NCBI RefSeq assembly: GCF_900102915.1
Contig: NZ_FNGG01000001.1
Location: forward strand, 310,001-374,000
Length of the DNA: 64,000 bases
Direction: 5' to 3'
Origin: Salinimicrobium catena
GTDB taxonomy: Bacteria; Bacteroidota; Bacteroidia; Flavobacteriales; Flavobacteriaceae
The notes below the pieces were generated by a model. That model had not been told where the DNA came from, searched no databases, and worked only from the letters and a program-made list of their open reading frames with translations. A program made the translations under genes and the position numbers. This document shows, piece by piece, positions 1 through 64,000 of the stretch (position 1 is its first letter; each line of letters starts with the position of its first letter).

Positions 1-244
1 ATTCGGAAGTCTTTTCTTTTAAAAGATTCGCTTTTTGATGTTCGCCGTTCTTGAACATCAAGCCTATCTCTTTGGAAAGTTTATTGGACTCGGCCAGAGT
101 TTCATCCAGTTCAGCCTGCGTGGAACGACGGGTCTCGTCAAGATCCAGCACTTCGGAAAAGAGCTGTTCGGCATCAAAATTTCTCTTTTTCAAGGCCTCG
201 ATATACGCCTCTTTATTCGCCCGAATATTGGCTACCTGTAACAT
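1..244 (-). CDS. serS: Seryl-tRNA synthetase, N-terminal part (runs off the window)
   Basis: Reading from the ATG at 244 gives MLQVANIRANKEAYIEALKK followed by a heptad-rich stretch containing LDETRRSTQAELDE and NKLSKEIG. This is the long antiparallel coiled-coil arm at the N-terminus of seryl-tRNA synthetase, which binds the long variable arm of tRNA-Ser; the enzyme charges tRNA-Ser with serine in the cytoplasm. Only about 81 residues lie in the window and the catalytic domain is off the left edge, so the call rests on the arm alone. The gene points away from the HTTM gene's 3' end, with about 75 bases between them. Confidence 0.85.
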   Translation of the reverse strand, partial: MLQVANIRANKEAYIEALKKRNFDAEQLFSEVLDLDETRRSTQAELDETLAESNKLSKEIGLMFKNGEHQKANLLKEKTSE

Positions 245-320
245 AAATTTCTGTTTTTTGAAGGTTTACCGGAGTGAATTTTCCGGCTTAGGCAACAAAA
301 ATAACAAAAGCCCATGAACA

Positions 321-1640
321 TTAGTCAATGGAGGAAGGTAAAATCCAGGGGGCGTGCCTAAAATGGTCCCACTTCACTTTTGCCAGGTCAACCGAAGGAT
401 CTATAAATGGCTGGTAAGGCCTCCCGTTCACGCTCAACCTGCTTTTCACATAGACTTCCACTTCCCTGCCTTCTTCTGCATACTCCTTTTCAAGACGCTG
501 CGCAAACTGCCAGATAAGATCTGGTTTTGAAGGCATGGCCCGCAGCTGCTTTGATGACAGGTATTCTTTTTGGTCAACAATGATCGTATCCTGCCGGTTG
601 GCCTTGTCCACCACCTTGAACTTGATGATCCCGCTTTTGGAGCGCAGCATCATGCGCCAGCTAAGTCGGTGGCCTTCTTCGGTCCACAGCACATCATCCT
701 GAATGAACCAGTGCCTTACGGGCAACAAAAGCTGCACCACGAACCAGATACCAAGAAAGATCAGCAAAGGCTTCCGGTAAGCGGGAATTTCGAGCTCTTT
801 TTTATCGTAATAAGGCTTTTTCCAGAGAAAAAGTCTGTTGATCTTTTCCGAAGAAAAAAAGAAAAGGGTAAAAGCCAGCGCCAGGTAAGGAAAGATCCCA
901 ATGTGGAAGACGTAGCTGTTGAAAAGGTGAAAAAATATGGCGGCCAAAAAGGCGAAAATGCGGGTCCTTTTCCAAAGCAAGAGCGGGATGATGAGCAGAT
1001 CGAAGAAAAATCCGAAATAGGCGATGCCGTAATGCACCCATTCCTGCTGGAGGAAATCACCTATCAACCAGTAATCTTCCCGCGGTGCCATTAACACCTT
1101 GATGAATCTACCATTGAACCAGTCGGGATAAAGTTTTGCGATGGCCGCGTAGGTGTAGACGATCCACATTTGCCCAACAATAAGCAGCCACACCCAACGG
1201 GGCATGCTTTGCCGTTTCTTCTGCGGATCCCGCCAAACATCAACCGAAGCATAGCGATGTGCAGGCACCAGGACCATCAAAAAACACAGCAGCATCAACA
1301 GGTAATAATGATTGTTATAGGAGGATTTTTGCATAAGGTAAACTCCCGCCCATAACAGGCCATAAAAGAAGACGCACCAGCGGTATTTGAAGCCGACCAT
1401 CACAAAGAGCCCCAGGACACCCAGCACAGCGTACCACCAGATCATTCCATTTCCCGGAAGGGGCTGGAGGAATTCAAAGCCTATAAAATTGAAGGTAAAC
1501 TCGGGCTCCATGAAGGTGCGGCACACCCACCCGGTAAAAATGGCCCCGAATGCTTCAAGAGCCAGCAAGGCCCCAAAGATGATCCTGAAAACGATCAGTG
1601 CTGAATTATCAATTCGGGTAAATAGCCATTTATTGAACAT
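321..1640 (-). CDS. HTTM-domain (vitamin K-dependent gamma-carboxylase-like) membrane protein
   Basis: A protein of about 439 residues with many hydrophobic segments through residue 290 and a soluble C-terminal part. The segments containing GLLWAGVYLMQKSSYNNHYY, YTYAAIAKLYPDWFNG and FFFDLLIIPLLLWKR match the HTTM family, which is related to vitamin K-dependent gamma-glutamyl carboxylase. Bacterial members are mostly uncharacterised, so no substrate is assigned. I chose the ATG at 1640, which lies inside the last codons of ribF and overlaps it by 11 bases, giving likely translational coupling. A longer reading from 1676 would add 12 residues inside ribF and is less likely. Confidence 0.8.
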   Translation of the reverse strand: MFNKWLFTRIDNSALIVFRIIFGALLALEAFGAIFTGWVCRTFMEPEFTFNFIGFEFLQPLPGNGMIWWYAVLGVLGLFVMVGFKYRWCVFFYGLLWAGVYLMQKSSYNNHYYLLMLLCFLMVLVPAHRYASVDVWRDPQKKRQSMPRWVWLLIVGQMWIVYTYAAIAKLYPDWFNGRFIKVLMAPREDYWLIGDFLQQEWVHYGIAYFGFFFDLLIIPLLLWKRTRIFAFLAAIFFHLFNSYVFHIGIFPYLALAFTLFFFSSEKINRLFLWKKPYYDKKELEIPAYRKPLLIFLGIWFVVQLLLPVRHWFIQDDVLWTEEGHRLSWRMMLRSKSGIIKFKVVDKANRQDTIIVDQKEYLSSKQLRAMPSKPDLIWQFAQRLEKEYAEEGREVEVYVKSRLSVNGRPYQPFIDPSVDLAKVKWDHFRHAPWILPSSID

Positions 1641-2568
1641 AATTGTCTTTAATGTACTGCCTGCTAAAGGCCTCATCCTGCTTCATGGCCCGCTTGAGAC
1701 TCTCCACCGAATCAAATTTCTTCTCATCCCTGATCCGGGTTAAAAGTTCAATGCTGATATATTTTCCGTAGAGGTCTTTTTCAAGGTCCAAAAAGTGGGT
1801 TTCTATGGTCTTTTCTGTACCACCCACAGTAGGATTTGTTCCAATGTTCATCATTCCGAAGTGCTGCTCGCCGTCAATTTCGGCCCGCACCACATACACT
1901 CCGTTCTTCGGAATTAGTTTATATTCTTCTTCAATATGAAGGTTGGCAGTGGGATATTCAAATTCCTTCCCCAGGCCTTTTCCTTTCACCACAGTGCCGG
2001 CGAGGGAAAAAGGATAGCTCAAGTAGCGATTGGCTTTTTCCACATGCCCTTCCAGCAGCGCGTTCCTGATCTTGGTAGAACTTACCGCCACTTCCTCCAC
2101 GTCCTGCTTGGAGATCTCTTCAACATCAAAGCCGTACTCGCGGCCAAATTCCCGCAGGTCTTCAATATCGGCCGTACGGTTGCGGCCAAAGCGATGATCG
2201 TAACCAATGATCACTTTTTTCGCCCTTAGCTTATGCACCAAAATATCCCGAACAAATTCCCTGGCGCTTAGCCGGGAGAACTGCTGGGTAAAAGGATGAA
2301 TGATGATATGATCAACACCCGACCTGGCGAGGATCTCTTTGCGTTCCTGGATGGTATTGATGAGCTTGATGCCCGCATCTTTTTGCAGCACCATCCTGGG
2401 ATGCGGAAAAAAAGTAAGAATGGCTGACTCCAGATTTCCCGCTTTCGCGGTATTCACCAGCTTTTCGATTATTTTTTGATGACCCACATGCACCCCGTCA
2501 AACGTACCAATGGTCACCACCGTATGATGGGAACTATTGAAAGCATGGGCTCCTTTATGTTCTTTCAA
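1630..2568 (-). CDS. ribF: Bifunctional riboflavin kinase / FAD synthetase
   Basis: Makes FMN from riboflavin and then FAD in the cytoplasm. The N-terminal FAD synthetase domain has TIGTFDGVHVGHQ (the GxFDGxHxGH nucleotidyltransferase motif), IGYDHRFGRNR and the VSSTKIRNAL segment. The C-terminal kinase domain begins near residue 180 with GTVVKGKGLGKEFEYPTANL. Length 312 is normal. No ATG precedes the first conserved motif; the frame opens with TTG at 2568, ten bases after the pth stop, so a TTG start is the best reading. It lies between pth and the HTTM gene in one minus-strand operon. Confidence 0.95.
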   Translation of the reverse strand: MKEHKGAHAFNSSHHTVVTIGTFDGVHVGHQKIIEKLVNTAKAGNLESAILTFFPHPRMVLQKDAGIKLINTIQERKEILARSGVDHIIIHPFTQQFSRLSAREFVRDILVHKLRAKKVIIGYDHRFGRNRTADIEDLREFGREYGFDVEEISKQDVEEVAVSSTKIRNALLEGHVEKANRYLSYPFSLAGTVVKGKGLGKEFEYPTANLHIEEEYKLIPKNGVYVVRAEIDGEQHFGMMNIGTNPTVGGTEKTIETHFLDLEKDLYGKYISIELLTRIRDEKKFDSVESLKRAMKQDEAFSRQYIKDNYVQ

Positions 2569-2577
2569 AGTAAAAAG

Positions 2578-3207
2578 CTATTTTCCGTTAAAGGTATTCA
2601 TTGTATTGTTAATTCCCGCCGTGCCGAAAGATTTTATCACTTCCACCGACTTCTTAAGCCGTTCGGGAAGCTGCTTTTCCTCCTCTTCATCCCATTCTCC
2701 CAACACATAGTCTACCTGCCTGCCTTTGGAAAACTCATCGCTGATTCCAAACCGAAACCTGTTATATTTTGTGGTGTTAAGCTGTGCCTGGATGTCTTTA
2801 AGTCCGTTGTGACCGCCATCGCTGCCTTTGGTCTTTACACGGATCGTTCCGAAGGGTAAATTAAGATCGTCTGTGATCACAAGAAGGTTCTCCAGTGGCA
2901 CTTTTTCTTTCTGAAGCCAGTAGTTCACCGCTTTTCCGCTCAGGTTCATGTAAGTGGAAGGCTTCAGCAGAATGAAGATGCGGCCTTTGAACTTATAGGT
3001 GGTAACATCACCCAGCTTCTGGGTTTCAAAGGTGAGGGACTCCTGTTCGGCTAAAAAATCGAGCACTTTGAATCCTATATTATGTCTTGTATTGTGGTAT
3101 TTAGGGCCAATGTTCCCCAGCCCAACGATAAGAAACTTCTTCATAGGGGGAATTTTTTCTTTTTCAATTTTCTGCTTATGGATCAATCTTCCGAAGAAAG
3201 AGAGCAT
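2578..3207 (-). CDS. pth: Peptidyl-tRNA hydrolase
   Basis: Releases peptides from prematurely dropped peptidyl-tRNA. The core starts MKKFLIVGLGNIGPKYHNTR, with the catalytic His in HNIGFKVLD, then STYMNLSGKAV and DDLNLPFGTIR, and ends with YVLGEWDEEEE. I place the start at 3207 (209 residues): it has AAGGA a few bases upstream and a basic N-terminal extension of about 21 residues. The internal ATG at 3144 is an alternative. A start at 3237 is unlikely because it lies inside the rplY terminator hairpin. Confidence 0.93.
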   Translation of the reverse strand: MLSFFGRLIHKQKIEKEKIPPMKKFLIVGLGNIGPKYHNTRHNIGFKVLDFLAEQESLTFETQKLGDVTTYKFKGRIFILLKPSTYMNLSGKAVNYWLQKEKVPLENLLVITDDLNLPFGTIRVKTKGSDGGHNGLKDIQAQLNTTKYNRFRFGISDEFSKGRQVDYVLGEWDEEEEKQLPERLKKSVEVIKSFGTAGINNTMNTFNGK

Positions 3208-3229
3208 ACTATCCTTTTTGTAAAAATAA

Positions 3230-3257
3230 AAAAGCATCCCGAAACCGGGATGCTTTT
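3230..3257 (-). terminator. Intrinsic terminator after rplY
   Basis: AAAAGCATCCC pairs with GGGATGCTTTT around a six-base loop, and the minus-strand transcript ends in T-rich sequence. It separates rplY from pth, only about 20 bases before the pth start. Confidence 0.85.
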
Positions 3258-3279
3258 ATGATCGAAAACTTGTAAAGTC

Positions 3280-3909
3280 TTATTCGTTAGTCTCAGTAGC
3301 CGGTACTTCGTCAGCTGCTGTTTCTTCTCCTTCTTCTTCTTCGTCCTCATCAAGAGCGACAACGTTACGAGAAGTTCTAACCTGGCAAACCACAGTGTTA
3401 TCTGGGTGCATGATCTTATAGTCATCGCTTTTAAGAGCAGTAACATACAATTTGTTACCGATCTTAAGCGGAGTGATATCGGCTTCGATGAAATCTGGAA
3501 GATTTCCAGGAAGACCTTTCACTCTCATGCGGCGAAGGTTGAAACGCAACACCCCACCATTTTTAACTCCACGGGCGATACCGGTAGTATGTACAGGGAT
3601 TTCCATAGAGATCTCTTTGTCTTCGAAGATCTGGTAGAAATCGATGTGCAAAATAGCATCGGTTACCGGGTGGAATTGGATATCCTGAAGAACAGCATCA
3701 AACTTTTCTCCGTCTTTCAATTCAATAACTACAGTGTGAACATCTGGTGTGTACACTAAGTCTTTGAAGGCAATCTCATCTGCTGCAAAGTGTAATGGCT
3801 GATCTCCCCCGTATAATACGCAAGGAACCTGTCCAGCATTACGTAAGGCTTTTGTAGCTTTCTTGCCTACGCTTTCTCTTTTAGATCCGTTGATCGTAAT
3901 TGATTTCAT
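3280..3909 (-). CDS. rplY: 50S ribosomal protein L25 / general stress protein Ctc
   Basis: Binds 5S rRNA in the large ribosomal subunit. The sequence opens [20 protein letters not shown] and has [12 protein letters not shown] and HIDFYQI, the L25 core; from residue 100 to 180 it carries the beta domain of the long Ctc/TL5 form, followed by an acidic tail ([10 protein letters not shown]). Length 209 fits the long form common in Bacteroidota. It lies downstream of prs in the same direction with a 126-base gap. Confidence 0.95.
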
Positions 3910-4035
3910 TGTTAAAAATTTTAGGCTGCAAAAGTAGTTCTTTTTTTCCAGCTTTTAAAAGCTTCGCAGCGAATATTTTATAGAGGTGTCGATCTCTGTA
4001 AATGCTTCGGAAGGATCTTCTTTCAAAAGGCCATT

Positions 4036-4977
4036 TTAGATGATGAACTTGGAACTGATGGACCTGTTGTTGTGCACACGGCTCATCACATCGGCAAACA
4101 ACTCGGCGCAGCTCACAACTCTTATTTTCTTGCTTTCCTGTCTCATAGGAATAGAATCGGTCACAATAAGCTCCAGGAGTTTGGAGTTCTCGATACGCTC
4201 ATAGGCTTCTCCCGAAAGTACCGGGTGGGTACAGATGGCCCTGACGCTTTTCGCGCCTCTTTCCATCATCACATCGGCTGCTTTGGTAAGAGTGCCGGCG
4301 GTATCTACCATGTCATCCACCAAAACCACGTTCTTTCCTTCAACGTTACCAATAAGCTCCATATGAGAGATCACGTTAGCCTTGGCCCTTTGCTTGTAAC
4401 AGATGACCACATCGCTTTCCATGGCTTTGGAATATGCGTATGCCCTTTTTGATCCACCCATATCTGGAGAAGCGATGGTAAGGTTATCCAGCTCAAGGCT
4501 TCTCAAATAAGGAAGAAAAATAGTAGACGCGAACAAGTGGTCAACCGGTTTTTCGAAGAACCCCTGGATCTGGTCTGCGTGCAGGTCCATGGTAATGATT
4601 CTCGTTGCCCCTGCAGTTTCCAGCATTTTGGCAATAAGCTTTGCAGCGATAGGAACACGTGGTTTGTCCTTACGGTCCTGTCTTGCCCACCCATAATAAG
4701 GAATCACGGCGGTAATATGCCTTGCCGATGCCCTTTTGGCCGCATCAAGCATTAGCAGCAATTCCATTAAATGGTCTGACCCTGGATGGGTGGAACCAAT
4801 AATAAAGACACGTGATCCTCTTACAGACTCTTCAAAAGAGGGTTGGAATTCTCCATCACTATAGGTGGAAGTGATCACATTCCCCAGTTTGCTGCCGTAA
4901 GATTCTGCTATTTTTTCAGCGACGCTCCTGCTCTGCGTACAGGAAAAGATCTTGGCTTCGGTAATTACATTAGACAT
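4036..4977 (-). CDS. prs: Ribose-phosphate pyrophosphokinase (PRPP synthetase)
   Basis: Transfers pyrophosphate from ATP to ribose-5-phosphate to give PRPP, the precursor for purines, pyrimidines, histidine and NAD. Visible motifs are YSDGEFQPSFEESVRG, PYYGWARQDRK, the metal-binding MDLHADQIQGFF and the PRPP loop NVVLVDDMVDTAGTL. The start is the ATG at 4977 (MSNVITEAKIF), giving 313 residues, the usual length. The upstream 13 codons open in this frame lack family similarity. The prs-rplY order is common in bacteria. Confidence 0.96.
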   Translation of the reverse strand: MSNVITEAKIFSCTQSRSVAEKIAESYGSKLGNVITSTYSDGEFQPSFEESVRGSRVFIIGSTHPGSDHLMELLLMLDAAKRASARHITAVIPYYGWARQDRKDKPRVPIAAKLIAKMLETAGATRIITMDLHADQIQGFFEKPVDHLFASTIFLPYLRSLELDNLTIASPDMGGSKRAYAYSKAMESDVVICYKQRAKANVISHMELIGNVEGKNVVLVDDMVDTAGTLTKAADVMMERGAKSVRAICTHPVLSGEAYERIENSKLLELIVTDSIPMRQESKKIRVVSCAELFADVMSRVHNNRSISSKFII

Positions 4978-5112
4978 GTTGTGTTGTTTTTGTATAGGTT
5001 GTTGTTTGCCCTGCAAATTTAGAAATTAATTTGTTGTGAGCATCCCAAGGCTTAGGCTTTCTACCGAGTGAAAAAGCAGCTATACAAAGCGTGAAAAATC
5101 CAAAAAATATTA

Positions 5113-5142
5113 TTTGTAAAAACCAAAAAATTCATACTTTTG
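5113..5142 (+). promoter_or_regulatory. Sigma-A-type promoter of tRNA-Leu
   Basis: TTTG at 5113-5116 and TACTTTTG at 5135-5142 match the Bacteroidota -33 (TTTG) and -7 (TAnnTTTG) elements, with 18 bases between them. The tRNA begins about 55 bases downstream. Confidence 0.75.
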
Positions 5143-5197
5143 CCGTCCACTTTGAGCTAAAGCTTAAAGCGGAAAGGTTCTTAAAAGACATCTTAAT

Positions 5198-5279
5198 GCT
5201 CGAGTGGCGGAACTGGTAGACGCGCTGGATTCAAAATCCAGTGACTTCGGTCGTGTGGGTTCGATTCCCACCTCGAGTA
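5198..5279 (+). tRNA. tRNA-Leu (anticodon CAA)
   Basis: A cloverleaf can be folded: acceptor GCTCGAG with CTCGAGT (first pair G-U), D-arm TGGCGGAACTGGTAGAC, anticodon stem CTGGA/TCCAG with loop TTCAAAA (CAA at 5232-5234), a long variable arm GTGACTTCGGTCGTG, and T-arm TGGGTTCGATTCCCA. The long variable arm and discriminator A are class II tRNA-Leu features. CCA is not encoded. Confidence 0.96.
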
Positions 5280-5283
5280 CAAG

Positions 5284-5318
5284 AAACCCCGGAAAATTCA
5301 ATTTTTCGGGGTTTTTCT
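5284..5318 (+). terminator. Terminator after tRNA-Leu
   Basis: AACCCCG pairs with CGGGGTT across a loop of about 15 bases, followed by TTTTCTTTT. It starts five bases after the tRNA. Confidence 0.8.
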
Positions 5319-5508
5319 TTTCCTACTACCTTCAATTCATTCAATTAGGATATTCTTGTCCAAGTTGTGTTAAAGGAATTATAAGATTCCTTTGCTTTTG
5401 CCCAAAGCACACTCGAAATCTTATATTTACCGCCCAATTTTTGAAACCTGAAGTCAATCTTCTAACATTAGTAATTGAAAAAGAAGCTGTTGAAAAGGAC
5501 AAGCCCCT

Positions 5509-7866
5509 ATGCATTTTAAAGAATTATTTGATGATTCCCCGGTTGCCTTTTATACCTGTGACGCCAATGGCAAGATCAGTTATTACAACCGGTCAGCCGC
5601 GGCTCTTTGGGGCAGGGAACCGGTTGTGGGTGAGGAAAGCTGGTGCGGTTCTTTAAAGCTATGCAGTCCTGACGGTTCACCACTACCCAAGGAGGACTCT
5701 CCTATGGCCCGGGCCGCAAAAGACGAAAGGCTTCAGAAGCCATTTGAAATTAAAATAGAGCTGCCCGAGGGCTCTTTTCGAAACCTGCTGGTATATCCTC
5801 AGCTTAAGCACAACGAAAAAAAAGAAATCACCGGGAGCTATTTTACATTGGTAGACATCAGCGACCGGCACAAAGACCATATCAAACAGGTCACCCTCTC
5901 GGCCATCGAGCAATCTTCTGATGACGCTATTGTAAGCAAGGATCTTGATGGAAAGATCACCAGCTGGAATGCCGGCGCTGAAAGGATCTTTGGATATACA
6001 GAAAAGGAAGCGCTTGGAAAGCAAATTACCATGCTCATTCCGCAGGACCGCCTCAATGAAGAAACCTATATAATCAGCAATATCAGGGAGGGAAAGAAGA
6101 TCGACCATATCGAGACCATCCGTCTTGACAAATCGGGAAAGGAGATCCCGATCTCGGTCACGGTTTCCCCTCTAAAAGACGCATCGGGAAAGATCATTGG
6201 CGCTTCAAAAGTGGCCAGGGACATCAGCGATAAATTGCAGGTCGAGGAAAAGCAGGCCATGCTTTCGGCTATCGTAGAATCTTCAGATGATGCCATTGTC
6301 AGCAAAGACCTAAACGGCATCATCATGAGCTGGAACAGGGGCGCCGAACAGATATTTGGTTACATGGAAGAGGAGGTGATAGGGAAATCGATCAAAATTT
6401 TGTTCCCAAAAGAAAGGCTACAGGAAGAAGACGTGATCATAAACCGGGTCATTAACGGGAAAAAGATCGATCACTTCGAGACCATCCGAAGACACAAATC
6501 GGGTAGAGAGATCCCGGTTTCAATCACTGTTTCCCCAATTAAAGACAGCCATGGCAGAATAATCGGAGCCTCAAAAGTAGCGCGTGACATCAGCGCCCAG
6601 GTGGAGTCTCAGGTTGCCATGGAGAAATATATCAAGAATCTCGAGATCCTAAATTCGGTAGGGAAAAGCATTTCTGAAAAGCTGGATGTGAAAGGCATAC
6701 TTCAGCGGGTAACCGATGCCACTACCGATCTTACAGGAGCCGCTTACGGAGCATGTTTTTATAAAAATACCGGAGAAAAAGAAGGTGGTTTGCGTCTTTT
6801 CACCACTTCGGAATATCAATTACCTTCAGGAAATTCGGTAAAAACATCTCACTCCCGGGTATTCGAATCTTCGTTCATTCCGGAAGAGGTAGTAAGAGTA
6901 GACGACATTAGCAATCACCACAATAAAATAAAAAAGGGCTTTCCCTTCGGAATTTCTACACAAAACTCCCCCATAAAAAGTTACCTGGCCGTGCCAATCA
7001 TCTCTAAATCAGGTTTTCTCATTGGCGGTTTGCAATTTGGACATCCAGCTGCCGGGGCTTTTACCGAAGAACACGAGCTAATGGTGATGAACATTGCTGC
7101 CCAGGCCGCCGTTTCTCTTGAAAATTCCAAGCTTTTTGAACAGGTGAAGTCTTTAAGTGCCAAAAAGGATGAATTCATCGCACTTGCAAGCCATGAACTA
7201 AAGACCCCGCTAACTACTATAAAAGGATATATACAGGTGCTTTCAAAGCTCAAACAGGAAGGCATGCCGCAGCATTTTTTAAGCAGATCGCTTAACCAGG
7301 TAGACAAATTGAACACGCTTGTTGAAGACCTTCTCAACATGTCCAGGATCGAGGCCGGGCAACTGAACTTTCACCTGGAAGTGTTTGACCTCAAAGAGAT
7401 GCTTCATGACCTCATCGACACCTTCACTTATTCATCTCAAACTCATAAAGTGGTAAAAGATCTGGGAAATTCAGCAGCAATGATTGAAGGTGACAAACAA
7501 CGCATCGAACAGGCCATACTTAACCTGTTGACGAACGCCATAAAATATTCACCCAGAGCCGATGCTATTTACGTGAGCCTGGAGGTGACGGAAAATCATG
7601 TAAGGTTAAAGGTAAGAGATGAAGGCATTGGTCTTACTGAAGACCAAAAAAGACAACTTTTCACCCGTTTTTACAGGGCCGAAGATACTACGGGGATAAG
7701 CGGACTAGGTTTGGGCCTGTACCTAACAAAGCAGATCATTGACCGACATCGGGGAAAGATCGAAGTTACCAGCGAGTATGGAAAAGGTTCAGAGTTCTGC
7801 TTCACCCTGCCCATGAAAAAATTAGAAACACAAAATAGGCTATATAACAGTAATAGTCTCAGGTAA
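5509..7866 (+). CDS. PAS-PAS-PAS-GAF sensor histidine kinase
   Basis: A 785-residue cytoplasmic sensor kinase with no signal peptide or membrane segment. Residues 1-120 are a divergent PAS domain. Residues 125-245 and 250-370 are two closely similar PAS/PAC units (SSDDAIVSKDL, SWN.GAE.IFGY, GASKVARDIS), evidently an internal duplication. A GAF domain follows at about 385-545. HisKA has SHELKTPLTT with the phospho-acceptor His562. The HATPase domain shows NLLTNAIKYS (from Asn672), DEGIGL and GLGLGLYL. The signal is unknown; PAS or GAF cofactor binding is possible. The receiver gene 18 bases downstream is the likely partner. Confidence 0.93.
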   Translation: MHFKELFDDSPVAFYTCDANGKISYYNRSAAALWGREPVVGEESWCGSLKLCSPDGSPLPKEDSPMARAAKDERLQKPFEIKIELPEGSFRNLLVYPQLKHNEKKEITGSYFTLVDISDRHKDHIKQVTLSAIEQSSDDAIVSKDLDGKITSWNAGAERIFGYTEKEALGKQITMLIPQDRLNEETYIISNIREGKKIDHIETIRLDKSGKEIPISVTVSPLKDASGKIIGASKVARDISDKLQVEEKQAMLSAIVESSDDAIVSKDLNGIIMSWNRGAEQIFGYMEEEVIGKSIKILFPKERLQEEDVIINRVINGKKIDHFETIRRHKSGREIPVSITVSPIKDSHGRIIGASKVARDISAQVESQVAMEKYIKNLEILNSVGKSISEKLDVKGILQRVTDATTDLTGAAYGACFYKNTGEKEGGLRLFTTSEYQLPSGNSVKTSHSRVFESSFIPEEVVRVDDISNHHNKIKKGFPFGISTQNSPIKSYLAVPIISKSGFLIGGLQFGHPAAGAFTEEHELMVMNIAAQAAVSLENSKLFEQVKSLSAKKDEFIALASHELKTPLTTIKGYIQVLSKLKQEGMPQHFLSRSLNQVDKLNTLVEDLLNMSRIEAGQLNFHLEVFDLKEMLHDLIDTFTYSSQTHKVVKDLGNSAAMIEGDKQRIEQAILNLLTNAIKYSPRADAIYVSLEVTENHVRLKVRDEGIGLTEDQKRQLFTRFYRAEDTTGISGLGLGLYLTKQIIDRHRGKIEVTSEYGKGSEFCFTLPMKKLETQNRLYNSNSLR

Positions 7867-7883
7867 AAATATTTTAGCGACCT

Positions 7884-8231
7884 ATGAAAAAGATTTTTAT
7901 TGTTGAAGATGACGAAGGAATACGTGAACTGGTCGAGTTTTTACTCACCACTCAGGATTATTCTGTACAGGCTTTTCCCAACGCAAGGACTTTTCAAAAA
8001 ACCGTAAAAGAACAGGTGCCCGACCTATTTCTGCTCGATATCATGCTACCAGACGGCAATGGCCTTGACCTGTGCAAAGACCTTAAGGAGTCAGAGGAAA
8101 CCAGCCATATCCCGGTAGTTCTCATGTCGGCCCACGCAAATGTGGATCGCCTGGAGGGAGCCAATGATTTTATCGCCAAACCATTTGATGTTGATGAACT
8201 TCTTTTGCGAATAGGTAAGCAGTTCGCCTAG
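7884..8231 (+). CDS. Single-domain response regulator (receiver only)
   Basis: 115 residues forming one CheY-like receiver and no output domain. Acidic pair Asp9/Asp10, phospho-acceptor Asp52 (LLDIMLPDGNG), Ser82 in LMSAHA at the switch Ser/Thr position, and Lys99 in AKPFD are all present, so it should be phosphorylatable. Its position right after the kinase argues for a cognate pair. Output must be by protein contact or phosphorelay, since no DNA-binding domain is fused or nearby. Confidence 0.93.
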   Translation: MKKIFIVEDDEGIRELVEFLLTTQDYSVQAFPNARTFQKTVKEQVPDLFLLDIMLPDGNGLDLCKDLKESEETSHIPVVLMSAHANVDRLEGANDFIAKPFDVDELLLRIGKQFA

Positions 8232-8250
8232 AACCCAAAAAGCAATTGCC

Positions 8251-8925
8251 TTAGTTCAGGTTTAAGGTCAGTTCTGTAGTTAAAAAGAATTCATGTGCCA
8301 GTTGGCGGGTGTAATTCTCCATTCTGTATTCAAAGCCCAGCCCCAGCTCAAGATCTTTGAAGGAAGTATTTTCAATTCCTATTGAGAAACGCTGTTCTGC
8401 TTCAGGTTTAGTTTCGGCCGCAACAGCATACAGAGCTTCGGTGGCGGCCATGAAGTCAAGACTGGAACCAAGAGGTCTTGAAAAGGAAAGTTCATATCTC
8501 AATCTATGAATTATGATTTTTCTGAACCGCTGTTCCAGCCTGACCCGGTGAGAAAATACGGAAGCCTGCGGCGAGATCTCGGCCTGCTCAATGATCCTGA
8601 ACTCATCTGTACTTAAGGAATTAAACATTTCCCTGAACCTGTATCTAAGGCCAAGGCTAAGCACTAAGGATTCGTTTGTTATATAATTGGTGAAATGGTT
8701 CAATTCCAGATGGTCATGTTGATAACCGGAAATTCTCTCCCCGTTAGATCTCTCCTGAAGCATTCAGCGGTTTCCTACACCTATATCCATTGACCACTCT
8801 TTATCAAGGAACAGTGAAATGCCCAGTTCGTTTTCATAGAAATAGGAAGAGGCATTTTGAGCAAAGACGCTGCTTCCGGGAAGCACAAAGAAGATGATCA
8901 GGAAAGGGAATAATTTGCCACCCAT
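8251..8925 (-). pseudogene. DUF2490-type outer-membrane protein interrupted by one in-frame TGA
   Basis: Reading from ATG 8925 gives a signal peptide (MGGKLFPFLIIFFVLPGSSVFAQ) and then SSYFYENELGISLFLDKEWS MDIGVGNR, a TGA at 8766-8764, and in the same frame MLQERSNGERISGYQHDHLE through a beta-strand-rich region to LTTELTLNLN. Both halves read as one barrel of about 224 codons, similar to DUF2490 proteins. The stop lies where a Trp (TGG) would fit. No frameshift is needed, so this is a recent nonsense mutation, a base error, or two separately translated pieces (an ATG directly follows the TGA). Confidence 0.7.
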
Positions 8926-8973
8926 GGGTTCTTTTTCATTAGCAGCCTCTAAAATAACAGTTCTTTCGGCAAA

Positions 8974-9049
8974 CAAAAAAACCGACCCCAAAAGAAGTAC
9001 CAGTAACCCCTACACTATCTGGTCCTTCACGGAAAGTCGGTTATTTTTT
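8974..9049. other. Candidate structured RNA / attenuator-like element
   Basis: Three nested helices: AACCGAC (8980-8986) with GTCGGTT (9036-9042), extendable by A-tract and T-tract; GAAG (8994-8997) with CTTC (9025-9028); and ACCAG (8999-9003) with CTGGT (9019-9023), closing a 15-base loop. Seven-base internal loops separate the first two helices on each side. Both strands end in a T run. Read on the minus strand it would be a 5' leader ending about 50 bases before the DUF2490 start; read on the plus strand it precedes the HupE-like gene. I do not recognise a known riboswitch. Confidence 0.5.
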
Positions 9050-9130
9050 GGAACAGCAGTTTCAAAAAGCTGTTCGCAATACCGTTAACAATTAATAAAC
9101 TATTCAAAAATAGACATTTCTAAAATGAGT

Positions 9131-9152
9131 TTTTTACGGTTTTCCGTAAAAA
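9131..9152. promoter_or_regulatory. Perfect palindrome upstream of the HupE-like gene
   Basis: TTTTTACGG and CCGTAAAAA flank TTTT. It lies between the divergent DUF2490 and HupE-like genes. It could be an operator or a weak terminator; there is no clear poly-T tail in either direction. Confidence 0.35.
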
Positions 9153-9280
9153 TGAAAAAACTCTTCAGGTTCAGGCAATTTTCTCCCTAATACCTATTGG
9201 TGAATTAATTTCATTAACTGCCGGTCTTGGCATTTTTATCGAGATGTTGTACTTTCGGGGCCTTCAACACCCCCCAAATT

Positions 9281-9868
9281 ATGTCAGAATTCTGGTTATA
9301 CTTCAAACTGGGCCTGGAACACGTACTTGACTGGCAGGCTTATGATCACATTTTATTTTTAATAGTATTAGTTGCCTGCCACACTTTTCACGGTGCCAAG
9401 AGAGTCATCTGGCTGGTCACTTTATTTACCCTGGGCCATACCTTATCGCTGTTCCTTTCGGTCTACGGAATTGTTTCAGTGAACACTAAATGGGTGGAAT
9501 TCCTTATTGCTGCATCCATATTTATCACAGCGGTCTTCAACATAGTCACCGCGAAAAAGATGGAGAACAAAAAAGACATTACCCTGCTCTACGTAACCTC
9601 CCTTTTCTTTGGAGTGATCCACGGACTCGGGTTCTCGTCTTACTTCAAGGTGATCTCTGCAGGAACCGAAAGCAAATTTCTGCCCCTGCTGGAATTTGCC
9701 CTGGGAATTGAAGCCGCCCAATTGATCGTGGTGATAATTGTGTTGGTACTTGCCTTTATATTTCAGGGCTTGTTTGGCGTTAGCCGTCGCGACTGGATCC
9801 TTGTGGTTTCTTCGATCGTGATAGGAGTGATCTTGCCTATTCTTATTGAAAATTATCTTGCCCTCTAA
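9281..9868 (+). CDS. HupE/UreJ-family membrane protein
   Basis: 195 residues with about six hydrophobic segments. The N-terminus has GLEHVLDWQAYDHILFL and TLFTLGHTLSL, and the middle has FFGVIHGLGFSSYF. The intramembrane His and Asp residues are typical of the HupE/UreJ_2 family, implicated in metal (nickel/cobalt-type) transport or in membrane functions still unassigned in Bacteroidota. The start is ATG 9281; 18 upstream codons open in frame are not family-like. TTG at 9227 and TACTTTCG at 9250 form a possible promoter. No hydrogenase or urease gene lies nearby, so the substrate is open. Confidence 0.8.
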   Translation: MSEFWLYFKLGLEHVLDWQAYDHILFLIVLVACHTFHGAKRVIWLVTLFTLGHTLSLFLSVYGIVSVNTKWVEFLIAASIFITAVFNIVTAKKMENKKDITLLYVTSLFFGVIHGLGFSSYFKVISAGTESKFLPLLEFALGIEAAQLIVVIIVLVLAFIFQGLFGVSRRDWILVVSSIVIGVILPILIENYLAL

Positions 9869-9975
9869 GCAAAAATTTAACGTCGGGAAATTGTTTTAAC
9901 TTCACGCCTGCAATATTTTAGTAGAGCTGGAAAAGTTATTTCAAAAGCTTCTTATATTGCACGTTAATTTACACC

Positions 9976-10407
9976 ATGCAGAAAAAGAAGCAATTAAAAT
10001 ACGACAAGGCATATCTAAGGATAGCCAGGGAATGGAGTAAACTGTCACATTGTAAGCGAAAACGGGTTGGCGCACTTATTGTGAAAGATAGGATGATCAT
10101 TTCCGACGGATATAACGGCACCCCCACCGGTTTTGAAAACGCTTGTGAAGATGAAGATGGTTACACCAAATGGTATGTTCTGCACGCAGAAGCCAATGCC
10201 ATTCTAAAAGTAGCCGGTTCTACGCAGTCCTGCAGGGAAGCCACTTTATACATTACCATGTCTCCCTGTAAAGAGTGCAGTAAATTGATCCACCAGTCTG
10301 GCATTAAACGACTGGTTTATATGGTAAATTACAAAGACGATTCCGGACTTCAATTCCTTAGAAAAGCCGGAGTTGAAGTTCAACAAATTGATGACCTTGA
10401 CGATTGA
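9976..10407 (+). CDS. dCMP deaminase (ComEB-like)
   Basis: A zinc-dependent cytidine deaminase-fold enzyme, probably converting dCMP to dUMP for dTMP synthesis. The zinc/catalytic motif HAEANAI has His70 and Glu72, and SPCKEC supplies Cys98 and Cys101. VGALIVKDRMIISDGYNGTPTGF is the substrate-side motif of the dCMP deaminase branch, distinguishing it from TadA. Length 143 is typical. Its stop overlaps the TTG start of the downstream protease, so the two are translationally coupled, an arrangement seen in other Flavobacteria. Confidence 0.9.
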   Translation: MQKKKQLKYDKAYLRIAREWSKLSHCKRKRVGALIVKDRMIISDGYNGTPTGFENACEDEDGYTKWYVLHAEANAILKVAGSTQSCREATLYITMSPCKECSKLIHQSGIKRLVYMVNYKDDSGLQFLRKAGVEVQQIDDLDD

Positions 10408-11996
10408 AAGGTAACTCGAGAAAATACTTGCCATTGTTATTGGGATTCGCCTGTGCCGTTGGGGTACTATTAGGCGCAGCCCTTGATTTTTCTAGTTACA
10501 CCTCAAATTCCCTGCTTTCAAATAACAAGAAAAAAGAAAAACTCGCCCGCCTCATAGACTACATTGAATATGAGTATGTAGATGATGTGAATATTGACAG
10601 CATTGTAGATGTTACCGTAAATGGCATCCTTACCGATCTCGATCCACATTCCGTCTACATTCCCCAACAGGAATATGCCAGCCTTAGCGAAAGCATGAAA
10701 GGCGACTTCGTGGGTATAGGAGTTAGTTTCTATAATGTCAATGATACAATTGCTGTAATTCAGCCACTGGAAGGCGGTCCCAGTGAAAAAGTGGGAATAC
10801 AGGGAGGAGACCGCATACTTTATGCCAACGGTAAGCCTCTTTTCAACAAGAATATCAGTAACGACTCAATTACCGAACATCTTAAAGGAGAAGAGAATAC
10901 CAAGGTCGTTCTCAAGATCTACAGAAAAGGAGTGCCAGAACTTCTTGAATTTAACGTAAGAAGAGGCCGTGTCCCGCTACGCAGCGTTGACGCCGCATAT
11001 ATGCTCGCCCCACACCTGGGTTACATCAAGATCAATCGTTTTGCAGAATCCACTTATCAGGAATTCAGGGAAAGTCTTTTAGAACTAAAGCAGAAAGGCG
11101 CTACACAGATCGCGCTTGACCTGCGTAACAATCCCGGAGGATACCTGGCTGAAGCTACCCAGATCGTAGATGAATTTTTGCCCGATGATAAGCTCATTCT
11201 CCTCACCAGGAATAAGAAAGGAGCCATTGAAAAGACCTTTGCCACCAAAAAAGGGAATTTTGAAAAAGGAAAGTTATTTGTCCTTATCAACGAAAATTCG
11301 GCATCGGCCAGTGAGATAGTGGCCGGCGCTTTACAGGATAACGACAAAGGTATCATTGTAGGCCGGCGTTCTTATGGAAAAGGCCTTGTACAAAGAGAAA
11401 TGGCTCTTGGCGATGGCAGTGCGGTGAGGCTCACCATTGCCAGGTATTACACACCAACCGGAAGGTCTATCCAAAAACCTTATGACCACGGAAACGAAGA
11501 ATATTTCAATGATTACCTCAACCGCTACAAGAACGGAGAACTTATAAGCGCCGACAGTATCTCTGTAGCAGACTCTCTCAAGTATGTTACTCCCGGCGGA
11601 AAAGTAGTTTACGGTGGCGGAGGGATCATTCCAGATGTTTTCGTTCCGAAAGACACTAATTTTGAAAAGGAAAGCCTTAACCTGATGCTAAGAAGCGGTT
11701 ATATGGACAGGTTCATTTTCGAAGTGCTCGAAAACGACAGGGGATATTATAATTCTCTTGATTTTGAAGAATTCCTTCAAACCGAAATGGTCAGTGAGGA
11801 GATCCTGCAGCAGTTCAGGGAATTTACCCGCAGGGAAAACTTTCAGGTGAAGATCACCGAGTACAGGCCGGTGCTAAAGAGATATCTTAAGGCTACCATG
11901 GCCCAGCAGCTTTTTGGCAGCAATGCTTTTGAACAGATCGTCAATGAAGGCGACAGGATGATCGAAAAGGTGATCGAACTTTCTTCGGAAGAGTAG
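10404..11996 (+). CDS. S41-family C-terminal processing peptidase (CtpA-type)
   Basis: A 530-residue periplasmic, membrane-anchored protease. An N-terminal hydrophobic segment (LPLLLGFACAVGVLLGAALDF) is followed by a PDZ domain at about 85-175 (GVSFYNVNDTIAVIQPLEGG) and the S41 core. NENSASASEIVAGALQDN carries the catalytic Ser (Ser301 by comparison with Tsp) and RRSYGKGLVQ the catalytic Lys. A C-terminal region of about 130 residues follows. The start is TTG at 10404, sharing TTGA with the upstream stop; no ATG is available near the signal anchor. Confidence 0.92.
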   Translation: MKGNSRKYLPLLLGFACAVGVLLGAALDFSSYTSNSLLSNNKKKEKLARLIDYIEYEYVDDVNIDSIVDVTVNGILTDLDPHSVYIPQQEYASLSESMKGDFVGIGVSFYNVNDTIAVIQPLEGGPSEKVGIQGGDRILYANGKPLFNKNISNDSITEHLKGEENTKVVLKIYRKGVPELLEFNVRRGRVPLRSVDAAYMLAPHLGYIKINRFAESTYQEFRESLLELKQKGATQIALDLRNNPGGYLAEATQIVDEFLPDDKLILLTRNKKGAIEKTFATKKGNFEKGKLFVLINENSASASEIVAGALQDNDKGIIVGRRSYGKGLVQREMALGDGSAVRLTIARYYTPTGRSIQKPYDHGNEEYFNDYLNRYKNGELISADSISVADSLKYVTPGGKVVYGGGGIIPDVFVPKDTNFEKESLNLMLRSGYMDRFIFEVLENDRGYYNSLDFEEFLQTEMVSEEILQQFREFTRRENFQVKITEYRPVLKRYLKATMAQQLFGSNAFEQIVNEGDRMIEKVIELSSEE

Positions 11997-12126
11997 TTCG
12001 GGCAGCTTCAGGTTCACGAGAACTCATCCCTTCATACAATGGTTTTTCAGCTCTCCTTCCGAAGTAAAAATCTTCAGTTAAAAAAAGGATAATTCAACTT
12101 AATTCCAGCTTTTCGTCAAAAGGGGA

Positions 12127-12324
12127 TTATTCCCCAGCTTTTTCAGAAATAGCACGAGACATCAGCAAGATCACCATTAATACTACCACGCAGCTAGAGG
12201 CAAGAATTCCTATCAATGCGGTTGCGCTGTCGCCGGCAAGAGGATTTGCGAAGTCAACAAAAGTAAAGTTATAAATGATCAAAGCCACGGCAATGACCAG
12301 CAGGGAATAAATGAAGATTTTCAT
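12127..12324 (-). CDS. Small two-helix membrane protein
   Basis: 65 residues: hydrophobic segment at 1-24 (MKIFIYSLLVIAVALIIYNF), a short loop, a second segment at about 35-56 (TALIGILASSCVVVLMVILL) and a short charged tail. Its ATG overlaps the marC stop (12321-12324), so it is co-translated with marC. I recognise no named family. A partner role for MarC is possible but only inferred from coupling. Confidence 0.75.
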   Translation of the reverse strand: MKIFIYSLLVIAVALIIYNFTFVDFANPLAGDSATALIGILASSCVVVLMVILLMSRAISEKAGE

Positions 12325-12896
12325 ATGAACAGACTTTTTATGTTGGCGGCAAAGAGCTTGACTGCAATAGCCAGCAGGATCACCCCAAAAATTTTACGAA
12401 CCACGTTAATCCCCTGTTTCCCAAGAAAATGCTCGATCTTGCCAGAGGATTTTAACACGATGTAAACGAAAATTATATTTATGACAATGGCGGCTATGAT
12501 ATTGACCGTTGCATACTCGGCCCGCAGGGAAAGTATGGAAGTCATGGTTCCCGCACCGGCTATTAACGGGAAAGCAAGCGGCACCACCGCAGAGGTTTCG
12601 GGAGCTTCATCCTTATAAAGCGTGATCCCCAGGATCATTTCCAGGGCAAGGAAGAAAAGGATCAATGAACCGGCAACTGCAAACGAGTTCACATCTATCC
12701 CAATAAGGTTGAGGATCTCCTTCCCCACAAACAAAAAAGCGATCATAAGCAAACCGGCTACTATTGTGGCTTTTTCACTTTGTATGTGGCCGGCTTTCTT
12801 CCGCAGGTCGATGATAATGGGTATACTCCCAATGATATCGATCACCGCGAAGAGCACCATACTGGCCGTTGCTATTTCCCTAAAATTCAGCTCCAT
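12321..12896 (-). CDS. MarC-family integral membrane protein
   Basis: About 191 residues with six hydrophobic segments. MELNFREIATASMVLFAVID, then GSIPIIIDLRKK, SLILFFLALEMILGI and VPLAFPLIAGAGTMTSI are hallmarks of MarC/YhgN. Family function is unsettled: early links to multiple antibiotic resistance were withdrawn. The start is taken as ATG 12896, five codons inside the longest frame, because the family begins near this point. It diverges from the DUF3109 gene. Confidence 0.87.
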   Translation of the reverse strand: MELNFREIATASMVLFAVIDIIGSIPIIIDLRKKAGHIQSEKATIVAGLLMIAFLFVGKEILNLIGIDVNSFAVAGSLILFFLALEMILGITLYKDEAPETSAVVPLAFPLIAGAGTMTSILSLRAEYATVNIIAAIVINIIFVYIVLKSSGKIEHFLGKQGINVVRKIFGVILLAIAVKLFAANIKSLFI

Positions 12897-13001
12897 AATA
12901 AATTCGTGCAAAAATACAGCGAAAATCTTAATAAAGACAACTACTTCAGAGTTTTTGAAGAAAATGCGGGGCTATGGGTTTAAAATAAGGAGTTTAAAAT
13001 G

Positions 13002-13009
13002 TATTTTTG
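13002..13009 (+). promoter_or_regulatory. -7 box directly before the DUF3109 start
   Basis: TATTTTTG matches TAnnTTTG exactly and ends only four bases before the ATG at 13014. Transcription would begin at or next to the start codon, giving a leaderless or nearly leaderless mRNA. No convincing -33 TTTG is seen, which lowers confidence. Confidence 0.5.
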
Positions 13010-13013
13010 CCGC

Positions 13014-13586
13014 ATGTTTCAAATTGGCAAAACCATAGTTAGTGAAGAGATCCTGGAGAAGGATTTTGTGTGCAACCTTTCTGCCTGCAAAGGTGCCTGC
13101 TGTATTGCGGGAGATGCCGGGGCTCCCCTGGAAGAAAAGGAAACCGAGATCCTGGAGGATATCTATCCAAAAGTTAAACCCTTTCTTCGTGAGGCCGGAA
13201 TCAAAGCCATAGAAGAACAGGGAACTTCTGTGATAGGTGAAGACGGCGAATTTGAAACCCCCTTAATTGACGGAGCTGACTGTGCTTATGTTACTTTTGA
13301 CAAGAAAGGCACCGCCCTTTGCGGGATCGAGGAAGCCTACAACCAGGGGCACATAGACTGGAAAAAGCCTGTTTCCTGCCATTTATATCCCGTGAGGACG
13401 CAGGATTATTCGGAATTTTCCGCAGTGAACTATCACCACTGGCAAATTTGTGACGATGCCTGCACCCTTGGAAAAGAGCTTCAGGTGCCTGTTTACAAAT
13501 TCGTTAAGGACGCTCTGATCAGGAAATACGGAGAAGACTGGTACACTGAACTTGAAAAAACAGCCCAGCAGCTTCAGAAAAAATAA
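13014..13586 (+). CDS. DUF3109 family cysteine-rich protein
   Basis: 190 residues beginning MFQIGKTIVSEEILEKDFVC. A CNLSACKGACC cluster near residues 20-30, further Cys at GADCAYV, TALCGIE and PVSCHLYP, and CDDACTLG match DUF3109, whose cysteines resemble zinc or iron-sulfur ligands of YkgJ-like proteins. No biochemical role is established. The five codons upstream in frame would overlap the -7 box, so ATG 13014 is chosen. A terminator follows at 13619. Confidence 0.85.
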   Translation: MFQIGKTIVSEEILEKDFVCNLSACKGACCIAGDAGAPLEEKETEILEDIYPKVKPFLREAGIKAIEEQGTSVIGEDGEFETPLIDGADCAYVTFDKKGTALCGIEEAYNQGHIDWKKPVSCHLYPVRTQDYSEFSAVNYHHWQICDDACTLGKELQVPVYKFVKDALIRKYGEDWYTELEKTAQQLQKK

Positions 13587-13618
13587 GCAGCCTACTCAAT
13601 AGATCAAAACAAATAGAC

Positions 13619-13650
13619 AAGCTTCAAATCCTCTTTTGAAGCTTTATTTT
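13619..13650 (+). terminator. Terminator after the DUF3109 gene
   Basis: AAGCTTCAAA and TTTTGAAGCTT flank a short loop and are followed by TATTTTTAT. Confidence 0.8.
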
Positions 13651-13956
13651 TATGCCTCTATTTCTCCAACACTCTTGAGAAGTGCAAAATTCACGGCCTT
13701 TTTTGCATTTGATATCCACTGTTCACAATTGAGGGGATTCCAAAACCTATCAGATCTTATTAAAATTATTAACAACTTATAAATGTCTATTTTACAGTAA
13801 TTTACAAGTATAGTTTAACGTAACATCAATAACACTGCGGGCTTGCCGTGTTGAAAACTTTGTTGAAAACGTTTCTGCTGCTGCCTTTATATATCTGCCT
13901 GATTTTCCAATATTTGTTAAGCAACTAACCAAAGAATTAATAAAATACTTGAAAAC
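13651..13956 (+). promoter_or_regulatory. nrdB upstream region
   Basis: About 306 AT-rich bases without a credible ORF, presumably holding the nrdBA promoter. I could not find a clear TAnnTTTG box or a clean NrdR-type palindrome pair by eye. TATATATC at about 13890 and AATATTTGTTAAG at about 13910 are the only -7-like stretches. Confidence 0.4.
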
Positions 13957-14934
13957 ATGTCCCAAGTAGAGCCCATTTTACAGGAAAACAAAGACCGCTT
14001 TGTCATCTTCCCCATCAAGCACCACGATATTTGGGACTGGTATAAAAAAATGGAAGCAAGCTTCTGGACCGCGGAAGAAATTGACCTGCATCAGGACCTT
14101 ACCGACTGGAACCAGAAACTTACTGCGGATGAACGATATTTCATCAAGCACATTCTTGCTTTCTTTGCCGCTTCTGACGGGATCGTAAATGAGAACCTGG
14201 CCGAAAATTTCGTCAATGAGGTGCAGTATTCCGAAGCAAAATTCTTCTACGGTTTCCAGATCATGATGGAGAACATCCATTCAGAAACCTATTCCCTGCT
14301 CATCGATACTTACGTAAAAGATGAAAAGGAAAAGGACAAACTTTTCAAGGCCATTGAAGTATTTCCCGCCATTCAGAAAAAAGCCCAGTGGGCATTGAAG
14401 TGGATAGAATCAGATTCTTTTGCCGAAAGGCTTATCGCTTTTGCCGCGGTAGAAGGCATTTTCTTTTCGGGAGCTTTCTGCTCAATTTTCTGGCTTAAGA
14501 AACGTGGGCTAATGCCGGGGCTGACCTTCTCAAATGAACTTATTTCAAGAGATGAAGGTGTGCACTGTGACTTTGCCGTGCATCTGCACAACAACCACCT
14601 GGTGAATAAAGTGCCAAAAGAGCGTATTCGCGAGATCATCGTGGATGCCCTGAATATAGAAAGAGAATTCATCACAGAGTCATTGCCGGTCAGCCTGATT
14701 GGAATGAACTCTAAATTGATGACCCAATACCTGGAATTCGTTACTGACAGATTGCTAGTAGAACTGGATTGTGAGAAAGAATATGGAACAGCCAATCCTT
14801 TCGATTTCATGGATATGATCAACCTGCAGGGAAAAACCAACTTCTTCGAAAAGAGAGTTGGGGAGTACCAAAAGGCCGGTGTGATGAATAAAGATAAAGA
14901 ATCTGACAAGATCAGTTTCGACGCCGATTTTTAG
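13957..14934 (+). CDS. nrdB: Class Ia ribonucleotide reductase, beta (radical) subunit
   Basis: Holds the diiron-tyrosyl radical that starts reduction of ribonucleoside diphosphates. By alignment in mind to mouse R2, Asp74 (AASDGIV), Glu105 and His108 (ENIHSETY), Glu166 (EGIFFSG) and Glu200/His203 (DEGVHCDF) are the metal ligands, and Tyr112 is the radical tyrosine, so the cofactor site is intact. The protein resembles the eukaryotic R2 type ([35 protein letters not shown]), as known for Bacteroidota. 325 residues. nrdA starts 142 bases downstream. Confidence 0.97.
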
Positions 14935-15076
14935 GCACCTTGAAAAACAATTCCGCGTCCCCCAAGCGCGGTATTGTTTTCCTATAAATAAATTAAACTG
15001 TTTTTTCGGGTTTATTTGAACCTGCGGGAATCCTACATCCCATATTGAACCAGCGTTAAAAAAAGAAAGTACTGAT

Positions 15077-17518
15077 ATGTATGTAGAGAAACGAGACGGC
15101 CGTAAAGAACCAATCATGTTCGACAAGATCACGGCCCGCGTGAGAAAATTGTGCTATGGCCTCAATGAACTGGTAGACCCTGTAAAGGTGGCCATGCGGG
15201 TTATTGAAGGACTTTATGACGGGGTGACCACGAGCGAACTGGACAACCTTGCTGCGGAGATCGCGGCCACCATGACCACCGCTCACCCTGACTATGCCAA
15301 GCTTGCCGCCCGAATCTCCGTTTCCAACCTGCATAAGAACACCAAAAAGACCTTTTCGGAGGTGATGACAGATCTTTATGAGTATGTCAACCCCCGCACC
15401 GGTGAGAAAGCCCCCCTTCTTGCCGATGATGTTTACGAAGTGATCCAGAAGAACAAGGAAAGGCTTGACTCCACCATTATTTACAATCGGGATTTCCAGT
15501 ACGATTACTTCGGATTCAAGACCCTGGAAAGATCCTATCTTCTGAAGCTAAACGGGAACATCGCCGAGCGTCCGCAACACATGCTGATGCGCGTTTCCCT
15601 AGGAATTCATCCAGATGATCTTGACGCGGCCATAGAGACCTATGAGCTGATGTCTAAAAAATATTTCACCCACGCCACCCCTACACTTTTTAATTCGGGA
15701 ACTCCGAAACCACAGATGTCTTCCTGTTTCCTTTTAACCATGAAGGATGACAGCATTGACGGCATTTACGATACCCTGAAGCAAACCGCTAAGATAAGTC
15801 AGTCGGCGGGTGGAATAGGTCTTTCTATACATAATGTAAGAGCTACCGGCTCATATATCTCCGGAACCAACGGAACTTCGAACGGGATCGTGCCCATGCT
15901 CCGCGTTTTTAATGACACCGCGAGATACGTGGACCAGGGCGGCGGAAAAAGAAAAGGTTCATTCGCTATTTATGTAGAACCCTGGCATGCCGATATTTTC
16001 GATTTCCTTGACCTGAAAAAGAACCACGGAAAAGAGGAAATGAGAGCCCGCGACCTGTTTTACGCTATGTGGATCCCCGATCTTTTTATGAAACGCGTGG
16101 AAGAAGACGCTCAATGGACGTTGATGTGCCCCAACGAATGTCCGGATCTTTACAACAAACACGGGGAAGAGTTTGAAAAACTCTATGAAAAATACGAGGC
16201 CGAAGATAAAGGTCGAAAAACCATAAGGGCACGAGAACTTTGGGAGAAGATCCTTGAATCTCAAATTGAAACGGGAACCCCATATATGCTTTACAAAGAT
16301 TCGGCTAACCGAAAATCGAATCAGCAGAACCTGGGAACCATAAGATCATCTAACCTTTGCACCGAAATACTTGAATACACCAGCGAAGATGAAGTTGCGG
16401 TTTGTAACCTGGCATCCATAGCCCTTCCCATGTTCATCAAAGGCAATGAGTTTGATCATAAGGAACTATTCCGAATTACAAAAAGAGTTACCCGCAACCT
16501 GAACAAGGTCATAGACCGAAATTACTACCCGGTAAAAGAGGCTGAAAATTCGAATTTCAGGCATCGCCCGGTAGGTTTAGGCGTGCAGGGACTGGCAGAT
16601 ACTTTCATTAAACTTCGGATGCCCTTCACCAGTGACGAGGCCAAAAAACTGAACCAGGAGATCTTTGAAACCCTGTATTTTGCAGCCGTTTCTGCTTCAA
16701 TGGAAATGGCCAAAGAAGAAGGTCCATATTCTTCTTACGAAGGTTCGCCTATGAGCAAAGGGCAGTTCCAGTTCAACCTGTGGGGCATTAAAGATGAAGA
16801 CCTCAGCGGAAGGTGGGACTGGGCAAAACTGAGAAAACAGGTGCTCAAGAACGGGGTGAGAAACTCCCTTTTGGTAGCACCCATGCCTACGGCATCCACT
16901 TCACAGATCCTTGGCAATAACGAGGCATTTGAACCGTACACTTCAAATATTTACACCAGGAGGGTACTTTCCGGAGAATTTATCGTTGTGAACAAACACC
17001 TGCTCGAAGACCTCGTGGAACGGGATCTTTGGAATGATGAGATCAAGAACGCCATTATGCGTTCGAACGGTTCCATCCAAAACATAGACATCATTCCGCA
17101 GGACCTGAAGGAGCTGTACAAAACCGTCTGGGAACTCAGCATGAAAGACATTATTGACATGTCGCGGCATCGCGGCTATTTTATAGACCAGTCGCAGTCC
17201 CTTAACCTGTTCATGGAAAACGCGAATTTCAGCAAGCTCACCTCCATGCATTTTTACGCCTGGAAAAGCGGCCTGAAGACAGGTATGTACTACCTGCGGA
17301 CAAAAAGCGCTGTAGACGCGATCAAATTCACCCTAACCAAAGAAGAAAAGAAGGAAGACCTGCCGCAGCAGGTTTCCGAAGAAAATAAAAAACCTTCTAC
17401 AGCGCCGGCCAAGCCCATCGCCCCGGAAGGAACATCCCTCTCCCCCGACGAACTTCGGGCCCTGATCGCACAATCAAAAGAGGCCGAGGGAGATGATTGT
17501 TTAATGTGTGGCTCATAA
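15077..17518 (+). CDS. nrdA: Class Ia ribonucleotide reductase, alpha (catalytic) subunit
   Basis: 813 residues. An N-terminal ATP-cone (about 1-90) gives allosteric control of activity. The barrel contains [20 protein letters not shown] (first active-site Cys), [19 protein letters not shown] (the Asn/Cys/Glu catalytic trio) and [19 protein letters not shown]. The tail after residue 750 is low in complexity ([14 protein letters not shown]) and ends CLMCGS, the Cys pair that shuttles electrons from thioredoxin or glutaredoxin. It forms the holoenzyme with NrdB just upstream. Confidence 0.97.
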
Positions 17519-17541
17519 TAAATTTAAATAACCAACTCTAA

Positions 17542-17694
17542 ATGGCAACAGTTACCGTTTTTTCAGAAGAAGAGATCATTAACGATCAAAGCATGCCCTC
17601 CACCGTTTTTATGTCCGGATTCGAAGATCTGCTAGACATAGACGATATTCTCCCAGAAACGGAGGAACTGGAGCAAATTTTCATCAACTGGTAA
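17542..17694 (+). CDS. Acidic 50-residue ORF downstream of nrdA
   Basis: ATG 17542 to TAA 17692-17694 encodes 50 residues, beginning MATVTVFSEEEIINDQ and ending EELEQIFINW. It is strongly acidic (about 14 Asp/Glu and no Lys or Arg). It starts 23 bases after nrdA and is followed 28 bases later by a clear terminator, so it sits in the nrd transcript. No known family is recognised; a NrdA/NrdB-binding or regulatory peptide is a guess. It may be missed by annotation because it is short. Confidence 0.6.
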   Translation: MATVTVFSEEEIINDQSMPSTVFMSGFEDLLDIDDILPETEELEQIFINW

Positions 17695-17721
17695 GATGAA
17701 AAATCACCTGAAACCACAAAA

Positions 17722-17756
17722 GAGGGAAGCGATCAAAAGATAGCTTCCCTTTTTTG
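17722..17756 (+). terminator. Terminator of the nrd operon
   Basis: GGGAAGC (17724-17730) pairs with GCTTCCC (17743-17749), followed by TTTTTTG. It closes the nrdB-nrdA-small ORF unit. Confidence 0.88.
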
Positions 17757-17757
17757 C

Positions 17758-17765
17758 TATTTTTG
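17758..17765 (+). promoter_or_regulatory. -7 box of dgt
   Basis: TATTTTTG matches TAnnTTTG and lies 24 bases before the first dgt ATG, giving a short leader. It abuts the nrd terminator. The -33 element is unclear. Confidence 0.5.
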
Positions 17766-17788
17766 GAACCGGTGAAAAATTTAAAAAA

Positions 17789-19135
17789 ATGATGAACTGG
17801 GAACAGCTCCTGTCCTTAAGAAAGGCGGGAGATACAAATAAAAGGCTGCGCAAGGAACAAAACGAGACCCGCCTTGGCTTTGAAGTGGATTATGATCGTA
17901 TCATTTTTTCTTCGGCCTTTAGGAGCCTGCAGGACAAGACCCAGGTCATCCCGCTTTCTAAAACAGATTTCGTACATACCCGGCTAACCCACAGCCTTGA
18001 AGTTTCGGTAGTGGGGCGTTCCTTGGGCAGGCTTGCCGGGCAGAAGATCCTTGAAAAGCATCCGCACCTTCGCACCATTCACGGCTACCAAATGAACGAT
18101 TTTGGGGCCATTGTCGCCGCGGCTGCCCTGGCCCACGACATTGGAAATCCGCCATTCGGACATTCCGGAGAAAAGGCCATAGGAGAATATTTCAGCAACG
18201 GTAATGGAAAACGATTTAAAGATCAGCTAACTCCGGAAGAATACCAGGATCTTATCAAGTTTGAAGGAAATGCCAACGGCTTCAAGATCCTTACAGAAGA
18301 CCGTCCGGGAATTCCCGGCGGAGTGCGTCTCTCATATGCAACTCTCGGTGCATTCATAAAGTACCCTAAGGAATCCCTTCCGCATAAACCCACTACCAAT
18401 ATTGGCGATAAGAAGTTTGGGGTATTTCAAAGCGAGAAAGAGTTCTTTAAGGAAGTTGCTGTAGAGTTAGGGCTCATCTCCACAGGAGAATCCAAAAATG
18501 CCAGATTTCACCGGCATCCGCTGGCATTCCTCGTAGAGGCTGCAGATGATATTTGCTATACAATAATTGATTTTGAGGACGGCATCAACCTGGGGCTTAT
18601 CCAGGAGGAATATGCCCTGGAATACCTGATCAAACTGGTCAAGGATTCCATCAATACCAAAAAGTACCACAACCTGGAAACCCGGGCAGACAGGCTGAGC
18701 TACCTCAGGGCCCTTGCGATAAACACGCTTATAACGGAAGCTGTAGAGATCTTCCTTGAAAACGAAGAAGCCATTCTAAAAGGAGAGTTTCATAAATCCC
18801 TTTTTGACAAAAGCCGTTATGAGGCGCAGATCGCAGATATCATCAAGATAAGTGTAGACAAGATCTACCAGAGCGAGGAGGTCATAGGAAAGGAAATCGC
18901 CGGATACCAGATGCTATCTCACTTGCTGGACACCTACACCCAGGCGCTTTTACCCGAAGAAGGCACGGCTCCTACCAATTACAACAGGCTGGTCTTAAAA
19001 ATGATCCCAAATGCCGAAGAATATGAGGATCTTTCGGTTTACGGAAAACTTATCAAGGTTTGCAGCTACATTTCTTCCCTTACAGACAGTAACATTGTGG
19101 CTTCGTTTAAAAAATTTAAAGGCCTGAAAATATAA
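17789..19135 (+). CDS. dgt: Deoxyguanosinetriphosphate triphosphohydrolase (dGTPase)
   Basis: Hydrolyses dGTP (or other dNTPs) to the nucleoside and triphosphate. RRLTHSLEV-type motif at RLTHSL (His68) and the HD pair His116/Asp117 in LAHDIGNPPFGHSGE form the metal site; DDICYTIIDFEDG supplies the second Asp. 448 residues is in the usual range. ATG occurs twice in a row (17789 and 17792) and either may be used. Directly after the nrd operon, it suggests dNTP synthesis and breakdown are grouped here. Confidence 0.93.
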   Translation: MMNWEQLLSLRKAGDTNKRLRKEQNETRLGFEVDYDRIIFSSAFRSLQDKTQVIPLSKTDFVHTRLTHSLEVSVVGRSLGRLAGQKILEKHPHLRTIHGYQMNDFGAIVAAAALAHDIGNPPFGHSGEKAIGEYFSNGNGKRFKDQLTPEEYQDLIKFEGNANGFKILTEDRPGIPGGVRLSYATLGAFIKYPKESLPHKPTTNIGDKKFGVFQSEKEFFKEVAVELGLISTGESKNARFHRHPLAFLVEAADDICYTIIDFEDGINLGLIQEEYALEYLIKLVKDSINTKKYHNLETRADRLSYLRALAINTLITEAVEIFLENEEAILKGEFHKSLFDKSRYEAQIADIIKISVDKIYQSEEVIGKEIAGYQMLSHLLDTYTQALLPEEGTAPTNYNRLVLKMIPNAEEYEDLSVYGKLIKVCSYISSLTDSNIVASFKKFKGLKI

Positions 19136-19184
19136 TTTTTCGTATTTTAACAAACCCCTTCCTTACAGAGGTTTTTAACCCAGC

Positions 19185-21992
19185 ATGAAAAACAGAATCT
19201 ATTTCACATTTCCGGTCCTGATATTTGCCGTCGTCTTCTGTTATTACCAGATCACAGACCATGGCTCTGCACGCATTTCAGATATCCGGAAAAAACATTC
19301 GGAATTCCTGAAGAAGAAAACTCCTAAAAAAGATTCCGGGCTTTCAAGGCTGGAAAAGATCCAGGAGGGAATTCCTCCCAATGCTTATTACGAACTCATG
19401 GAATACCTCACCATGAATCCGGCGCTGGGTTATCCCGAACCATATAAAGTAAGGGAGCTGCATGAAAAACTGAAAAAACAGAGAAAAAAGGAAAAGTCTT
19501 ATACCAAAGCCCCGGGAGAAACCGCAGATAATTCCTGGAGGTCCCGTGGCCCGGTCAATGTCGGTGGAAGGACCCGCGTGCTGCTTTTCGACCCGAATGA
19601 CCCAGATGCAAAAAGGGTTTTTGCCGGTGCCATTAGCGGTGGATTGTGGGTAAACAATGACATTACCCGCGAAACCTCGTCCTGGCAACAGGTTAGCGGG
19701 TTACCGGCTAATCTCAATATTTCATGCATCACTGTAGATCCTCGTGACTCAAATATCTGGTACGTGGGAACAGGCGAGCAGTATACTGCTGGTGATGTTA
19801 TGGGCACGGGAGTATACAAGACCACAGATGGCGGTGCTTCCTGGACGCAAGTCCTTGATGTGAAGAAATTCAGTACCCCCGGATCCGGGGAAAATGCAAA
19901 AGTGGTTGGGGGACTACATTATATTAATGACATCCAGGCCTGGGATAATGGGAATGAGACTGAAGTCTACATAGGGGTGAGTACTCATATCTATGCCAAT
20001 GCGCGTAACCCCTATAATTTCATGGGGTTTTACGACCGCGGACTATACCGAAGTCTAGACGGCGGCAGCAATTGGGAAAGAATCTTACAGGATGACTCCT
20101 TTAATGATTTTGAAATAGATGTAAACGGAAACCTTTGGGTGGCGACCACCGAATCGCCTGGACAGTCCGGTTCAAGGGGAGGAAAGATCTTTAAAAAAGA
20201 AAAAGGAGCAGATACTCAGTTCACGCTCATCAATACCATACCAGGTGTACTGCGAACAGAAATAGAAGCATCACAAATAGACCCTGATAAGTTCTACATC
20301 CTGGCCGAAACAGCCAATACAGAAGAAGCTGACATCTGGATCACCACTGACGCCTTTACTACGCTGAATCGCCTTCCGGAACCCGCAGACATTGATTACG
20401 ATGGGATCTCACCCAACGATTTCGCGCGAGGCCAGGCATTTTATAATTTAATGGTGGAATCAGATCCGAATGACGACAATACCGTGTACGTGGGAGGCAT
20501 CAATCTTTTCAGATCTACCGATGGCGGAACTACCTGGAGACAGATCTCGAAATGGAACAAGGAAGGCCTCTACAAGAGTTCACCCATTTCAGAAGTGCAT
20601 GCAGATCATCATGTCATGCAGTTCCGGCCCGGTAACAGCAATCAGGCAATCTTTGGTCATGATGGCGGAGTATCATTCGCCAGGGATCTTTCCGCAGCAG
20701 CGAACAATGATGTCTTCATCTCCCCGCAAAGAGATTACATCACTACGCAATTCTATTCTGTTGCCGTAGCACCCAGAACCTTCGCAACCGGCGATTACTA
20801 CCTTGGAGGCACCCAGGACAACGGCACTCAGTTATTTCAGAAGCAGGATCACACCTCCCTTGGTTTTTTAGGTGGGGATGGCGCCCATTCCTTCTATGAC
20901 CAGGTAGATACAGACTATTTGATCGCGAACCTCGTCTACAATGACCTCATCATCGCCTACGACTACAGCCAGAATGAAGTAACCCTCATTGCCAATAATG
21001 AGGACAGGGATGGATTTTTTATCAATCCCCAGACATTGGATTCCAACCTCGACAAATTATATTCCAATGGCCCCGAAGGTACACTATACCGTTATGATAA
21101 TTTGACCGATCTTAAACCCGTAGGAGATAACCTGACCGATAACGATGTGGTGGCTTCCCGCACTTCCCTTTCAAATTCATTGCTGGACGCTTCTATTAGC
21201 GCGCTTGCCGTTTCCCCATACCAGACCAACAGCAGCACAGTATTGCTTGGGCTGGTGAACGGAAAGCTTCTGAGGCTGGAAAATGCCCATGGCGCTTCTT
21301 CGGAAGCGAACTGGAAAAATATCGGCAGTTCACAATTTGTGGGAAGTATTTCAGATATTGAATTCGGGAGTACTGAAGCTGAGATCTATGTCACTTTCTA
21401 CAATTACGGGGTTAAAAGCGTCTGGCACACCAAAAATGCCCTGGATACTAATCCCACGTGGGTAAGCAAGGAAGGAGACCTGCCAGACCTCCCGGTACTT
21501 GCCATACTACCCAATCCTGTCAATTCACAGGAAGTGATCCTGGGAACCGAACTAGGAATATGGTTCAGCGACAATTTCGACAGCGACCGTCCCTCCTGGA
21601 AACAGGCTTACAACGGGATGAGCGATGTTAAGGTCACCGATCTTGATCTAAAAAAAGGAACAAATGAGGTCTATGCCGCATCTTACGGCCGCGGAATTTT
21701 CTCGGGGCAATTCACTACTTCACCTTCTGAAGGAGGAGGGATTACGGATGGAAAGATAGCCGTTTATCCCACGGTATCTAATGGTACTTTTAACCTGCTA
21801 ACAGCGAATGGATCTGGTCCTGCTGAAGTGTACGTTTATGACCTGCAGGGACAGCTGGTACAGGTTTCTCGTTTCCAGTTGATGTCAAACATTCCCGAAC
21901 AGGTAGATCTTACCAAAGAGGCTTCCGGGATCTATTTCATACAAACCCAATTTTCAGGAAACCGGCAGGTCGAAAAAGTAATAAGGAAATAG
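19185..21992 (+). CDS. Secreted BNR/sortilin-like beta-propeller protein with type IX sorting domain
   Basis: 935 residues. A short N-terminal hydrophobic segment (IYFTFPVLIFAVVFCYYQI) acts as export signal. From about residue 110 to 830 there are repeated propeller blades with Asp-box-like motifs (TTDGGASWTQV, SLDGGSNWERI, STDGGTTWRQI), as in sialidase/sortilin/YCF48-type folds. The last 80 residues (GKIAVYPTVSNGTFNL to KVIRK) are a type A C-terminal sorting domain of the type IX secretion system. No catalytic residues can be assigned; glycan or protein binding at the surface is possible. Confidence 0.85.
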   Translation: MKNRIYFTFPVLIFAVVFCYYQITDHGSARISDIRKKHSEFLKKKTPKKDSGLSRLEKIQEGIPPNAYYELMEYLTMNPALGYPEPYKVRELHEKLKKQRKKEKSYTKAPGETADNSWRSRGPVNVGGRTRVLLFDPNDPDAKRVFAGAISGGLWVNNDITRETSSWQQVSGLPANLNISCITVDPRDSNIWYVGTGEQYTAGDVMGTGVYKTTDGGASWTQVLDVKKFSTPGSGENAKVVGGLHYINDIQAWDNGNETEVYIGVSTHIYANARNPYNFMGFYDRGLYRSLDGGSNWERILQDDSFNDFEIDVNGNLWVATTESPGQSGSRGGKIFKKEKGADTQFTLINTIPGVLRTEIEASQIDPDKFYILAETANTEEADIWITTDAFTTLNRLPEPADIDYDGISPNDFARGQAFYNLMVESDPNDDNTVYVGGINLFRSTDGGTTWRQISKWNKEGLYKSSPISEVHADHHVMQFRPGNSNQAIFGHDGGVSFARDLSAAANNDVFISPQRDYITTQFYSVAVAPRTFATGDYYLGGTQDNGTQLFQKQDHTSLGFLGGDGAHSFYDQVDTDYLIANLVYNDLIIAYDYSQNEVTLIANNEDRDGFFINPQTLDSNLDKLYSNGPEGTLYRYDNLTDLKPVGDNLTDNDVVASRTSLSNSLLDASISALAVSPYQTNSSTVLLGLVNGKLLRLENAHGASSEANWKNIGSSQFVGSISDIEFGSTEAEIYVTFYNYGVKSVWHTKNALDTNPTWVSKEGDLPDLPVLAILPNPVNSQEVILGTELGIWFSDNFDSDRPSWKQAYNGMSDVKVTDLDLKKGTNEVYAASYGRGIFSGQFTTSPSEGGGITDGKIAVYPTVSNGTFNLLTANGSGPAEVYVYDLQGQLVQVSRFQLMSNIPEQVDLTKEASGIYFIQTQFSGNRQVEKVIRK

Positions 21993-21998
21993 ATTTTC

Positions 21999-23123
21999 TT
22001 AGAACTCATACACCAGCCCTACTCCCAAAAGCTGCTTCCATTGAATCCTAGGTCCGCCGGTATCCAGCTTTCCGTCGCCGTCAATGTCTTTCTTGAACTT
22101 GACATCGTCGTCATACTTAAGGTGTGAACCCACGTTGGCCTTCACATAATCATTCACCTTCAGGTCAACGTTCAGTTCCCAGTCTACATCCACGTTACCG
22201 AATTTGTTCAAATAATCGGAATAAAGCCGAAGCTGATTGGAGAGACCAATATTGTTAAAGATCTGTTTGCTAAAATCACTACTGATCAAAAACCCGAATT
22301 CTGTCCTTACTTTTTCTCCAGGCTGAATGATGTTTCCTTCTTCGTCTTTTACTGCCGGAGTTACCCCGAACATCCCTTCATTGGCCAGTTCCTGGTCAAG
22401 CACGAAAGTGGATTTCTCGGTCACGGGCGAAATATACACCGTAAGATCTTCGGTTGGGGAGGAATACTCGGTCCCTACCCCCACGAAAGCGTAACCGGGC
22501 GCCATGAATTTTGAGATCGGCTCATCTGTGTTGGGATATCGATACCCGTAGGTGAACTGGGTGTTAAAGTTGAGCTTTGCCGAATAATACCAGTTGCTGA
22601 TGGAATCTCTTCTGTACCCGAAGTTAGAGTTGATCTCAAGTGCGTCTTCCGTCTTTCGCAGCTCCCTCCCCTCCTGGGCGTTCAAACCATATTTGATGGA
22701 CAGGGTAGAGTTCCAGTTTAAAAGTTCTTTTTTGTATCTCCTTCCGAAGAGAGCGTGCATCAAGGCCGAAACAGAGTTGTTACCACCCGAGTTCCAGTTG
22801 ACAAAGGCCACTTCGGTCATGTTAAGCCCTACCTTGTTCACCTTTTTCCAGTACGTGATCCTTTCCCTTACCACTACAGTGGTATCAGCAATGACGTTAT
22901 CGGTTTTTATCTCTTCGGTCACTTCCATCTTCATGATCGGCGGGCCTACAGAGGCAAAATCGGTAAGCATTGGTGTAGTAGGTGGGCGCATGTATATTGT
23001 ATCCAAAACGACCGTATCGGTTCTTAGGCTGTCCTGTTGTGTAGGATTAGTAATTTGGCCGTAGGTCACGGCCGAAAAGATCAAAAACAGTAGGCTTAGG
23101 TATAATCTGGGCATAGGGGGCAT
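21999..23123 (-). CDS. DUF3078 domain-containing outer-membrane protein
   Basis: 374 residues with a signal peptide (MPRLYLSLLFLIFSAVTYGQ). The body has WKKVNKVGLNMTEVAFVNWNSGGNNSV near residue 90, the signature of DUF3078, followed by alternating amphipathic strands to a C-terminal aromatic end (LLGVGLVYEF) typical of barrels. Function is unknown. ATG 23123 and ATG 23114 are both possible starts. The gene lies 15 bases after dxs in the same direction, so co-transcription is likely. Confidence 0.8.
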   Translation of the reverse strand: MPPMPRLYLSLLFLIFSAVTYGQITNPTQQDSLRTDTVVLDTIYMRPPTTPMLTDFASVGPPIMKMEVTEEIKTDNVIADTTVVVRERITYWKKVNKVGLNMTEVAFVNWNSGGNNSVSALMHALFGRRYKKELLNWNSTLSIKYGLNAQEGRELRKTEDALEINSNFGYRRDSISNWYYSAKLNFNTQFTYGYRYPNTDEPISKFMAPGYAFVGVGTEYSSPTEDLTVYISPVTEKSTFVLDQELANEGMFGVTPAVKDEEGNIIQPGEKVRTEFGFLISSDFSKQIFNNIGLSNQLRLYSDYLNKFGNVDVDWELNVDLKVNDYVKANVGSHLKYDDDVKFKKDIDGDGKLDTGGPRIQWKQLLGVGLVYEF

Positions 23124-23138
23124 GCTAAAATGTTATTC

Positions 23139-24923
23139 TTAATTCTTCTTCAGAAGGGTGGAAAAACGTTCTTTCAATGTCTTAACGTCAATTCCCGCAA
23201 TTTCTTGTAATTCAATCACTTTTCCGTGGTCAATAAACCGGTCCGGGATCCCGAAGATCTCCACGGGAACAAAATAATCGTTCCGTTGGGCGAATTCCAG
23301 AATGGCAGAACCAAATCCGCCGGAAACCGCACCATCTTCCACGGTAACTATTCTCTCATATTTTTTAAAGATATCATGCAGCAGCAGCTCATCCAGGGGT
23401 TTAGCAAACCTCATGTCATAGTGCGCGATCTCTTTCTCTTCGGAAAGACCTTCAAGCGCAAGGCTAACATTCATTCCAACCGAGCCAAGGCTCAAAACTG
23501 CCATTTTAGAGCCTGCTTTGAGGCGACGTCCTCTTCCGAAGTCAAGCTGCTCAAAAGGCAGTTTCCACTCCTTTCTAAAACCTCTGCCTCGCGGATATCT
23601 TATGGCCAAAGGATGCGGAAGATCAACTTTTTGTGCCGTGTAAAGCATGTTTCGAAGGTCGACCTCATCCAGCGGTGCAAAAATAATCATATTAGGGATA
23701 CATCTTAAATAAGCGATGTCAAAAATCCCGTGATGGGTGGCACCATCTTCTCCAACCAGTCCTGCACGGTCAAGGCAAAAAATTACCGGGAGATCCTGAA
23801 GCGCCACATCATGAATCACCTGGTCGTAGGCCCGTTGCAAAAAGGTGGAATAAATAGCACAATAGACGCTAAAACCCTGAGTGGCCATACCGGCGGCAAG
23901 CGTTACCGCATGCTGCTCTGCAATGCCTACGTCAAAGGCCCTTTCGGGAAAGGCATCCATCATGTACTTAAGGGAACTTCCGGTAGGCATGGCCGGCGTG
24001 ATCCCTATAATATTCTTATTTTTCTCTGCAAGTTCCACAAGAGTCAGGCCAAACACATCCTGGAATTTCAAAGAAAGATCTTTGGAATCGTATGGTAAAA
24101 GTTCGCCGGTATCGGGCACGAATTTACCGGGAGCATGATATTTTACCTGATCTTCTTCGGCCTTTTTTAGGCCCTTGCCCTTTCGGGTGATCACGTGGAG
24201 AAATTTTGGGCCCTTGATCTTTTTAAGATCTTCAAAAGCCTTTATAAGCCCCTCCAGGTCATGCCCGTCAACAGGACCAAAATATTTAAAATTCAGCGCT
24301 TCAATGATATTGTCCTGTTTCGGCTTATAGCCGACTCTGGCCTTGGTCAGGTAATTCTTTAAAGCTCCTACACTGGGATCTATCCCGATCGCATTGTCAT
24401 TCAGCACGATAAGCAGGTTGGCGTCTGTGACCCCCGCGTGGTTAAGCCCTTCAAAGGCCATCCCGCTGGCGATGGAGGCATCTCCCACCACGGCAATGTG
24501 CTGTTTTTCGGTCTCTCCTTTTAAATTTGAAGCAATGGCCATTCCCAGGGCCGCCGAAATGGCCGTAGAGGAATGTCCTACTCCAAAAGTATCATATTTG
24601 CTTTCACTTCTCTTTGGGAAACCGCTGATGCCATTTAGCTGCCGGTTGGTATGAAAAACATCCCTTCTGCCGGTAAGGATCTTATGGCCGTATGCCTGAT
24701 GGCCTACATCCCACACCAGCAGATCATTCGGCGTGTTAAAAACATAATGCAGGGCTATGGTAAGTTCCACCACGCCAAGGCTGGCTCCCAAATGGCCTTC
24801 TTTGGTAGCAACGATCTCAATGATGAACCTGCGCAATTCAGCTGCAAGCTGCGGCAGTTCTTCCGCGGAGATCTGTCTCAGGTCAGCTGGAGAATTGATG
24901 GAATTTAGAATAGTTTCGGCCAT
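23139..24923 (-). CDS. dxs: 1-deoxy-D-xylulose-5-phosphate synthase
   Basis: Thiamine-diphosphate enzyme that condenses pyruvate and glyceraldehyde-3-phosphate, the first step of the MEP isoprenoid pathway. Visible: HLGASLGVVELTIALHYVF, the ThDP motif VVGDASIASGMAFEGLNHAG with NDN, the second-domain FDVGIAEQHAVTLAAGMA, and a transketolase C domain with VEDGAVSGGFGSA. ATG 24923 gives 594 residues, usual for Bacteroidota. It is divergent from tadA, with 38 bases between the start codons, so their promoters must overlap. Confidence 0.96.
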   Translation of the reverse strand: MAETILNSINSPADLRQISAEELPQLAAELRRFIIEIVATKEGHLGASLGVVELTIALHYVFNTPNDLLVWDVGHQAYGHKILTGRRDVFHTNRQLNGISGFPKRSESKYDTFGVGHSSTAISAALGMAIASNLKGETEKQHIAVVGDASIASGMAFEGLNHAGVTDANLLIVLNDNAIGIDPSVGALKNYLTKARVGYKPKQDNIIEALNFKYFGPVDGHDLEGLIKAFEDLKKIKGPKFLHVITRKGKGLKKAEEDQVKYHAPGKFVPDTGELLPYDSKDLSLKFQDVFGLTLVELAEKNKNIIGITPAMPTGSSLKYMMDAFPERAFDVGIAEQHAVTLAAGMATQGFSVYCAIYSTFLQRAYDQVIHDVALQDLPVIFCLDRAGLVGEDGATHHGIFDIAYLRCIPNMIIFAPLDEVDLRNMLYTAQKVDLPHPLAIRYPRGRGFRKEWKLPFEQLDFGRGRRLKAGSKMAVLSLGSVGMNVSLALEGLSEEKEIAHYDMRFAKPLDELLLHDIFKKYERIVTVEDGAVSGGFGSAILEFAQRNDYFVPVEIFGIPDRFIDHGKVIELQEIAGIDVKTLKERFSTLLKKN

Positions 24924-24961
24924 GAATCGCAAAGGTACATTTTGAAATTGTATTTTTGAAT

Positions 24962-25411
24962 ATGCAAATGGTTTTTGACGACAGCTATTTTATGCGTAAA
25001 GCGCTGGAAGAGGCGCAGCTGGCATATGAAAAAGGGGAAATTCCCGTGGGCGTGGTAGTGGTGGCCAACCAGCAGATCATTGCCCGCGGCCATAATCTCA
25101 CCGAACTGCTTAACGATGTGACGGCGCATGCAGAGATGCAGGCCATTACCTCAGCAGCCAATTTCCTGGGAGGAAAATACCTGATAGACTGCACCATGTA
25201 TGTGACCCTCGAACCTTGCCAAATGTGCGCCGGAGCTTTGTATTGGAGTCAGCTTTCCAACCTGGTTTTCGCCGCCGAAGATCCTGAGAGGGGCTATAGA
25301 AAAATGGGCGCAAAATTACATCCAAAAACAAAGATAAAAAGCGGCATTTTAGAAGAGGAAGCCTCAGAGCTTTTGAAGCGCTTCTTTATTGAGAGGAGAA
25401 ATCTGAATTAG
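24962..25411 (+). CDS. tadA: tRNA-specific adenosine deaminase
   Basis: Converts wobble A34 to inosine in tRNA-Arg(ACG). Zinc/catalytic motif THAEMQAI and EPCQMCAGAL are present, with the TadA-type ending DPERGYRKMG. About 149 residues. TATTTTTG, a perfect -7 box, lies at 24951-24958, so transcription would start close to the ATGs at 24962 or 24968, implying a leaderless or very short leader mRNA; the TTG at 24956 is too early. Confidence 0.92.
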   Translation: MQMVFDDSYFMRKALEEAQLAYEKGEIPVGVVVVANQQIIARGHNLTELLNDVTAHAEMQAITSAANFLGGKYLIDCTMYVTLEPCQMCAGALYWSQLSNLVFAAEDPERGYRKMGAKLHPKTKIKSGILEEEASELLKRFFIERRNLN

Positions 25412-25443
25412 GTATTCCGGTATGTATTGGTGACAAAAAAAAG

Positions 25444-25477
25444 AACCCTGTCAAGGTTAATAACCGCTGACAGGGTT
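25444..25477. terminator. Bidirectional terminator between tadA and the GH16 gene
   Basis: AACCCTGTCA and TGACAGGGTT form a ten-pair stem. It lies between convergent genes and carries A/T runs upstream on the plus strand that serve the minus-strand glucan operon. Confidence 0.75.
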
Positions 25478-25525
25478 GGCCAAAAGGATCTTCAAAATGA
25501 AGACAACCATTGGAAACTGATCCTT

Positions 25526-26392
25526 CTATTTTGTAATTAAAACCCAGTCTACAAGCACCTCGGCTTTTCCATGTTTTATAAGATCAACAGTCGATGCCGG
25601 GAGTCCATTGTAAGGTTCTTCAACTCCATTGGTTTTAAAGGGGTATGCCCCGCCTAAAGCCAGGTTGAGGATGAGAAATTTCGGGTTATCAAAAGCCCAT
25701 TCCCCATAATGCTCTACCATGGGCTTGGTCACTCTGTAGATCAACCTTCCATCTACTCTAAAATCGATTCCTTCAGGCGACCAGTCAACCGAATATACAT
25801 GCCAGTCGGTTACATCTTCGCCTTCCGGAAAGAAGTATTTATTGACCAGCGGCGTTTCTCCAGAATAACCGGGACCATGTAAGGCCACTCCGATCCAGTC
25901 GGTCTCTCCCACATATTCCATGATATCGATCTCTCCCGTATCAGGCCAATCACCGCCGCCCAGGGCCCAGAAGGCCGGCCAGTAGCCCGCACCTTTTGGC
26001 AGTTTCATCCTGGCAGCTGCCGTGCCGTAGGTAAACATCACTTTATCGCGGGTATTGATCCTTCCGGAAATAAAGTCAAAATCATTTCCCTTATAATTAA
26101 TGTAATTAGGGCTATAATGAGCCTTAAGCACCAGTGCGTTATCAACTCCTTTGGCATCGGCACCTTCGACCATAAAAACAGTCGCCGTAGAATCTATATA
26201 GATCTGCTGCTCGTTGTTAACCCAAAAGTCGGTACCCATCACGTTCCATTTCTCACGGTCGAGTTCACTTCCGGAGAAATCCTCGAAGAAGATCGTGTCA
26301 GCTACAGCTTTGGAGCCTTGATCCTGCGCATTGATCAACGCGCCTGAAGAAAGCATAAGCCACAGCAAAAGATGGTTTATAATTTTTTTCAT
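25526..26392 (-). CDS. Secreted GH16 beta-glucanase (laminarinase-type)
   Basis: 288 residues: signal peptide (MKKIINHLLLWLMLSSGALINAQ) then a single GH16 domain. The catalytic motif is GEIDIMEYVG with nucleophile Glu154, Asp156 and acid/base Glu159; the inserted Met is typical of bacterial beta-1,3(4)-glucanases. Retaining hydrolysis of beta-1,3-linked glucan is expected. It is the last gene of the susC-led operon. No lipobox is present, so it is probably periplasmic or secreted. Confidence 0.9.
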   Translation of the reverse strand: MKKIINHLLLWLMLSSGALINAQDQGSKAVADTIFFEDFSGSELDREKWNVMGTDFWVNNEQQIYIDSTATVFMVEGADAKGVDNALVLKAHYSPNYINYKGNDFDFISGRINTRDKVMFTYGTAAARMKLPKGAGYWPAFWALGGGDWPDTGEIDIMEYVGETDWIGVALHGPGYSGETPLVNKYFFPEGEDVTDWHVYSVDWSPEGIDFRVDGRLIYRVTKPMVEHYGEWAFDNPKFLILNLALGGAYPFKTNGVEEPYNGLPASTVDLIKHGKAEVLVDWVLITK

Positions 26393-26404
26393 ATAGATTT
26401 TATT

Positions 26405-28678
26405 TTAATTAAATCGGAAGCTTTCTACTTTAAGGTCCCTCGAGTTTCCTCCAACCATAACCTGAAATTCTCCTTCTTCTGAGGCCCATTCCTTATCGGC
26501 ATTATAGAACTGAAGCATTTCCTCTGTGATGGTAAACTTCACCTCTTTTGTCTCGCCGGGTTGGAGCTCAACCAGTTCAAAGGCTTTTAATTCTTTCACC
26601 GGGCGGGTAGTAGTAGCCACCATATCCCTCAAATATAACTGAACGACTTCTTTTCCTTTCACTTTTCCGGTGTTCTTGACAGGTACTGTGACCGTAATTT
26701 CACTATTATGATCCATTTCTTCGGAAGAAAGTTCCAGATCACCATATTCAAAAGTGGTATAGCTTAACCCGAAGCCAAAAGGATATAAGGCATCTCTCCT
26801 CTCATCTGTATAAGCCGAATAAGTAACATCTGTAGGATTACTTGGCCTTCCGGTGTTCTTCTGGTTGTAGTACAAGGGTTCCTGCCCAACTGCTCTTGGG
26901 AACGATACCGGAAGCTTCCCTGAAGGATTGTATTTTCCGAAGAGCACATCGGCGATAGCGTTTCCGCTCTCGGTACCCAACTGCCAGGCCATGACGATGG
27001 CCGGAATGTTTTCTGCAGCCCAGGAAATTTCCAAAGGTCTTCCGTTTTGAAGCACAAGTACTACATTTTTATTGGCTGCGTATATCTCTTGCATGAGTTC
27101 TTTCTGAACTCCGGCAAGGCCAATGTTCACCTGACTTCTTCCTTCCCCACTCTGGAAAGCATCTTCCCCGAGGGCAAGGATCACAAGATCAGCCTTTTTC
27201 GCAACCTCAACAGCCGCTTTAAAACCAGATTTATCTGTGGTATTGATCTCCAGGGGTTTCAGAAAACTTCGCTCTCCTACTCCGAGATCAGCACCCTTGG
27301 CATAGGTCACTTTGACGTTCTTGCCAACCGCATTTTTTACTCCTTCCAGAATAGAAACGGCCGAGTTGGCTTCTCCCTGGGCTCTCCAGTTACCTATAGG
27401 AGTGTTCTTATCATCGGCAAGCGGACCAATAACAGCTATATTCTTAACAGAAGAAGCAAGCGGCAAAAGACTTTTTTCGTTCTTCAAAAGAACGATAGAT
27501 TTTTTAGCCACCTCTCTGGCCACCTTCCTGTGTTCCTGGAAATCGATCTTTTCGGCCATTTCAGGGTTTGAATACCTGTATGGATCTTCAAAAAGACCTA
27601 ATTTGAATTTTACTCTTAAGATCCTTCGCACCGCATCATTGATCAGCTCCTCATCCACTTTACCTTCCTGAAGCAATTCTACCAGACCGGTTTCATAGGC
27701 CCCACCTTCCATGTCCATATCGCTGCCCGCTTTTATAGCAATTTCGGCTGCGTGGGTAAGATCTTCAGCAAAACCATGATCCCTCATTTCGGCAATAGAG
27801 GCCCAATCGGAAACTATAAAACCATCCCAGTTCCAGTCTCCTTTCAGGATTTCCCGTTGCAGGTATTTACTTCCGGTGGCGGGAGTTCCGTCAAGGTCGT
27901 TGAATGAATTCATGAAGGTTGCCACACCCGCTTTTGCAGCCGCTTTAAAAGGCGGTAGAATGGTATTGTGCAGTTGGTTATCGCCCACATTCACCGTGTT
28001 GTAATCACGCCCGGCTTCTGCAAATCCGTAGCCGGCAAAATGCTTGGCTGTGGCCGCAATGGTATTTGGATCGGAAAGATCGGTGCCCTGATAACCCTTG
28101 ATCTTGGCAACCGCAACCTGCGCGGTTAGAAAAGGGTCTTCTCCCGAACCTTCCATGATGCGACCCCAGCGAGCATCACGGGAAACATCGATCATGGGTG
28201 AGAAGGTCCAGTTCACACCATCTGCAGCGGCTTCTACAGCAGAGATACGTGCTGTTTCTTCCATTGCTTCCAGATCCCAGCTGGCTGTTTCTCCCAGGGG
28301 AACCGGAAAGATGGTTTTATAACCGTGAATTACGTCATAGCCGATCATAAGAGGAATCTTGATTCGCGAATTTTCCATGACCAGCTTTTGGGCCTCTCGT
28401 GTAGCTTCAATAGACAGCACATTGAGCATTGAACCAACAAGGCCCTTTTTAAGTTGTTCTTTTCTGTATTGATTCTTATCGCCACTGGCAGGCCCGGTAA
28501 GATCCCAGGTGCCGCTGTACTGTACCATTTGACCTATTTTTTCTTCAAGGGTCATAAGAGAAAGTACTGAATCTACTTTCTTTTCAACATTCTCAACAGA
28601 ACTCGGGATCTTTGAAGACTGAGCCTGGGTTGAGAAGTATCCAAAAAGGCATATTATAAGTATGCTGAATTTTTTCAT
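26405..28678 (-). CDS. GH3 beta-glucosidase (BglX-like)
   Basis: About 757 residues. Signal peptide MKKFSILIICLFGYFSTQAQ; GH3 N-domain with GVNWTFSPMIDVSRDARWGR and GFIVSDWASIAEM (nucleophile Asp near residue 295); GH3 C-domain with LALGEDAFQSGEGRSQ; and a C-terminal fibronectin III-like domain ending YPFGFGLSYT onward. It would release glucose from oligosaccharides made by the two GH16 enzymes, in the periplasm. The frame opens with TTG at 28687, but the ATG at 28678 fits the signal peptide. Confidence 0.93.
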   Translation of the reverse strand: MKKFSILIICLFGYFSTQAQSSKIPSSVENVEKKVDSVLSLMTLEEKIGQMVQYSGTWDLTGPASGDKNQYRKEQLKKGLVGSMLNVLSIEATREAQKLVMENSRIKIPLMIGYDVIHGYKTIFPVPLGETASWDLEAMEETARISAVEAAADGVNWTFSPMIDVSRDARWGRIMEGSGEDPFLTAQVAVAKIKGYQGTDLSDPNTIAATAKHFAGYGFAEAGRDYNTVNVGDNQLHNTILPPFKAAAKAGVATFMNSFNDLDGTPATGSKYLQREILKGDWNWDGFIVSDWASIAEMRDHGFAEDLTHAAEIAIKAGSDMDMEGGAYETGLVELLQEGKVDEELINDAVRRILRVKFKLGLFEDPYRYSNPEMAEKIDFQEHRKVAREVAKKSIVLLKNEKSLLPLASSVKNIAVIGPLADDKNTPIGNWRAQGEANSAVSILEGVKNAVGKNVKVTYAKGADLGVGERSFLKPLEINTTDKSGFKAAVEVAKKADLVILALGEDAFQSGEGRSQVNIGLAGVQKELMQEIYAANKNVVLVLQNGRPLEISWAAENIPAIVMAWQLGTESGNAIADVLFGKYNPSGKLPVSFPRAVGQEPLYYNQKNTGRPSNPTDVTYSAYTDERRDALYPFGFGLSYTTFEYGDLELSSEEMDHNSEITVTVPVKNTGKVKGKEVVQLYLRDMVATTTRPVKELKAFELVELQPGETKEVKFTITEEMLQFYNADKEWASEEGEFQVMVGGNSRDLKVESFRFN

Positions 28679-28747
28679 TTTTGGCAATTAAATTCCAGGG
28701 GGAGCATTTTTGTCCCCCTGGAGATTAACAAAGTTTGTGGGTAAGAA

Positions 28748-30412
28748 CTATTGAAAAACCTTCACATAGTCTACCAACATGGCAGATTCTGTAAATGCAG
28801 GATCAATAGTACCGCCAAAGGTTCCTCCCATGGCTACATTCAGGATAAGGAAGAAATCTTTATTAAAAGGAACATCCGGTGAATTGTCAAACTCGTGGAA
28901 TACCTGATTATCTACAAGGAAGTATATCTTATCTTCTGTCCATTCAACAGAGTAAAGATGAAAATCAGTTTCTACACCCTGGACCGTTGTGGTTTCAGTC
29001 ACGGCATTCCCTCCTGAATTCCCTGGAAAATGAAGCGATCCATGGATCACGTTTGGCTCATTGCCCTTGTACTCCATAATGTCTATCTCACCTGCCTCAG
29101 GCCAACCGGCAGTGTCAAAGTCTGCACCTAACATCCAGATCGCAGGCCAAACACCACCTCCCGATGGAAGTTGTGCTCTTACTTCAACTCTACCATAGGT
29201 AAAATCAAAATTATCTTTAGTTGTGATGCGGGCTGAAGTGTAATCAAATTCATTGATAGTTTCAGCTTTTGCAGTGATAACCAGGTTACCATCGGCTACA
29301 GCCACATTATCGGCAGTATAATACTGGGCTTCCTGATTACCCCATCCATCAACACCATTTCCTGTTTCAATATTCCAAATGCTTGTATCTAATGATCCTG
29401 AATCAAAATTGTCCTCCCACAACAAAGTGCTAAACTGACTTTCGAATTCTGCAGATTCTTCCGGTTCGGTTCCCTCAGGTGAAGTCGTGAGGATTAGATA
29501 CCACGCAAGGAAGTCATTATTTCCCTGAATGGCACGAAGAACCATGGTATTCTCAGTGATTGAAAGAATTTCATAAGAACTGGCACCAATGTAGTAGCTA
29601 ATGAAGCCACCGTCCGAAATATTCATAACTGTACCTGTAGACTCAGGAAATCCTGAAGTGGCAGGAGACAGAGAAACAGTCATAGTGCCTGAACTATCGT
29701 ATGGTAGACATTCATCTTGACTTTCATCTGTACCACCGAAGTTGGGATCATACGCATTGTTGAAAAATGTAAATCCTTTGTTGTCGTAATCATACAGGAT
29801 ATCGCCGTCCTGCGTAAGGCTAAAGGTCATCTCATCCTCATAAAAACAAGAGCTAACCTCTGAACCTGCTTTCTCGTATGGGGCAGCAGCATACCAGAAG
29901 CCAGGAACATTCCAACCGTTTTCTGTCGAAGGTGCGGGGCCTACGCCCAGGTGGCCAGGTTGGGCTGCAGCTATATACCAGGTCTTTGTCCCACCACCAG
30001 TCAATAGTTGAGTTGTTTCGGGATCACTGAAATCACTAAAAACTGTAACTGTAACCGTGGTATTTGCGGAAGCTCCGCCAGCACCGTAAGCTACAATAGT
30101 GACAGTGTAATCATTTATCCCATTTCTATTAAAAGAATGGGTTGTTGTACCGTCATAAGATACTTCTTCAAATCCATCACCATAGATAAATTTATAAGTC
30201 ATAGCATCATCTGCCGAGACTGAAAAGTCCACTGCCCCACTTCCATCTCCATAGGGCATCTCTTCTGTCTGCCCCACTACTTGTGTAGAAACATTGAAGT
30301 TCGATGGATTTATGATCTCCCCAATGTTGAAATCATCATCCACACAGCTCACTGCCAGCATTGACAGAAACAGGAGAGTGATTGTATTTTTTATTTTTAG
30401 AATATTTTTCAT
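28748..30412 (-). CDS. Lipoprotein with PKD-like domain and GH16 beta-glucanase domain
   Basis: 554 residues. The lipobox LAVSC gives a lipid-anchored protein. Residues 40-130 are a PKD-like fold (YKFIYGDGFEEV). Residues 140-310 form an unassigned beta-rich module (TGGGTKTWYIAAAQPGHLG) often seen in Bacteroidota glycan proteins. The GH16 domain runs from about 330 to the end with GEIDIMEYKG (two Glu and one Asp present) and ends MLVDYVKVF. It is likely surface-exposed and starts laminarin breakdown. It follows the SusE-position lipoprotein by 12 bases. Confidence 0.9.
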   Translation of the reverse strand: MKNILKIKNTITLLFLSMLAVSCVDDDFNIGEIINPSNFNVSTQVVGQTEEMPYGDGSGAVDFSVSADDAMTYKFIYGDGFEEVSYDGTTTHSFNRNGINDYTVTIVAYGAGGASANTTVTVTVFSDFSDPETTQLLTGGGTKTWYIAAAQPGHLGVGPAPSTENGWNVPGFWYAAAPYEKAGSEVSSCFYEDEMTFSLTQDGDILYDYDNKGFTFFNNAYDPNFGGTDESQDECLPYDSSGTMTVSLSPATSGFPESTGTVMNISDGGFISYYIGASSYEILSITENTMVLRAIQGNNDFLAWYLILTTSPEGTEPEESAEFESQFSTLLWEDNFDSGSLDTSIWNIETGNGVDGWGNQEAQYYTADNVAVADGNLVITAKAETINEFDYTSARITTKDNFDFTYGRVEVRAQLPSGGGVWPAIWMLGADFDTAGWPEAGEIDIMEYKGNEPNVIHGSLHFPGNSGGNAVTETTTVQGVETDFHLYSVEWTEDKIYFLVDNQVFHEFDNSPDVPFNKDFFLILNVAMGGTFGGTIDPAFTESAMLVDYVKVFQ

Positions 30413-30424
30413 CTTTCTTCTCTT

Positions 30425-32476
30425 TTAATTATGAAAATAAACATTGGAGATATAAACATTTGCCTCTCCTGCCGGTGCAGCTGAATATATCAGTTGAGAA
30501 ATATTCGCAAAATTGGTAAGATTCTCAAATGCCGACAATGGTATGTCTAAACTCACCCATTCATTCTGGGCCGGATTATCTATGACTATTTCGTGTTCTG
30601 AATCATCACCTCCCTGCCAAGCGCCGTCAGGTCCAAAATCCACCAGTTTTACCCTGAAAGTGGTAGCATTATCTGTCCAAATTTCAGTATGAAAGTGAGT
30701 CATATTGGATACATCAAGTTGGTTAGTAACCGTTTCAATTCCAACATAGTTTAGGTTGTAATAATGTTTGGTGACTCGGCCGTCAAAAGAAACTTCTTCA
30801 TAATCTGAAACAGACCAATCAGTTCTCCAGGTATCCACCGTGACATCGTCTGCAATATCACTAAACAGGGAAATATACTCCGTATCTCCAACCTTTATGT
30901 CATCAAAGTAGAATGTGGTTCCTTCTCCGGGATTTCCAAAGTCATAGAAGATCACCAGATTATCATAGTTTATAGACGGATCAAATGCTTCAAATGTGGT
31001 AAGATCAAAGCTCAATTCTTCCCATTCTCCAGAAGTAGTAGTATTAACAAACACTTCTGCTACTATAGACGGATTACCATTGTTATCTGGTGATGAAGAA
31101 CTATCTTCCAGTTTGAAAAGTATACTTGCACCCTTCTTTGGTGACCATACTTTCATTTTAACAGTGGTCCCTGCTGAGAAATCAACCGGCTCATCAAGAC
31201 CAAGAATGATACCCGCCCAGGTTTGGGCTCCACTACTTTTATTCAGCTCAGTAACATTGGCACTAGTATTAATACCTGATTGATCTGGATTGGCTACAAC
31301 CGCACCACTAGCACCACCAAAGCCATTCCATCCATAGTTAAGATTCTCTGACTCAAAGGTAAGTGGCAATTTTACCAGCTCCAGTTTTGTAGTTCTGATA
31401 TTATCAAAATAATAAGTCTCACCGTTACCTGGGGTTCCGAAGTTGAAGAATAATACTATTCTTCCGTACTCTACAGCCGAATCAATTGAATTAAGATCAA
31501 AAGTTAATGTTTCCCAATCTTCACTTACCGTAGTTGTAGTAGAGAACTCTGCACTAAGGGAGTTATCGGCTAAATTTTCAACTTTGAATAATACTGGTGT
31601 TCCTGCGGTAGGAGACCACACATCTACCTGAATATAACGCTCTGTAGAGAAATCAATAGGTTCATCTAGCGCAATGGTTGTTCCAGCCCAAACCTCGGAA
31701 TTAACCGGTTTAGTATATTCAGCAACTCTGCTACTTGGATTTACATTATTAGGATCGGGATTATCTATAATTGGTACTCCATCTACTACATCTGGACCAA
31801 AATTGATAAAAGTATAATCTAGTTTTTCAGATTCAAAATCGATGGGTAGAAACAGGGGGTCTGAGATTACTACTTCCTGAGTAAATTCTGTAGTCGCCTC
31901 TCCTCCACTCAAGGCAACCACACGAATATTGTAGGTGCCAATGGTTTCATAGGAATGGGAAACAGTTTCACCTGGCATTAGAGGAGTTGGTTCTTCATCT
32001 ACAGCGTCCCCAAAGTAAACCTGGAACATAGCCGCGAAATCTGCTTCAGCGCTCACAGAAATGGAATAATTATCTTCGGGATCTCGTTCTATAGTAACCT
32101 TTAAATTTTCAGGAGCTCTAAAAGATACAGTAAGCGGTTGTGTTCCCTGCGCAGTTTTTCCTGACAGGTTTTTACCCGTTACCACTACATCATAATTGCC
32201 TTCAGCATAAATATGCTCCACACTCTCTCCGGCTTTTAAATCGTCTGAAGTAGGGGAGCCGTCCCCAAAATCTACTGAAAACAAGGTAGCACCTTCCCCG
32301 GTTGGTGTTATGGTCACCAAGCCGGTATTATCCTGGGTTATCTGGAAGGTAGCTCCAAGATTCTCAGGAGCTGAAAGGCTTTCCAGGTCAACCCCAAGAT
32401 TATCGTCGTCCATATCACAGCCAATTACTGCAAAGGCAATAAAGAATATGAATATTGTTTTTAAAATGTTTTTCAT
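30425..32476 (-). CDS. SusE/F-position surface glycan-binding lipoprotein (PKD and CBM-like modules)
   Basis: About 683 residues from ATG 32476; the start at 32485 is also possible. MKNILKTIFIFFIAFAVIGC is a lipoprotein signal. Two PKD-like domains (VDFGDGSPTSDD; VYFGDAVDEEPT) are followed by two similar modules of about 160 residues (PIDFESEKLDY... and PLTFESENLNY..., both ending in YYFDNI/FYFDDI) and a third beta-sandwich at the end. Such repeats suggest carbohydrate binding. It has no catalytic motif. The position after susD is that of SusE-like binding proteins. Confidence 0.85.
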   Translation of the reverse strand: MKNILKTIFIFFIAFAVIGCDMDDDNLGVDLESLSAPENLGATFQITQDNTGLVTITPTGEGATLFSVDFGDGSPTSDDLKAGESVEHIYAEGNYDVVVTGKNLSGKTAQGTQPLTVSFRAPENLKVTIERDPEDNYSISVSAEADFAAMFQVYFGDAVDEEPTPLMPGETVSHSYETIGTYNIRVVALSGGEATTEFTQEVVISDPLFLPIDFESEKLDYTFINFGPDVVDGVPIIDNPDPNNVNPSSRVAEYTKPVNSEVWAGTTIALDEPIDFSTERYIQVDVWSPTAGTPVLFKVENLADNSLSAEFSTTTTVSEDWETLTFDLNSIDSAVEYGRIVLFFNFGTPGNGETYYFDNIRTTKLELVKLPLTFESENLNYGWNGFGGASGAVVANPDQSGINTSANVTELNKSSGAQTWAGIILGLDEPVDFSAGTTVKMKVWSPKKGASILFKLEDSSSSPDNNGNPSIVAEVFVNTTTSGEWEELSFDLTTFEAFDPSINYDNLVIFYDFGNPGEGTTFYFDDIKVGDTEYISLFSDIADDVTVDTWRTDWSVSDYEEVSFDGRVTKHYYNLNYVGIETVTNQLDVSNMTHFHTEIWTDNATTFRVKLVDFGPDGAWQGGDDSEHEIVIDNPAQNEWVSLDIPLSAFENLTNFANISQLIYSAAPAGEANVYISNVYFHN

Positions 32477-32486
32477 AATGCTCATT

Positions 32487-33968
32487 TTAGTATCCTGAGT
32501 TTTGGCTCCAGTTTCCTTGTGAAAATTCAATTTCTTCTAAAGGAATTGGGAATAATTCGTTCTTTCCAGTAGTAAAGCCCTCTATTTCCTGGGCAGCTCT
32601 ACCTGTACGTACAAGGTCAAAGAAACGGTGCCCTTCTCCCATTAATTCAAGTCTTCTTTCAGTGTAGATAACGTCAAGCAGGGTAGCTCCGGCTGAATCA
32701 ATAGGATCCAAACCTGCTCTTTCCCTTACCATATTCACATAAGTTCGAGCTCTGTCCTCATCTATATTTCCACGCACTAAAGCTTCTGCAGCCATCAGCA
32801 AGACATCTGCATACCTTATAGCGCGATAATTGTTAGGCTGAGTAAGATTAGTGTCTCCCAGGTTATCGTTTTTTCTAGGAAGATACTTTCGGTTGAAATA
32901 CCCTGTATGCTTGTAACCTTCGGAGTAAGAAGCACCAGTCTCTGCAGCCCAGGCTTCTATATCTAATATGGTATAATACCTTCTAATATCATTATCTGTA
33001 AAGGCATCATAAGCTTCCTGAACTGGAACATTAAAACTATAGCCAGATTCGAATAAAGGTCCAGAGTAGTTCCTGATCCCCTGGAAACCTACAGCTACGT
33101 TTCCTTCGCTACACTGCAAACATCCAAATCCTGCTCCTTCTTCTCCTGTATACTGGATCTCGAAAACAGATTCTGCGCTGTTCTCACCTACATACTCAAA
33201 CAGGTTCGCGTAGTCCTCATCTCCCTGAGTTCCATAAAGGTGATATTGTCCGCTGTTTATCAGGTCTGTCAATACTGAAGCTGACTCCTGGAACTGCTCC
33301 TGGTACAGGTAAGCCTTTCCAAGCAATGCCTGGGCAGCACCTTTGGTGGCTCGTCCAACCTGTGGTGCAGTGTAATCCAGATTATTAATCGCGAATTCAA
33401 GATCTGATTCTATTTGATCGTAAACTTCAGATACAGGAGAACGTGGAATAGTAGTCTCATCACCCAAAACAAATCTCTCATCACCTGACAAAGGTATCGG
33501 GCCAAACCATTTAACCAGTTCAAAAGTGAAGTAAGCTCTTAAAAAACGGGTTTCCGCGATGATCTGATCTTTTCCCGGGAAATCGGTCTTATCCTTGAAC
33601 TCCAGAATGTAATTAGCGCGTTGCACTCCTGCAAAGTTCCAATCCCACACATCATCAAGATTGTCATTAACAGGAGTGTGTGTCATTTCATCTACCTGCT
33701 GAAAACCGATCACGTCTGTGGCACTTTCACCCCCGCTAAGAGTATTGTCTGAGGCGATCTCTCCAAGCAGAACGTTCACATAAGTTGATTGGAGCACATC
33801 ATATACCCCGATAAGGGCATTATAATAATCCTGTTCAGAGTTGAAATAGTTCTCTGAGGAAATATTATACTCCTGGGTTTCATCTAAAAATTCCTCTGTA
33901 CAACCCAAACTGAAAGTAAGAGTAAGAAGCACAAGAAGGGTTTTAGGTTTAAAATTATATCTCTTCAT
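32487..33968 (-). CDS. SusD/RagB-family glycan-binding lipoprotein
   Basis: 493 residues with lipobox SLGC followed by TEEFLDETQEYNISSENYF, the standard SusD start. TPR-like helices include AETRFLRAYFTFELVKWFGPIPL, AKGAAQALLGKAYLY-like text (TKGAAQALLGKAYLYQ) and the C-terminal IYTERRLELMGEGHRFFDLVRTG signature. It caps the SusC channel and delivers bound oligosaccharide. Eleven bases separate it from susC. Confidence 0.95.
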   Translation of the reverse strand: MKRYNFKPKTLLVLLTLTFSLGCTEEFLDETQEYNISSENYFNSEQDYYNALIGVYDVLQSTYVNVLLGEIASDNTLSGGESATDVIGFQQVDEMTHTPVNDNLDDVWDWNFAGVQRANYILEFKDKTDFPGKDQIIAETRFLRAYFTFELVKWFGPIPLSGDERFVLGDETTIPRSPVSEVYDQIESDLEFAINNLDYTAPQVGRATKGAAQALLGKAYLYQEQFQESASVLTDLINSGQYHLYGTQGDEDYANLFEYVGENSAESVFEIQYTGEEGAGFGCLQCSEGNVAVGFQGIRNYSGPLFESGYSFNVPVQEAYDAFTDNDIRRYYTILDIEAWAAETGASYSEGYKHTGYFNRKYLPRKNDNLGDTNLTQPNNYRAIRYADVLLMAAEALVRGNIDEDRARTYVNMVRERAGLDPIDSAGATLLDVIYTERRLELMGEGHRFFDLVRTGRAAQEIEGFTTGKNELFPIPLEEIEFSQGNWSQNSGY

Positions 33969-33979
33969 AAGGCAATATT

Positions 33980-36900
33980 TTAGAAATTAAGATTTAGGCC
34001 TACCTGATAGATTCGAGGCAGGGGATAAAAACCGTAGTCAATTCCGCCTCCAATAGCAGCCCCACCGGTTGCTGAAGGGTCAAATCCGCGGTATTCTGTG
34101 AAAGTATACAGGTTATTCACCGCAGTATAGATCCTAAGCCTGTCCATTTTAAGTTTCTCAAGGATGTTTCCGTTAAAGCTATAGCCTAACTGTACATTCT
34201 GGATCCTGGCATACGAAGCATCTTCTACATAATAATCAGAAAAAACCATATTGGAAGTAGCCCCGGTAGTGACTCGTGGAACAGTGGTGCTTGTTCCGGG
34301 CCCTCTCCATCTGTCAAGAATGTAAGAAGCCCTGTTCACATTAGGCTGATTCCTTTCATAGTTTCTCACCATATCATTTCCTATTGATGCGAAGGTGTAA
34401 GCGACAAGATCAAAGCCTTTGAAGTTCACATTTAGATTTAATCCCATGGTGGCATCAGGAATTGGATCTCCAATATTGGTTCTATCCTCAGGAGTGATCA
34501 CTCCGTCACCATTGATATCCACATATCTAAGGTCACCCGGAGCAGCTTCTGCACCTAAGGCTAACTGACTTGGATGAGCAGCAACTTCAGCAGGGGTTTG
34601 GAATATTCCATTTGTTCTGTACCCGTAGAAATAACCTATTGGGAAGCCAGCTTCAAACCTTGCCGGTTGTGGTTGTCCTACTCCAAACTGGCCACCTGGA
34701 AGAAAATCTGTTCCTTCCACACTCACCACTTCATTGTTCAGGAACATGGCATTATAGGAGATGTTGAAATCTAGATCGTCATTCACCACCTGGTTGTACC
34801 GCACAGAGAATTCCACTCCTTCATTTCGGGTGGTCCCGGCATTAATTGTTGGAGATCCCGCTCCCGGGGCACCACCACCAAATATTCCTGAAACAGGAAT
34901 TCCTGCAACAAGAAGGTCTTTACGGTCTTCCCGGAACAAATCGGCTGAAATATCAAGCTGATTATTGAACATTCTAAGGTCAACCCCAATATTTGTCTTT
35001 TCAGCTTCTTCCCAACCGGCATCCGGATTCGCGAGGTTACCCAAAGCTACCCCGTTAATTAACTGCCCGTCGAGCACATAAGTGGCTTCTCCATTCAACA
35101 ATGCCCTGTAATAGTTAGTGGCACCTGTTTCATCATTACCTAAAGTTCCGAAGCTACCCCTGATCTTCAGGAAGTCGATCACTGCAGAGTCATTGAAGAA
35201 ATCTTCTTCAGTTACTATCCATCCTGCAGTTACAGATGGAAAATAACCTACACGATTGTCTGGACTAAAGTTGCTGGAAGCATCCCTTCTTAACATTCCG
35301 GAAAGAAGATATTTTCCTTTATAATCATATTGTAACCTTCCGAAGAAAGAAAGCTTACGAGTGTCATATACATATGCACTGGTAGTGAGAGCGTCACTTG
35401 CCCCCCTTGCAAGACTAATGTCTGCAAATTCCCAGGAGTTATTCGGCACATCAAACCCTGTAGCAAAGAGCCCGTCTCCCCAGTTGCGAATAACGGTCAT
35501 CCCTCCTGTTAGGGTAACATGGTGCGCTTCATCATACATGTCTTCGTAGGTACCAAAGAGGTCATAGGTGTAACTGTTATCATTGATCCTGTTCTGGTTT
35601 ACCTGACTTCTGGTGTTATTGAAGACCTTACTTGGCCCAAAATTAGCTATAGGTAAAAAATCTTTGCCTTTACTATTAGTAAGACTGTACCCCAACCTGG
35701 AGGTAAAAGTCAATTCTTCAATGGGTGTAAATTCTAACGCAAAAGAACCATTGAACTTATTAAGATCATAGTCGTTGAAGGTGTTCTCAATCTGAGAAAG
35801 CGGGTTAATGATCTCATTACCCAGTATTCCTTCCTGATCCTCCTCGTCTATTCCAAAAGTAGGCGCGATATTAAGGGCGTTAAATAACACAGAACCCAGA
35901 CCATTTTCATTGATGGATTTTCTATCAATATTTGTGTAGATGGTATTGGCGGTGAGATTCAGTTCATCTGTGATATCGATTCCAAGGCTGAATCTGGCAG
36001 TATTCCTGGTGAAATCTGACTTCTCTGCTCCTACTATACCTTCCTGGTATAAATGAGAGCCACCAATAGAATAGGTGATCTTTTCTGTACCTCCTGAAAC
36101 GCTCAGGTAATGATTGTAGACGGGCGCAGTATCAAATACCTCATCCTGAAAATCTGTCCCGGTACCAAGACCGCTTACATCAGGAAAAGGAATTTCCTCA
36201 CCGTTATTAGCATAACTCTCATTAAGAATAAGTGCATATTCTGTTGCATTCAATAATGGAACTTTTCTGCTTGTCTCCTGCAACCCTACATAAGAGTCAA
36301 ACTTTACTACAGGAGCCGTATTCTTCTTACCAGATTTGGTAGTTATCAATACAACCCCGTTTGCTCCGGCAATACCATAAATAGCAGCCTGAGCATCTTT
36401 AAGAATAGAAATAGAAGCTACATCATTGGGGTTGATCGTTCCCAGATCTCCCTGGTATCCATCAATAAGAACCAAAGGCTGGTTCACGGTATTGGAAGCA
36501 ATACCTCTAATATTAATACTGATACCCGCACCCGGTGCACCAGATGATGGCAGAACATTTACACCCGCAGCAGTTCCCTGCAGGGCATTTTCAAGTTTAA
36601 TAGGATTAAGTTCCTCAATGACATCTTCAGAAACCAGGGAAACAGATCCTGTGATATCCTTTCGCTGTTGGGTACCATATCCAATCACTACAACCTCAGC
36701 CAGTGACTCGGAATCGGTTTGCAGTACTACGTTTAAAAAAGCATCATTAAGTACAGTAACTTCCTTTGGTTCAAAACCCACATAGGAAAACTGCAGGACG
36801 TCTCCGACAGAAAGATCATCAAGAGTGAAATTACCATCAAAATCGGTGACAGTCCCTCTGGTTTGATCCTTGACCAATACATTGACCCCGAGAAGTGGCA

Positions 36901-37003
36901 TATTATCTTCATCTGTCACGTTTCCTTTAACAGAAAACGTTTGCGCATGTACAGATAAAAAACCACCCACAAGAGCAATTAGAATACATGTAAATTTCTT
37001 CAT
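33980..37003 (-). CDS. SusC/RagA-type TonB-dependent outer-membrane transporter
   Basis: 1007 residues. Signal peptide MKKFTCILIALVGGFLSVHA; carboxypeptidase-like domain (VKGNVTDEDNMPLLGVNVLV) at about 22-105; plug with VVIGYGTQQRKDITGSVS; SusC signature LVLIDGYQGDLGTINPNDV; and a long beta-barrel ending in aromatic LPRIYQVGLNLNF. It imports glucan oligosaccharides using TonB energy. It leads the operon and carries about 240 bases of upstream sequence to the regulator gene. Confidence 0.96.
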   Translation of the reverse strand: MKKFTCILIALVGGFLSVHAQTFSVKGNVTDEDNMPLLGVNVLVKDQTRGTVTDFDGNFTLDDLSVGDVLQFSYVGFEPKEVTVLNDAFLNVVLQTDSESLAEVVVIGYGTQQRKDITGSVSLVSEDVIEELNPIKLENALQGTAAGVNVLPSSGAPGAGISINIRGIASNTVNQPLVLIDGYQGDLGTINPNDVASISILKDAQAAIYGIAGANGVVLITTKSGKKNTAPVVKFDSYVGLQETSRKVPLLNATEYALILNESYANNGEEIPFPDVSGLGTGTDFQDEVFDTAPVYNHYLSVSGGTEKITYSIGGSHLYQEGIVGAEKSDFTRNTARFSLGIDITDELNLTANTIYTNIDRKSINENGLGSVLFNALNIAPTFGIDEEDQEGILGNEIINPLSQIENTFNDYDLNKFNGSFALEFTPIEELTFTSRLGYSLTNSKGKDFLPIANFGPSKVFNNTRSQVNQNRINDNSYTYDLFGTYEDMYDEAHHVTLTGGMTVIRNWGDGLFATGFDVPNNSWEFADISLARGASDALTTSAYVYDTRKLSFFGRLQYDYKGKYLLSGMLRRDASSNFSPDNRVGYFPSVTAGWIVTEEDFFNDSAVIDFLKIRGSFGTLGNDETGATNYYRALLNGEATYVLDGQLINGVALGNLANPDAGWEEAEKTNIGVDLRMFNNQLDISADLFREDRKDLLVAGIPVSGIFGGGAPGAGSPTINAGTTRNEGVEFSVRYNQVVNDDLDFNISYNAMFLNNEVVSVEGTDFLPGGQFGVGQPQPARFEAGFPIGYFYGYRTNGIFQTPAEVAAHPSQLALGAEAAPGDLRYVDINGDGVITPEDRTNIGDPIPDATMGLNLNVNFKGFDLVAYTFASIGNDMVRNYERNQPNVNRASYILDRWRGPGTSTTVPRVTTGATSNMVFSDYYVEDASYARIQNVQLGYSFNGNILEKLKMDRLRIYTAVNNLYTFTEYRGFDPSATGGAAIGGGIDYGFYPLPRIYQVGLNLNF

Positions 37004-37203
37004 GTTTGTAATTGTTAAAATTCTTTGAACTAATTTATTTTAATTCAGCCCAACTCTTTTGAAAAACACCTTTACAAAAAACATACAAGATGAAAATATC
37101 TTTTTTTAGATGTTAAGAAGGGCTAAAAAAGCTTTAAATACAGGTTTTATCTAGGATTTCAGCAAAACTCTCAACCAAAGACAATCTGCTGATTACCAGG
37201 TTT

Positions 37204-37243
37204 TGTAGAGGTCATGTAGAGGAAAAAGCTAAAGCTGTAGAGG
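37204..37243. promoter_or_regulatory. Three phased TGTAGAGG direct repeats (probable regulator sites)
   Basis: TGTAGAGG occurs at 37204, 37215 and 37236, spaced 11 and 21 bases, close to one and two helical turns. The repeats sit just past the regulator's stop and about 200 bases upstream of susC (on the susC strand they read CCTCTACA). They are good candidates for binding by the adjacent LuxR-type regulator. Confidence 0.6.
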
Positions 37244-37245
37244 TC

Positions 37246-40053
37246 TTAAATGGCAAGAATATAATCTACCAGGTTCACTTCACGCGGAAGATCCATTTTT
37301 TTCCGCAAACGATATCGTTTAATTTCGACACTTTTTACAGAAATATTAAGAAGTGGTGCTATTTCCTTAGAAGATAAATTCAGTCTTAAATAGGCACACA
37401 ATTTCAGGTCGTTCGAGGTAAGATCTGGATGTTTGGCTTTTATCTTTTTAAAGAAATCCTTGTCGGCATTTGAAAAGGCTTTCTTGAAGAATTTCCAATT
37501 ATCCTCTCCATTAATATCCTGATCTATTTTCTTGATCACTGATCTTACCTCAGAAGATGATCCTGTCTCCTGTAATTTCTGTTTAATACTGGTAAGGAAT
37601 TCATTTTTCTTTATTAGGCTCATAGTGGAAACAGCCAGCTCTTTGCTCTTACCAGCCATTTCTTTCTCTAACTGCTCATTTTGAAGTTCCATGATCTTCT
37701 TTTCAGCCTCGAGATTTCTCATCCTTAAATTCTTTTCATTCTCTCTTATCCTCTTCTCCTGCTCTCTTTTATAGCCTAGATGAACAAGGAACAGAAAACC
37801 GAAGAATAACAGTACATAAGTTGCGATAGCCAAATTCCCAAGATACCAAGGTCGGCTGATCTCAAAATCATAAGAGGCCCCCGAAAAAAGTTCATTGCCA
37901 ATTTTTCCGCGTACTTCAAATGTGTAGTCTCCGAAAGGAAGGTTTTTAAAAGTGGCCGAAGGGTCAGGGCTCCAGTTACTCCAGCGGGAATTGAACCCTT
38001 TCAACCGGTAACTGTATACGGGCACCAGGAACTTTTTGTACTCTGTGAAGCCAAACTGGAACGTAAAATTATTCAGCTTATAATTAAAAGTACCGGCTTC
38101 TTTTCTGGAAATTGAGGTCTGATCTTCTTCAAGGCCGGAAACCAATACACGGTTTATTCTCAACTCATAATCTGCCAAAGGATCAGAAAGGCTTTGGTTG
38201 AATATTAAATAACCATCAACAAGCCCAAGAAGATAACGGCTTTCAGAAAGAGACGAAATATTCTCATACCCCTGCGGAATAGCTCTTAAAGCTTTGGGAA
38301 TAAAAATTGAATTGAGATCATATCCTTTTTTGAGCTGTGCCAGCTTTACATTCAAAAGCTGTGAATCTCCAAAGGTCCATATTTCGTTCTCCAGGCTTAC
38401 CACCCTCCCAGAAATGCGTTTATAGCCCTTCAGGATTTGAGCAAGCTCATTCTTTTCTGAAAAGGCATCATCTCCTTTTTGGTATTGAAAGATCTTGTTT
38501 CGAGAAGAAAAGTATAGCGTATCATTAAATTCAAAAATGCTGGAAGTAATTCCAATAGTGTTCTTAAAGGTATAATTCTTACTGGAGCTGATATTCCGAA
38601 GTGAATCCTCCAAAAGTATCCGGAACACCCCCTTGTGTTCGTTGCCTATCCATATCTCCCCGTTTTGTCGGGTCACTATATGTCGGGAAGAATGAGGAAA
38701 ATCCTTGACCATAGGATATTCGACAAAGCCTTCTTCTTCTCTTTTAAGCAAACTGAACCCGTTATAATGCCCCTGTATAAAATGTTCTTTGCGTCCCCAA
38801 TACTTTTTAACTGTCCAGGTTCCCAGGTGGTCAGAGATCTTTTTAGCTTCTTCTCCCTCTACCAAGAAGGTCCCGTTGTTGTGCCCCACGAAAATGTTTC
38901 CTTCCACCATTTGTATACTCCACACCTGCCCATTTGTACCGGGCATGAAGGTGAAATCATCATCTTCTAATTTTCTAAAATATAATCCCTGATTGGTACC
39001 CAGGTAAAGATGATCTTCTGTTTGCAAAGAGGTATATACCGTTCCTAACCTACCAATATTGTCCTGGAACAGCTTAAATGGGGAGTCCAGATTAATGACG
39101 CTTATCCCGTTATCCAGTCCGGTCCACACATTACCTTCCCGGTCTGGGAAAAGGCTAAGCACGGTATTGTTATTGAGTCCGTTCTCCTGCCTAAAATGAG
39201 AAACGATCTTTCCATCTCTTCCTGTGATATAGAGTCCGTTTTCCACACTACCCAGCACAAGCGACCCATCCTCAAGTTGCAAGGCAGAAAAAAGACTGAT
39301 CCCCGCCAGTTTTTCGGAAAGCTCAAGATTATAGGTTTCAAGCTCACTCCCTTCCCAACGGTAGAACTTTCCTCTACGGGAAACCATTTCAAGCCCGTTA
39401 TTGATTTGGCGCATCTCGATAATTTCTATACCATTTAGTTGGGATGCCGGTATAACTTTTTTCGCTTTTCCATTATCAATTTCAAAGAGTCCAACTTCAG
39501 GAATTGAAAAAAAGATTTTGTTGCCAGCCTTATACAGTCCTGTGACCGGTTCCTGAGCAGGCAGATCCAGTACTGAAAATTCCCCGCTTTTTGTATTAAA
39601 CAGGTAAATGCCTTCAAAACTTTGCAACACTACATCTTCTCCAACACTTTCAATGTGCCAGAACTGTTCCCCGTCCTTTATGGGTTTCGGAAATAAATCG
39701 GTTAGACTGGTGTAGGCCAATTGGCCATCGGGTTGCTTGAGCCAGTATCCCACTTCCATGTAAGCCCCCGTAAAGATATGCTCTCCAACTACCTTTACCG
39801 AACGCACAATGGTACGATTGGGCATTGGGTAAAGACTCCACTCCGCCCCATTATATTCCATGAGCCCACTACTGTTGGCAACGTAAATGTTTTTGTCCTC
39901 CCCCTGCGAGATCATCCAGTTCTGGTTACCGGCACCATAATCAACAGGGTCAAAATTCACCACAGGAGGCAATTCCTGTGCAGTCGCTCCAAGCGAGATC
40001 ATGAAAAGAAATGAAAGAAAGAAAGAAGAAATTGAGGTTTTTGGAGCGCCCAT
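37246..40053 (-). CDS. Membrane-spanning glucan-locus regulator (propeller, Y_Y_Y, LuxR-type HTH)
   Basis: 935 residues from ATG 40053. Signal segment (FFLSFLFMISLGATAQ), then periplasmic two-component-regulator propeller repeats (for example NTVLSLFPDREGNVWTGLDNGI) to about residue 660, a Y_Y_Y domain ending FKNLPFGDYTFEVRGK, one membrane helix (ATYVLLFFGFLFLVHLGY), a cytoplasmic coiled coil of about 60 residues, and a C-terminal HTH (LNLSSKEIAPLLNISVKSVEIKRYRLRKKM). It lacks histidine-kinase and receiver domains, so periplasmic glycan sensing must pass to DNA binding within one chain. It is the probable activator of the susC operon. Confidence 0.88.
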   Translation of the reverse strand: MGAPKTSISSFFLSFLFMISLGATAQELPPVVNFDPVDYGAGNQNWMISQGEDKNIYVANSSGLMEYNGAEWSLYPMPNRTIVRSVKVVGEHIFTGAYMEVGYWLKQPDGQLAYTSLTDLFPKPIKDGEQFWHIESVGEDVVLQSFEGIYLFNTKSGEFSVLDLPAQEPVTGLYKAGNKIFFSIPEVGLFEIDNGKAKKVIPASQLNGIEIIEMRQINNGLEMVSRRGKFYRWEGSELETYNLELSEKLAGISLFSALQLEDGSLVLGSVENGLYITGRDGKIVSHFRQENGLNNNTVLSLFPDREGNVWTGLDNGISVINLDSPFKLFQDNIGRLGTVYTSLQTEDHLYLGTNQGLYFRKLEDDDFTFMPGTNGQVWSIQMVEGNIFVGHNNGTFLVEGEEAKKISDHLGTWTVKKYWGRKEHFIQGHYNGFSLLKREEEGFVEYPMVKDFPHSSRHIVTRQNGEIWIGNEHKGVFRILLEDSLRNISSSKNYTFKNTIGITSSIFEFNDTLYFSSRNKIFQYQKGDDAFSEKNELAQILKGYKRISGRVVSLENEIWTFGDSQLLNVKLAQLKKGYDLNSIFIPKALRAIPQGYENISSLSESRYLLGLVDGYLIFNQSLSDPLADYELRINRVLVSGLEEDQTSISRKEAGTFNYKLNNFTFQFGFTEYKKFLVPVYSYRLKGFNSRWSNWSPDPSATFKNLPFGDYTFEVRGKIGNELFSGASYDFEISRPWYLGNLAIATYVLLFFGFLFLVHLGYKREQEKRIRENEKNLRMRNLEAEKKIMELQNEQLEKEMAGKSKELAVSTMSLIKKNEFLTSIKQKLQETGSSSEVRSVIKKIDQDINGEDNWKFFKKAFSNADKDFFKKIKAKHPDLTSNDLKLCAYLRLNLSSKEIAPLLNISVKSVEIKRYRLRKKMDLPREVNLVDYILAI

Positions 40054-40221
40054 AAGATTTTCAGGTTCAGTACAAATATAACCGCAAAATCGCTTTATGA
40101 AAACTTTTAGGGAAAGCATTTCTCAACTGTTATAATGCGTTAAATATTTCTGCTATGCACGCAATTTTTTTGAAATTGAATCCTCCTGAAAACAGAACAA
40201 AAAATTACTATCGGTTCATAT

Positions 40222-43200
40222 ATGCTTTCTTCACAGGTAAATGAGAACTTGTTGCGTTCGCTCCTCATCTTATGTACAATTTTCTTTTATGTCTCTCCTA
40301 CCTTAGCGCAGGACAGCATCTTTCAAAATAAAAAAATATCCCACAGTTTCTATATCACTGCTAATACAGGTGACAGCAAAGAAACCAAAGTGCTAGAGGC
40401 CATTACCAAAGCTGCAAAGAACGATAAAGCTTCCAGTGTGTTGCTACTGGGAAATGTCACCAGGGAAAATGGTTATCCAAACGAGCAGGGCGAAAGGGAG
40501 GCTGTAAAATCTTTTCTTCGGAAAGATCTTCTGCATCCACTAAGATCTTTCAGCGGAAAAATTTTTCTCACTCCCGGGGAAAACGAATGGAACAGGGATG
40601 CACCGCAAAGCATTGACGATCTCGAATCTTTTTTGCAGGATAACAGTAATTCTGAATTTTGGCCCGACGACGGCTGCCCCATTGAAAGGGAATCCATCAA
40701 CGATCTCATCGAACTGGTTAGCGTTGATTCTCAATGGTTCCTGGAAGATTGGGACAAGTACCCAAAAATGAACTCTGACTGCGACTATAAAACCCGGGAA
40801 GAATTTTTTACCGAGTTCAAGGATGATCTAAAAGACAGCCATGGGAAGGTCATAATAGTCGCGGTGCATCACCCGGTGATGAGCAGCAGCCGCATCCCTT
40901 TTTTCAGCAGGATCACGGGTGCATCGCCGATTCATTTTGAAAGCAATCAGCAGAAAGAATTGAGGGGAAAACTTGAGACTTTGGCCAGCCTTTTTGAAGA
41001 TGTCATTTTTGTTTCCGGGAACCATAGAAACCTTCAGTATCTCTACAACGGCCGCAATCCGCAGATCATCAGCGGGGCTGCAGCAGGTACCCAACCTGCA
41101 AGGACAAAGGGAGATGCGCTGTTCACTTCAGCAGAAAAAGGATATGCAAAATTCACCATTTTTGAAGATGGTTCTTCCGCAGTGCAGTTTTTTGAACTGA
41201 ACAAGGAAGAACCGGTTTATGCGCATTCCATAGCAAGAGAAAGGCCTACCCTTGATGAGCTGGATATTGAATATGCAGATATGCCCGAAAAACAGGTTTC
41301 TTCCATCTACACTCCTGAAGAAACGAAAAAGACCCACCTGTATGAATGGCTTTGGGGCAGCCGCTACAGGAAAGTCTACAGCCAGCCCATAGAAGCCCCG
41401 GTCCTGGCCCTGGATTCTCTTAGGCCTATTTCTGAAGGAGGCGGCCAGCAGTCGAGGAGCCTTAGGCTTATCAACGATTCTCAAAATGAATACACCCTGA
41501 GGGCCATGAGAAAAGACCCTCTGCAATACCTGCAGGCCGACGTGGTCAAGACCAATTTTATAGAAGAGTTCCTTCAAAATACCATTGCACAGCGTTTTGT
41601 TGCAGATTTTTTCACCACAGCCCATCCATATGCACCATTCGCAGTGAACGATCTCTCCACAGCACTTGACATTCACCACGCAAACCCAAAGATCTATTAT
41701 GTGCCCAAACAGAAGGGGCTGGATATCTATAACGAAGATTACGGCAATGCGCTTTTCATGCTGGAAGAACATGTAGGGGATGAAAACAAGGAATTCAAAA
41801 CATTTGGGTCACCAGACAACATTATCAGCACTGCAGACCTGTTGCTGAAGTTGCGGGAAACCAAACAGGCATACGTAGACCAGGAAATGTACCTGCGGGC
41901 GCGTATTTTTGACATGCTCATCGGCGACTGGGATCGTCATAGTGATCAGTGGCGGTGGGCTGCTTATAATGAGAACGGGAAAACCCGTTATGAACCCATA
42001 CCCCGAGACCGTGATCATGCTTTCTCCAAATACGACGGTGCCTTGCTGCCCATTATAAAGTCGGCAGTGCCATTGCTTCGGAAAATGCAGAGTTACGATG
42101 AAAGCCTTAAAAGTGCCAAATGGTTCAACTGGTCAGGATATCCTCTAGATCTGAGGTTCATAAAAGAAACCGAATGGGAAAAATGGCAGGAACAGGTCAA
42201 ATACATCCAGGAAAATCTCACCGATGAGGTGATCGAAGAGGCTTTTGCCGGGCTTCCGAAGGAGGTGGTAGACAACAAAGATATCACCATGATCAAAGAG
42301 AACCTGAAAAAGCGCCGAGGAAATTTGGCCGAAATCGCACGTGATTATTTAGAATATCTGCAGGAATTTCAGACCATCACGGGAACCGATGAAGACGACC
42401 ATTTCAGGATAACGCGGAAAGAAAACGGAGTTACCGAAGTGGTCATTCAAAAAGAGGATAAAGAGATCTTCTCCAAAACATATTCTTCCGAAGAAACAGA
42501 CGAAATATGGCTTTACGGCCTTGATGGCGATGATGAATTCGTTCTGGAAGGAGAGGCTGATGATCTTATTGAATTGAAGATCATTGGCGGGTATGAGGAG
42601 GATACTTATCATTTCAGGAATCCTCGAAAGGCCAAACTTTATGATTATAAAAGCAACGAAAGCATTATTACTAATCCGGCTTCAAGAAAGTGGCTGGTAG
42701 ATTCTTACGACATCAACCAGTTTCATTACCTCAAGAGAAAATACTCCGAGAATAAGCTCATGCCGGTGCTAGATTACGTGACAGATGCCGGTTTCACTTT
42801 AGGCGTAAAAGACATTTACACTACTTATGGCCTGTCCACCAATCCCTTTACCACGCAATATATTTTTAGCGCCCAGTATTTTTTTGCCAGCCAGGGTTAT
42901 GAACTCAATGCCTCGGCAGAATTTGCCAATGTTTTCTACAAATGGAACTTTAAGCTGGAAGGCCGGTATTCGAGTCCCAATTATTTCATCAACTACTTTG
43001 GTACCGGCAACGATACCCAATATGATCGTGATGAGGTAGAAAGAAGGTATAACCGGGTAAAGCTCGAACAAAGTTCTTTCAAGCCATCCCTGGTTTGGCG
43101 CAGTGATGCGGAAGCTTTTTTCTCTATTGGCCCCACACTTGAAACCGTGCAGGTTAGATATCGAGAAAACACCTTTTTAGCTGATGTTTTTTCTCCGGAA

Positions 43201-43788
43201 AATCCTGTTTTTGACCACCAGTTATATGCCGGGGGTGAAGCGGAATACTTTTACGAGAACAAGAACAATCCGTCTTATCCCAGTCTGGGAAGCCGACTAG
43301 ACGTGATAGCCGGATACAAGCAGAACATTGATGAGAACAACAACGAATTTGGGTACCTGAAGCCGTCATTTTCTATAGACTATCCCTTGATCCCAAGCGG
43401 TTTCGCGGTTATCGCCACAAAAGTGGGAGGTACGGCCATAATGGGTGACAACTATGAATTTTACCATGCGGCCACCCTGGGTGGGAACAGGAGTTTGCGA
43501 GGTTACAGGAACCATCGTTTTAATGGAAAATATTCCTTTTACCACAGCACCGACCTGCGCACTGCACTTGGCTTAATAAGAACCGATTTTATTCCCCTGA
43601 TCGTGGGAGTAAGTGCGGGCTTTGATTACGGCCGGGTCTGGACCGAAGATGACGCCACCCACAAATGGCATAACAACTACGGTGGATCTGTATGGATCAA
43701 CGGCTTTTATGCACTCACTGCGAACTTAGGTTACTATCATGGAGGTGACGGCAACCGACTCACCTTTACCGTCAACTTTAAATATTAA
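40222..43788 (+). CDS. Degenerate metallophosphoesterase domain fused to a BamA/TamA-like outer-membrane barrel
   Basis: 1188 residues. A signal peptide (to about residue 30) is followed by a calcineurin-like fold to about residue 340. Its metal motifs are altered: FYITANTGD in place of the first Asp motif, LLLGNVT for GDN, TPGENEW for GNHDW and SGNHRNLQY for GHxHNLQ; only VAVHHPV is kept. The middle (about 400-850) has a kinase-like DRHSDQWRWAAYNE and PRDRDHAFSKYDG. The C-terminal third is a barrel with GGNRSLRGYRNHRFNGKYS, the RGY signature of Omp85 proteins. Catalysis by the phosphatase part is unlikely. Confidence 0.85.
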   Translation: MLSSQVNENLLRSLLILCTIFFYVSPTLAQDSIFQNKKISHSFYITANTGDSKETKVLEAITKAAKNDKASSVLLLGNVTRENGYPNEQGEREAVKSFLRKDLLHPLRSFSGKIFLTPGENEWNRDAPQSIDDLESFLQDNSNSEFWPDDGCPIERESINDLIELVSVDSQWFLEDWDKYPKMNSDCDYKTREEFFTEFKDDLKDSHGKVIIVAVHHPVMSSSRIPFFSRITGASPIHFESNQQKELRGKLETLASLFEDVIFVSGNHRNLQYLYNGRNPQIISGAAAGTQPARTKGDALFTSAEKGYAKFTIFEDGSSAVQFFELNKEEPVYAHSIARERPTLDELDIEYADMPEKQVSSIYTPEETKKTHLYEWLWGSRYRKVYSQPIEAPVLALDSLRPISEGGGQQSRSLRLINDSQNEYTLRAMRKDPLQYLQADVVKTNFIEEFLQNTIAQRFVADFFTTAHPYAPFAVNDLSTALDIHHANPKIYYVPKQKGLDIYNEDYGNALFMLEEHVGDENKEFKTFGSPDNIISTADLLLKLRETKQAYVDQEMYLRARIFDMLIGDWDRHSDQWRWAAYNENGKTRYEPIPRDRDHAFSKYDGALLPIIKSAVPLLRKMQSYDESLKSAKWFNWSGYPLDLRFIKETEWEKWQEQVKYIQENLTDEVIEEAFAGLPKEVVDNKDITMIKENLKKRRGNLAEIARDYLEYLQEFQTITGTDEDDHFRITRKENGVTEVVIQKEDKEIFSKTYSSEETDEIWLYGLDGDDEFVLEGEADDLIELKIIGGYEEDTYHFRNPRKAKLYDYKSNESIITNPASRKWLVDSYDINQFHYLKRKYSENKLMPVLDYVTDAGFTLGVKDIYTTYGLSTNPFTTQYIFSAQYFFASQGYELNASAEFANVFYKWNFKLEGRYSSPNYFINYFGTGNDTQYDRDEVERRYNRVKLEQSSFKPSLVWRSDAEAFFSIGPTLETVQVRYRENTFLADVFSPENPVFDHQLYAGGEAEYFYENKNNPSYPSLGSRLDVIAGYKQNIDENNNEFGYLKPSFSIDYPLIPSGFAVIATKVGGTAIMGDNYEFYHAATLGGNRSLRGYRNHRFNGKYSFYHSTDLRTALGLIRTDFIPLIVGVSAGFDYGRVWTEDDATHKWHNNYGGSVWINGFYALTANLGYYHGGDGNRLTFTVNFKY

Positions 43789-43794
43789 AAAAGA

Positions 43795-43822
43795 AACCGG
43801 CTGTAAAATAGCCGGCTTCTGC
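43795..43822. terminator. Terminator between convergent genes
   Basis: CCGGCT and AGCCGG form the stem. Read on the minus strand it ends TTTCTTTTTT, so it mainly serves the DsrE operon; the plus-strand tail is poor in T. Confidence 0.65.
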
Positions 43823-43883
43823 CACCATCCTCTATCAAAATAAAAAACAGAGATCAAACATTATTAATAGAGTCCGTTGCCTC

Positions 43884-44360
43884 TTATATGAATAGCATTT
43901 GGGTTCCTTCCTGGTCAGCCTGGTTATAGAAATCACCAATGGTCAATATTCCATCAAGGTCATCAATTAGATCCTTTTCTTTAAGATGGAACATGTCTAC
44001 AGCCAGTTTACATGCCCAGAGCTTTACCCCTGATGCAGAAAGTATCTCAAGGAATTCGTCCACCGGAGGCATGTCCAGTTTTTCCATTTCTTTTTTCATC
44101 ATTTTGGTCGCCAGGGCTTCCATTCCCGGGAGGCCTCCTACCATGGTAGGAATGTGCATGGCCGGGTTACCCACAGTGGCCACATGTAAGCCATTCATTT
44201 TTTTCTTTTGTATGGCTTCAAGTCCAAAGAACGTAAAGAATATTTCAGCTTCAATGCCTTCCATCCTGGCACCGTTTGCCATTATAAAAGCTGCATATAC
44301 ATTCTCTATGGTCGCCTTTGATAAGATGAAGAGCATCTTTTTTACTTTAGTCTTGCTCAT
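43884..44360 (-). CDS. DsrE/DsrF/DrsH-like family protein
   Basis: 158 residues with the DsrE fold: KKMLFILSKATIENVYAAFIMANGAR, then AEIFFTFFGLEAI and a conserved Cys in VKLWACKLAVDMF, the usual sulfur-carrying position of DsrE2-type proteins. Such proteins pass sulfane sulfur between partners. Last gene of the operon with the TusE-like protein and sulfide:quinone oxidoreductase, suggesting it handles persulfide made by sulfide oxidation. Confidence 0.87.
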   Translation of the reverse strand: MSKTKVKKMLFILSKATIENVYAAFIMANGARMEGIEAEIFFTFFGLEAIQKKKMNGLHVATVGNPAMHIPTMVGGLPGMEALATKMMKKEMEKLDMPPVDEFLEILSASGVKLWACKLAVDMFHLKEKDLIDDLDGILTIGDFYNQADQEGTQMLFI

Positions 44361-44375
44361 TTTAGTAGGTTTAAA

Positions 44376-44681
44376 TTATATACAACTTTTAGGTTTAGGC
44401 ACTCCCGCGATCTTGGTAGATATTTTTAGAGGTCCGCCGGGGAAAAGTGCATAGAATTCTTTGATGTCCAGCACCCCGCTTTTTTTAATACCTCTAATAG
44501 ATAAAGCCTTATCTGCTTTCACCTGGTCCTGAAGCCACTCGATCACTTCCCAGTGACGAGGGGTCATTGTGATCCCTTCGGCCTGTGCTATTTGTTCACC
44601 GACTTCCCTGTTCCATTCAGAAAAATCTAATAAGTATCCTTCTTCGTTTACTCTTACGTTTGTTCCTGCTAAAGTTTCCAT
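44376..44681 (-). CDS. TusE/DsrC-family sulfur carrier
   Basis: 101 residues. MTPRHWEVIEWLQDQ and ALSIRGIKKSG are family motifs and the end is KIAGVPKPKSCI. The C-terminal Cys (Cys100) is present. The upstream Cys that true DsrC has 11 residues earlier is Thr here, so a DsrC-style disulfide trisulfide cycle is unlikely and the protein fits the single-Cys TusE branch. It lies 25 bases after the quinone oxidoreductase gene. Confidence 0.88.
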   Translation of the reverse strand: METLAGTNVRVNEEGYLLDFSEWNREVGEQIAQAEGITMTPRHWEVIEWLQDQVKADKALSIRGIKKSGVLDIKEFYALFPGGPLKISTKIAGVPKPKSCI

Positions 44682-44706
44682 GATTTTAAATTTTAAAGTT
44701 ATTGAT

Positions 44707-45936
44707 CTATAGTTTTTTACCTTTTGTACTCATATTTCGGCTCACCAGAGGAATTGGGATCCCTTTCAGCAGCATGTTCCAGTAGATCCATCTAAAGGCG
44801 AGCTTGCCCCAGTGATTGAACACGCTCTCTTTGAGCAACTTTAAGGGTCCTATTCCGGGTACAGGGAAAGTTCCTTCCACCGGTTCCTGTTTATAGTTGA
44901 AGTCAATAAGAAGCGCTTTGTTCTTTCCGGTTTCAATAAAACAGTTGGCGTGGCCGTCAAATTCGGGTTTAAGTGGTTTTCCTTCTATGTAAAGAAGAAT
45001 ATTATCTGTTAATGTTTCAGCTTCAAAATGCGCTACCGAACCGGCTTTTGAGGCCGGCACATTGGTAGCGTCACCTATCACGAAAACATTCTCATATTCT
45101 TTTGATTGAAGCGTATTATGGTCGGTGGGCACAAAGTTCAGGTCATCACCCATTCCGGAGCGGGCTATCACCTCATCTCCCATGTTAGTTGGAATGGTGA
45201 CCAGCAGGTCATATTCCACTTCTCTTCCGCCGTAATCAATGATCTTGTTATTATCATTATCCACGCTTTCTATCGCAAAATCTATCTCCAGGTTAATGTT
45301 CTTCTCTTTCATGAGATAACCAAGGGCCGCGGAACTCTTTTCTTTGGTAAATGCTCCGGAAAGCGGAGTGACATAAGTCAGGTCAACTTTGTCGCGCATC
45401 CCCTTCTTCTGAAAATAAGAATCGGCTAAAAAGGCGAATTCCAGAGGCGCTACGGGACATTTTATAGGCATCTCGGTTAAATGAACTACCATTTTTCCGC
45501 CTTCCCAGGTTCTTAGTTTATTCCGAAGGGCCAGTGCACCTTCATAAGTATAGAAGTCAAAAACATTTTTATGCCAATTCTTACCCTTCATTCCTTCCAC
45601 CTCTTCCGGGGCTATTTTTGAACCTGTCGCAATGATCAAAAGATCATAATGAAGCGTCTCATCTTCCAGCTGCACTTTACTGTCTTCCGGAAAGATCTGC
45701 TCAATCTTTTTCTGAACATAGTTCACTCCCTTGGGGATGAATTTTTTCCCCGGTTTTTTCACCTGATCCTCAGTATAAATATCAAAAGGAAGGAATAAGA
45801 AACCGGGCTGATAGTAGTGCGTTTTGTACTGGTCCACAATAGTTATGTTCCAATCAGATCGTTTTAATTTGGGCCTTAGATGGTTGGCCATCATGGTACC
45901 TGCGGTACCGGCGCCAAGAATCACTAAATTTTTCAT
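44707..45936 (-). CDS. Sulfide:quinone oxidoreductase (FAD)
   Basis: 409 residues. FAD-binding VILGAGTAGTMMANHL at the N-terminus, IIATGSKIAP in the middle and VFVIGDATNVPASKAG at the second FAD contact. Only two Cys remain: Cys160 in MPIKCPVAPLEF and Cys332 in GHANCFIETG, the pair expected to carry the persulfide. A C-terminal amphipathic region (WGKLAFRWIYWNMLL) should bind the membrane. It oxidises sulfide at the membrane and passes electrons to quinone. It leads the operon with TusE-like and DsrE proteins. Confidence 0.92.
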   Translation of the reverse strand: MKNLVILGAGTAGTMMANHLRPKLKRSDWNITIVDQYKTHYYQPGFLFLPFDIYTEDQVKKPGKKFIPKGVNYVQKKIEQIFPEDSKVQLEDETLHYDLLIIATGSKIAPEEVEGMKGKNWHKNVFDFYTYEGALALRNKLRTWEGGKMVVHLTEMPIKCPVAPLEFAFLADSYFQKKGMRDKVDLTYVTPLSGAFTKEKSSAALGYLMKEKNINLEIDFAIESVDNDNNKIIDYGGREVEYDLLVTIPTNMGDEVIARSGMGDDLNFVPTDHNTLQSKEYENVFVIGDATNVPASKAGSVAHFEAETLTDNILLYIEGKPLKPEFDGHANCFIETGKNKALLIDFNYKQEPVEGTFPVPGIGPLKLLKESVFNHWGKLAFRWIYWNMLLKGIPIPLVSRNMSTKGKKL

Positions 45937-45962
45937 GATGATCTCTGTTTTTAATTCTGATA

Positions 45963-46006
45963 TAAAGGTACTGCTCAGGCCTCCCGGTAATTGTAACTTT
46001 TGTTAC
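45963..46006 (-). promoter_or_regulatory. Probable promoter and GTAAC-N4-GTTAC operator of the sulfide operon
   Basis: On the minus strand TACCTTTA (45970-45963) resembles TAnnTTTG. The perfect palindrome GTAAC-TTTT-GTTAC lies at 45993-46006, its centre about 40 bases upstream of the predicted start of transcription. That spacing suits class II activation by a CRP/FNR-family protein; identity of the protein is unknown. Confidence 0.45.
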
Positions 46007-46026
46007 GTTAACCCTTTTTTATTAGC

Positions 46027-46050
46027 AAAAACTGACTAAAATCAGTTTTT
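46027..46050. promoter_or_regulatory. Second palindrome upstream of the sulfide operon
   Basis: AAAAACTGA and TCAGTTTTT flank CTAAAA. It is centred 39 bases from the first palindrome. It may be a second operator, or a backup terminator because a T run follows on either strand. Confidence 0.35.
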
Positions 46051-46156
46051 TGAGCAGATATCATTAAATTCCTAGCTCTCGAGATAAATTATATCCATCG
46101 TTCACTTTTAATATTAAAAAGGACCGGCATCAGTTTCCGCAGAAAATTTTCCATAA

Positions 46157-46183
46157 AAAAACCCGGATCTAACGATCCGGGTT
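46157..46183 (-). terminator. Terminator after the SYLF gene
   Basis: AACCCGGATC pairs with GATCCGGGTT around a TAAC loop, followed by T7 on the minus strand. Confidence 0.88.
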
Positions 46184-46206
46184 GTTCATTTTTAAATCTA
46201 TTTAAT

Positions 46207-46806
46207 TTACTGCGCAGCTCTGTAATCAAATTCCTGGCCGCCCACAGAAATACCTACCATGGCTCCGGCTTTAGGCATGATCGCCACACCAACTCCGTTC
46301 TCAAAGGTAATGGCCTCGCCTTTACCTTTGTCCCAAATCACTGCTGAAGCACTTCCGCCAAATTCAAAATTTCCTTCTTTGAATTTATCAAGTGCTTCCT
46401 GAGTTTGAAATACGATCAGTTCCCTAAAAGCTTTACCTCCAAACTGGAAACCGATATCTATCTGCCTTAGTTCAGCATACCCAACTAGTTGATCATTTTC
46501 ATATACAATTCCGTTACCTGCTCCGCCACCAAGGATCCATGCTCCTTTTCCCACGTTCGGAAAAATAGCATAACCTGCGGCATTTGAAAGAGTTCCTTCC
46601 AATTCAGCATTGGCTTTCATGAATGCTGCCTTGGCATCTTTAGCATCCATTTGGAGCTGTTTTTTCTTATCCTGGTCAACTATTTGCTCCTTTTCTTTGT
46701 CCTTGTTTTTATCCTTCTTATCATAATCCTGAGCCATTACTGCTCCGGAAGAAAGGAATAACATTAGTGCAAATAAGGCAGTTAACTTGTTAAGATTCTT
46801 TTTCAT
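46207..46806 (-). CDS. SYLF (YSC84-like) domain exported protein
   Basis: 199 residues with a signal peptide (LTALFALMLFLSSGAVMAQ), a highly charged Lys/Asp/Glu linker (YDKKDKNKDKEKEQ) and a SYLF domain from about residue 60. AGYAIFPNVGKGAWILGGGAGNG, GFQFGGKAFRELIVF and VGVAIMPKAGAMVG are family motifs. SYLF domains bind lipids in eukaryotes; bacterial roles are unproven. It has its own terminator and appears monocistronic. Confidence 0.88.
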   Translation of the reverse strand: MKKNLNKLTALFALMLFLSSGAVMAQDYDKKDKNKDKEKEQIVDQDKKKQLQMDAKDAKAAFMKANAELEGTLSNAAGYAIFPNVGKGAWILGGGAGNGIVYENDQLVGYAELRQIDIGFQFGGKAFRELIVFQTQEALDKFKEGNFEFGGSASAVIWDKGKGEAITFENGVGVAIMPKAGAMVGISVGGQEFDYRAAQ

Positions 46807-46923
46807 GACTAGTTCATTTTTTGGTTATGAATTTAAAATAGTCATAATACACAGAAAAACATGTTAATCAATGGTTATTTCACTCAATATTAAGGTTTTA
46901 CAGCATCCACCTTAAAGAATTTA

Positions 46924-46953
46924 AAAAGAAAAACCGGGAAAAATTTCCCGGTT
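46924..46953 (-). terminator. Terminator of the five-gene exported-protein operon
   Basis: AACCGGGAAA pairs with TTTCCCGGTT, followed on the minus strand by TTCTTTTT. Confidence 0.82.
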
Positions 46954-46977
46954 CTTTAAGACTAAGTACCATTTAAA

Positions 46978-47946
46978 TTACCACCAACCCCTTAAATTAT
47001 AGGTCATTGTTTGAGGCTGATTTGAGCCATAAGCAATACCAACTGCCCTGGCCGCTTCGATCTTTTGTTCCTGAAGATCCTGAGCTTTTAATACAAAATT
47101 CCATTCCCTGTCATCTATTTGCCTTACACGCTGACCTATTTGATTTGAAAATCTCTGGGCCTCCTTAAAACAATCTGAAGACGGCTCGATGGCTGATAAG
47201 TAGTGTACAGCATTGAGAGCTCCTTCATAGTCCTGACTGGCATTCCAGATGTTTCTGGCGTTTTGCAGGTTCACCTTGCAGTCCTTATCGATCTTTTGCT
47301 GATAAACTGGGCCTATTAAAGTTGTTGCCTTTTGGTAACATTCGCTGTTTATATTAGGAATTCCACTTAAAATAAACAAAGACCTATCAAAGTCATTTTG
47401 AGCTGCAGCTACTTCAGCTTCCTTCAGTATAAAATCACATTGTGTATTATAATAATTAAGGATCTGTTGCTTTGCTGAAGAAATTAATCTTGATACCTGG
47501 GGATTTTGATTACCTATTTGTTTTAGAGCATTGATATAAGCTTTGTTCTCATTAGCTCCTACTCCTTTCACAGATATTGTTGTGCTTCCGAATTTTGTTC
47601 CTTCAAATCCGTCTCCTACAAAAAGCTGTACATCCAGGTTAACAGCTACTCGCGGCGGTGCCCCGGCTACTATAGATTTACCGGTCACCTGAATATTAGG
47701 AGTGAGAATAAATCTGGTATTATAAGATGCATTTCCAAAGCCATTCATGGAAATGATTTGCCGAAGTTTACTTTGCAAATTGCTCTTTGCTCCGGCAGGT
47801 AAATATTCCACCTGGTCTGAAATATAGGGCGCAATACCTATCCGGTCATAATCACTTAAATTTCCATTCTTTTCCTGAGCCAATACGCTAAACGTGTTGA
47901 TGAACAAGAAGGCTACTGAAATTATATGAATAATTTTTATCATCAT
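46978..47946 (-). CDS. Exported protein of unknown function (operon gene 5)
   Basis: 322 residues: signal peptide (MIKIIHIISVAFLFINTFSVLAQ), then DRIGIAPYISDQVEYLPAGA and LQSKLRQIISMNGFG, which by eye recall the alternating fold of LpoB/CsgG-like lipoproteins (weak). The C-terminal half is helical with Cys-containing TPR-like repeats (AQNDFDRSLFILSGIPNINSECY; ASQDYEGALNAVHYLSAIEPSSDCF). No family is recognised with confidence. It lies seven bases after the DUF6175 gene and is last in the operon. Confidence 0.75.
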   Translation of the reverse strand: MMIKIIHIISVAFLFINTFSVLAQEKNGNLSDYDRIGIAPYISDQVEYLPAGAKSNLQSKLRQIISMNGFGNASYNTRFILTPNIQVTGKSIVAGAPPRVAVNLDVQLFVGDGFEGTKFGSTTISVKGVGANENKAYINALKQIGNQNPQVSRLISSAKQQILNYYNTQCDFILKEAEVAAAQNDFDRSLFILSGIPNINSECYQKATTLIGPVYQQKIDKDCKVNLQNARNIWNASQDYEGALNAVHYLSAIEPSSDCFKEAQRFSNQIGQRVRQIDDREWNFVLKAQDLQEQKIEAARAVGIAYGSNQPQTMTYNLRGWW

Positions 47947-47953
47947 GATCTAA

Positions 47954-48919
47954 TTATTTACTTCCTAAAAATAAAGTGGCTTCCCCCAGTCCCCGGGTGG
48001 TAACCTTGTTCTCAATATTGAAAGGCGCATCTTCAAGATAATTGCTTAACCCTCTCATGAAACTGCGGGTATCCACAGCGCGTTGCCTTCCATTACGCTC
48101 GGTATATAAAGGAATTCTTACCTGCTCAAAGATCATCATGTTCTCTGTAGCATCTATGGTAGAAAATCTTCCCTGAACAGTATTGTCAGCTAACCAGTCT
48201 TCAATTAATAATCCCAGTTCATCTTCATTGGGTCCGTATTCCGACTCCAGATCATGCTCCCAGTCATCCCACCTCTTTATGCGGATGGTAACCTCTCTTC
48301 CATTTTCGAATAGATCATCAAAATGATCTTGCAAAGAAGAACTGAAATTATCAATGTGAGATAGAACTGCCTCTTCCAAAAGAACAGGAAGTTCAGTAGA
48401 GAACGAAGGTGCTCCCGTACCGGCAGCAGTTGCCACCTGCTTGTTAGAGTATGAGTCGAGGCCCTGCAGGTTAAACGTCACTGATTTCCTGGGACCTGTT
48501 TGATTCACGTTCCAGGTAAGCTGCATAATAATATCTGCTTTGGCAATAGATTTTAACTGGTCTACCGGACTCTCAGCCACTTCAGCCCCCGAAGATTTGG
48601 AACTTCGCATAGCGTCTTCCGCTGCATATGAGGAAAGTGATCTTACTACGGACTCCATATTTTTAAGGGGAAAATCCCGTTCGGCCATTAAACCGTTGAT
48701 CTTACTTATAACCAAAAGCAACTCGGTATTTTCTTGGAAGGCCCTTTTATAATCGGGAATGCGGGTAGGAATTCCCTGATCATCGAACTCCAGCACATAA
48801 CCGTTCTGGATACACCAGGCATCACTTGGTACCACCATTAAAGTAGGCTTTTTTGCCTGCGCAATAGCAGCATTGGTTATGAGGGTCAAAAATGTAATTA
48901 AAAGTAATTGTTTCTTCAT
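47954..48919 (-). CDS. DUF6175-like exported protein (operon gene 4)
   Basis: 321 residues with a signal peptide (MKKQLLLITFLTLITNAAIAQ). The mature start KKPTLMVVPSDAWCIQNGYV is characteristic of DUF6175 in Bacteroidota. Further motifs are KSIAKADIIMQLTWNVN and FNLQGLDSYSNKQVATAAGTG, reminiscent of the CsgG/LpoB-like proteins that form envelope assemblies. Function is not established. Four bases separate it from the 155-residue lipoprotein gene. Confidence 0.75.
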   Translation of the reverse strand: MKKQLLLITFLTLITNAAIAQAKKPTLMVVPSDAWCIQNGYVLEFDDQGIPTRIPDYKRAFQENTELLLVISKINGLMAERDFPLKNMESVVRSLSSYAAEDAMRSSKSSGAEVAESPVDQLKSIAKADIIMQLTWNVNQTGPRKSVTFNLQGLDSYSNKQVATAAGTGAPSFSTELPVLLEEAVLSHIDNFSSSLQDHFDDLFENGREVTIRIKRWDDWEHDLESEYGPNEDELGLLIEDWLADNTVQGRFSTIDATENMMIFEQVRIPLYTERNGRQRAVDTRSFMRGLSNYLEDAPFNIENKVTTRGLGEATLFLGSK

Positions 48920-48923
48920 CTTT

Positions 48924-49391
48924 TTAGGGGATTATATCGTCTGTTCTCAATTGTTGTTTCAAAGCAGGTATGTCGATCTCAACTATATAGCCATAAGCCT
49001 CCTTCATATTACTTCGGTTATTCCTAACCAGCTTTTTGTTGTTCCGGGTCTGTTTGATGAAATCTCTGTAATTTCCTTTTTCCGAAAAGAAATGATTAAA
49101 GTAGGCATCATACTTTTCGAGGGCATTGACTTCAGTGACCAAGGGTCTCATATTACAATCTGAATTTCCGTTGCGAATACCTTCAAACAGGACATCATGA
49201 AGAGCTTCCTGATAAGCTCTTATCTTGGCACTCTTGACATCCTCTCCCGTTCCCCAGGTTTTAACTATTTGCGATCCGTCGTAGTTTTTGCCCATACATT
49301 CGGTATCGTAGGAGTAGTATCCCGAAATTGGAGTTTTACAGCCGGTAAAAAACAGGCTTACAACTAGAATAGTAAAGAATAATTTTCTCAT
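48924..49391 (-). CDS. Small lipoprotein, paralogue of its upstream neighbour (operon gene 3)
   Basis: 155 residues with lipobox FFTGC. It shares with the 176-residue protein the pattern Y(E/D)xEC.G, an alanine-rich helix (AKIRAYQEALHDVLFEGI versus AKKNAVHGVIFKGV), a Cys-Pro segment and FF..GG/GN.Y..F, so the two are ancient duplicates. The charged tail (NNKKLVRNNRSNMKEAYGYIVEIDI) resembles a beta-strand-rich end. No named family is recognised. Confidence 0.75.
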   Translation of the reverse strand: MRKLFFTILVVSLFFTGCKTPISGYYSYDTECMGKNYDGSQIVKTWGTGEDVKSAKIRAYQEALHDVLFEGIRNGNSDCNMRPLVTEVNALEKYDAYFNHFFSEKGNYRDFIKQTRNNKKLVRNNRSNMKEAYGYIVEIDIPALKQQLRTDDIIP

Positions 49392-49393
49392 AA

Positions 49394-49924
49394 TTAAAAT
49401 CCTGATGACAGCCCTCTTACGATCCCGGCATCCTCAAGATCCCTCCGCAGTAAAGCTTTATTAACTGATACGATGACTCCTATTTTATATTCGCGTCTTC
49501 CAATCTTCATCCGGTCTCCCTGGGCTATTGCACCATTGGTGGTCAAATTCACGAACTTCTGATACTTCCCGCCTTCCATAAAGAAATTTTCAAAAAATGC
49601 TGCTTTTTCCTCCTCCAGGTTAGCATTCCTGGCAAGGGCAGGTTGAGAGACACATCCTCTGTCTCCCGCTGGCACTCCTTTAAAGATCACCCCGTGAACC
49701 GCGTTCTTTTTGGCTTGTTCGGCCGCCACATGTGGCCTTTTAGAGAAAGACCACACTTTAAGAAGGTAATTCCCTTCAGTTCCTGTTCCCACGCATTCTA
49801 TTTCATATCTCCATTCATGAGTATCCTCATCTGCCTTTTTCTTAGCACGTCTTTGTGCAGTTGCAGTAGTACACACGAAACTGAAAAGCACAACTGTAAA
49901 TAAGATCCTGATATTATTTTTCAT
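49394..49924 (-). CDS. Exported protein, paralogue of the next gene (operon gene 2)
   Basis: 176 residues. Signal peptide (MKNNIRILFTVVLFSFVCTTATAQ) followed by a Lys/Arg-rich stretch (RRAKKKADEDTHEW) and the same core as the 155-residue lipoprotein (YEIECVGTG, LLKVWSFSK, AKKNAVHGVIFKGV, FFENFFMEGGKYQKF). It ends in a basic segment (IGRREYKIGVIVSVNKALLRR). It lacks the lipobox Cys, so the pair is split between a lipidated and a free form. Confidence 0.75.
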   Translation of the reverse strand: MKNNIRILFTVVLFSFVCTTATAQRRAKKKADEDTHEWRYEIECVGTGTEGNYLLKVWSFSKRPHVAAEQAKKNAVHGVIFKGVPAGDRGCVSQPALARNANLEEEKAAFFENFFMEGGKYQKFVNLTTNGAIAQGDRMKIGRREYKIGVIVSVNKALLRRDLEDAGIVRGLSSGF

Positions 49925-49931
49925 AGGGTAA

Positions 49932-52310
49932 TTAATTGATTTGTCGTATTAGCATTCCGGAATAGTATTTTCCTCGTTTTCCTTTAAAAACGGTATATTC
50001 CTCTTCTGAAGTAGAAGATTCTTCAGATTCCTCATCATAAAGAGTATTGTCCCAAATATGATTAGGGTCTACTTTAATTTTACCAACCCTTTTATAGTGA
50101 GTTCGGCCATTCTCATCTATCACCTGCTCAAGAACCTCGAATTTATCTCCCTTTTCCAGACCCTCTTTCAGCCCGATCTTGGCAGAAATTGGATCTCCGC
50201 TCAACAAAGGAGACTTGGTTCGGAATTCTTCAAATTTTCTCTGCAATTTTGATATTCCCTTGTTTGTAGCTCTTACAGTAGCTTTTTTGATCAAATCCTG
50301 ATCTGACTTTTTGGTGAAAGCAGTAGATTGTAGATCGGCCCATGCTGATTGTGATCCTACCAGCCTTAATTTGAACAGGTCTGAAGTTTCAAAGGCTTCT
50401 TTTTTTGCCGGATCGTAATTCCTGTTATCCATCCAGAGATTGGAGTAAAATTCGTTGGCAATCTGATCATTCCAAACCAGGCGGTAGAGGTAAGAAGTAG
50501 TTTTGACCACATAACCTTTACCCATCACTGTAGCACCTACATTTGCCGCATCGGCAGCTAAAGCCACTCCATCATAACCGGCAATAGAAGCAACATCACT
50601 AACAAAGCTCAATACTCCTGAAGCTTTCTGTGCTACCTCCTCCTTATTCACATATTTATAGTCGTTCACAATGAGAAAAGTGTTTCCTATCAGCTCCTCA
50701 CCTGCATCAGCTAAAAGGGCCTCTCCCCGCTTGCTGTCTTTGGCAATCAATACGTCAAGGTCTGAAGCATTATAGGAGCCCCGGCTTGCCACCAGGTCCA
50801 TGGTAAATTCCCCTTTGTCGTTTCTACCAAACCATTTAGCTACCAGATCGCGGGCCACTCCGTTCTCATTTAGATATGCCGTGATAACATCAGACTGATC
50901 CTTCTCCCCGCCTTCTGCATCGATTAGGTATGGTCCAATATTATGATCATTGAACTTTTCTGATAGTTCAAAGTTTCCAAAGGCATCTCGTATAGCATCA
51001 AAATGCAATCTCTCTGTATCATTGATCATCATGGTATAAAGAGAACTACGGCGATACTTTAATCCAGCCTCGGTATTGTCTTCGGAATGTTTTACCTTTT
51101 CAATATCTCCTTCTTCCTCTATGACACTGCTACCGGGTACGGTGGTCGATGTAGTATAAGAGCTGCCTGTTTCATTGGATTTCAGGATCTGTTGGTAAGC
51201 AATTTCACGTTTGTTTGCGCCATATTCTACCGGAGCGTCAGATGTTGCAGTTGTAGAACTGGTAAAATCACCTGTTGAAGGTCCCGCAGTGGCATCTGCC
51301 AGATATTCTGAAGCTCCGGCACTAATATTTGTTGTACTTTGAACCAATTTTCCATAGGTCTGCTCTAGTTCGGCTTTTTTCGCTTCAGAAAATGCTAAGG
51401 AACTTTTCTTACTCACCAGCTTCTTAACTGCCATTTGCTTTTCCTGCTCCCCGGTCACGTCAGTAAGGAAGAAATGCGTTAGCTTCCCATCAGGTGATGC
51501 TTCCATTTTATATGCTCCTCCATTAAGATCAGCATGAAGGTAATGGGTTGATCCGGGTAAGGCTGCGATATTGACAGTAGAAGCAAAATTCACTTCTGAA
51601 TATACGCCGGTAAAGGATAGGTCACCCGGAGGAGCTTTATAGGTAATGGTATTTTTACCTTTTATGCTCCCAATATATTGGTTGCCGTGAAAAATGGGAA
51701 GTTCAATATGTTCCGCTACTATGCCCACATGAGCAAAGTGAATGGTCACCATATCTTCGGGCGCAGTTATTGTTGCCGCCTTTTTAGCAGCTTTCTGAGC
51801 ATTGGCAAGCTGAACCGTATGGTCTACCTCTTCCTGTTCCCTGGTTAAAATATGAGCCCAGCGATCTTCATACTTTTCCTCATACTCTCTTTTTTCGGTG
51901 GAGGAAACTACTTGAAAATCTCCTTTTTCCACTTTCTTTTTTGCTTTTTTCAGTAATTTTTGGTCGTTACTGGCATCAAAAAGAAAATCTGTGGGATCGA
52001 ACATGTTTAGCTTTCCAACTACATAATAGGTTTTCCCCGGCTCCAGATCCATCGAAAAAGTTGTGGTCATGTGACCTGCGGGAAAAGCACCCACGATCTG
52101 TTGTTCCCCGGGATCCATTTCAGCCTTTATCGTATTATTTCCACGGATGGCACCCTGATAACCCGACTCAGTAAAAATGTGCAGGTTTATTGCCGACCCC
52201 TGAAAACCGGCTCTGGCGAAATAAACTATTGCTTTTTCCTCATTAGCCTGAGCAAAACCATACTGAAAGGGTACTAATAAAAGAAGTAAAAAAAGGTAGA
52301 ATTGTTTCAT
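49932..52310 (-). CDS. Large exported protein with tandem DUF2846-like repeats (operon gene 1)
   Basis: 792 residues with signal peptide (MKQFYLFLLLLLVPFQYGFAQ). Two copies of a DUF2846-like unit lie at about 27-115 and 185-285, sharing (F/Y)(A/F)...G..G..I...IF....Y.G.I.G.NTI, PPG/DPGE and an L.PG.TYY/HYL end. A Ser/Thr-rich linker follows (about 330-400), then a region of about 350 residues with TMMINDTERLHFDAIRDAF, a small-residue stretch (SVASIAGYDGVALAADAANVG) and a C-terminal KVDPNHIWDNTLYDEESE. First gene of a five-gene operon; no function assigned. Confidence 0.75.
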   Translation of the reverse strand: MKQFYLFLLLLLVPFQYGFAQANEEKAIVYFARAGFQGSAINLHIFTESGYQGAIRGNNTIKAEMDPGEQQIVGAFPAGHMTTTFSMDLEPGKTYYVVGKLNMFDPTDFLFDASNDQKLLKKAKKKVEKGDFQVVSSTEKREYEEKYEDRWAHILTREQEEVDHTVQLANAQKAAKKAATITAPEDMVTIHFAHVGIVAEHIELPIFHGNQYIGSIKGKNTITYKAPPGDLSFTGVYSEVNFASTVNIAALPGSTHYLHADLNGGAYKMEASPDGKLTHFFLTDVTGEQEKQMAVKKLVSKKSSLAFSEAKKAELEQTYGKLVQSTTNISAGASEYLADATAGPSTGDFTSSTTATSDAPVEYGANKREIAYQQILKSNETGSSYTTSTTVPGSSVIEEEGDIEKVKHSEDNTEAGLKYRRSSLYTMMINDTERLHFDAIRDAFGNFELSEKFNDHNIGPYLIDAEGGEKDQSDVITAYLNENGVARDLVAKWFGRNDKGEFTMDLVASRGSYNASDLDVLIAKDSKRGEALLADAGEELIGNTFLIVNDYKYVNKEEVAQKASGVLSFVSDVASIAGYDGVALAADAANVGATVMGKGYVVKTTSYLYRLVWNDQIANEFYSNLWMDNRNYDPAKKEAFETSDLFKLRLVGSQSAWADLQSTAFTKKSDQDLIKKATVRATNKGISKLQRKFEEFRTKSPLLSGDPISAKIGLKEGLEKGDKFEVLEQVIDENGRTHYKRVGKIKVDPNHIWDNTLYDEESEESSTSEEEYTVFKGKRGKYYSGMLIRQIN

Positions 52311-52606
52311 ATAAAGCGATTGGTTAGTTTACTGCAAAACGCGACAGGATCTTTTCTGTTCAAAATCAGCCGGTTAAAATTTCTCCTTGCAGAAAAAATT
52401 TTCGGACCAAGTTATCCTTCTTCAACAGGAGCTGTCAATACCTATAAAAGGGTATTTTTAGAAAACTTTAATATTTAATAGCTCAGTTGTTAATATGTTC
52501 TAAAAATTTATCGCAACAGATTACTCCGGTAAAAAGGAGCTTTAGGCAAAAAGAAAACAGGAAAATTACACGGCGTAGCACAAGCATTTGAAGAAGGTGA
52601 AAAATA
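52311..52606 (-). promoter_or_regulatory. Upstream region of the five-gene operon
   Basis: About 296 AT-rich bases ending at the old tRNA-Arg terminator. It should contain the operon promoter. I see no ORF or strong repeat here. Confidence 0.35.
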
Positions 52607-52643
52607 AAAAGCTCTGATAATCATCATGATCACCAGAGCTTTT
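52607..52643 (-). terminator. Terminator beside the leftmost tRNA-Arg 3' end copy
   Basis: AAAAGCTCTG pairs with CAGAGCTTTT. It lies four bases left of the copy, in the same relation as the terminator at 54947 to its copy and the terminator beyond the intact tRNA-Arg. It is likely the original terminator of the tRNA before islands inserted. Confidence 0.7.
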
Positions 52644-52646
52644 ATT

Positions 52647-52662
52647 GTAGCCTCGCCAAGAA
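52647..52662 (-). repeat. tRNA-Arg 3' end fragment (outer-left attachment site copy)
   Basis: The 16 bases GTAGCCTCGCCAAGAA (plus strand) equal the last 16 bases of the tRNA-Arg(CCU) gene at 60363 and its flank. Sequence then departs. This is the left boundary of the whole island. Confidence 0.75.
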
Positions 52663-52989
52663 ATTATTTGATATGATAACCATATCAATAGCTATAAATT
52701 TTAATTTAAAATTGAACTAGATATTGTTGTAAAGAAAAAGTATCTTATACTGAATTATAGAGTAAAAAAAATGCCGTTTTTAATAGAGTAAAAAAATTAG
52801 GTCCGGATCATTCCTTAGCTTCAAAATCCGATAGAGTCGTTGGTCAGAGGGATTGAGAAAGGGGAAATCAAGTCAACATCGCTTTGCGTCTTGTCCTCTT
52901 GCTTTTCCCCACAATAAAAAAATTGATACTGCAACAAAGCAGCTGATCTTCAAAAAAAACGGGAACTGTCGGTCTTCATTAAAACTGTT
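52663..52989. other. Non-coding region of module A with conserved stem-loop
   Basis: 327 bases without a credible ORF. The stretch at 52861-52910 has outer arms GGGGAAA/TTTTCCCC enclosing CAACATCGC-TTT-GCG-TCTTG, and matches the stem-loop at 55299 in module B, where the loop is a stable C(TTCG)G. It lies just past the lipoprotein gene's 3' end, so it could be a terminator or a structured RNA. Confidence 0.5.
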
Positions 52990-54480
52990 CTATCCAATAA
53001 GGTTTCCATTCGAATCGTAAAATTCGGTTTTAGTAATAGTGGAATTCTGATCCTTATATTCCATTTTATAGGAACCGTCACTATTTATGGTTTTCCAAAT
53101 CGAGGTACCGTCGGCGAATGCTGTAATAACTTCAATTAAAGTTCCCTTATAATAAGTTTCGATCACATCTGTTCCTTCACCATCAACATCATATAAGAAG
53201 TTGGTGATATAATCACCTGCAGTCACTTTCCACCTAGTTCTTTTTTCTTCCTCATCAAAGAACATTTCTTCGGTACGTCCCGTTGATAAAGCACCGGGAT
53301 CATGTTTAATCCAGCTCTCCAGGGTATGATCATTTCGATATTTAAAAGATTCGGTTGCAGTAGAGTTTGGGGAATTTATTTCAATTTCCAGATAATCTCC
53401 AGCTGAATTGTAAGTATAAATTTTGACGCTAGTGACTTCCGATCCGTTGTTAGAATATAGGCTATTAGTTTTTCGATTTCCATCAGGAAGATGGGTATAA
53501 ACTTCCCTATAGATGGTATTGAAATTTTCATTCTGTATTTGAACCACAGCTGCCTTAATTTTTAAATCTGAGCCCAATTCAAGAAACTGAACAGCTTCAA
53601 ATCTGGAGTTATCCATATTCACCTTTTCTATTTTAGAAATCAGATTTGATTCGCTATAGAAAATCTCCACAATCTCATTGAAATTAAGCTCCCCATTTTC
53701 AAAAATATCCAGCTCATATGAAGTTGGCAATCCTTCAGAATTATATTCCTTATACCTCAGTTCATAAACTACACGGTTTGGATATTTTTCATATAAAGTT
53801 GATGTTGCTAACAATCCTTCTTCCTTTGTTTCGTGAACCCAGTAAATACTGGAAGGAGGTTTAGGAATCCAATCCTCGATGGTAGGGGTGAAATTCATGA
53901 ATATTCTATTCTGCACATCATAGTTAAGATTAAGATTTTCAGCGAGATGGAGAGCCGCTTCTTCAGGATACACAACAGACAAATTGGATCCAGTAGACAT
54001 ATTGACCTCCGCAATAATTTGACCTAGTACCTTTTCGATAGGTTGCATAAAATCAATACTGGAAACCGTTATAGCATTAACTGTAGAGGCAGTTATTTCA
54101 ATTCCATTTGATGGATCCTCGTCGTTATCCAAAGACTGGAGGAATGCTGCAATATTTTTAACTTCAATAGAGTTTATGTCTGGATTATTTGATGACGCAA
54201 TGTCAATGGGATTCATATTTTCTTTAGCAATTCCACTTCCTATAAGAATATCCCCCACATAAAAGGTTACGGTCTCTCCTTCTAGATATTCAAACTCTCC
54301 GTTTTCGTCTGTTACACCACTTTTAGTCTCAGTGGTATACTTCAGGCCACTTACTTGAGAATCTATAAAAATTCCTGTTTCAGTTCTGGCTCCCGTTTCT
54401 CCTTTGCCTGTATCATCTGTAGAACACCCACAAATTACCGTCAAGCTGACAATAGTAATAATTCTATAGAATTCCCTCAT
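52990..54480 (-). CDS. Island lipoprotein A (496 residues, tandem duplicate)
   Basis: Lipobox VICGC, then GIFIDSQVSGLKYTTETKSG and VTDENGEFEYLEGETVTFYV, a beta-domain seen in secreted proteins as SP.V.G..Y.T.T.SG.T...G.F.Y..GE.V.F. The C-terminal 60 percent has repeating YD-like patterns (YNSEGLPTSYEL, YNSAGDYLEIEI, FYDSNGNLIG). It has no catalytic motif. It is almost identical to lipoprotein B at 55430, with the same length and no gaps, despite flanks that have diverged. Function unknown; a cargo role such as surface exclusion is only a guess. Confidence 0.75.
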   Translation of the reverse strand: MREFYRIITIVSLTVICGCSTDDTGKGETGARTETGIFIDSQVSGLKYTTETKSGVTDENGEFEYLEGETVTFYVGDILIGSGIAKENMNPIDIASSNNPDINSIEVKNIAAFLQSLDNDEDPSNGIEITASTVNAITVSSIDFMQPIEKVLGQIIAEVNMSTGSNLSVVYPEEAALHLAENLNLNYDVQNRIFMNFTPTIEDWIPKPPSSIYWVHETKEEGLLATSTLYEKYPNRVVYELRYKEYNSEGLPTSYELDIFENGELNFNEIVEIFYSESNLISKIEKVNMDNSRFEAVQFLELGSDLKIKAAVVQIQNENFNTIYREVYTHLPDGNRKTNSLYSNNGSEVTSVKIYTYNSAGDYLEIEINSPNSTATESFKYRNDHTLESWIKHDPGALSTGRTEEMFFDEEEKRTRWKVTAGDYITNFLYDVDGEGTDVIETYYKGTLIEVITAFADGTSIWKTINSDGSYKMEYKDQNSTITKTEFYDSNGNLIG

Positions 54481-54689
54481 AATTGGTTAGATTTTATGCC
54501 GTCGTTCAATGACAACCCATTGTTTTACAGCAATTTAACTGATTTTATTAACTGCATAAATTAATATTAAGTTAATTTTAACTTGAAATGTTTTTAGACA
54601 TTCTATTAATTCGAATTACCCGAAAAACATTAAAAATTCCTGTTTGAATCTTCTGAATACTGAATGTTAATCCTATACACCTCCCGTAG
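54481..54689 (-). promoter_or_regulatory. Conserved upstream region of lipoprotein A
   Basis: About 210 AT-rich bases, matching the corresponding stretch upstream of lipoprotein B over most of its length (for example ATTGTTTTACAGCAATTTAA and TTAATATTAAGTTAATTTTAA-like stretches). It should hold the promoter. Confidence 0.5.
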
Positions 54690-54844
54690 AGCCTTCGCGC
54701 AGCCATTTTTCTGTCATTTTTTCGTAAATCGGAAATAGGATAGGCCGTATTATTAATTGGACAGTGTGGACAACAGTTAATGCTCGCCGGCTAATTTCCT
54801 AATTCCATTATTTTGCATTTAAAAAAAGGGTTGCCTGAAGGGCT
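54690..54844. repeat. Long conserved dyad A upstream of lipoprotein A
   Basis: An outer arm at 54690-54710 (GCCTTCGCGCAGCC) pairs imperfectly with 54821-54844 (GGGTTGCCTGAAGGGC), and an inner arm at 54723-54745 pairs partly with 54784-54806. The same arrangement is better preserved at 57165-57322. The span is about 155 bases. Possible roles: replication or transfer origin, or a structured RNA. Confidence 0.6.
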
Positions 54845-54946
54845 AAGGAAGCGATTATAGGTAAAGGAGGATTTTATAATTTATTTCAATTTAGCCGACG
54901 GTAGGGAATGTATACTAGTAGCGGCAAGTGATTGTGTCAAATAAAT

Positions 54947-54979
54947 AAAACCCTGTAAATCAATAGATAAACAGGGTTT
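54947..54979 (-). terminator. Terminator beside the middle tRNA-Arg copy
   Basis: AAAACCCTGT pairs with ACAGGGTTT, 21 bases left of the tRNA 3' end copy at 55001. Very similar in sequence to the terminator at 60304. Confidence 0.75.
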
Positions 54980-55000
54980 CTAATTAATTAAATAATGTGA

Positions 55001-55025
55001 AGTAGCCTCGCCAAGAATCGAACTT
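55001..55025 (-). repeat. tRNA-Arg 3' end fragment (middle attachment site copy)
   Basis: 25 bases identical to 60361-60385, covering the T-arm and acceptor 3' side of tRNA-Arg(CCU) plus two flanking bases. After this point the sequence departs from the tRNA, as expected for an att site left by integration. Confidence 0.85.
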
Positions 55026-55072
55026 TTCTCTTGGACCCTGTATTCCTGCTGGGTTTGATAAAATAGTTTCTG

Positions 55073-55094
55073 AAATGTTGACGATTTGTGAACT
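55073..55094 (+). repeat. 22-bp direct repeat near the island left end (copy 1)
   Basis: ATGTTGACGATTTGTGAACT with two further A at its 5' side. The identical 22 bases occur at 60238. Both copies lie close to a tRNA 3' end copy, so they may be arm-type binding sites for the integrase. Module A lacks this copy. Confidence 0.65.
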
Positions 55095-55298
55095 CGCATA
55101 AGTTGATTTTTCCTCTTGATAATAAAGATAATTATTTGATGTGAAACCATTGAATTAAATATGTCGTGAAGAAAATTTGAGTAAAAAAAGTACCGGTTTT
55201 AGAAGGGTTACACCCTTTTTACTAAAAAATTTAAATAGGTTCGGATAATCCTTTTTGTCGAAATCCGTAAAAGCCTCTAGCCATAGGGGTTGCCAAAT

Positions 55299-55347
55299 GG
55301 GAAACCAACTCAACATCGCTTCGGCGTGTTGCCCTCTTGCTTTTCCC
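55299..55347 (+). other. Conserved stem-loop with TTCG tetraloop downstream of lipoprotein B
   Basis: GGGAAA/TTTCCC outer arms enclose CAACA-T-CGC-TTCG-GCG-TGTTG (55311-55331). C(TTCG)G is the stable tetraloop form on the plus strand. It is the counterpart of the weaker stem-loop at 52861 in module A. A structured RNA or a terminator is possible. Confidence 0.5.
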
Positions 55348-55429
55348 TACAGACGTAAAATACATAGTTTGGGAACGATTTATCAGTTATTTCTAGACAA
55401 AGGCGGCGAGCGAGGGTTCTCAAATTTTC

Positions 55430-56920
55430 CTAAGCAATTAGATTTCCGTTTGAATCGTAAAATTCGGTTTTAGTAATAGTTGAATTCTGATCCTTATATT
55501 CCAATTTATAGGAACCGTCACTATTTATGGTTTTCCAAATCGAGGTCCCGTCGGCGAATGCTGTAATAACTTCGATCAAAGTTCCATGGTAATAAGTTTC
55601 GATCACATCTGTTCCTTCGCCGTCCACATCATATAAGAAGTCAGTTATATAATCACCTGCAGTCACTTTCCACCTAGTTCTTTTTTCTTCCTCATCAAAG
55701 AACATTTCTTCGGTACGTCCCGTTGATAAAGCTCCGGGATCTTGTTTAATCCAGCTCTCCAAGGTATTATCATCTCGATAATAAAACGTTTCGGTTACAG
55801 TAGAGTTTTGGGAATTAATTTCAATTTCTGAATAATCCCCGGCCGAATTGTAAGTATAAATTTTTACGTTAGTTAGTTCCGATCCATTATTGGAATACAA
55901 GCTATTCGTTTTTCGATTTCCATCAGGAAGATGGGTATAAACTTCCCTATAGACGGTACTGAAATTGTCATGTTGTATTTGAACCACCGCTGACTTTATT
56001 TTTAACTCCGAGTCCAATTCAAGAAACTGAACAGCTTCAAATCTAGAGTTATCCAAATTCACCTTTTCTATTTTAGAAACTAGATTTGATTCATTGTAGA
56101 AAATCTCCACGAGCTCATTTGATATAAGTTCCCCATTTTCATAAATGTCCAACTCATATGAAGTTGGCAATCCCTCAGAATTATATTCCTTATACCTCAG
56201 GTCATAAATGATACGGTTGGGATATTTTTCATACAAGGTTGATGTTGCTAACACTCCTTCTTCCTTTGTTTCGTGAACCCAGTAAATACTGGAAGGAGGT
56301 TTGGGAATCCAGTCCTCGATGGTAGGAGTAAAATTCAAAAATGTTTTATTCTGTACAACATAATTGAGGTCAAGACTTTCAGCGAGATGTAGAGCTGCTT
56401 CTTCAGGGTATACAGCAGACAACCAGGAACCAGTCGACATGTTGACCTCTCCAATAATTTGTCCTAATAGCTTTTCAATAGGTTGCGTGAAATCAATGTT
56501 GGAAACAGTTATAGCATTAACTGTCGAGGCGATTATATCAATTCCATTTGAAGGATCATTGTCGTTGTCCAGAGACTGCAAGAATGCAGAAATATTCTTA
56601 ACTTCAATAGAATTTATGTCTGGGTTAGTAGATAACGCGATGTCAATGGGACTCATGTTTTCTTTGGCAATTCCACTTCCTATAACGATATCACCCACAT
56701 AAAAAGTTACGGTCTCCCCTTCTATATATTCAAACTTTCCATTTTCATCCGTAACACCGCTCTTAGTCTCAGTGGTATACTTCAACCCACTTACTTGAGA
56801 ATCTATGAATATGCCTGTTTCGGTTATGGTTTCCGTTTCTTCATTACCTGGATCATCTTTAGAACACCCAGATATTAGAGTCAAGCTGACAAGAGTAATA
56901 ATCCAGTATAGTTTCCTCAT
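55430..56920 (-). CDS. Island lipoprotein B (496 residues, tandem duplicate)
   Basis: Lipobox LISGC followed by the same domains as lipoprotein A (GIFIDSQVSGLKYTTETKSG, then WIPKPPSSIYWVHETKEEG and the YD-like C-terminal part). Substitutions are scattered and there are no insertions, deletions or stops, whereas surrounding non-coding DNA of the two modules differs by indels. That contrast suggests both proteins are kept by selection. It is separated from the primase by about 630 bases. No function can be assigned. Confidence 0.75.
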   Translation of the reverse strand: MRKLYWIITLVSLTLISGCSKDDPGNEETETITETGIFIDSQVSGLKYTTETKSGVTDENGKFEYIEGETVTFYVGDIVIGSGIAKENMSPIDIALSTNPDINSIEVKNISAFLQSLDNDNDPSNGIDIIASTVNAITVSNIDFTQPIEKLLGQIIGEVNMSTGSWLSAVYPEEAALHLAESLDLNYVVQNKTFLNFTPTIEDWIPKPPSSIYWVHETKEEGVLATSTLYEKYPNRIIYDLRYKEYNSEGLPTSYELDIYENGELISNELVEIFYNESNLVSKIEKVNLDNSRFEAVQFLELDSELKIKSAVVQIQHDNFSTVYREVYTHLPDGNRKTNSLYSNNGSELTNVKIYTYNSAGDYSEIEINSQNSTVTETFYYRDDNTLESWIKQDPGALSTGRTEEMFFDEEEKRTRWKVTAGDYITDFLYDVDGEGTDVIETYYHGTLIEVITAFADGTSIWKTINSDGSYKLEYKDQNSTITKTEFYDSNGNLIA

Positions 56921-57164
56921 AATCGATTGAATTTTATGCCGCCGACAACTAACAACACATTGTTTTACAGCAATTTAACTTATTTTATTAACTGTATAAA
57001 CTAATATTAAGTTAATTTTAACCTTGATGTTTTGGCCTTCTAGTAATTCTAATTTCTCGACAACATAGAATATTTACTTTTTGTATCCTGAAGCGCCTTC
57101 CATTTTTCTCTGGATCTGTCCTTCTGAACATCAGACCCTGTCTAATTTCATTTACTTCCCGTAG
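56921..57164 (-). promoter_or_regulatory. Upstream region of lipoprotein B
   Basis: About 244 AT-rich bases matching the region upstream of lipoprotein A, with ATTGTTTTACAGCAATTTAA in common. No ORF of note. Confidence 0.5.
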
Positions 57165-57322
57165 AGCCTTCGCGCAACCATTTTCTGTTGCTTTTTTTTC
57201 GTAATTCGGAATTAGGATAGGCCGTAATTTAAAATATAAAGTTTAGGTTATTCAGTTAGTGCAGGCCGGCTAATTTCCGAATTACGTTGCTTTGCATTTT
57301 GGAAAATGGTTGCCTGAAGGCT
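57165..57322. repeat. Long conserved dyad B upstream of lipoprotein B
   Basis: The outer arms 57165-57185 and 57302-57322 pair at 19 of 21 positions (CAACCATTTTC with GAAAATGGTTG, flanked by AGCCTTC/GAAGGCT). The inner arms CGTAATTCGGAA (57200-57211) and TTCCGAATTACG (57275-57286) pair perfectly, followed by GGCC/GGCC. Together they form a hairpin of about 158 bases. Dyad A is the weaker counterpart. Outer arms lie well upstream of the lipoprotein gene. Confidence 0.7.
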
Positions 57323-57547
57323 AAGGAAGATTATAGGGAAAGGAGGACTCTATTTTGTACTTAATTCGAGTTGGATTTCTATTTAGCGAACTCGTGGTAG
57401 CAGCGGCGACCGGAATGGTGCGACTGGATTTTCCCAGGAGCGAAATACAGGGAGTCCTGCTGCCATGGGTTCAAGATCATTTCCGAAGCTCTTTTCCCGC
57501 AGCATAGTGAAGGGGAATGTGCTGAGGAAAATTTTATTTTAAAGCGT
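57323..57547. other. Non-coding stretch between dyad B and primase
   Basis: 225 bases. A 67-codon frame overlaps the primase 3' end here but has no family look and is not accepted. Some words (TAGCAGCGGC) match the module A end near 54920. Confidence 0.35.
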
Positions 57548-58402
57548 TTAAAATCGCTGCATATGCAGCATAAGTTTTTCATTTAAGTCTTTAAAGCCTT
57601 TATAGACCGATGAACAATCCTTGATTGAATATTTCTTAAGTTCATGGACAGCTTTCCTTCCTGCAGGATCATTGTCCAGATATAAATTGATCTCCTCATA
57701 GTTGCCCAGTAATTGAAAGCTATTTTTCAAAAAGCCAAGGGAGTTCAGTACAATACTATCTGAGGAACACACCAGGTCCAAATCCAGTGTAGCGAGGGAT
57801 AAAAAATCAAACATTCCTTCGAAGAGTAAGAGTTTTTCATTTCCTTTTCTAATGGAACTGTACGATTTAGGAGCTGTCGAATTTTTAAAGAATTTATTCC
57901 TAAGCTCCCATCCTCCTAAAGAATTTGGGAGCCCAATTGAGAAATGGGTCTTTCCATTATGGGTGTACCACACCTCCTTACAAAACAATTTGGCAGTAGA
58001 TTCTGATATCCCTCTTGACTTGAGATAATGAATAAGTGCCGGGTGTTGTAATTCTTTAACCTTAATGACTTCAATGGAACTATTTCTTCTGGTTTGCTTG
58101 ATTACCGGCGGGTTAAAGAAAAATGAAGTTTGGCTGCTTAGGTAGCGCAGAGCATCTACCGCTGTGCAGGATTTCAACTCCATAACCAGATCTATAACAT
58201 TCCCTCCTTTTGCAATTCCGAAATCGTACCAAAGGTTTTTGTACAGAGTTACACAGAAAGATGCTTCTTTTTCTGTCCGTAGCGGACTCAGATACCAGGC
58301 AGCTTTGCTGGTTTGTTTTTTAGGGACAACACCAAAATCTCCAAGAACTTTTACGATGCTCTTTTGTCTGGCCTCCTTCCAATCCAATAAATTATTTTCC
58401 AT
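57548..58402 (-). CDS. Toprim/primase-like protein (island replication)
   Basis: 284 residues. The N-terminal part resembles a CHC2-type primase zinc domain but lacks the Cys/His ligands (YLSPLRTEKEASFCVTLYKN then LWYDFGIAKGGNVIDLVMEL). The Toprim domain runs from about residue 190 with LLLFEGMFDFLSL (metal Glu) and INLYLDNDPAGRKAV (DxD). Such short primases occur in Bacteroidota mobile elements with VapE helicases. It would make primers for element replication. Downstream of the iteron-like cluster. Confidence 0.82.
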   Translation of the reverse strand: MENNLLDWKEARQKSIVKVLGDFGVVPKKQTSKAAWYLSPLRTEKEASFCVTLYKNLWYDFGIAKGGNVIDLVMELKSCTAVDALRYLSSQTSFFFNPPVIKQTRRNSSIEVIKVKELQHPALIHYLKSRGISESTAKLFCKEVWYTHNGKTHFSIGLPNSLGGWELRNKFFKNSTAPKSYSSIRKGNEKLLLFEGMFDFLSLATLDLDLVCSSDSIVLNSLGFLKNSFQLLGNYEEINLYLDNDPAGRKAVHELKKYSIKDCSSVYKGFKDLNEKLMLHMQRF

Positions 58403-58417
58403 ATGTCATTTTTTCAC

Positions 58418-58614
58418 TTACCTATCTTACCTTATGCATTATTACTGGGCTAAAACTTACCTGAGCTATCTTTCTTGATCTTACCCATCTTACCCTTGGG
58501 TAAGATTAGGTAACATTAATTTTTTTTCTTTTACCCGCTTAGAACTCTTTATTGAACCGGCTTTTCCTTTATTAGGTAACTAGGTAACTTTTTTTTACTG
58601 TTTTTTATATTACC
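58418..58614. repeat. Iteron-like cluster of TTACC/GGTAA motifs
   Basis: TTACC occurs at 58418, 58427, 58457, 58481, 58490, 58531 and 58610, and GGTAA at 58499, 58509, 58575 and 58583: 11 copies in about 197 bases, several with 8-10-base spacing (CTTACCTATCTTACC, TTAGGTAACTAGGTAAC). Located between the VapE-type helicase and primase genes, it is a candidate replication origin or repressor site. Confidence 0.6.
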
Positions 58615-58618
58615 TAAT

Positions 58619-59635
58619 TCACAATAGCTCCAGAGGAGAATTTTTAAAAAGAGGGCGGACCAGGTATCCATAAACCTGTCGCTTTGGTTCTTTGATCCTT
58701 TCGAATCCACGGCTTTTTAATGCCTTTCCCATGCTGATCACATTCAACCGTGAATTAATGCAATTAAGACTGGCAATAATATCCGAGGCAGTCATAAATT
58801 CATTTGGATCACTGCTAATTTCAAAGTACTTCGATAGAAATTCTTCCTCCATGGAAGGTTCTTTGTATGGTTTGTTGCGTTCTTCATTTTGCAGAATATC
58901 CTGTAATGATAGTTCCGGATCAAAACTTTCTTCACTATAGGCTAAATGATATGCCTGTGCCCATACATCATTAATATCTATTTCCTTGAAGTAGTCAAAG
59001 TTGATCTTTCCCAGAAGGTCAAAACACAACCATCGCACAGATCCTGTTTCATCATTAAGAAAAGTGGTCCTATTAGTTGAGCCTACAAAACTGCATATTC
59101 TTTGGAGGGAAGTATTTTTCCGGTCATACGGCAATCTTTCATTGATCATAGTTTTAGAAAAATAGGCTTTCAGAGCATTGATTTCCTTTTTTGCCAGGAC
59201 AGACAATTCGTCAAGGTTGATCAGGAAATTCCTTGCCAGCTGAATCCTGGCATCTTTATCCGTACTCATGTCCTCAGCAAAATAGGTCCGCAATTCAGGA
59301 GGACACAGGAAACGGCACCAGGTTGACTTTCCTGAATTTTGTTGTGCCTGCACCAGGACAAGACACTGCTTATTAAAATACTGTTCCTCCAAGGCACATT
59401 TCACACATCGAACCAACCACTTCTTGAAATGATACTCGAATAAAGCTTGTTCTTTCAATGGCAAATAACGGGCGAGCTTCACTATATGATCCTTTCCATC
59501 CCAGTCAGGTAAAGATTCAAAATATTCTCCAAGCGGATTAAACTTTGGAATCAGATGAGAGTTAAGGAAGATTTCCAGTTTTGATAAGGAGATTTCTATG
59601 TTAGCCTGGGCTAGCTCAATGAGAAATGAATTCAC
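58619..59635 (-). CDS. VapE/VirE-type helicase, N-terminally truncated
   Basis: 338 residues. P-loop QAQQNSGKSTW at about 95-105, LARNFLINLDELSVL (Walker B-like), YDRKNTSLQRICSFVGSTN and GSVRWLCFDLLG are the virulence-associated E pattern. The open frame starts with GTG 59635, inside the integrase remnant, and the same frame runs upstream only to a TAA near 59660. Full-length relatives have an extra N-terminal part, so the protein appears to have lost it. It is a superfamily 3-like ATPase expected to unwind the element origin. Confidence 0.78.
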   Translation of the reverse strand: MNSFLIELAQANIEISLSKLEIFLNSHLIPKFNPLGEYFESLPDWDGKDHIVKLARYLPLKEQALFEYHFKKWLVRCVKCALEEQYFNKQCLVLVQAQQNSGKSTWCRFLCPPELRTYFAEDMSTDKDARIQLARNFLINLDELSVLAKKEINALKAYFSKTMINERLPYDRKNTSLQRICSFVGSTNRTTFLNDETGSVRWLCFDLLGKINFDYFKEIDINDVWAQAYHLAYSEESFDPELSLQDILQNEERNKPYKEPSMEEEFLSKYFEISSDPNEFMTASDIIASLNCINSRLNVISMGKALKSRGFERIKEPKRQVYGYLVRPLFKNSPLELL

Positions 59636-60146
59636 TTCTAATTTCTCCCAATTGTATTATGAAACTGTAGTCAAGATCTCCCAAATAATAATTTTTCCTA
59701 TTGTATTCCTTTTTTAAAAAAAGTCGGATATAGTTTTGGCTTGTAAGATAGAGACGTGAAGTATTGTTCTTCAACTTGGAAAACATATTCTCATTATGAT
59801 AAAGAAATAGATCCTCGAAAGTAAATAGGTTCTGATCTTCTTTAAAATATCTTGCCTTGATGTTTTCCGGAGAAATTACTTTTCCTTGATACCGAATTTC
59901 CTGATAAATTTGAACAAGACGAGCATGTTCCTGATCCAGAAACAAATTTAGATCCCTAGCTTTAGTTCCTGTTCCTCTTACTCGCTGTTTTACGGAATCC
60001 CAGCGATTTACTTCCACTTTTCTCTTGAGGCTAATATTTAGCTTCTTTCTGTTTACGCTTATTCTGACATAAAGAGGCGCCTCATTATTTTTTGTACGCT
60101 GGGAATAGACCCAGAATAGGACTGAAAAAGTTGCATTTGTTCGCAT
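59616..60146 (-). pseudogene. Tyrosine recombinase (integrase) lacking its catalytic domain
   Basis: 176 codons starting MRTNATFSVLFWVYSQRTKN. An arm-binding domain (APLYVRISVNRKKLNISLKRKVEVNRWD) and a SAM-like core-binding domain (LFTFEDLFLYHNENMFSKL to YYLGDLDYSFIIQ) are recognisable. After YSFIIQ the frame reads through unrelated text (LGEIRSEFISH) and stops; the expected R-H-R-Y catalytic domain is absent. The new text is VapE coding sequence read out of frame, so an internal deletion near 59650 joined the two genes. The element should be unable to excise with this protein. Confidence 0.75.
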
Positions 60147-60237
60147 AACTGATGTTTTTACTTAGACATTTTACGAGAATCCAATCACCAGTTTTGAGTA
60201 AACAAAAGACCTTTTAAGATAGAAACAAAAGCTGGAA

Positions 60238-60259
60238 AAATGTTGACGATTTGTGAACT
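60238..60259 (+). repeat. 22-bp direct repeat near the island right end (copy 2)
   Basis: Identical to 55073-55094, in the same orientation, about 90 bases left of the integrase-side of tRNA-Arg and just upstream of the integrase start. A candidate arm-type integrase site. Confidence 0.65.
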
Positions 60260-60303
60260 TTTTTCTTCAATTTCATCTTATTTCAAATAACATCAAAAAA
60301 AAT

Positions 60304-60339
60304 GAAAACCCTGACAACTCATTGATTATCAGGGTTTTT
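60304..60339 (-). terminator. Terminator of tRNA-Arg
   Basis: AAAACCCTGA pairs with TCAGGGTTTT, downstream of tRNA-Arg on the minus strand. Nearly the same stem as at 54947. Confidence 0.78.
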
Positions 60340-60362
60340 AATATGTTAAAGAAATGTTAAAG

Positions 60363-60434
60363 TAGCCTCGCCAAGAATCGAACTTGGATCTAAAGTTTAG
60401 GAAACTTCTATTCTATCCATTGAACTACGAGGCC
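60363..60434 (-). tRNA. tRNA-Arg (anticodon CCU)
   Basis: Acceptor GGCCTCG pairs with CGAGGCT, D-arm TAGTTCAATGGATAGAATA, anticodon stem GAAGT/ACTTT with loop TTCCTAA (CCU at 60401-60399), and T-arm CCAAG-TTCGATT-CTTGG. Discriminator is A; CCA is not encoded. Only this copy is complete. The 3' end is repeated at 55001 and 52647, so the gene was the integration target. Confidence 0.93.
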
Positions 60435-60440
60435 TATTAT

Positions 60441-60512
60441 TGAGTGGCCGGTTGGTCTAAAGTTTAGGACCCCGATGCTTCAGGGCTATTCTATCCATTG
60501 AACTACGAGGCC
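60441..60512 (-). pseudogene. Degenerate tRNA-Arg-like duplicate
   Basis: The first 26 bases of the minus strand equal the 5' half of tRNA-Arg (GGCCTCGTAGTTCAATGG and on). A 16-base stretch containing CCCTGAAGCATCGGG then replaces the start of the anticodon stem, the anticodon-loop words TCCTAAACTTTAGA return, and the T-arm is replaced by CCAACCGGCCACTC, which lacks GTTC. It cannot form a normal T-arm, so it is taken as a broken duplicate. Confidence 0.65.
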
Positions 60513-60664
60513 AAAATTACTTTCACCCAATGAAGCTTATTATGCAGCCGCATCAGGCGGGAACAAATTTAAAAAGTTCCCCTTAGTTTCCCTACCCATA
60601 GCTTTATTTTTTTACTCAAATCAGCAAACCGAATTTATTCCTTATTTTTAGGAAAATTAACCAC

Positions 60665-61654
60665 ATGAGCATAAGAAACTTACCCTTCGTCCTTTTTATG
60701 ACATTTAGCCTCAGTGCATTTTCTCAAAACGCAGGAGTTTTCAAAGATCAGTTCGCCCACACCTATTCAATAGTGGCGCGAGATTCGGTAACAGGCGAAA
60801 TGGCCGTGGGGGTACAAAGCCACTGGTTCTCTGTAGGATCACTGGTGCCCTGGGGAGAATCTGGCGTGGGCGTAGTCGCCACCCAGTCTTTTGTGAACCC
60901 GGCTTATGGTCCGCAAGGCCTGAAGCTTATGGAAGAAGGAAAAACCGCTTCGGAAGCATTAGGGATCCTTATCGCCCAGGATGAAGGGAAGGAATTCCGC
61001 CAGGTAGCTTTCCTGGACAATGCAGGTCGCACTGAAGCTTTCACAGGAAAAAAATGCGTGGAGGCAGCCGATCACATTACAGGAAAGAATTTTTCCGTCC
61101 AGGCCAATATGATGCTTAATAATGAGGTGGTACCTGCTATGGAACTGGCTTTTAGAAGCCACCCTAATCTACCCCTGGCCGAAAGGGTGCTAAAGGTCCT
61201 TGAAGCAGCCCAGCAAACCGGTGGTGATATTCGCGGAAAGCAGTCGGCGGCATTGATCGTGGTGGGCCCCGAAAAAGTGGATAATGAGTGGGAGGATAAG
61301 CGCATAGACCTGCGGGTGGATGATCACCATGCTCCCGTAGAAGAACTGGGCCGGCTTCTGAAGGTTGCCCGCGCCTATGAATTCATGAACAAAGGAGATG
61401 TTGCCATGGAGGAAGAAAACGTCGCTGAAGCGCTTGAGTTCTACGGAAAGGCCATGGAAATGTTTCCGGAAAACCTGGAAATGCAATACTGGACCGCGAT
61501 AGCTTTGGCCAACAGCGGAAGGTTGCAGGAGGCTAAGCCCATGTTCGACTCTATATTCCAGCAGGATGAGAACTGGCGGGAAATGACCAGAAGATTGCCC
61601 GCTTCGGGCCTTTTAAATATTTCGGAAGAAGAATTGGAAGAAATTGTAAATTAG
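60665..61654 (+). CDS. DUF1028 (Ntn-hydrolase-like) exported protein with TPR tail
   Basis: 329 residues. Signal peptide (MSIRNLPFVLFMTFSLSAFSQ), then HTYSIVARDSVTGEMAVGVQSHWFSVG and PYGPQGLKLMEEG-like text (NPAYGPQGLKLMEEGKTASEAL), the DUF1028 core through residue 225. Two TPR-like helical units follow (VAEALEFYGKAMEMFPENLE; YWTAIALANSGRLQEA). DUF1028 has an Ntn-hydrolase fold but no proven reaction. The gene starts 152 bases after the tRNA remnant. Confidence 0.88.
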   Translation: MSIRNLPFVLFMTFSLSAFSQNAGVFKDQFAHTYSIVARDSVTGEMAVGVQSHWFSVGSLVPWGESGVGVVATQSFVNPAYGPQGLKLMEEGKTASEALGILIAQDEGKEFRQVAFLDNAGRTEAFTGKKCVEAADHITGKNFSVQANMMLNNEVVPAMELAFRSHPNLPLAERVLKVLEAAQQTGGDIRGKQSAALIVVGPEKVDNEWEDKRIDLRVDDHHAPVEELGRLLKVARAYEFMNKGDVAMEEENVAEALEFYGKAMEMFPENLEMQYWTAIALANSGRLQEAKPMFDSIFQQDENWREMTRRLPASGLLNISEEELEEIVN

Positions 61655-61669
61655 CAAAAATTGACCGAT

Positions 61670-62035
61670 ATGAAAACAAGAGGAATTAACCTGATGCTAT
61701 TTGCCTTTTTACTGAGTATAGTCGTTTCCTGCAAAGACCAGGAGAAAGACCCTGAACAGGCTGCAGCGCAAACCGAAAATGAAGCGCCAGGCAAGGTTAC
61801 AGAAGATAAGATCAAGGTGAACCCTGCTCACGGTCTTCCGGGACACAGGTGCGACCTGCCGGTAGGAGCGCCTTTAGATGCCGCGACAACTTCAAACCCG
61901 ACACCTACTTCCGAATTGCCGTCTACCTCGGTATCCCCAATAAGGATTGACCAAACACCAGATGTGAATCCTCCTCACGGCGAGCCTTACCACGATTGCT
62001 CTATTCCGGTAGGGGCAAAATTGGAAAAATCATAA
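61670..62035 (+). CDS. Small lipoprotein with two VNPxHGxPxHxCxxPVGA repeats
   Basis: 121 residues. Lipobox IVVSC is followed by an acidic linker. The segment VNPAHGLPGHRCDLPVGAPL at about residue 55 recurs as VNPPHGEPYHDCSIPVGAKL at the C-terminus. Each repeat carries two His and one Cys, a plausible metal or redox site. ATG 61670 is preferred over TTG 61661. It lies 15 bases after the DUF1028 gene and is probably co-transcribed. Function is unknown. Confidence 0.78.
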   Translation: MKTRGINLMLFAFLLSIVVSCKDQEKDPEQAAAQTENEAPGKVTEDKIKVNPAHGLPGHRCDLPVGAPLDAATTSNPTPTSELPSTSVSPIRIDQTPDVNPPHGEPYHDCSIPVGAKLEKS

Positions 62036-62122
62036 CATTCCATAACCCGAGTTTTAGCAGATTTTTCGCAGTGGTAATTTCTTAAGGAAACAGAAAATCT
62101 GTACCTTAAAAAGAAAAGAGCC

Positions 62123-62674
62123 ATGGAAGATAAAGCATTGGAATTTGCCAGGGAGGCTCATGGTGACCAACTTCGAAAATACGGGGATGAACCCTATATT
62201 CAACACCCCATAAGGGTTGCAGGGCTGGTGAGGACGGTGCCGCATACTACTGAAATGATCTGTGCCGCCTACCTGCATGATGTGGTAGAAGACACTCCTG
62301 TTTCAATACGTGACATTCAGAGGAAGTTTGGCCAGAAAGTGGCCCTGCTGGTTGATGAATTAACAGATGAATACGTAAAGGAAAAGTACCCACACCTAAA
62401 CAGGAGAAAAAGAAAGGAAAAAGAAGTGGTCCGCCAATCCAATATTAGCAAGGCAGCCAAGACAATTAAGCTAGCTGATGTTATTGATAATACCCGCGAC
62501 ATCATTCAAAATGACCTGGGATTTGCACGTCGCTACATCCCTGAAATGGCAGCTCTTACCGAAGCCCTGCAGGGAGGAAATTTCCGCCTGTTTTTAAAAG
62601 CCTGTTACGAAGTACAACGAGGATTGTATGTTCTTAATAACGACAGGCCGGTTTCTGGAAGAAATGTAAAATAA
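62123..62674 (+). CDS. HD-domain hydrolase, MESH1/SpoT-hydrolase-like
   Basis: 183 residues. YIQHPIRVAGLV (His28), CAAYLHDVVEDTPVS (His52, Asp53, Glu56, Asp57) and KLADVIDNTRDI form the metal-dependent HD site of RelA/SpoT-type (p)ppGpp hydrolases. No synthetase or ACT domain is present, so it is a stand-alone hydrolase; the true substrate may be (p)ppGpp or a related nucleotide. No close operon partner. Confidence 0.85.
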   Translation: MEDKALEFAREAHGDQLRKYGDEPYIQHPIRVAGLVRTVPHTTEMICAAYLHDVVEDTPVSIRDIQRKFGQKVALLVDELTDEYVKEKYPHLNRRKRKEKEVVRQSNISKAAKTIKLADVIDNTRDIIQNDLGFARRYIPEMAALTEALQGGNFRLFLKACYEVQRGLYVLNNDRPVSGRNVK

Positions 62675-62909
62675 CCTCTTTTTCTGACTTATTTTCAGAA
62701 AACCTGAAAAGATGACGTGTTGACACCCTTACCTCAAATCTTCACAACCCCTTTAAATTCAACACCTAACACCAACTCTCCCACCAAATTCCGCATTAAA
62801 GGAGATAATTAAGTAGCCCTGTACAGTCTTTGCACATACTGGTATTGAAAATTTATTCGTAAATTTTTGTCTGTTACTTTTCAGGCAAAAGAAATCTAAA
62901 AAAACACAA

Positions 62910-63716
62910 ATGAAAGTTTTAGTTATTGGTGCAGGAAATATGGGTCTTACATATGCGGAAGGAATGGCCTCATCAACTTATTTGAACCGCAGAAAGTTAA
63001 TGGTCTTTGATGTTTCTCCAGACAAGATCATATCCCTCAAGGAAATGGGAATGTTTGATGTTTATGAGAAAATGGAAGATGCCTTACCTCAAGCAGACGT
63101 GGTTTTCATTGCGGTAAAACCTTATCACAGCGAGGAACTATTTGAAAAGATGAAGCCCATGATGAACGAGGAGCAAATAGCAGTTTCCCTTATGGCCGGG
63201 GTGACCATTGAAACCATTCAACAAGGACTTGGAATAAAGAAGGTGGTTCGTACCATGCCCAATTTACCTGCACAGGTAGGAAAAGGGGTTACTTCTTATA
63301 CTGAATCTGAAGAGGTTTCCAGGGTGGAACTTTTGATGATCAGGAATTTACTGGACACAACAGGAGAATCCATCCATGTGAAAAACCAGAATTTCATTGA
63401 TGCCTCCACCGGGATCTCGGGTAGCGGTCCTGCATATGTCTTCTACTTCATGAACTCTATGCTCGAAGCTGCCAAGAAAATGGGCTTTTCAGATAATGAT
63501 TCCAGGGTACTGGTAAGCCAGACCTTTGAAGGAGCGGTAGAACTTTTTAACCGCAATGATCTTTCCCCAACTCTTTGGATGGACCGCGTGGCTTCAAAAG
63601 GAGGAACTACAAGGGCCGCTCTTGACTCCATGGACGATAACAACGTGAAAGAACTTATTAAGGAAGCCGCTTACGCCGCCTTTAACAGGGCAGTAGAGCT
63701 GGGAGAAGAAGATTAA
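62910..63716 (+). CDS. proC: Pyrroline-5-carboxylate reductase
   Basis: 268 residues. Catalyses the last step of proline synthesis with NAD(P)H. MKVLVIGAGNMGLTYAEGMA is the Rossmann loop; VRTMPNLPAQVGKGVTSYT and SGSGPAYVFYFMNSMLEAA are family signatures, with GGTTRAALDSM at the end. A terminator follows. The leader carries TAAATTTTTG near 62860, a -7-like word with one extra base. Confidence 0.95.
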   Translation: MKVLVIGAGNMGLTYAEGMASSTYLNRRKLMVFDVSPDKIISLKEMGMFDVYEKMEDALPQADVVFIAVKPYHSEELFEKMKPMMNEEQIAVSLMAGVTIETIQQGLGIKKVVRTMPNLPAQVGKGVTSYTESEEVSRVELLMIRNLLDTTGESIHVKNQNFIDASTGISGSGPAYVFYFMNSMLEAAKKMGFSDNDSRVLVSQTFEGAVELFNRNDLSPTLWMDRVASKGGTTRAALDSMDDNNVKELIKEAAYAAFNRAVELGEED

Positions 63717-63742
63717 ATTTCAGCTCTTTAAGAGACAGAGAA

Positions 63743-63767
63743 AAGCCCGGTTTTGAAAACCGGGCTT
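63743..63767 (+). terminator. Terminator of proC
   Basis: AAGCCCGG pairs with CCGGGCTT around a T/A-rich loop, followed by TCTTTATGTTTTTT. Confidence 0.85.
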
Positions 63768-63860
63768 CTTTATGTTTTTTCGGGAAAAGATCTTAATTCC
63801 TGACACCCAAATTTCTTTTTATTTTTTATTCGAATATTTAGCGAAAATTAAAAATAACAC

Positions 63861-63868
63861 TATATTTG
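63861..63868 (+). promoter_or_regulatory. -7 box of tRNA-Asn
   Basis: TATATTTG matches TAnnTTTG, 25 bases before the tRNA start. A clear -33 TTTG is not seen. Confidence 0.6.
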
Positions 63869-63893
63869 CATCCGCAAAATTGATTGCAAACAT

Positions 63894-63967
63894 TCCTCCT
63901 TAGCTCAGTTGGTTAGAGCATCTGACTGTTAATCAGAGGGTCCTTGGTTCGAGCCCAAGAGGAGGAG
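63894..63967 (+). tRNA. tRNA-Asn (anticodon GUU)
   Basis: Acceptor TCCTCCT/AGGAGGA, D-arm TAGCTCAGTTGGTTAGAGCA, anticodon stem CTGAC/.. with loop containing GTT (63928-63930), T-arm CTTGG-TTCGAGC-CCAAG, discriminator G. CCA is not encoded. Confidence 0.96.
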
Positions 63968-64000
63968 CAAAAAGCAACAGAAGGCTTTTCAAAAATTCTG

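Follow-up and report, generated by a model that had tools for sequence, protein, structure and literature searches.

A five-gene envelope operon of Salinimicrobium catena with predicted folds of the flagellar H-ring: a possible collar without a flagellum

The H-ring of the Vibrio polar flagellum contains FlgT, a periplasmic protein of the outer-membrane side that holds its N, M and C modules in a single chain (3w1e; chain 0 of 8z5n, the LPHT ring), and the parts of this ring are described, in the portion of PMC7990780 considered here, as add-ons of polar flagella. Other points of comparison are the small lipoproteins FlgP and FlgO with the LPP20 family, the outer-membrane lipoproteins CsgG, PelC and GNA1162, and DUF6175, a family that no paper was found to name in the literature searched. 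In that literature FlgT together with Bacteroidetes came up only in a reference list, and among the titles and abstract starts looked at, which are part of the results, those for FlgT, FlgP or the H-ring in Bacteroidota held nothing on a cassette like the one presented below, although this does not prove the cassette to be undescribed; the LPHT ring, and LPP20 with CsgG, gave nothing, and GNA1162 with CsgG appeared only on another subject.

The cassette lies on the minus strand, at 46978-52310, of a stretch of 64,000 nucleotides from Salinimicrobium catena (the window), where the list of open reading frames gives five genes, A to E. In our opinion, with a probability of about one half, this operon would encode an outer-membrane collar of the H-ring kind that works without a flagellum. 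With FlgT it would share the fold and the module order, as predicted over B-D and the core of A, and presumably the periplasmic location on the outer-membrane side; it differs in that its modules are spread over several genes, in that E and the DUF2846-like parts are added, in the lack of a Pfam FlgT match, and in a host genome where the flagellar families FlgI, FlgH, FHIPEP and Flagellin_N find no match.

The genes are separated by 7, 2, 4 and 7 bases (A/B, B/C, C/D and D/E), in keeping with the original prediction of five tightly spaced genes, 2-8 bases apart, and the signal peptides that it gave to all of them are seen by eye as signal-peptide-like starts in A to E; judging from these sequence features, the proteins are probably exported and C probably lipidated. 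The stem scan finds terminator-like stem-loops on both sides of the operon (Table 1), the five such sites in the scanned region being at chance level against a shuffle mean of 5.2; likewise, the Bacteroidota-type promoter pattern has one match in the window, also at chance level, and none at the operon. It is because the gene order is conserved across loci that the arrangement can be considered more than chance.

Table 1. Features of the operon and its flanks (positions in the window).
Feature	Position	Strand	Size or basis
Gene A, putatively exported; two DUF2846-like repeats, linker and conserved 374-aa core	49932..52310	-	792 aa
A residues 24-160, DUF2846-like repeat 1	51831..52241	-	22.1 bits, below Pfam cut-off of 34.3
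A residues 180-330, repeat 2	51321..51773	-	30% identity to repeat 1
A core, 374 aa, predicted FlgT M+C-like fold	49935..51056	-	Structure model and Foldseek
C-terminal domain of the A core (residues 279-374), small and beta-barrel-like	49935..50222	-	Model
Gene B, putatively exported, without lipobox; FlgT-N position by homology with modelled B-D fusion	49394..49924	-	176 aa
Gene C, lipidated-type paralogue of B	48924..49391	-	155 aa, lipobox FTG-C
Gene D, DUF6175	47954..48919	-	321 aa, Pfam
D residues about 22-207, predicted CsgG/PelC/FlgT-M/TolB-N type fold	48299..48856	-	Corresponds to residues about 172-357 in the model of the L031 fusion
D residues about 208-321, the other domain in the model, also alpha/beta	47957..48298	-	Model
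Gene E, putatively exported; conserved N-terminal domain and helical-repeat-like tail	46978..47946	-	322 aa; tail Pfam matches below cut-off
Terminator-like stem-loop directly downstream of E	46929..46956	-	Stem scan
Terminator-like stem-loop upstream of A	52607..52643	-	Stem scan

At the level of sequence families, D had been foreseen as DUF6175-like and is indeed a full-length member (PF19672; 415.8 bits against a cut-off of 23, E 1e-124, by hmmscan with Pfam-A), what is new here being its placement in the cassette and its predicted fold. As for the tandem DUF2846-like repeats attributed to A, the repetition holds (E 1e-15 in a single comparison), but the score of repeat 1 with DUF2846 (PF11008) lies under the curated cut-off; matches to this family occur in two of the 19 members of the A-core alignment A4 (best E 9.2e-7). 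One lead among DUF2846 lipoproteins, Bd1399, was set aside, its authors placing the structure in another family in the portion of PMC10792529 considered. B and C, announced as paralogues of which one is lipidated, are related (24% identity in alignment A3, each retrieving the homologues of the other by blastp), and by a simple pattern only C, among the five window proteins, has a lipobox, which is followed by KTPISG and by neither a K-(D/E)2 nor a Q-A-(D/E)2 surface signal. The pattern is present in 10 of 11 C-type rows against 6 of 23 B-type rows, and as it also matches a few rows of A, D and E it is taken as a hint only.

The LpoB/CsgG-like label, on the other hand, had been given to E, in which Pfam finds neither family and the PDB sequence searches nothing significant, LpoB being absent both from E of the window and from the families listed (25 of 26) for the 22 members of its alignment A1; on present evidence it is D that the CsgG half of the label fits, by predicted fold. 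Against PDB sequences, neither D and E themselves nor the E, D and B/C profiles met with a convincing match, the lowest E-values (0.01 for D, 0.034 for B/C) belonging to two different designed proteins, and LptE, a profile match of E at E 0.37, was left aside; the NCBIfam scan returned a single match, far under its cut-off. Within the cassette, four profile comparisons (E with D, B/C with D, and the A core with B/C and with D) were not significant, for which reason we do not argue that the modules share an ancestor.

The resemblance to the H-ring is one of predicted folds. For B and D the model was built on a natural fusion of the two, found in locus L031, with an alignment (A7) of the fusion, four D rows and ten B rows chosen from more. 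In Foldseek its best match is FlgT (3w1e, E 2.2e-5), then the LPHT-ring chain 8z5n_0 (E 1.5e-4), after which come GNA1162, CsgG and PelC; VIA aligns it to residues 1-267 of FlgT in 3w1e and, in 8z5n, to the M part only. However, in VIA the Z-scores of CsgG (10.9) and PelC (10.3) exceed that of FlgT (9.4), from which HpaA (9.4), LptE (up to 9.0) and TolB (up to 8.0) are not far removed, so that a CsgG/PelC-type reading of D is equally good. The D part of the model has, in effect, a CsgG-type fold (6lqh, Z 10.9, 143 residues aligned, rmsd 7.5; in VIA with 4q79, Z 10.5, 125 aligned, rmsd 3.7).

For the model of the A core (pLDDT 80.1, pTM 0.81), only FlgT is significant in Foldseek, through two chains (E 1.3e-6 and 2.8e-6) and over two domains, against 0.059 for the next match and 0.46 for CsgG; it aligns to residues 94-354 of FlgT in 3w1e, that is, to M-C, and to M-C in 8z5n too. 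In other words, the order N-M-C would be recovered over two chains, B-D corresponding to N-M (in 3w1e) and the A core to M-C, with low whole-chain TM-scores (0.18-0.29) and high rmsd in VIA (11.5-13.2) for the FlgT matches because the domains are oriented differently, and with Z-scores (8.2-9.4) little above the values reached by unrelated models.

The flagellum itself was sought in the genome with profiles, and FlgI and FlgH (control positive in 3 of 14 in each case), as well as FHIPEP (FlhA) and Flagellin_N (4 of 14 each), gave 0 matches; FlgT_C gave none either, with a weak control (1 of 14, under the cut-off), and in the genome searches for FlgT_M and LPP20 the controls were silent. In the five window proteins, hmmscan at E<=1 found none of the FlgT Pfam families, nor LPP20 or any other flagellar-ring family, and all these families are likewise absent from the matches listed for alignments A3 (27 members), A1 (22 members; 25 of 26 families) and A4 (19 members).

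The conservation of the set was followed in 28 distinct loci, which were retrieved by means of D and so necessarily all contain it (three of them, L034-L036, are almost identical, and L039, a repeat of L025, was excluded). A B-type domain adjoins D or is fused with it in 26 of the 28, E comes after D in 26, and the A core is found in 19, lying upstream in 14 of these, downstream in four and rearranged in one. In these counts L037, which consists of remnants (a 62-aa piece of B and 206 residues of D that pass directly into the end of E, with no A core), is scored as present for B and absent for E and A; L047 is scored by profile as absent for B and E, though alignments show both; L048 matches E weakly (0.0012), and the stretches retrieved for L046 and L049 hold no A-type gene. 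The gene order is conserved across Bacteroidota, where it was proposed to be looked for: B-(C)-D-E is kept across Flavobacteriia and Bacteroidales, and more distant families of the phylum have it with genes fused. Among 395 sampled genomes of the phylum, D is present in 19, and 14 of the 15 that have E also carry D; in 72,556 plasmid records D had no match.

The separate genes B and D of the window are a single open reading frame in L031 and L046-L049, a state that requires two changes on the tree of D, and the B profile matches the distant fusions at 97.5%. In L046-L049 the E domain (profile match 94.9%) is in turn fused to an LPP20 domain (26.9 bits against a cut-off of 25.9 in the one protein scanned), and in this, as in having a small lipoprotein beside FlgT-like parts, the cassette recalls FlgP/FlgO and LPP20; B and C differ from them in that the list of 16 families obtained at E<=1 for 27 members of A3 does not include LPP20, and in that the comparison of their profile with that of LPP20-E is not significant. 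The C-terminal part of A (about core residues 260-374) recurs in barrel-like proteins (profile match 94.9%), and such a protein is encoded just upstream of B in L045 and just upstream of B-D in L047. A CsgG/LpoB-family gene occupies the position directly upstream of B in L044 (CsgG family, and a relative of the LpoB family with 37.4 bits against a cut-off of 22.3) and in L042 (CsgG family, just over the cut-off). In distant relatives, then, a barrel-like relative of A or a CsgG/LpoB-family protein takes the place of A, whose core matches the CsgG-like neighbours weakly (22.5%). The fusions of B and D at two places of the tree, that of LPP20 with E and the long-range synteny argue for a joint function. 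The unnamed envelope complex of the original prediction is in this sense partly retained: the conserved set has no name of its own, but its modules are recognisable, since structure searches point to FlgT of the Vibrio H-ring, a part of a characterised machine, which goes halfway to one of the outcomes that the prediction itself had named as refuting it; a single complex would be deduced from synteny and fusions.

If the collar reading is accepted, modules of the FlgT/H-ring type, split over several chains, would form an outer-membrane-attached periplasmic ring without a flagellum. The FlgT-N-type module would come from B and from its paralogue C, whose lipid would anchor the ring to the outer membrane on the inner side; D, with its CsgG/FlgT-M-type domain, would act as a unit with B; A would contribute the M+C-type modules and, in relatives, also a barrel-like part; and E could provide a further periplasmic domain and a TPR-like arm, able to hold a partner or to reach towards the cell wall. 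All five would belong to one complex and, by analogy with the H-ring, their collar would serve to reinforce or to create a passage across the outer membrane for some other structure or cargo.

The same folds lend themselves to a CsgG- or PelC-like export apparatus, in which D, with A, would oligomerise into a channel of the outer membrane or encircle a barrel as a collar, the set secreting a polymer or protein, and this we hold to be possible, though unlikely. The best VIA scores of the D domain, the matches that follow FlgT in Foldseek, the CsgG/LpoB-family genes of L042 and L044 and the barrel-like tail on relatives of A would all agree with it; however, the genome has no CsgG-family match (control positive in 4 of 14), D of the window has neither lipobox nor CsgG-family match, its alignment, read by eye, reveals no pore-forming segments and no long amphipathic hairpin, the shared neighbours include no conserved partner, cargo or synthesis gene, and the significant matches of the A core are to FlgT only. 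The LpoB-family relative in L044 and the helical-repeat-like tail of E would rather recall a regulator of the LpoB kind, lipoprotein C and its partners reaching a peptidoglycan synthase across the cell wall and activating it, which seems to us quite improbable, as the five window proteins have no LpoB match, the patchy D suits a core cell-wall function poorly, and no cell-wall gene is recognised among the shared neighbours (first 60 residues, one example per cluster).

Little credit can likewise be given to the idea that these are co-transcribed exported proteins outside any one complex, their matches reflecting only a common periplasmic alpha/beta domain: this type of domain is widespread, the B-D model having LptE, TolB and HpaA among its matches too, but the fusions and synteny speak for joint function and the only significant match of the A core is to FlgT, across two domains. 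The type IX secretion and gliding machinery is generally held to be far commoner in Bacteroidota than 19 genomes in 395, the frequency of D, and it is very improbable that the collar is a part of that machinery and not an independent device. What the two have in common is the envelope compartment and the phylum, and H-ring-type parts do serve a motor elsewhere (PMC7990780, in the portion considered).

Returning to the flagellum-independent collar, a more speculative and doubtful extension is that the FlgT-type ring kit is non-flagellar in origin, the flagellum-free Bacteroidota branch being a stand-alone trans-outer-membrane apparatus in which an ancestral A barrel, a lipid-anchored N-M ring (B/C and D) and the TPR-like arm E made up a conduit for some structure or cargo; the Vibrio H-ring would have arisen out of this apparatus or alongside it. 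The presence of the same modeled modules as in the flagellar ring, in a bacterium without the flagellar genes sought, suggests that the kit is also used apart from flagella. If so, outer-membrane collars would exist independently of flagella, DUF6175 and its neighbours would acquire a class of function, and the cassette would offer a small system in which to consider the origin of the H-ring and the way in which large structures cross the outer membrane.

The original prediction of five closely packed genes for exported proteins is borne out in their positions, all five open reading frames lying on the minus strand and separated by 7, 2, 4 and 7 bases. Terminator-like stems flank the operon, one downstream of E and one upstream of A, in a scanned region where the total number of such sites equals the level of shuffled sequence. 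By eye, all five N-termini carry an export-signal-like stretch, and among the five proteins C alone has a lipobox, followed by KTPISG; because the surface signals named in the abstract of PMC5080379, K-(D/E)2 and Q-A-(D/E)2, are absent after it, C would be expected to face the periplasm. As regards families, D is a DUF6175 protein (415.8 bits in Pfam), repeat 1 of A resembles DUF2846 with a score under the Pfam cut-off, the helical-repeat matches of E are all under the cut-off, and the profile scan gave no Pfam match for B or C. A is built of two repeats (30% identical), a linker and a 374-aa C-terminal core; the repeats are not general, since A measures just 403–454 aa in 12 of the 19 other core-bearing loci.

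Features of the window and of homologous loci (L numbers)
Feature	Sequence	Positions	Strand	Length (aa)	Remarks
A, B, C, D, E	window	46978-52310	minus	792, 176, 155, 321, 322	transcribed A to E
Ysc84-like protein (PF04366)	window	46207-46806	minus		exported; directly 3′ of the operon, past the terminator-like stem
Low-G+C stretch	window	52990-60434			G+C ~0.35-0.39 (operon 0.39-0.43); Arm/SAM-like integrase part (176 aa only), VapE-like protein, Toprim/zinc-finger primase-like protein
Putative lipoprotein	window	52990-54480		496	very similar to the next
Putative lipoprotein	window	55430-56920		496
tRNA-Arg	window	60362-60434			low-G+C stretch ends near it
Cassette remnant	L037 (Psychroflexus MAG)	9792-10630			piece of B, ~206 D residues continuing into the final 32 of E; no A core
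Short ORF	L041	8721-8978		85	A C-terminal domain alone, directly upstream of D; full A further on
LpoB-like gene (under cut-off) and flanking genes	L043	4731-8837		548 and 520 (flanking)	flanking proteins exported-looking, no convincing Pfam match; just upstream of B-D-E

No link to FlgT was found at the sequence level, and it is the predicted folds that suggest one. The core of A, modelled from 19 rows (pLDDT 80.1, pTM 0.81), has only two significant PDB chains, both FlgT (8z5n_0, E 1.3e-6; 3w1e, E 2.8e-6), the next match having an E of 0.059. In VIA, a second structure aligner used beside Foldseek, 210 residues lie on 3w1e 94-354 (Z 8.2) and on 8z5n 119-377 (Z 8.3), with an rmsd of 11.5–12.3, and among the rows listed the other 48, all except 6uxc, cover the small C-terminal barrel alone. 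For B and D we modelled their fusion in L031, a Bacteroidales MAG, from an alignment of the fusion with four D and ten B rows (pLDDT 82.3, pTM 0.60); its best PDB matches are FlgT (3w1e, E 2.2e-5), the LPHT ring (8z5n_0, 1.5e-4) and GNA1162 (8.8e-4), with CsgG and PelC below these. VIA scores CsgG at Z 10.9, PelC at 10.3, FlgT at 9.4 (212 residues, model 49-352 on 3w1e 1-267, rmsd 13.2), HpaA at 9.4, 8z5n_0 at 9.1 (M part only), LptE at up to 9.0 and TolB at up to 8.0. As modelled, the core of A thus looks like the M and C parts of FlgT and B-D like its N and M parts, N, M and C being the domain names of FlgT (Pfam has FlgT_M and FlgT_C); the high rmsd of the fold alignments implies that the domains match and their orientation differs.

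Homologous loci came from a D scan of named genome contigs (17) and from a phylum sample of 395 genomes (12 loci, longer stretches having been taken for 12 of the 19 genomes with D), that is 29, or 28 without one duplicate; the closest D proteins are those of Leeuwenhoekiella and Sinomicrobium (Flavobacteriaceae). By profiles, a B/C-type domain adjoins D or is fused to it in 26/28 loci, counting L037, where only a piece is left, as positive, and as misses L041, where the domain lies ~4 kb downstream of D, and L047, where it is visible in the alignment. E follows D in 26/28 as well, the exceptions being L037 (end of E only) and L047 (a profile miss, although E can be seen in an alignment), with a weak match in L048. 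The reduced cassette of L037 could be due either to decay or to an assembly fault. The A core is present in 19/28 loci: in 14 it lies upstream of B, in four (L033-L036, Bacteroidales, three of them near-copies) it lies downstream of E, and in L041 it is elsewhere; nine of the 28 have a second B/C gene. Of the 395 sampled genomes, 15 carry E, 14 of them with D on the same contig within ~2 kb; five D-bearing genomes give no E profile match, and the A core is complete in five and partially matched in four more. Neighbour families common to at least three loci otherwise come mostly from close relatives, and an ABC-transporter-like cluster reaches across six loci. From this survey and these counts, the genes form a self-contained cassette, conserved but patchily distributed. 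The low-G+C stretch, which adjoins the operon and does not include it, has the look of a decayed integrated element; its two putative lipoproteins have no Pfam match at E<=0.01.

B and D form a single ORF not only in L031 but also in L046-L049, which belong to distant families within the phylum; there, B-D is followed by a fusion of an LPP20-type lipoprotein domain with the E domain (the Pfam scan for LPP20 covered L046 alone), and the profile matches to these fusions are 97.5% for B and 94.9% for E. On the D tree the fusion requires two changes, forced by well-supported branches, which could also be one gain and one loss. The C-terminal part of A recurs in proteins of 555–597 aa (profile match 94.9%), whose second half looks like an outer-membrane barrel; three of them were scanned against Pfam, and none had a match. 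The gene immediately upstream of B in L045, and of B-D in L047, encodes a protein of this kind, which lies ~4.7 kb away in L048 and was not seen in L046 or L049, and A of L031 has a barrel-like tail too.

Proteins of the FlgT and CsgG/PelC types form oligomers at the outer membrane (as PDB titles also show, e.g., the PelC dodecamer), so that two readings of the cassette, as a collar and as an export device, overlap. The main rival, a CsgG/PelC-like export device, seems to us unlikely; it has on its side the VIA scores of B-D and the loci L042 and L044, where a CsgG/LpoB-family protein directly upstream of B takes the place of the barrel-like A relative (L044, LpoB 37.4 and CsgG 34.3 bits; L042, CsgG 21.0 against a cut-off of 20.8 and LpoB 21.8, under its cut-off of 22.3). 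L043 has a weaker relative, one gene further away. In the S. catena genome, whose completeness is rated at 100%, nothing matches the CsgG family, which the same search found in 4/14 control genomes. Nor does anything in this genome match FlgI, FlgH, FHIPEP or Flagellin_N (3, 3, 4 and 4 of the 14 controls, respectively), and since the controls respond, a flagellum in this organism is, on gene content, very unlikely.

The Vibrio H-ring, as described in PMC7990780, is made up of FlgT and two lipoproteins, FlgO and FlgP, and is thought both to let the flagellum pass through the outer membrane and to anchor it. The cassette likewise has FlgT-type modules, as predicted folds, and a lipoprotein paralogue, and in relatives there are also an LPP20 domain and a part resembling a barrel. 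On these grounds the preferred reading, with a probability of about 0.5 as a whole, is that the cassette would be a flagellum-independent outer-membrane collar, whose likeliest function may be the passage or anchoring of a partner.
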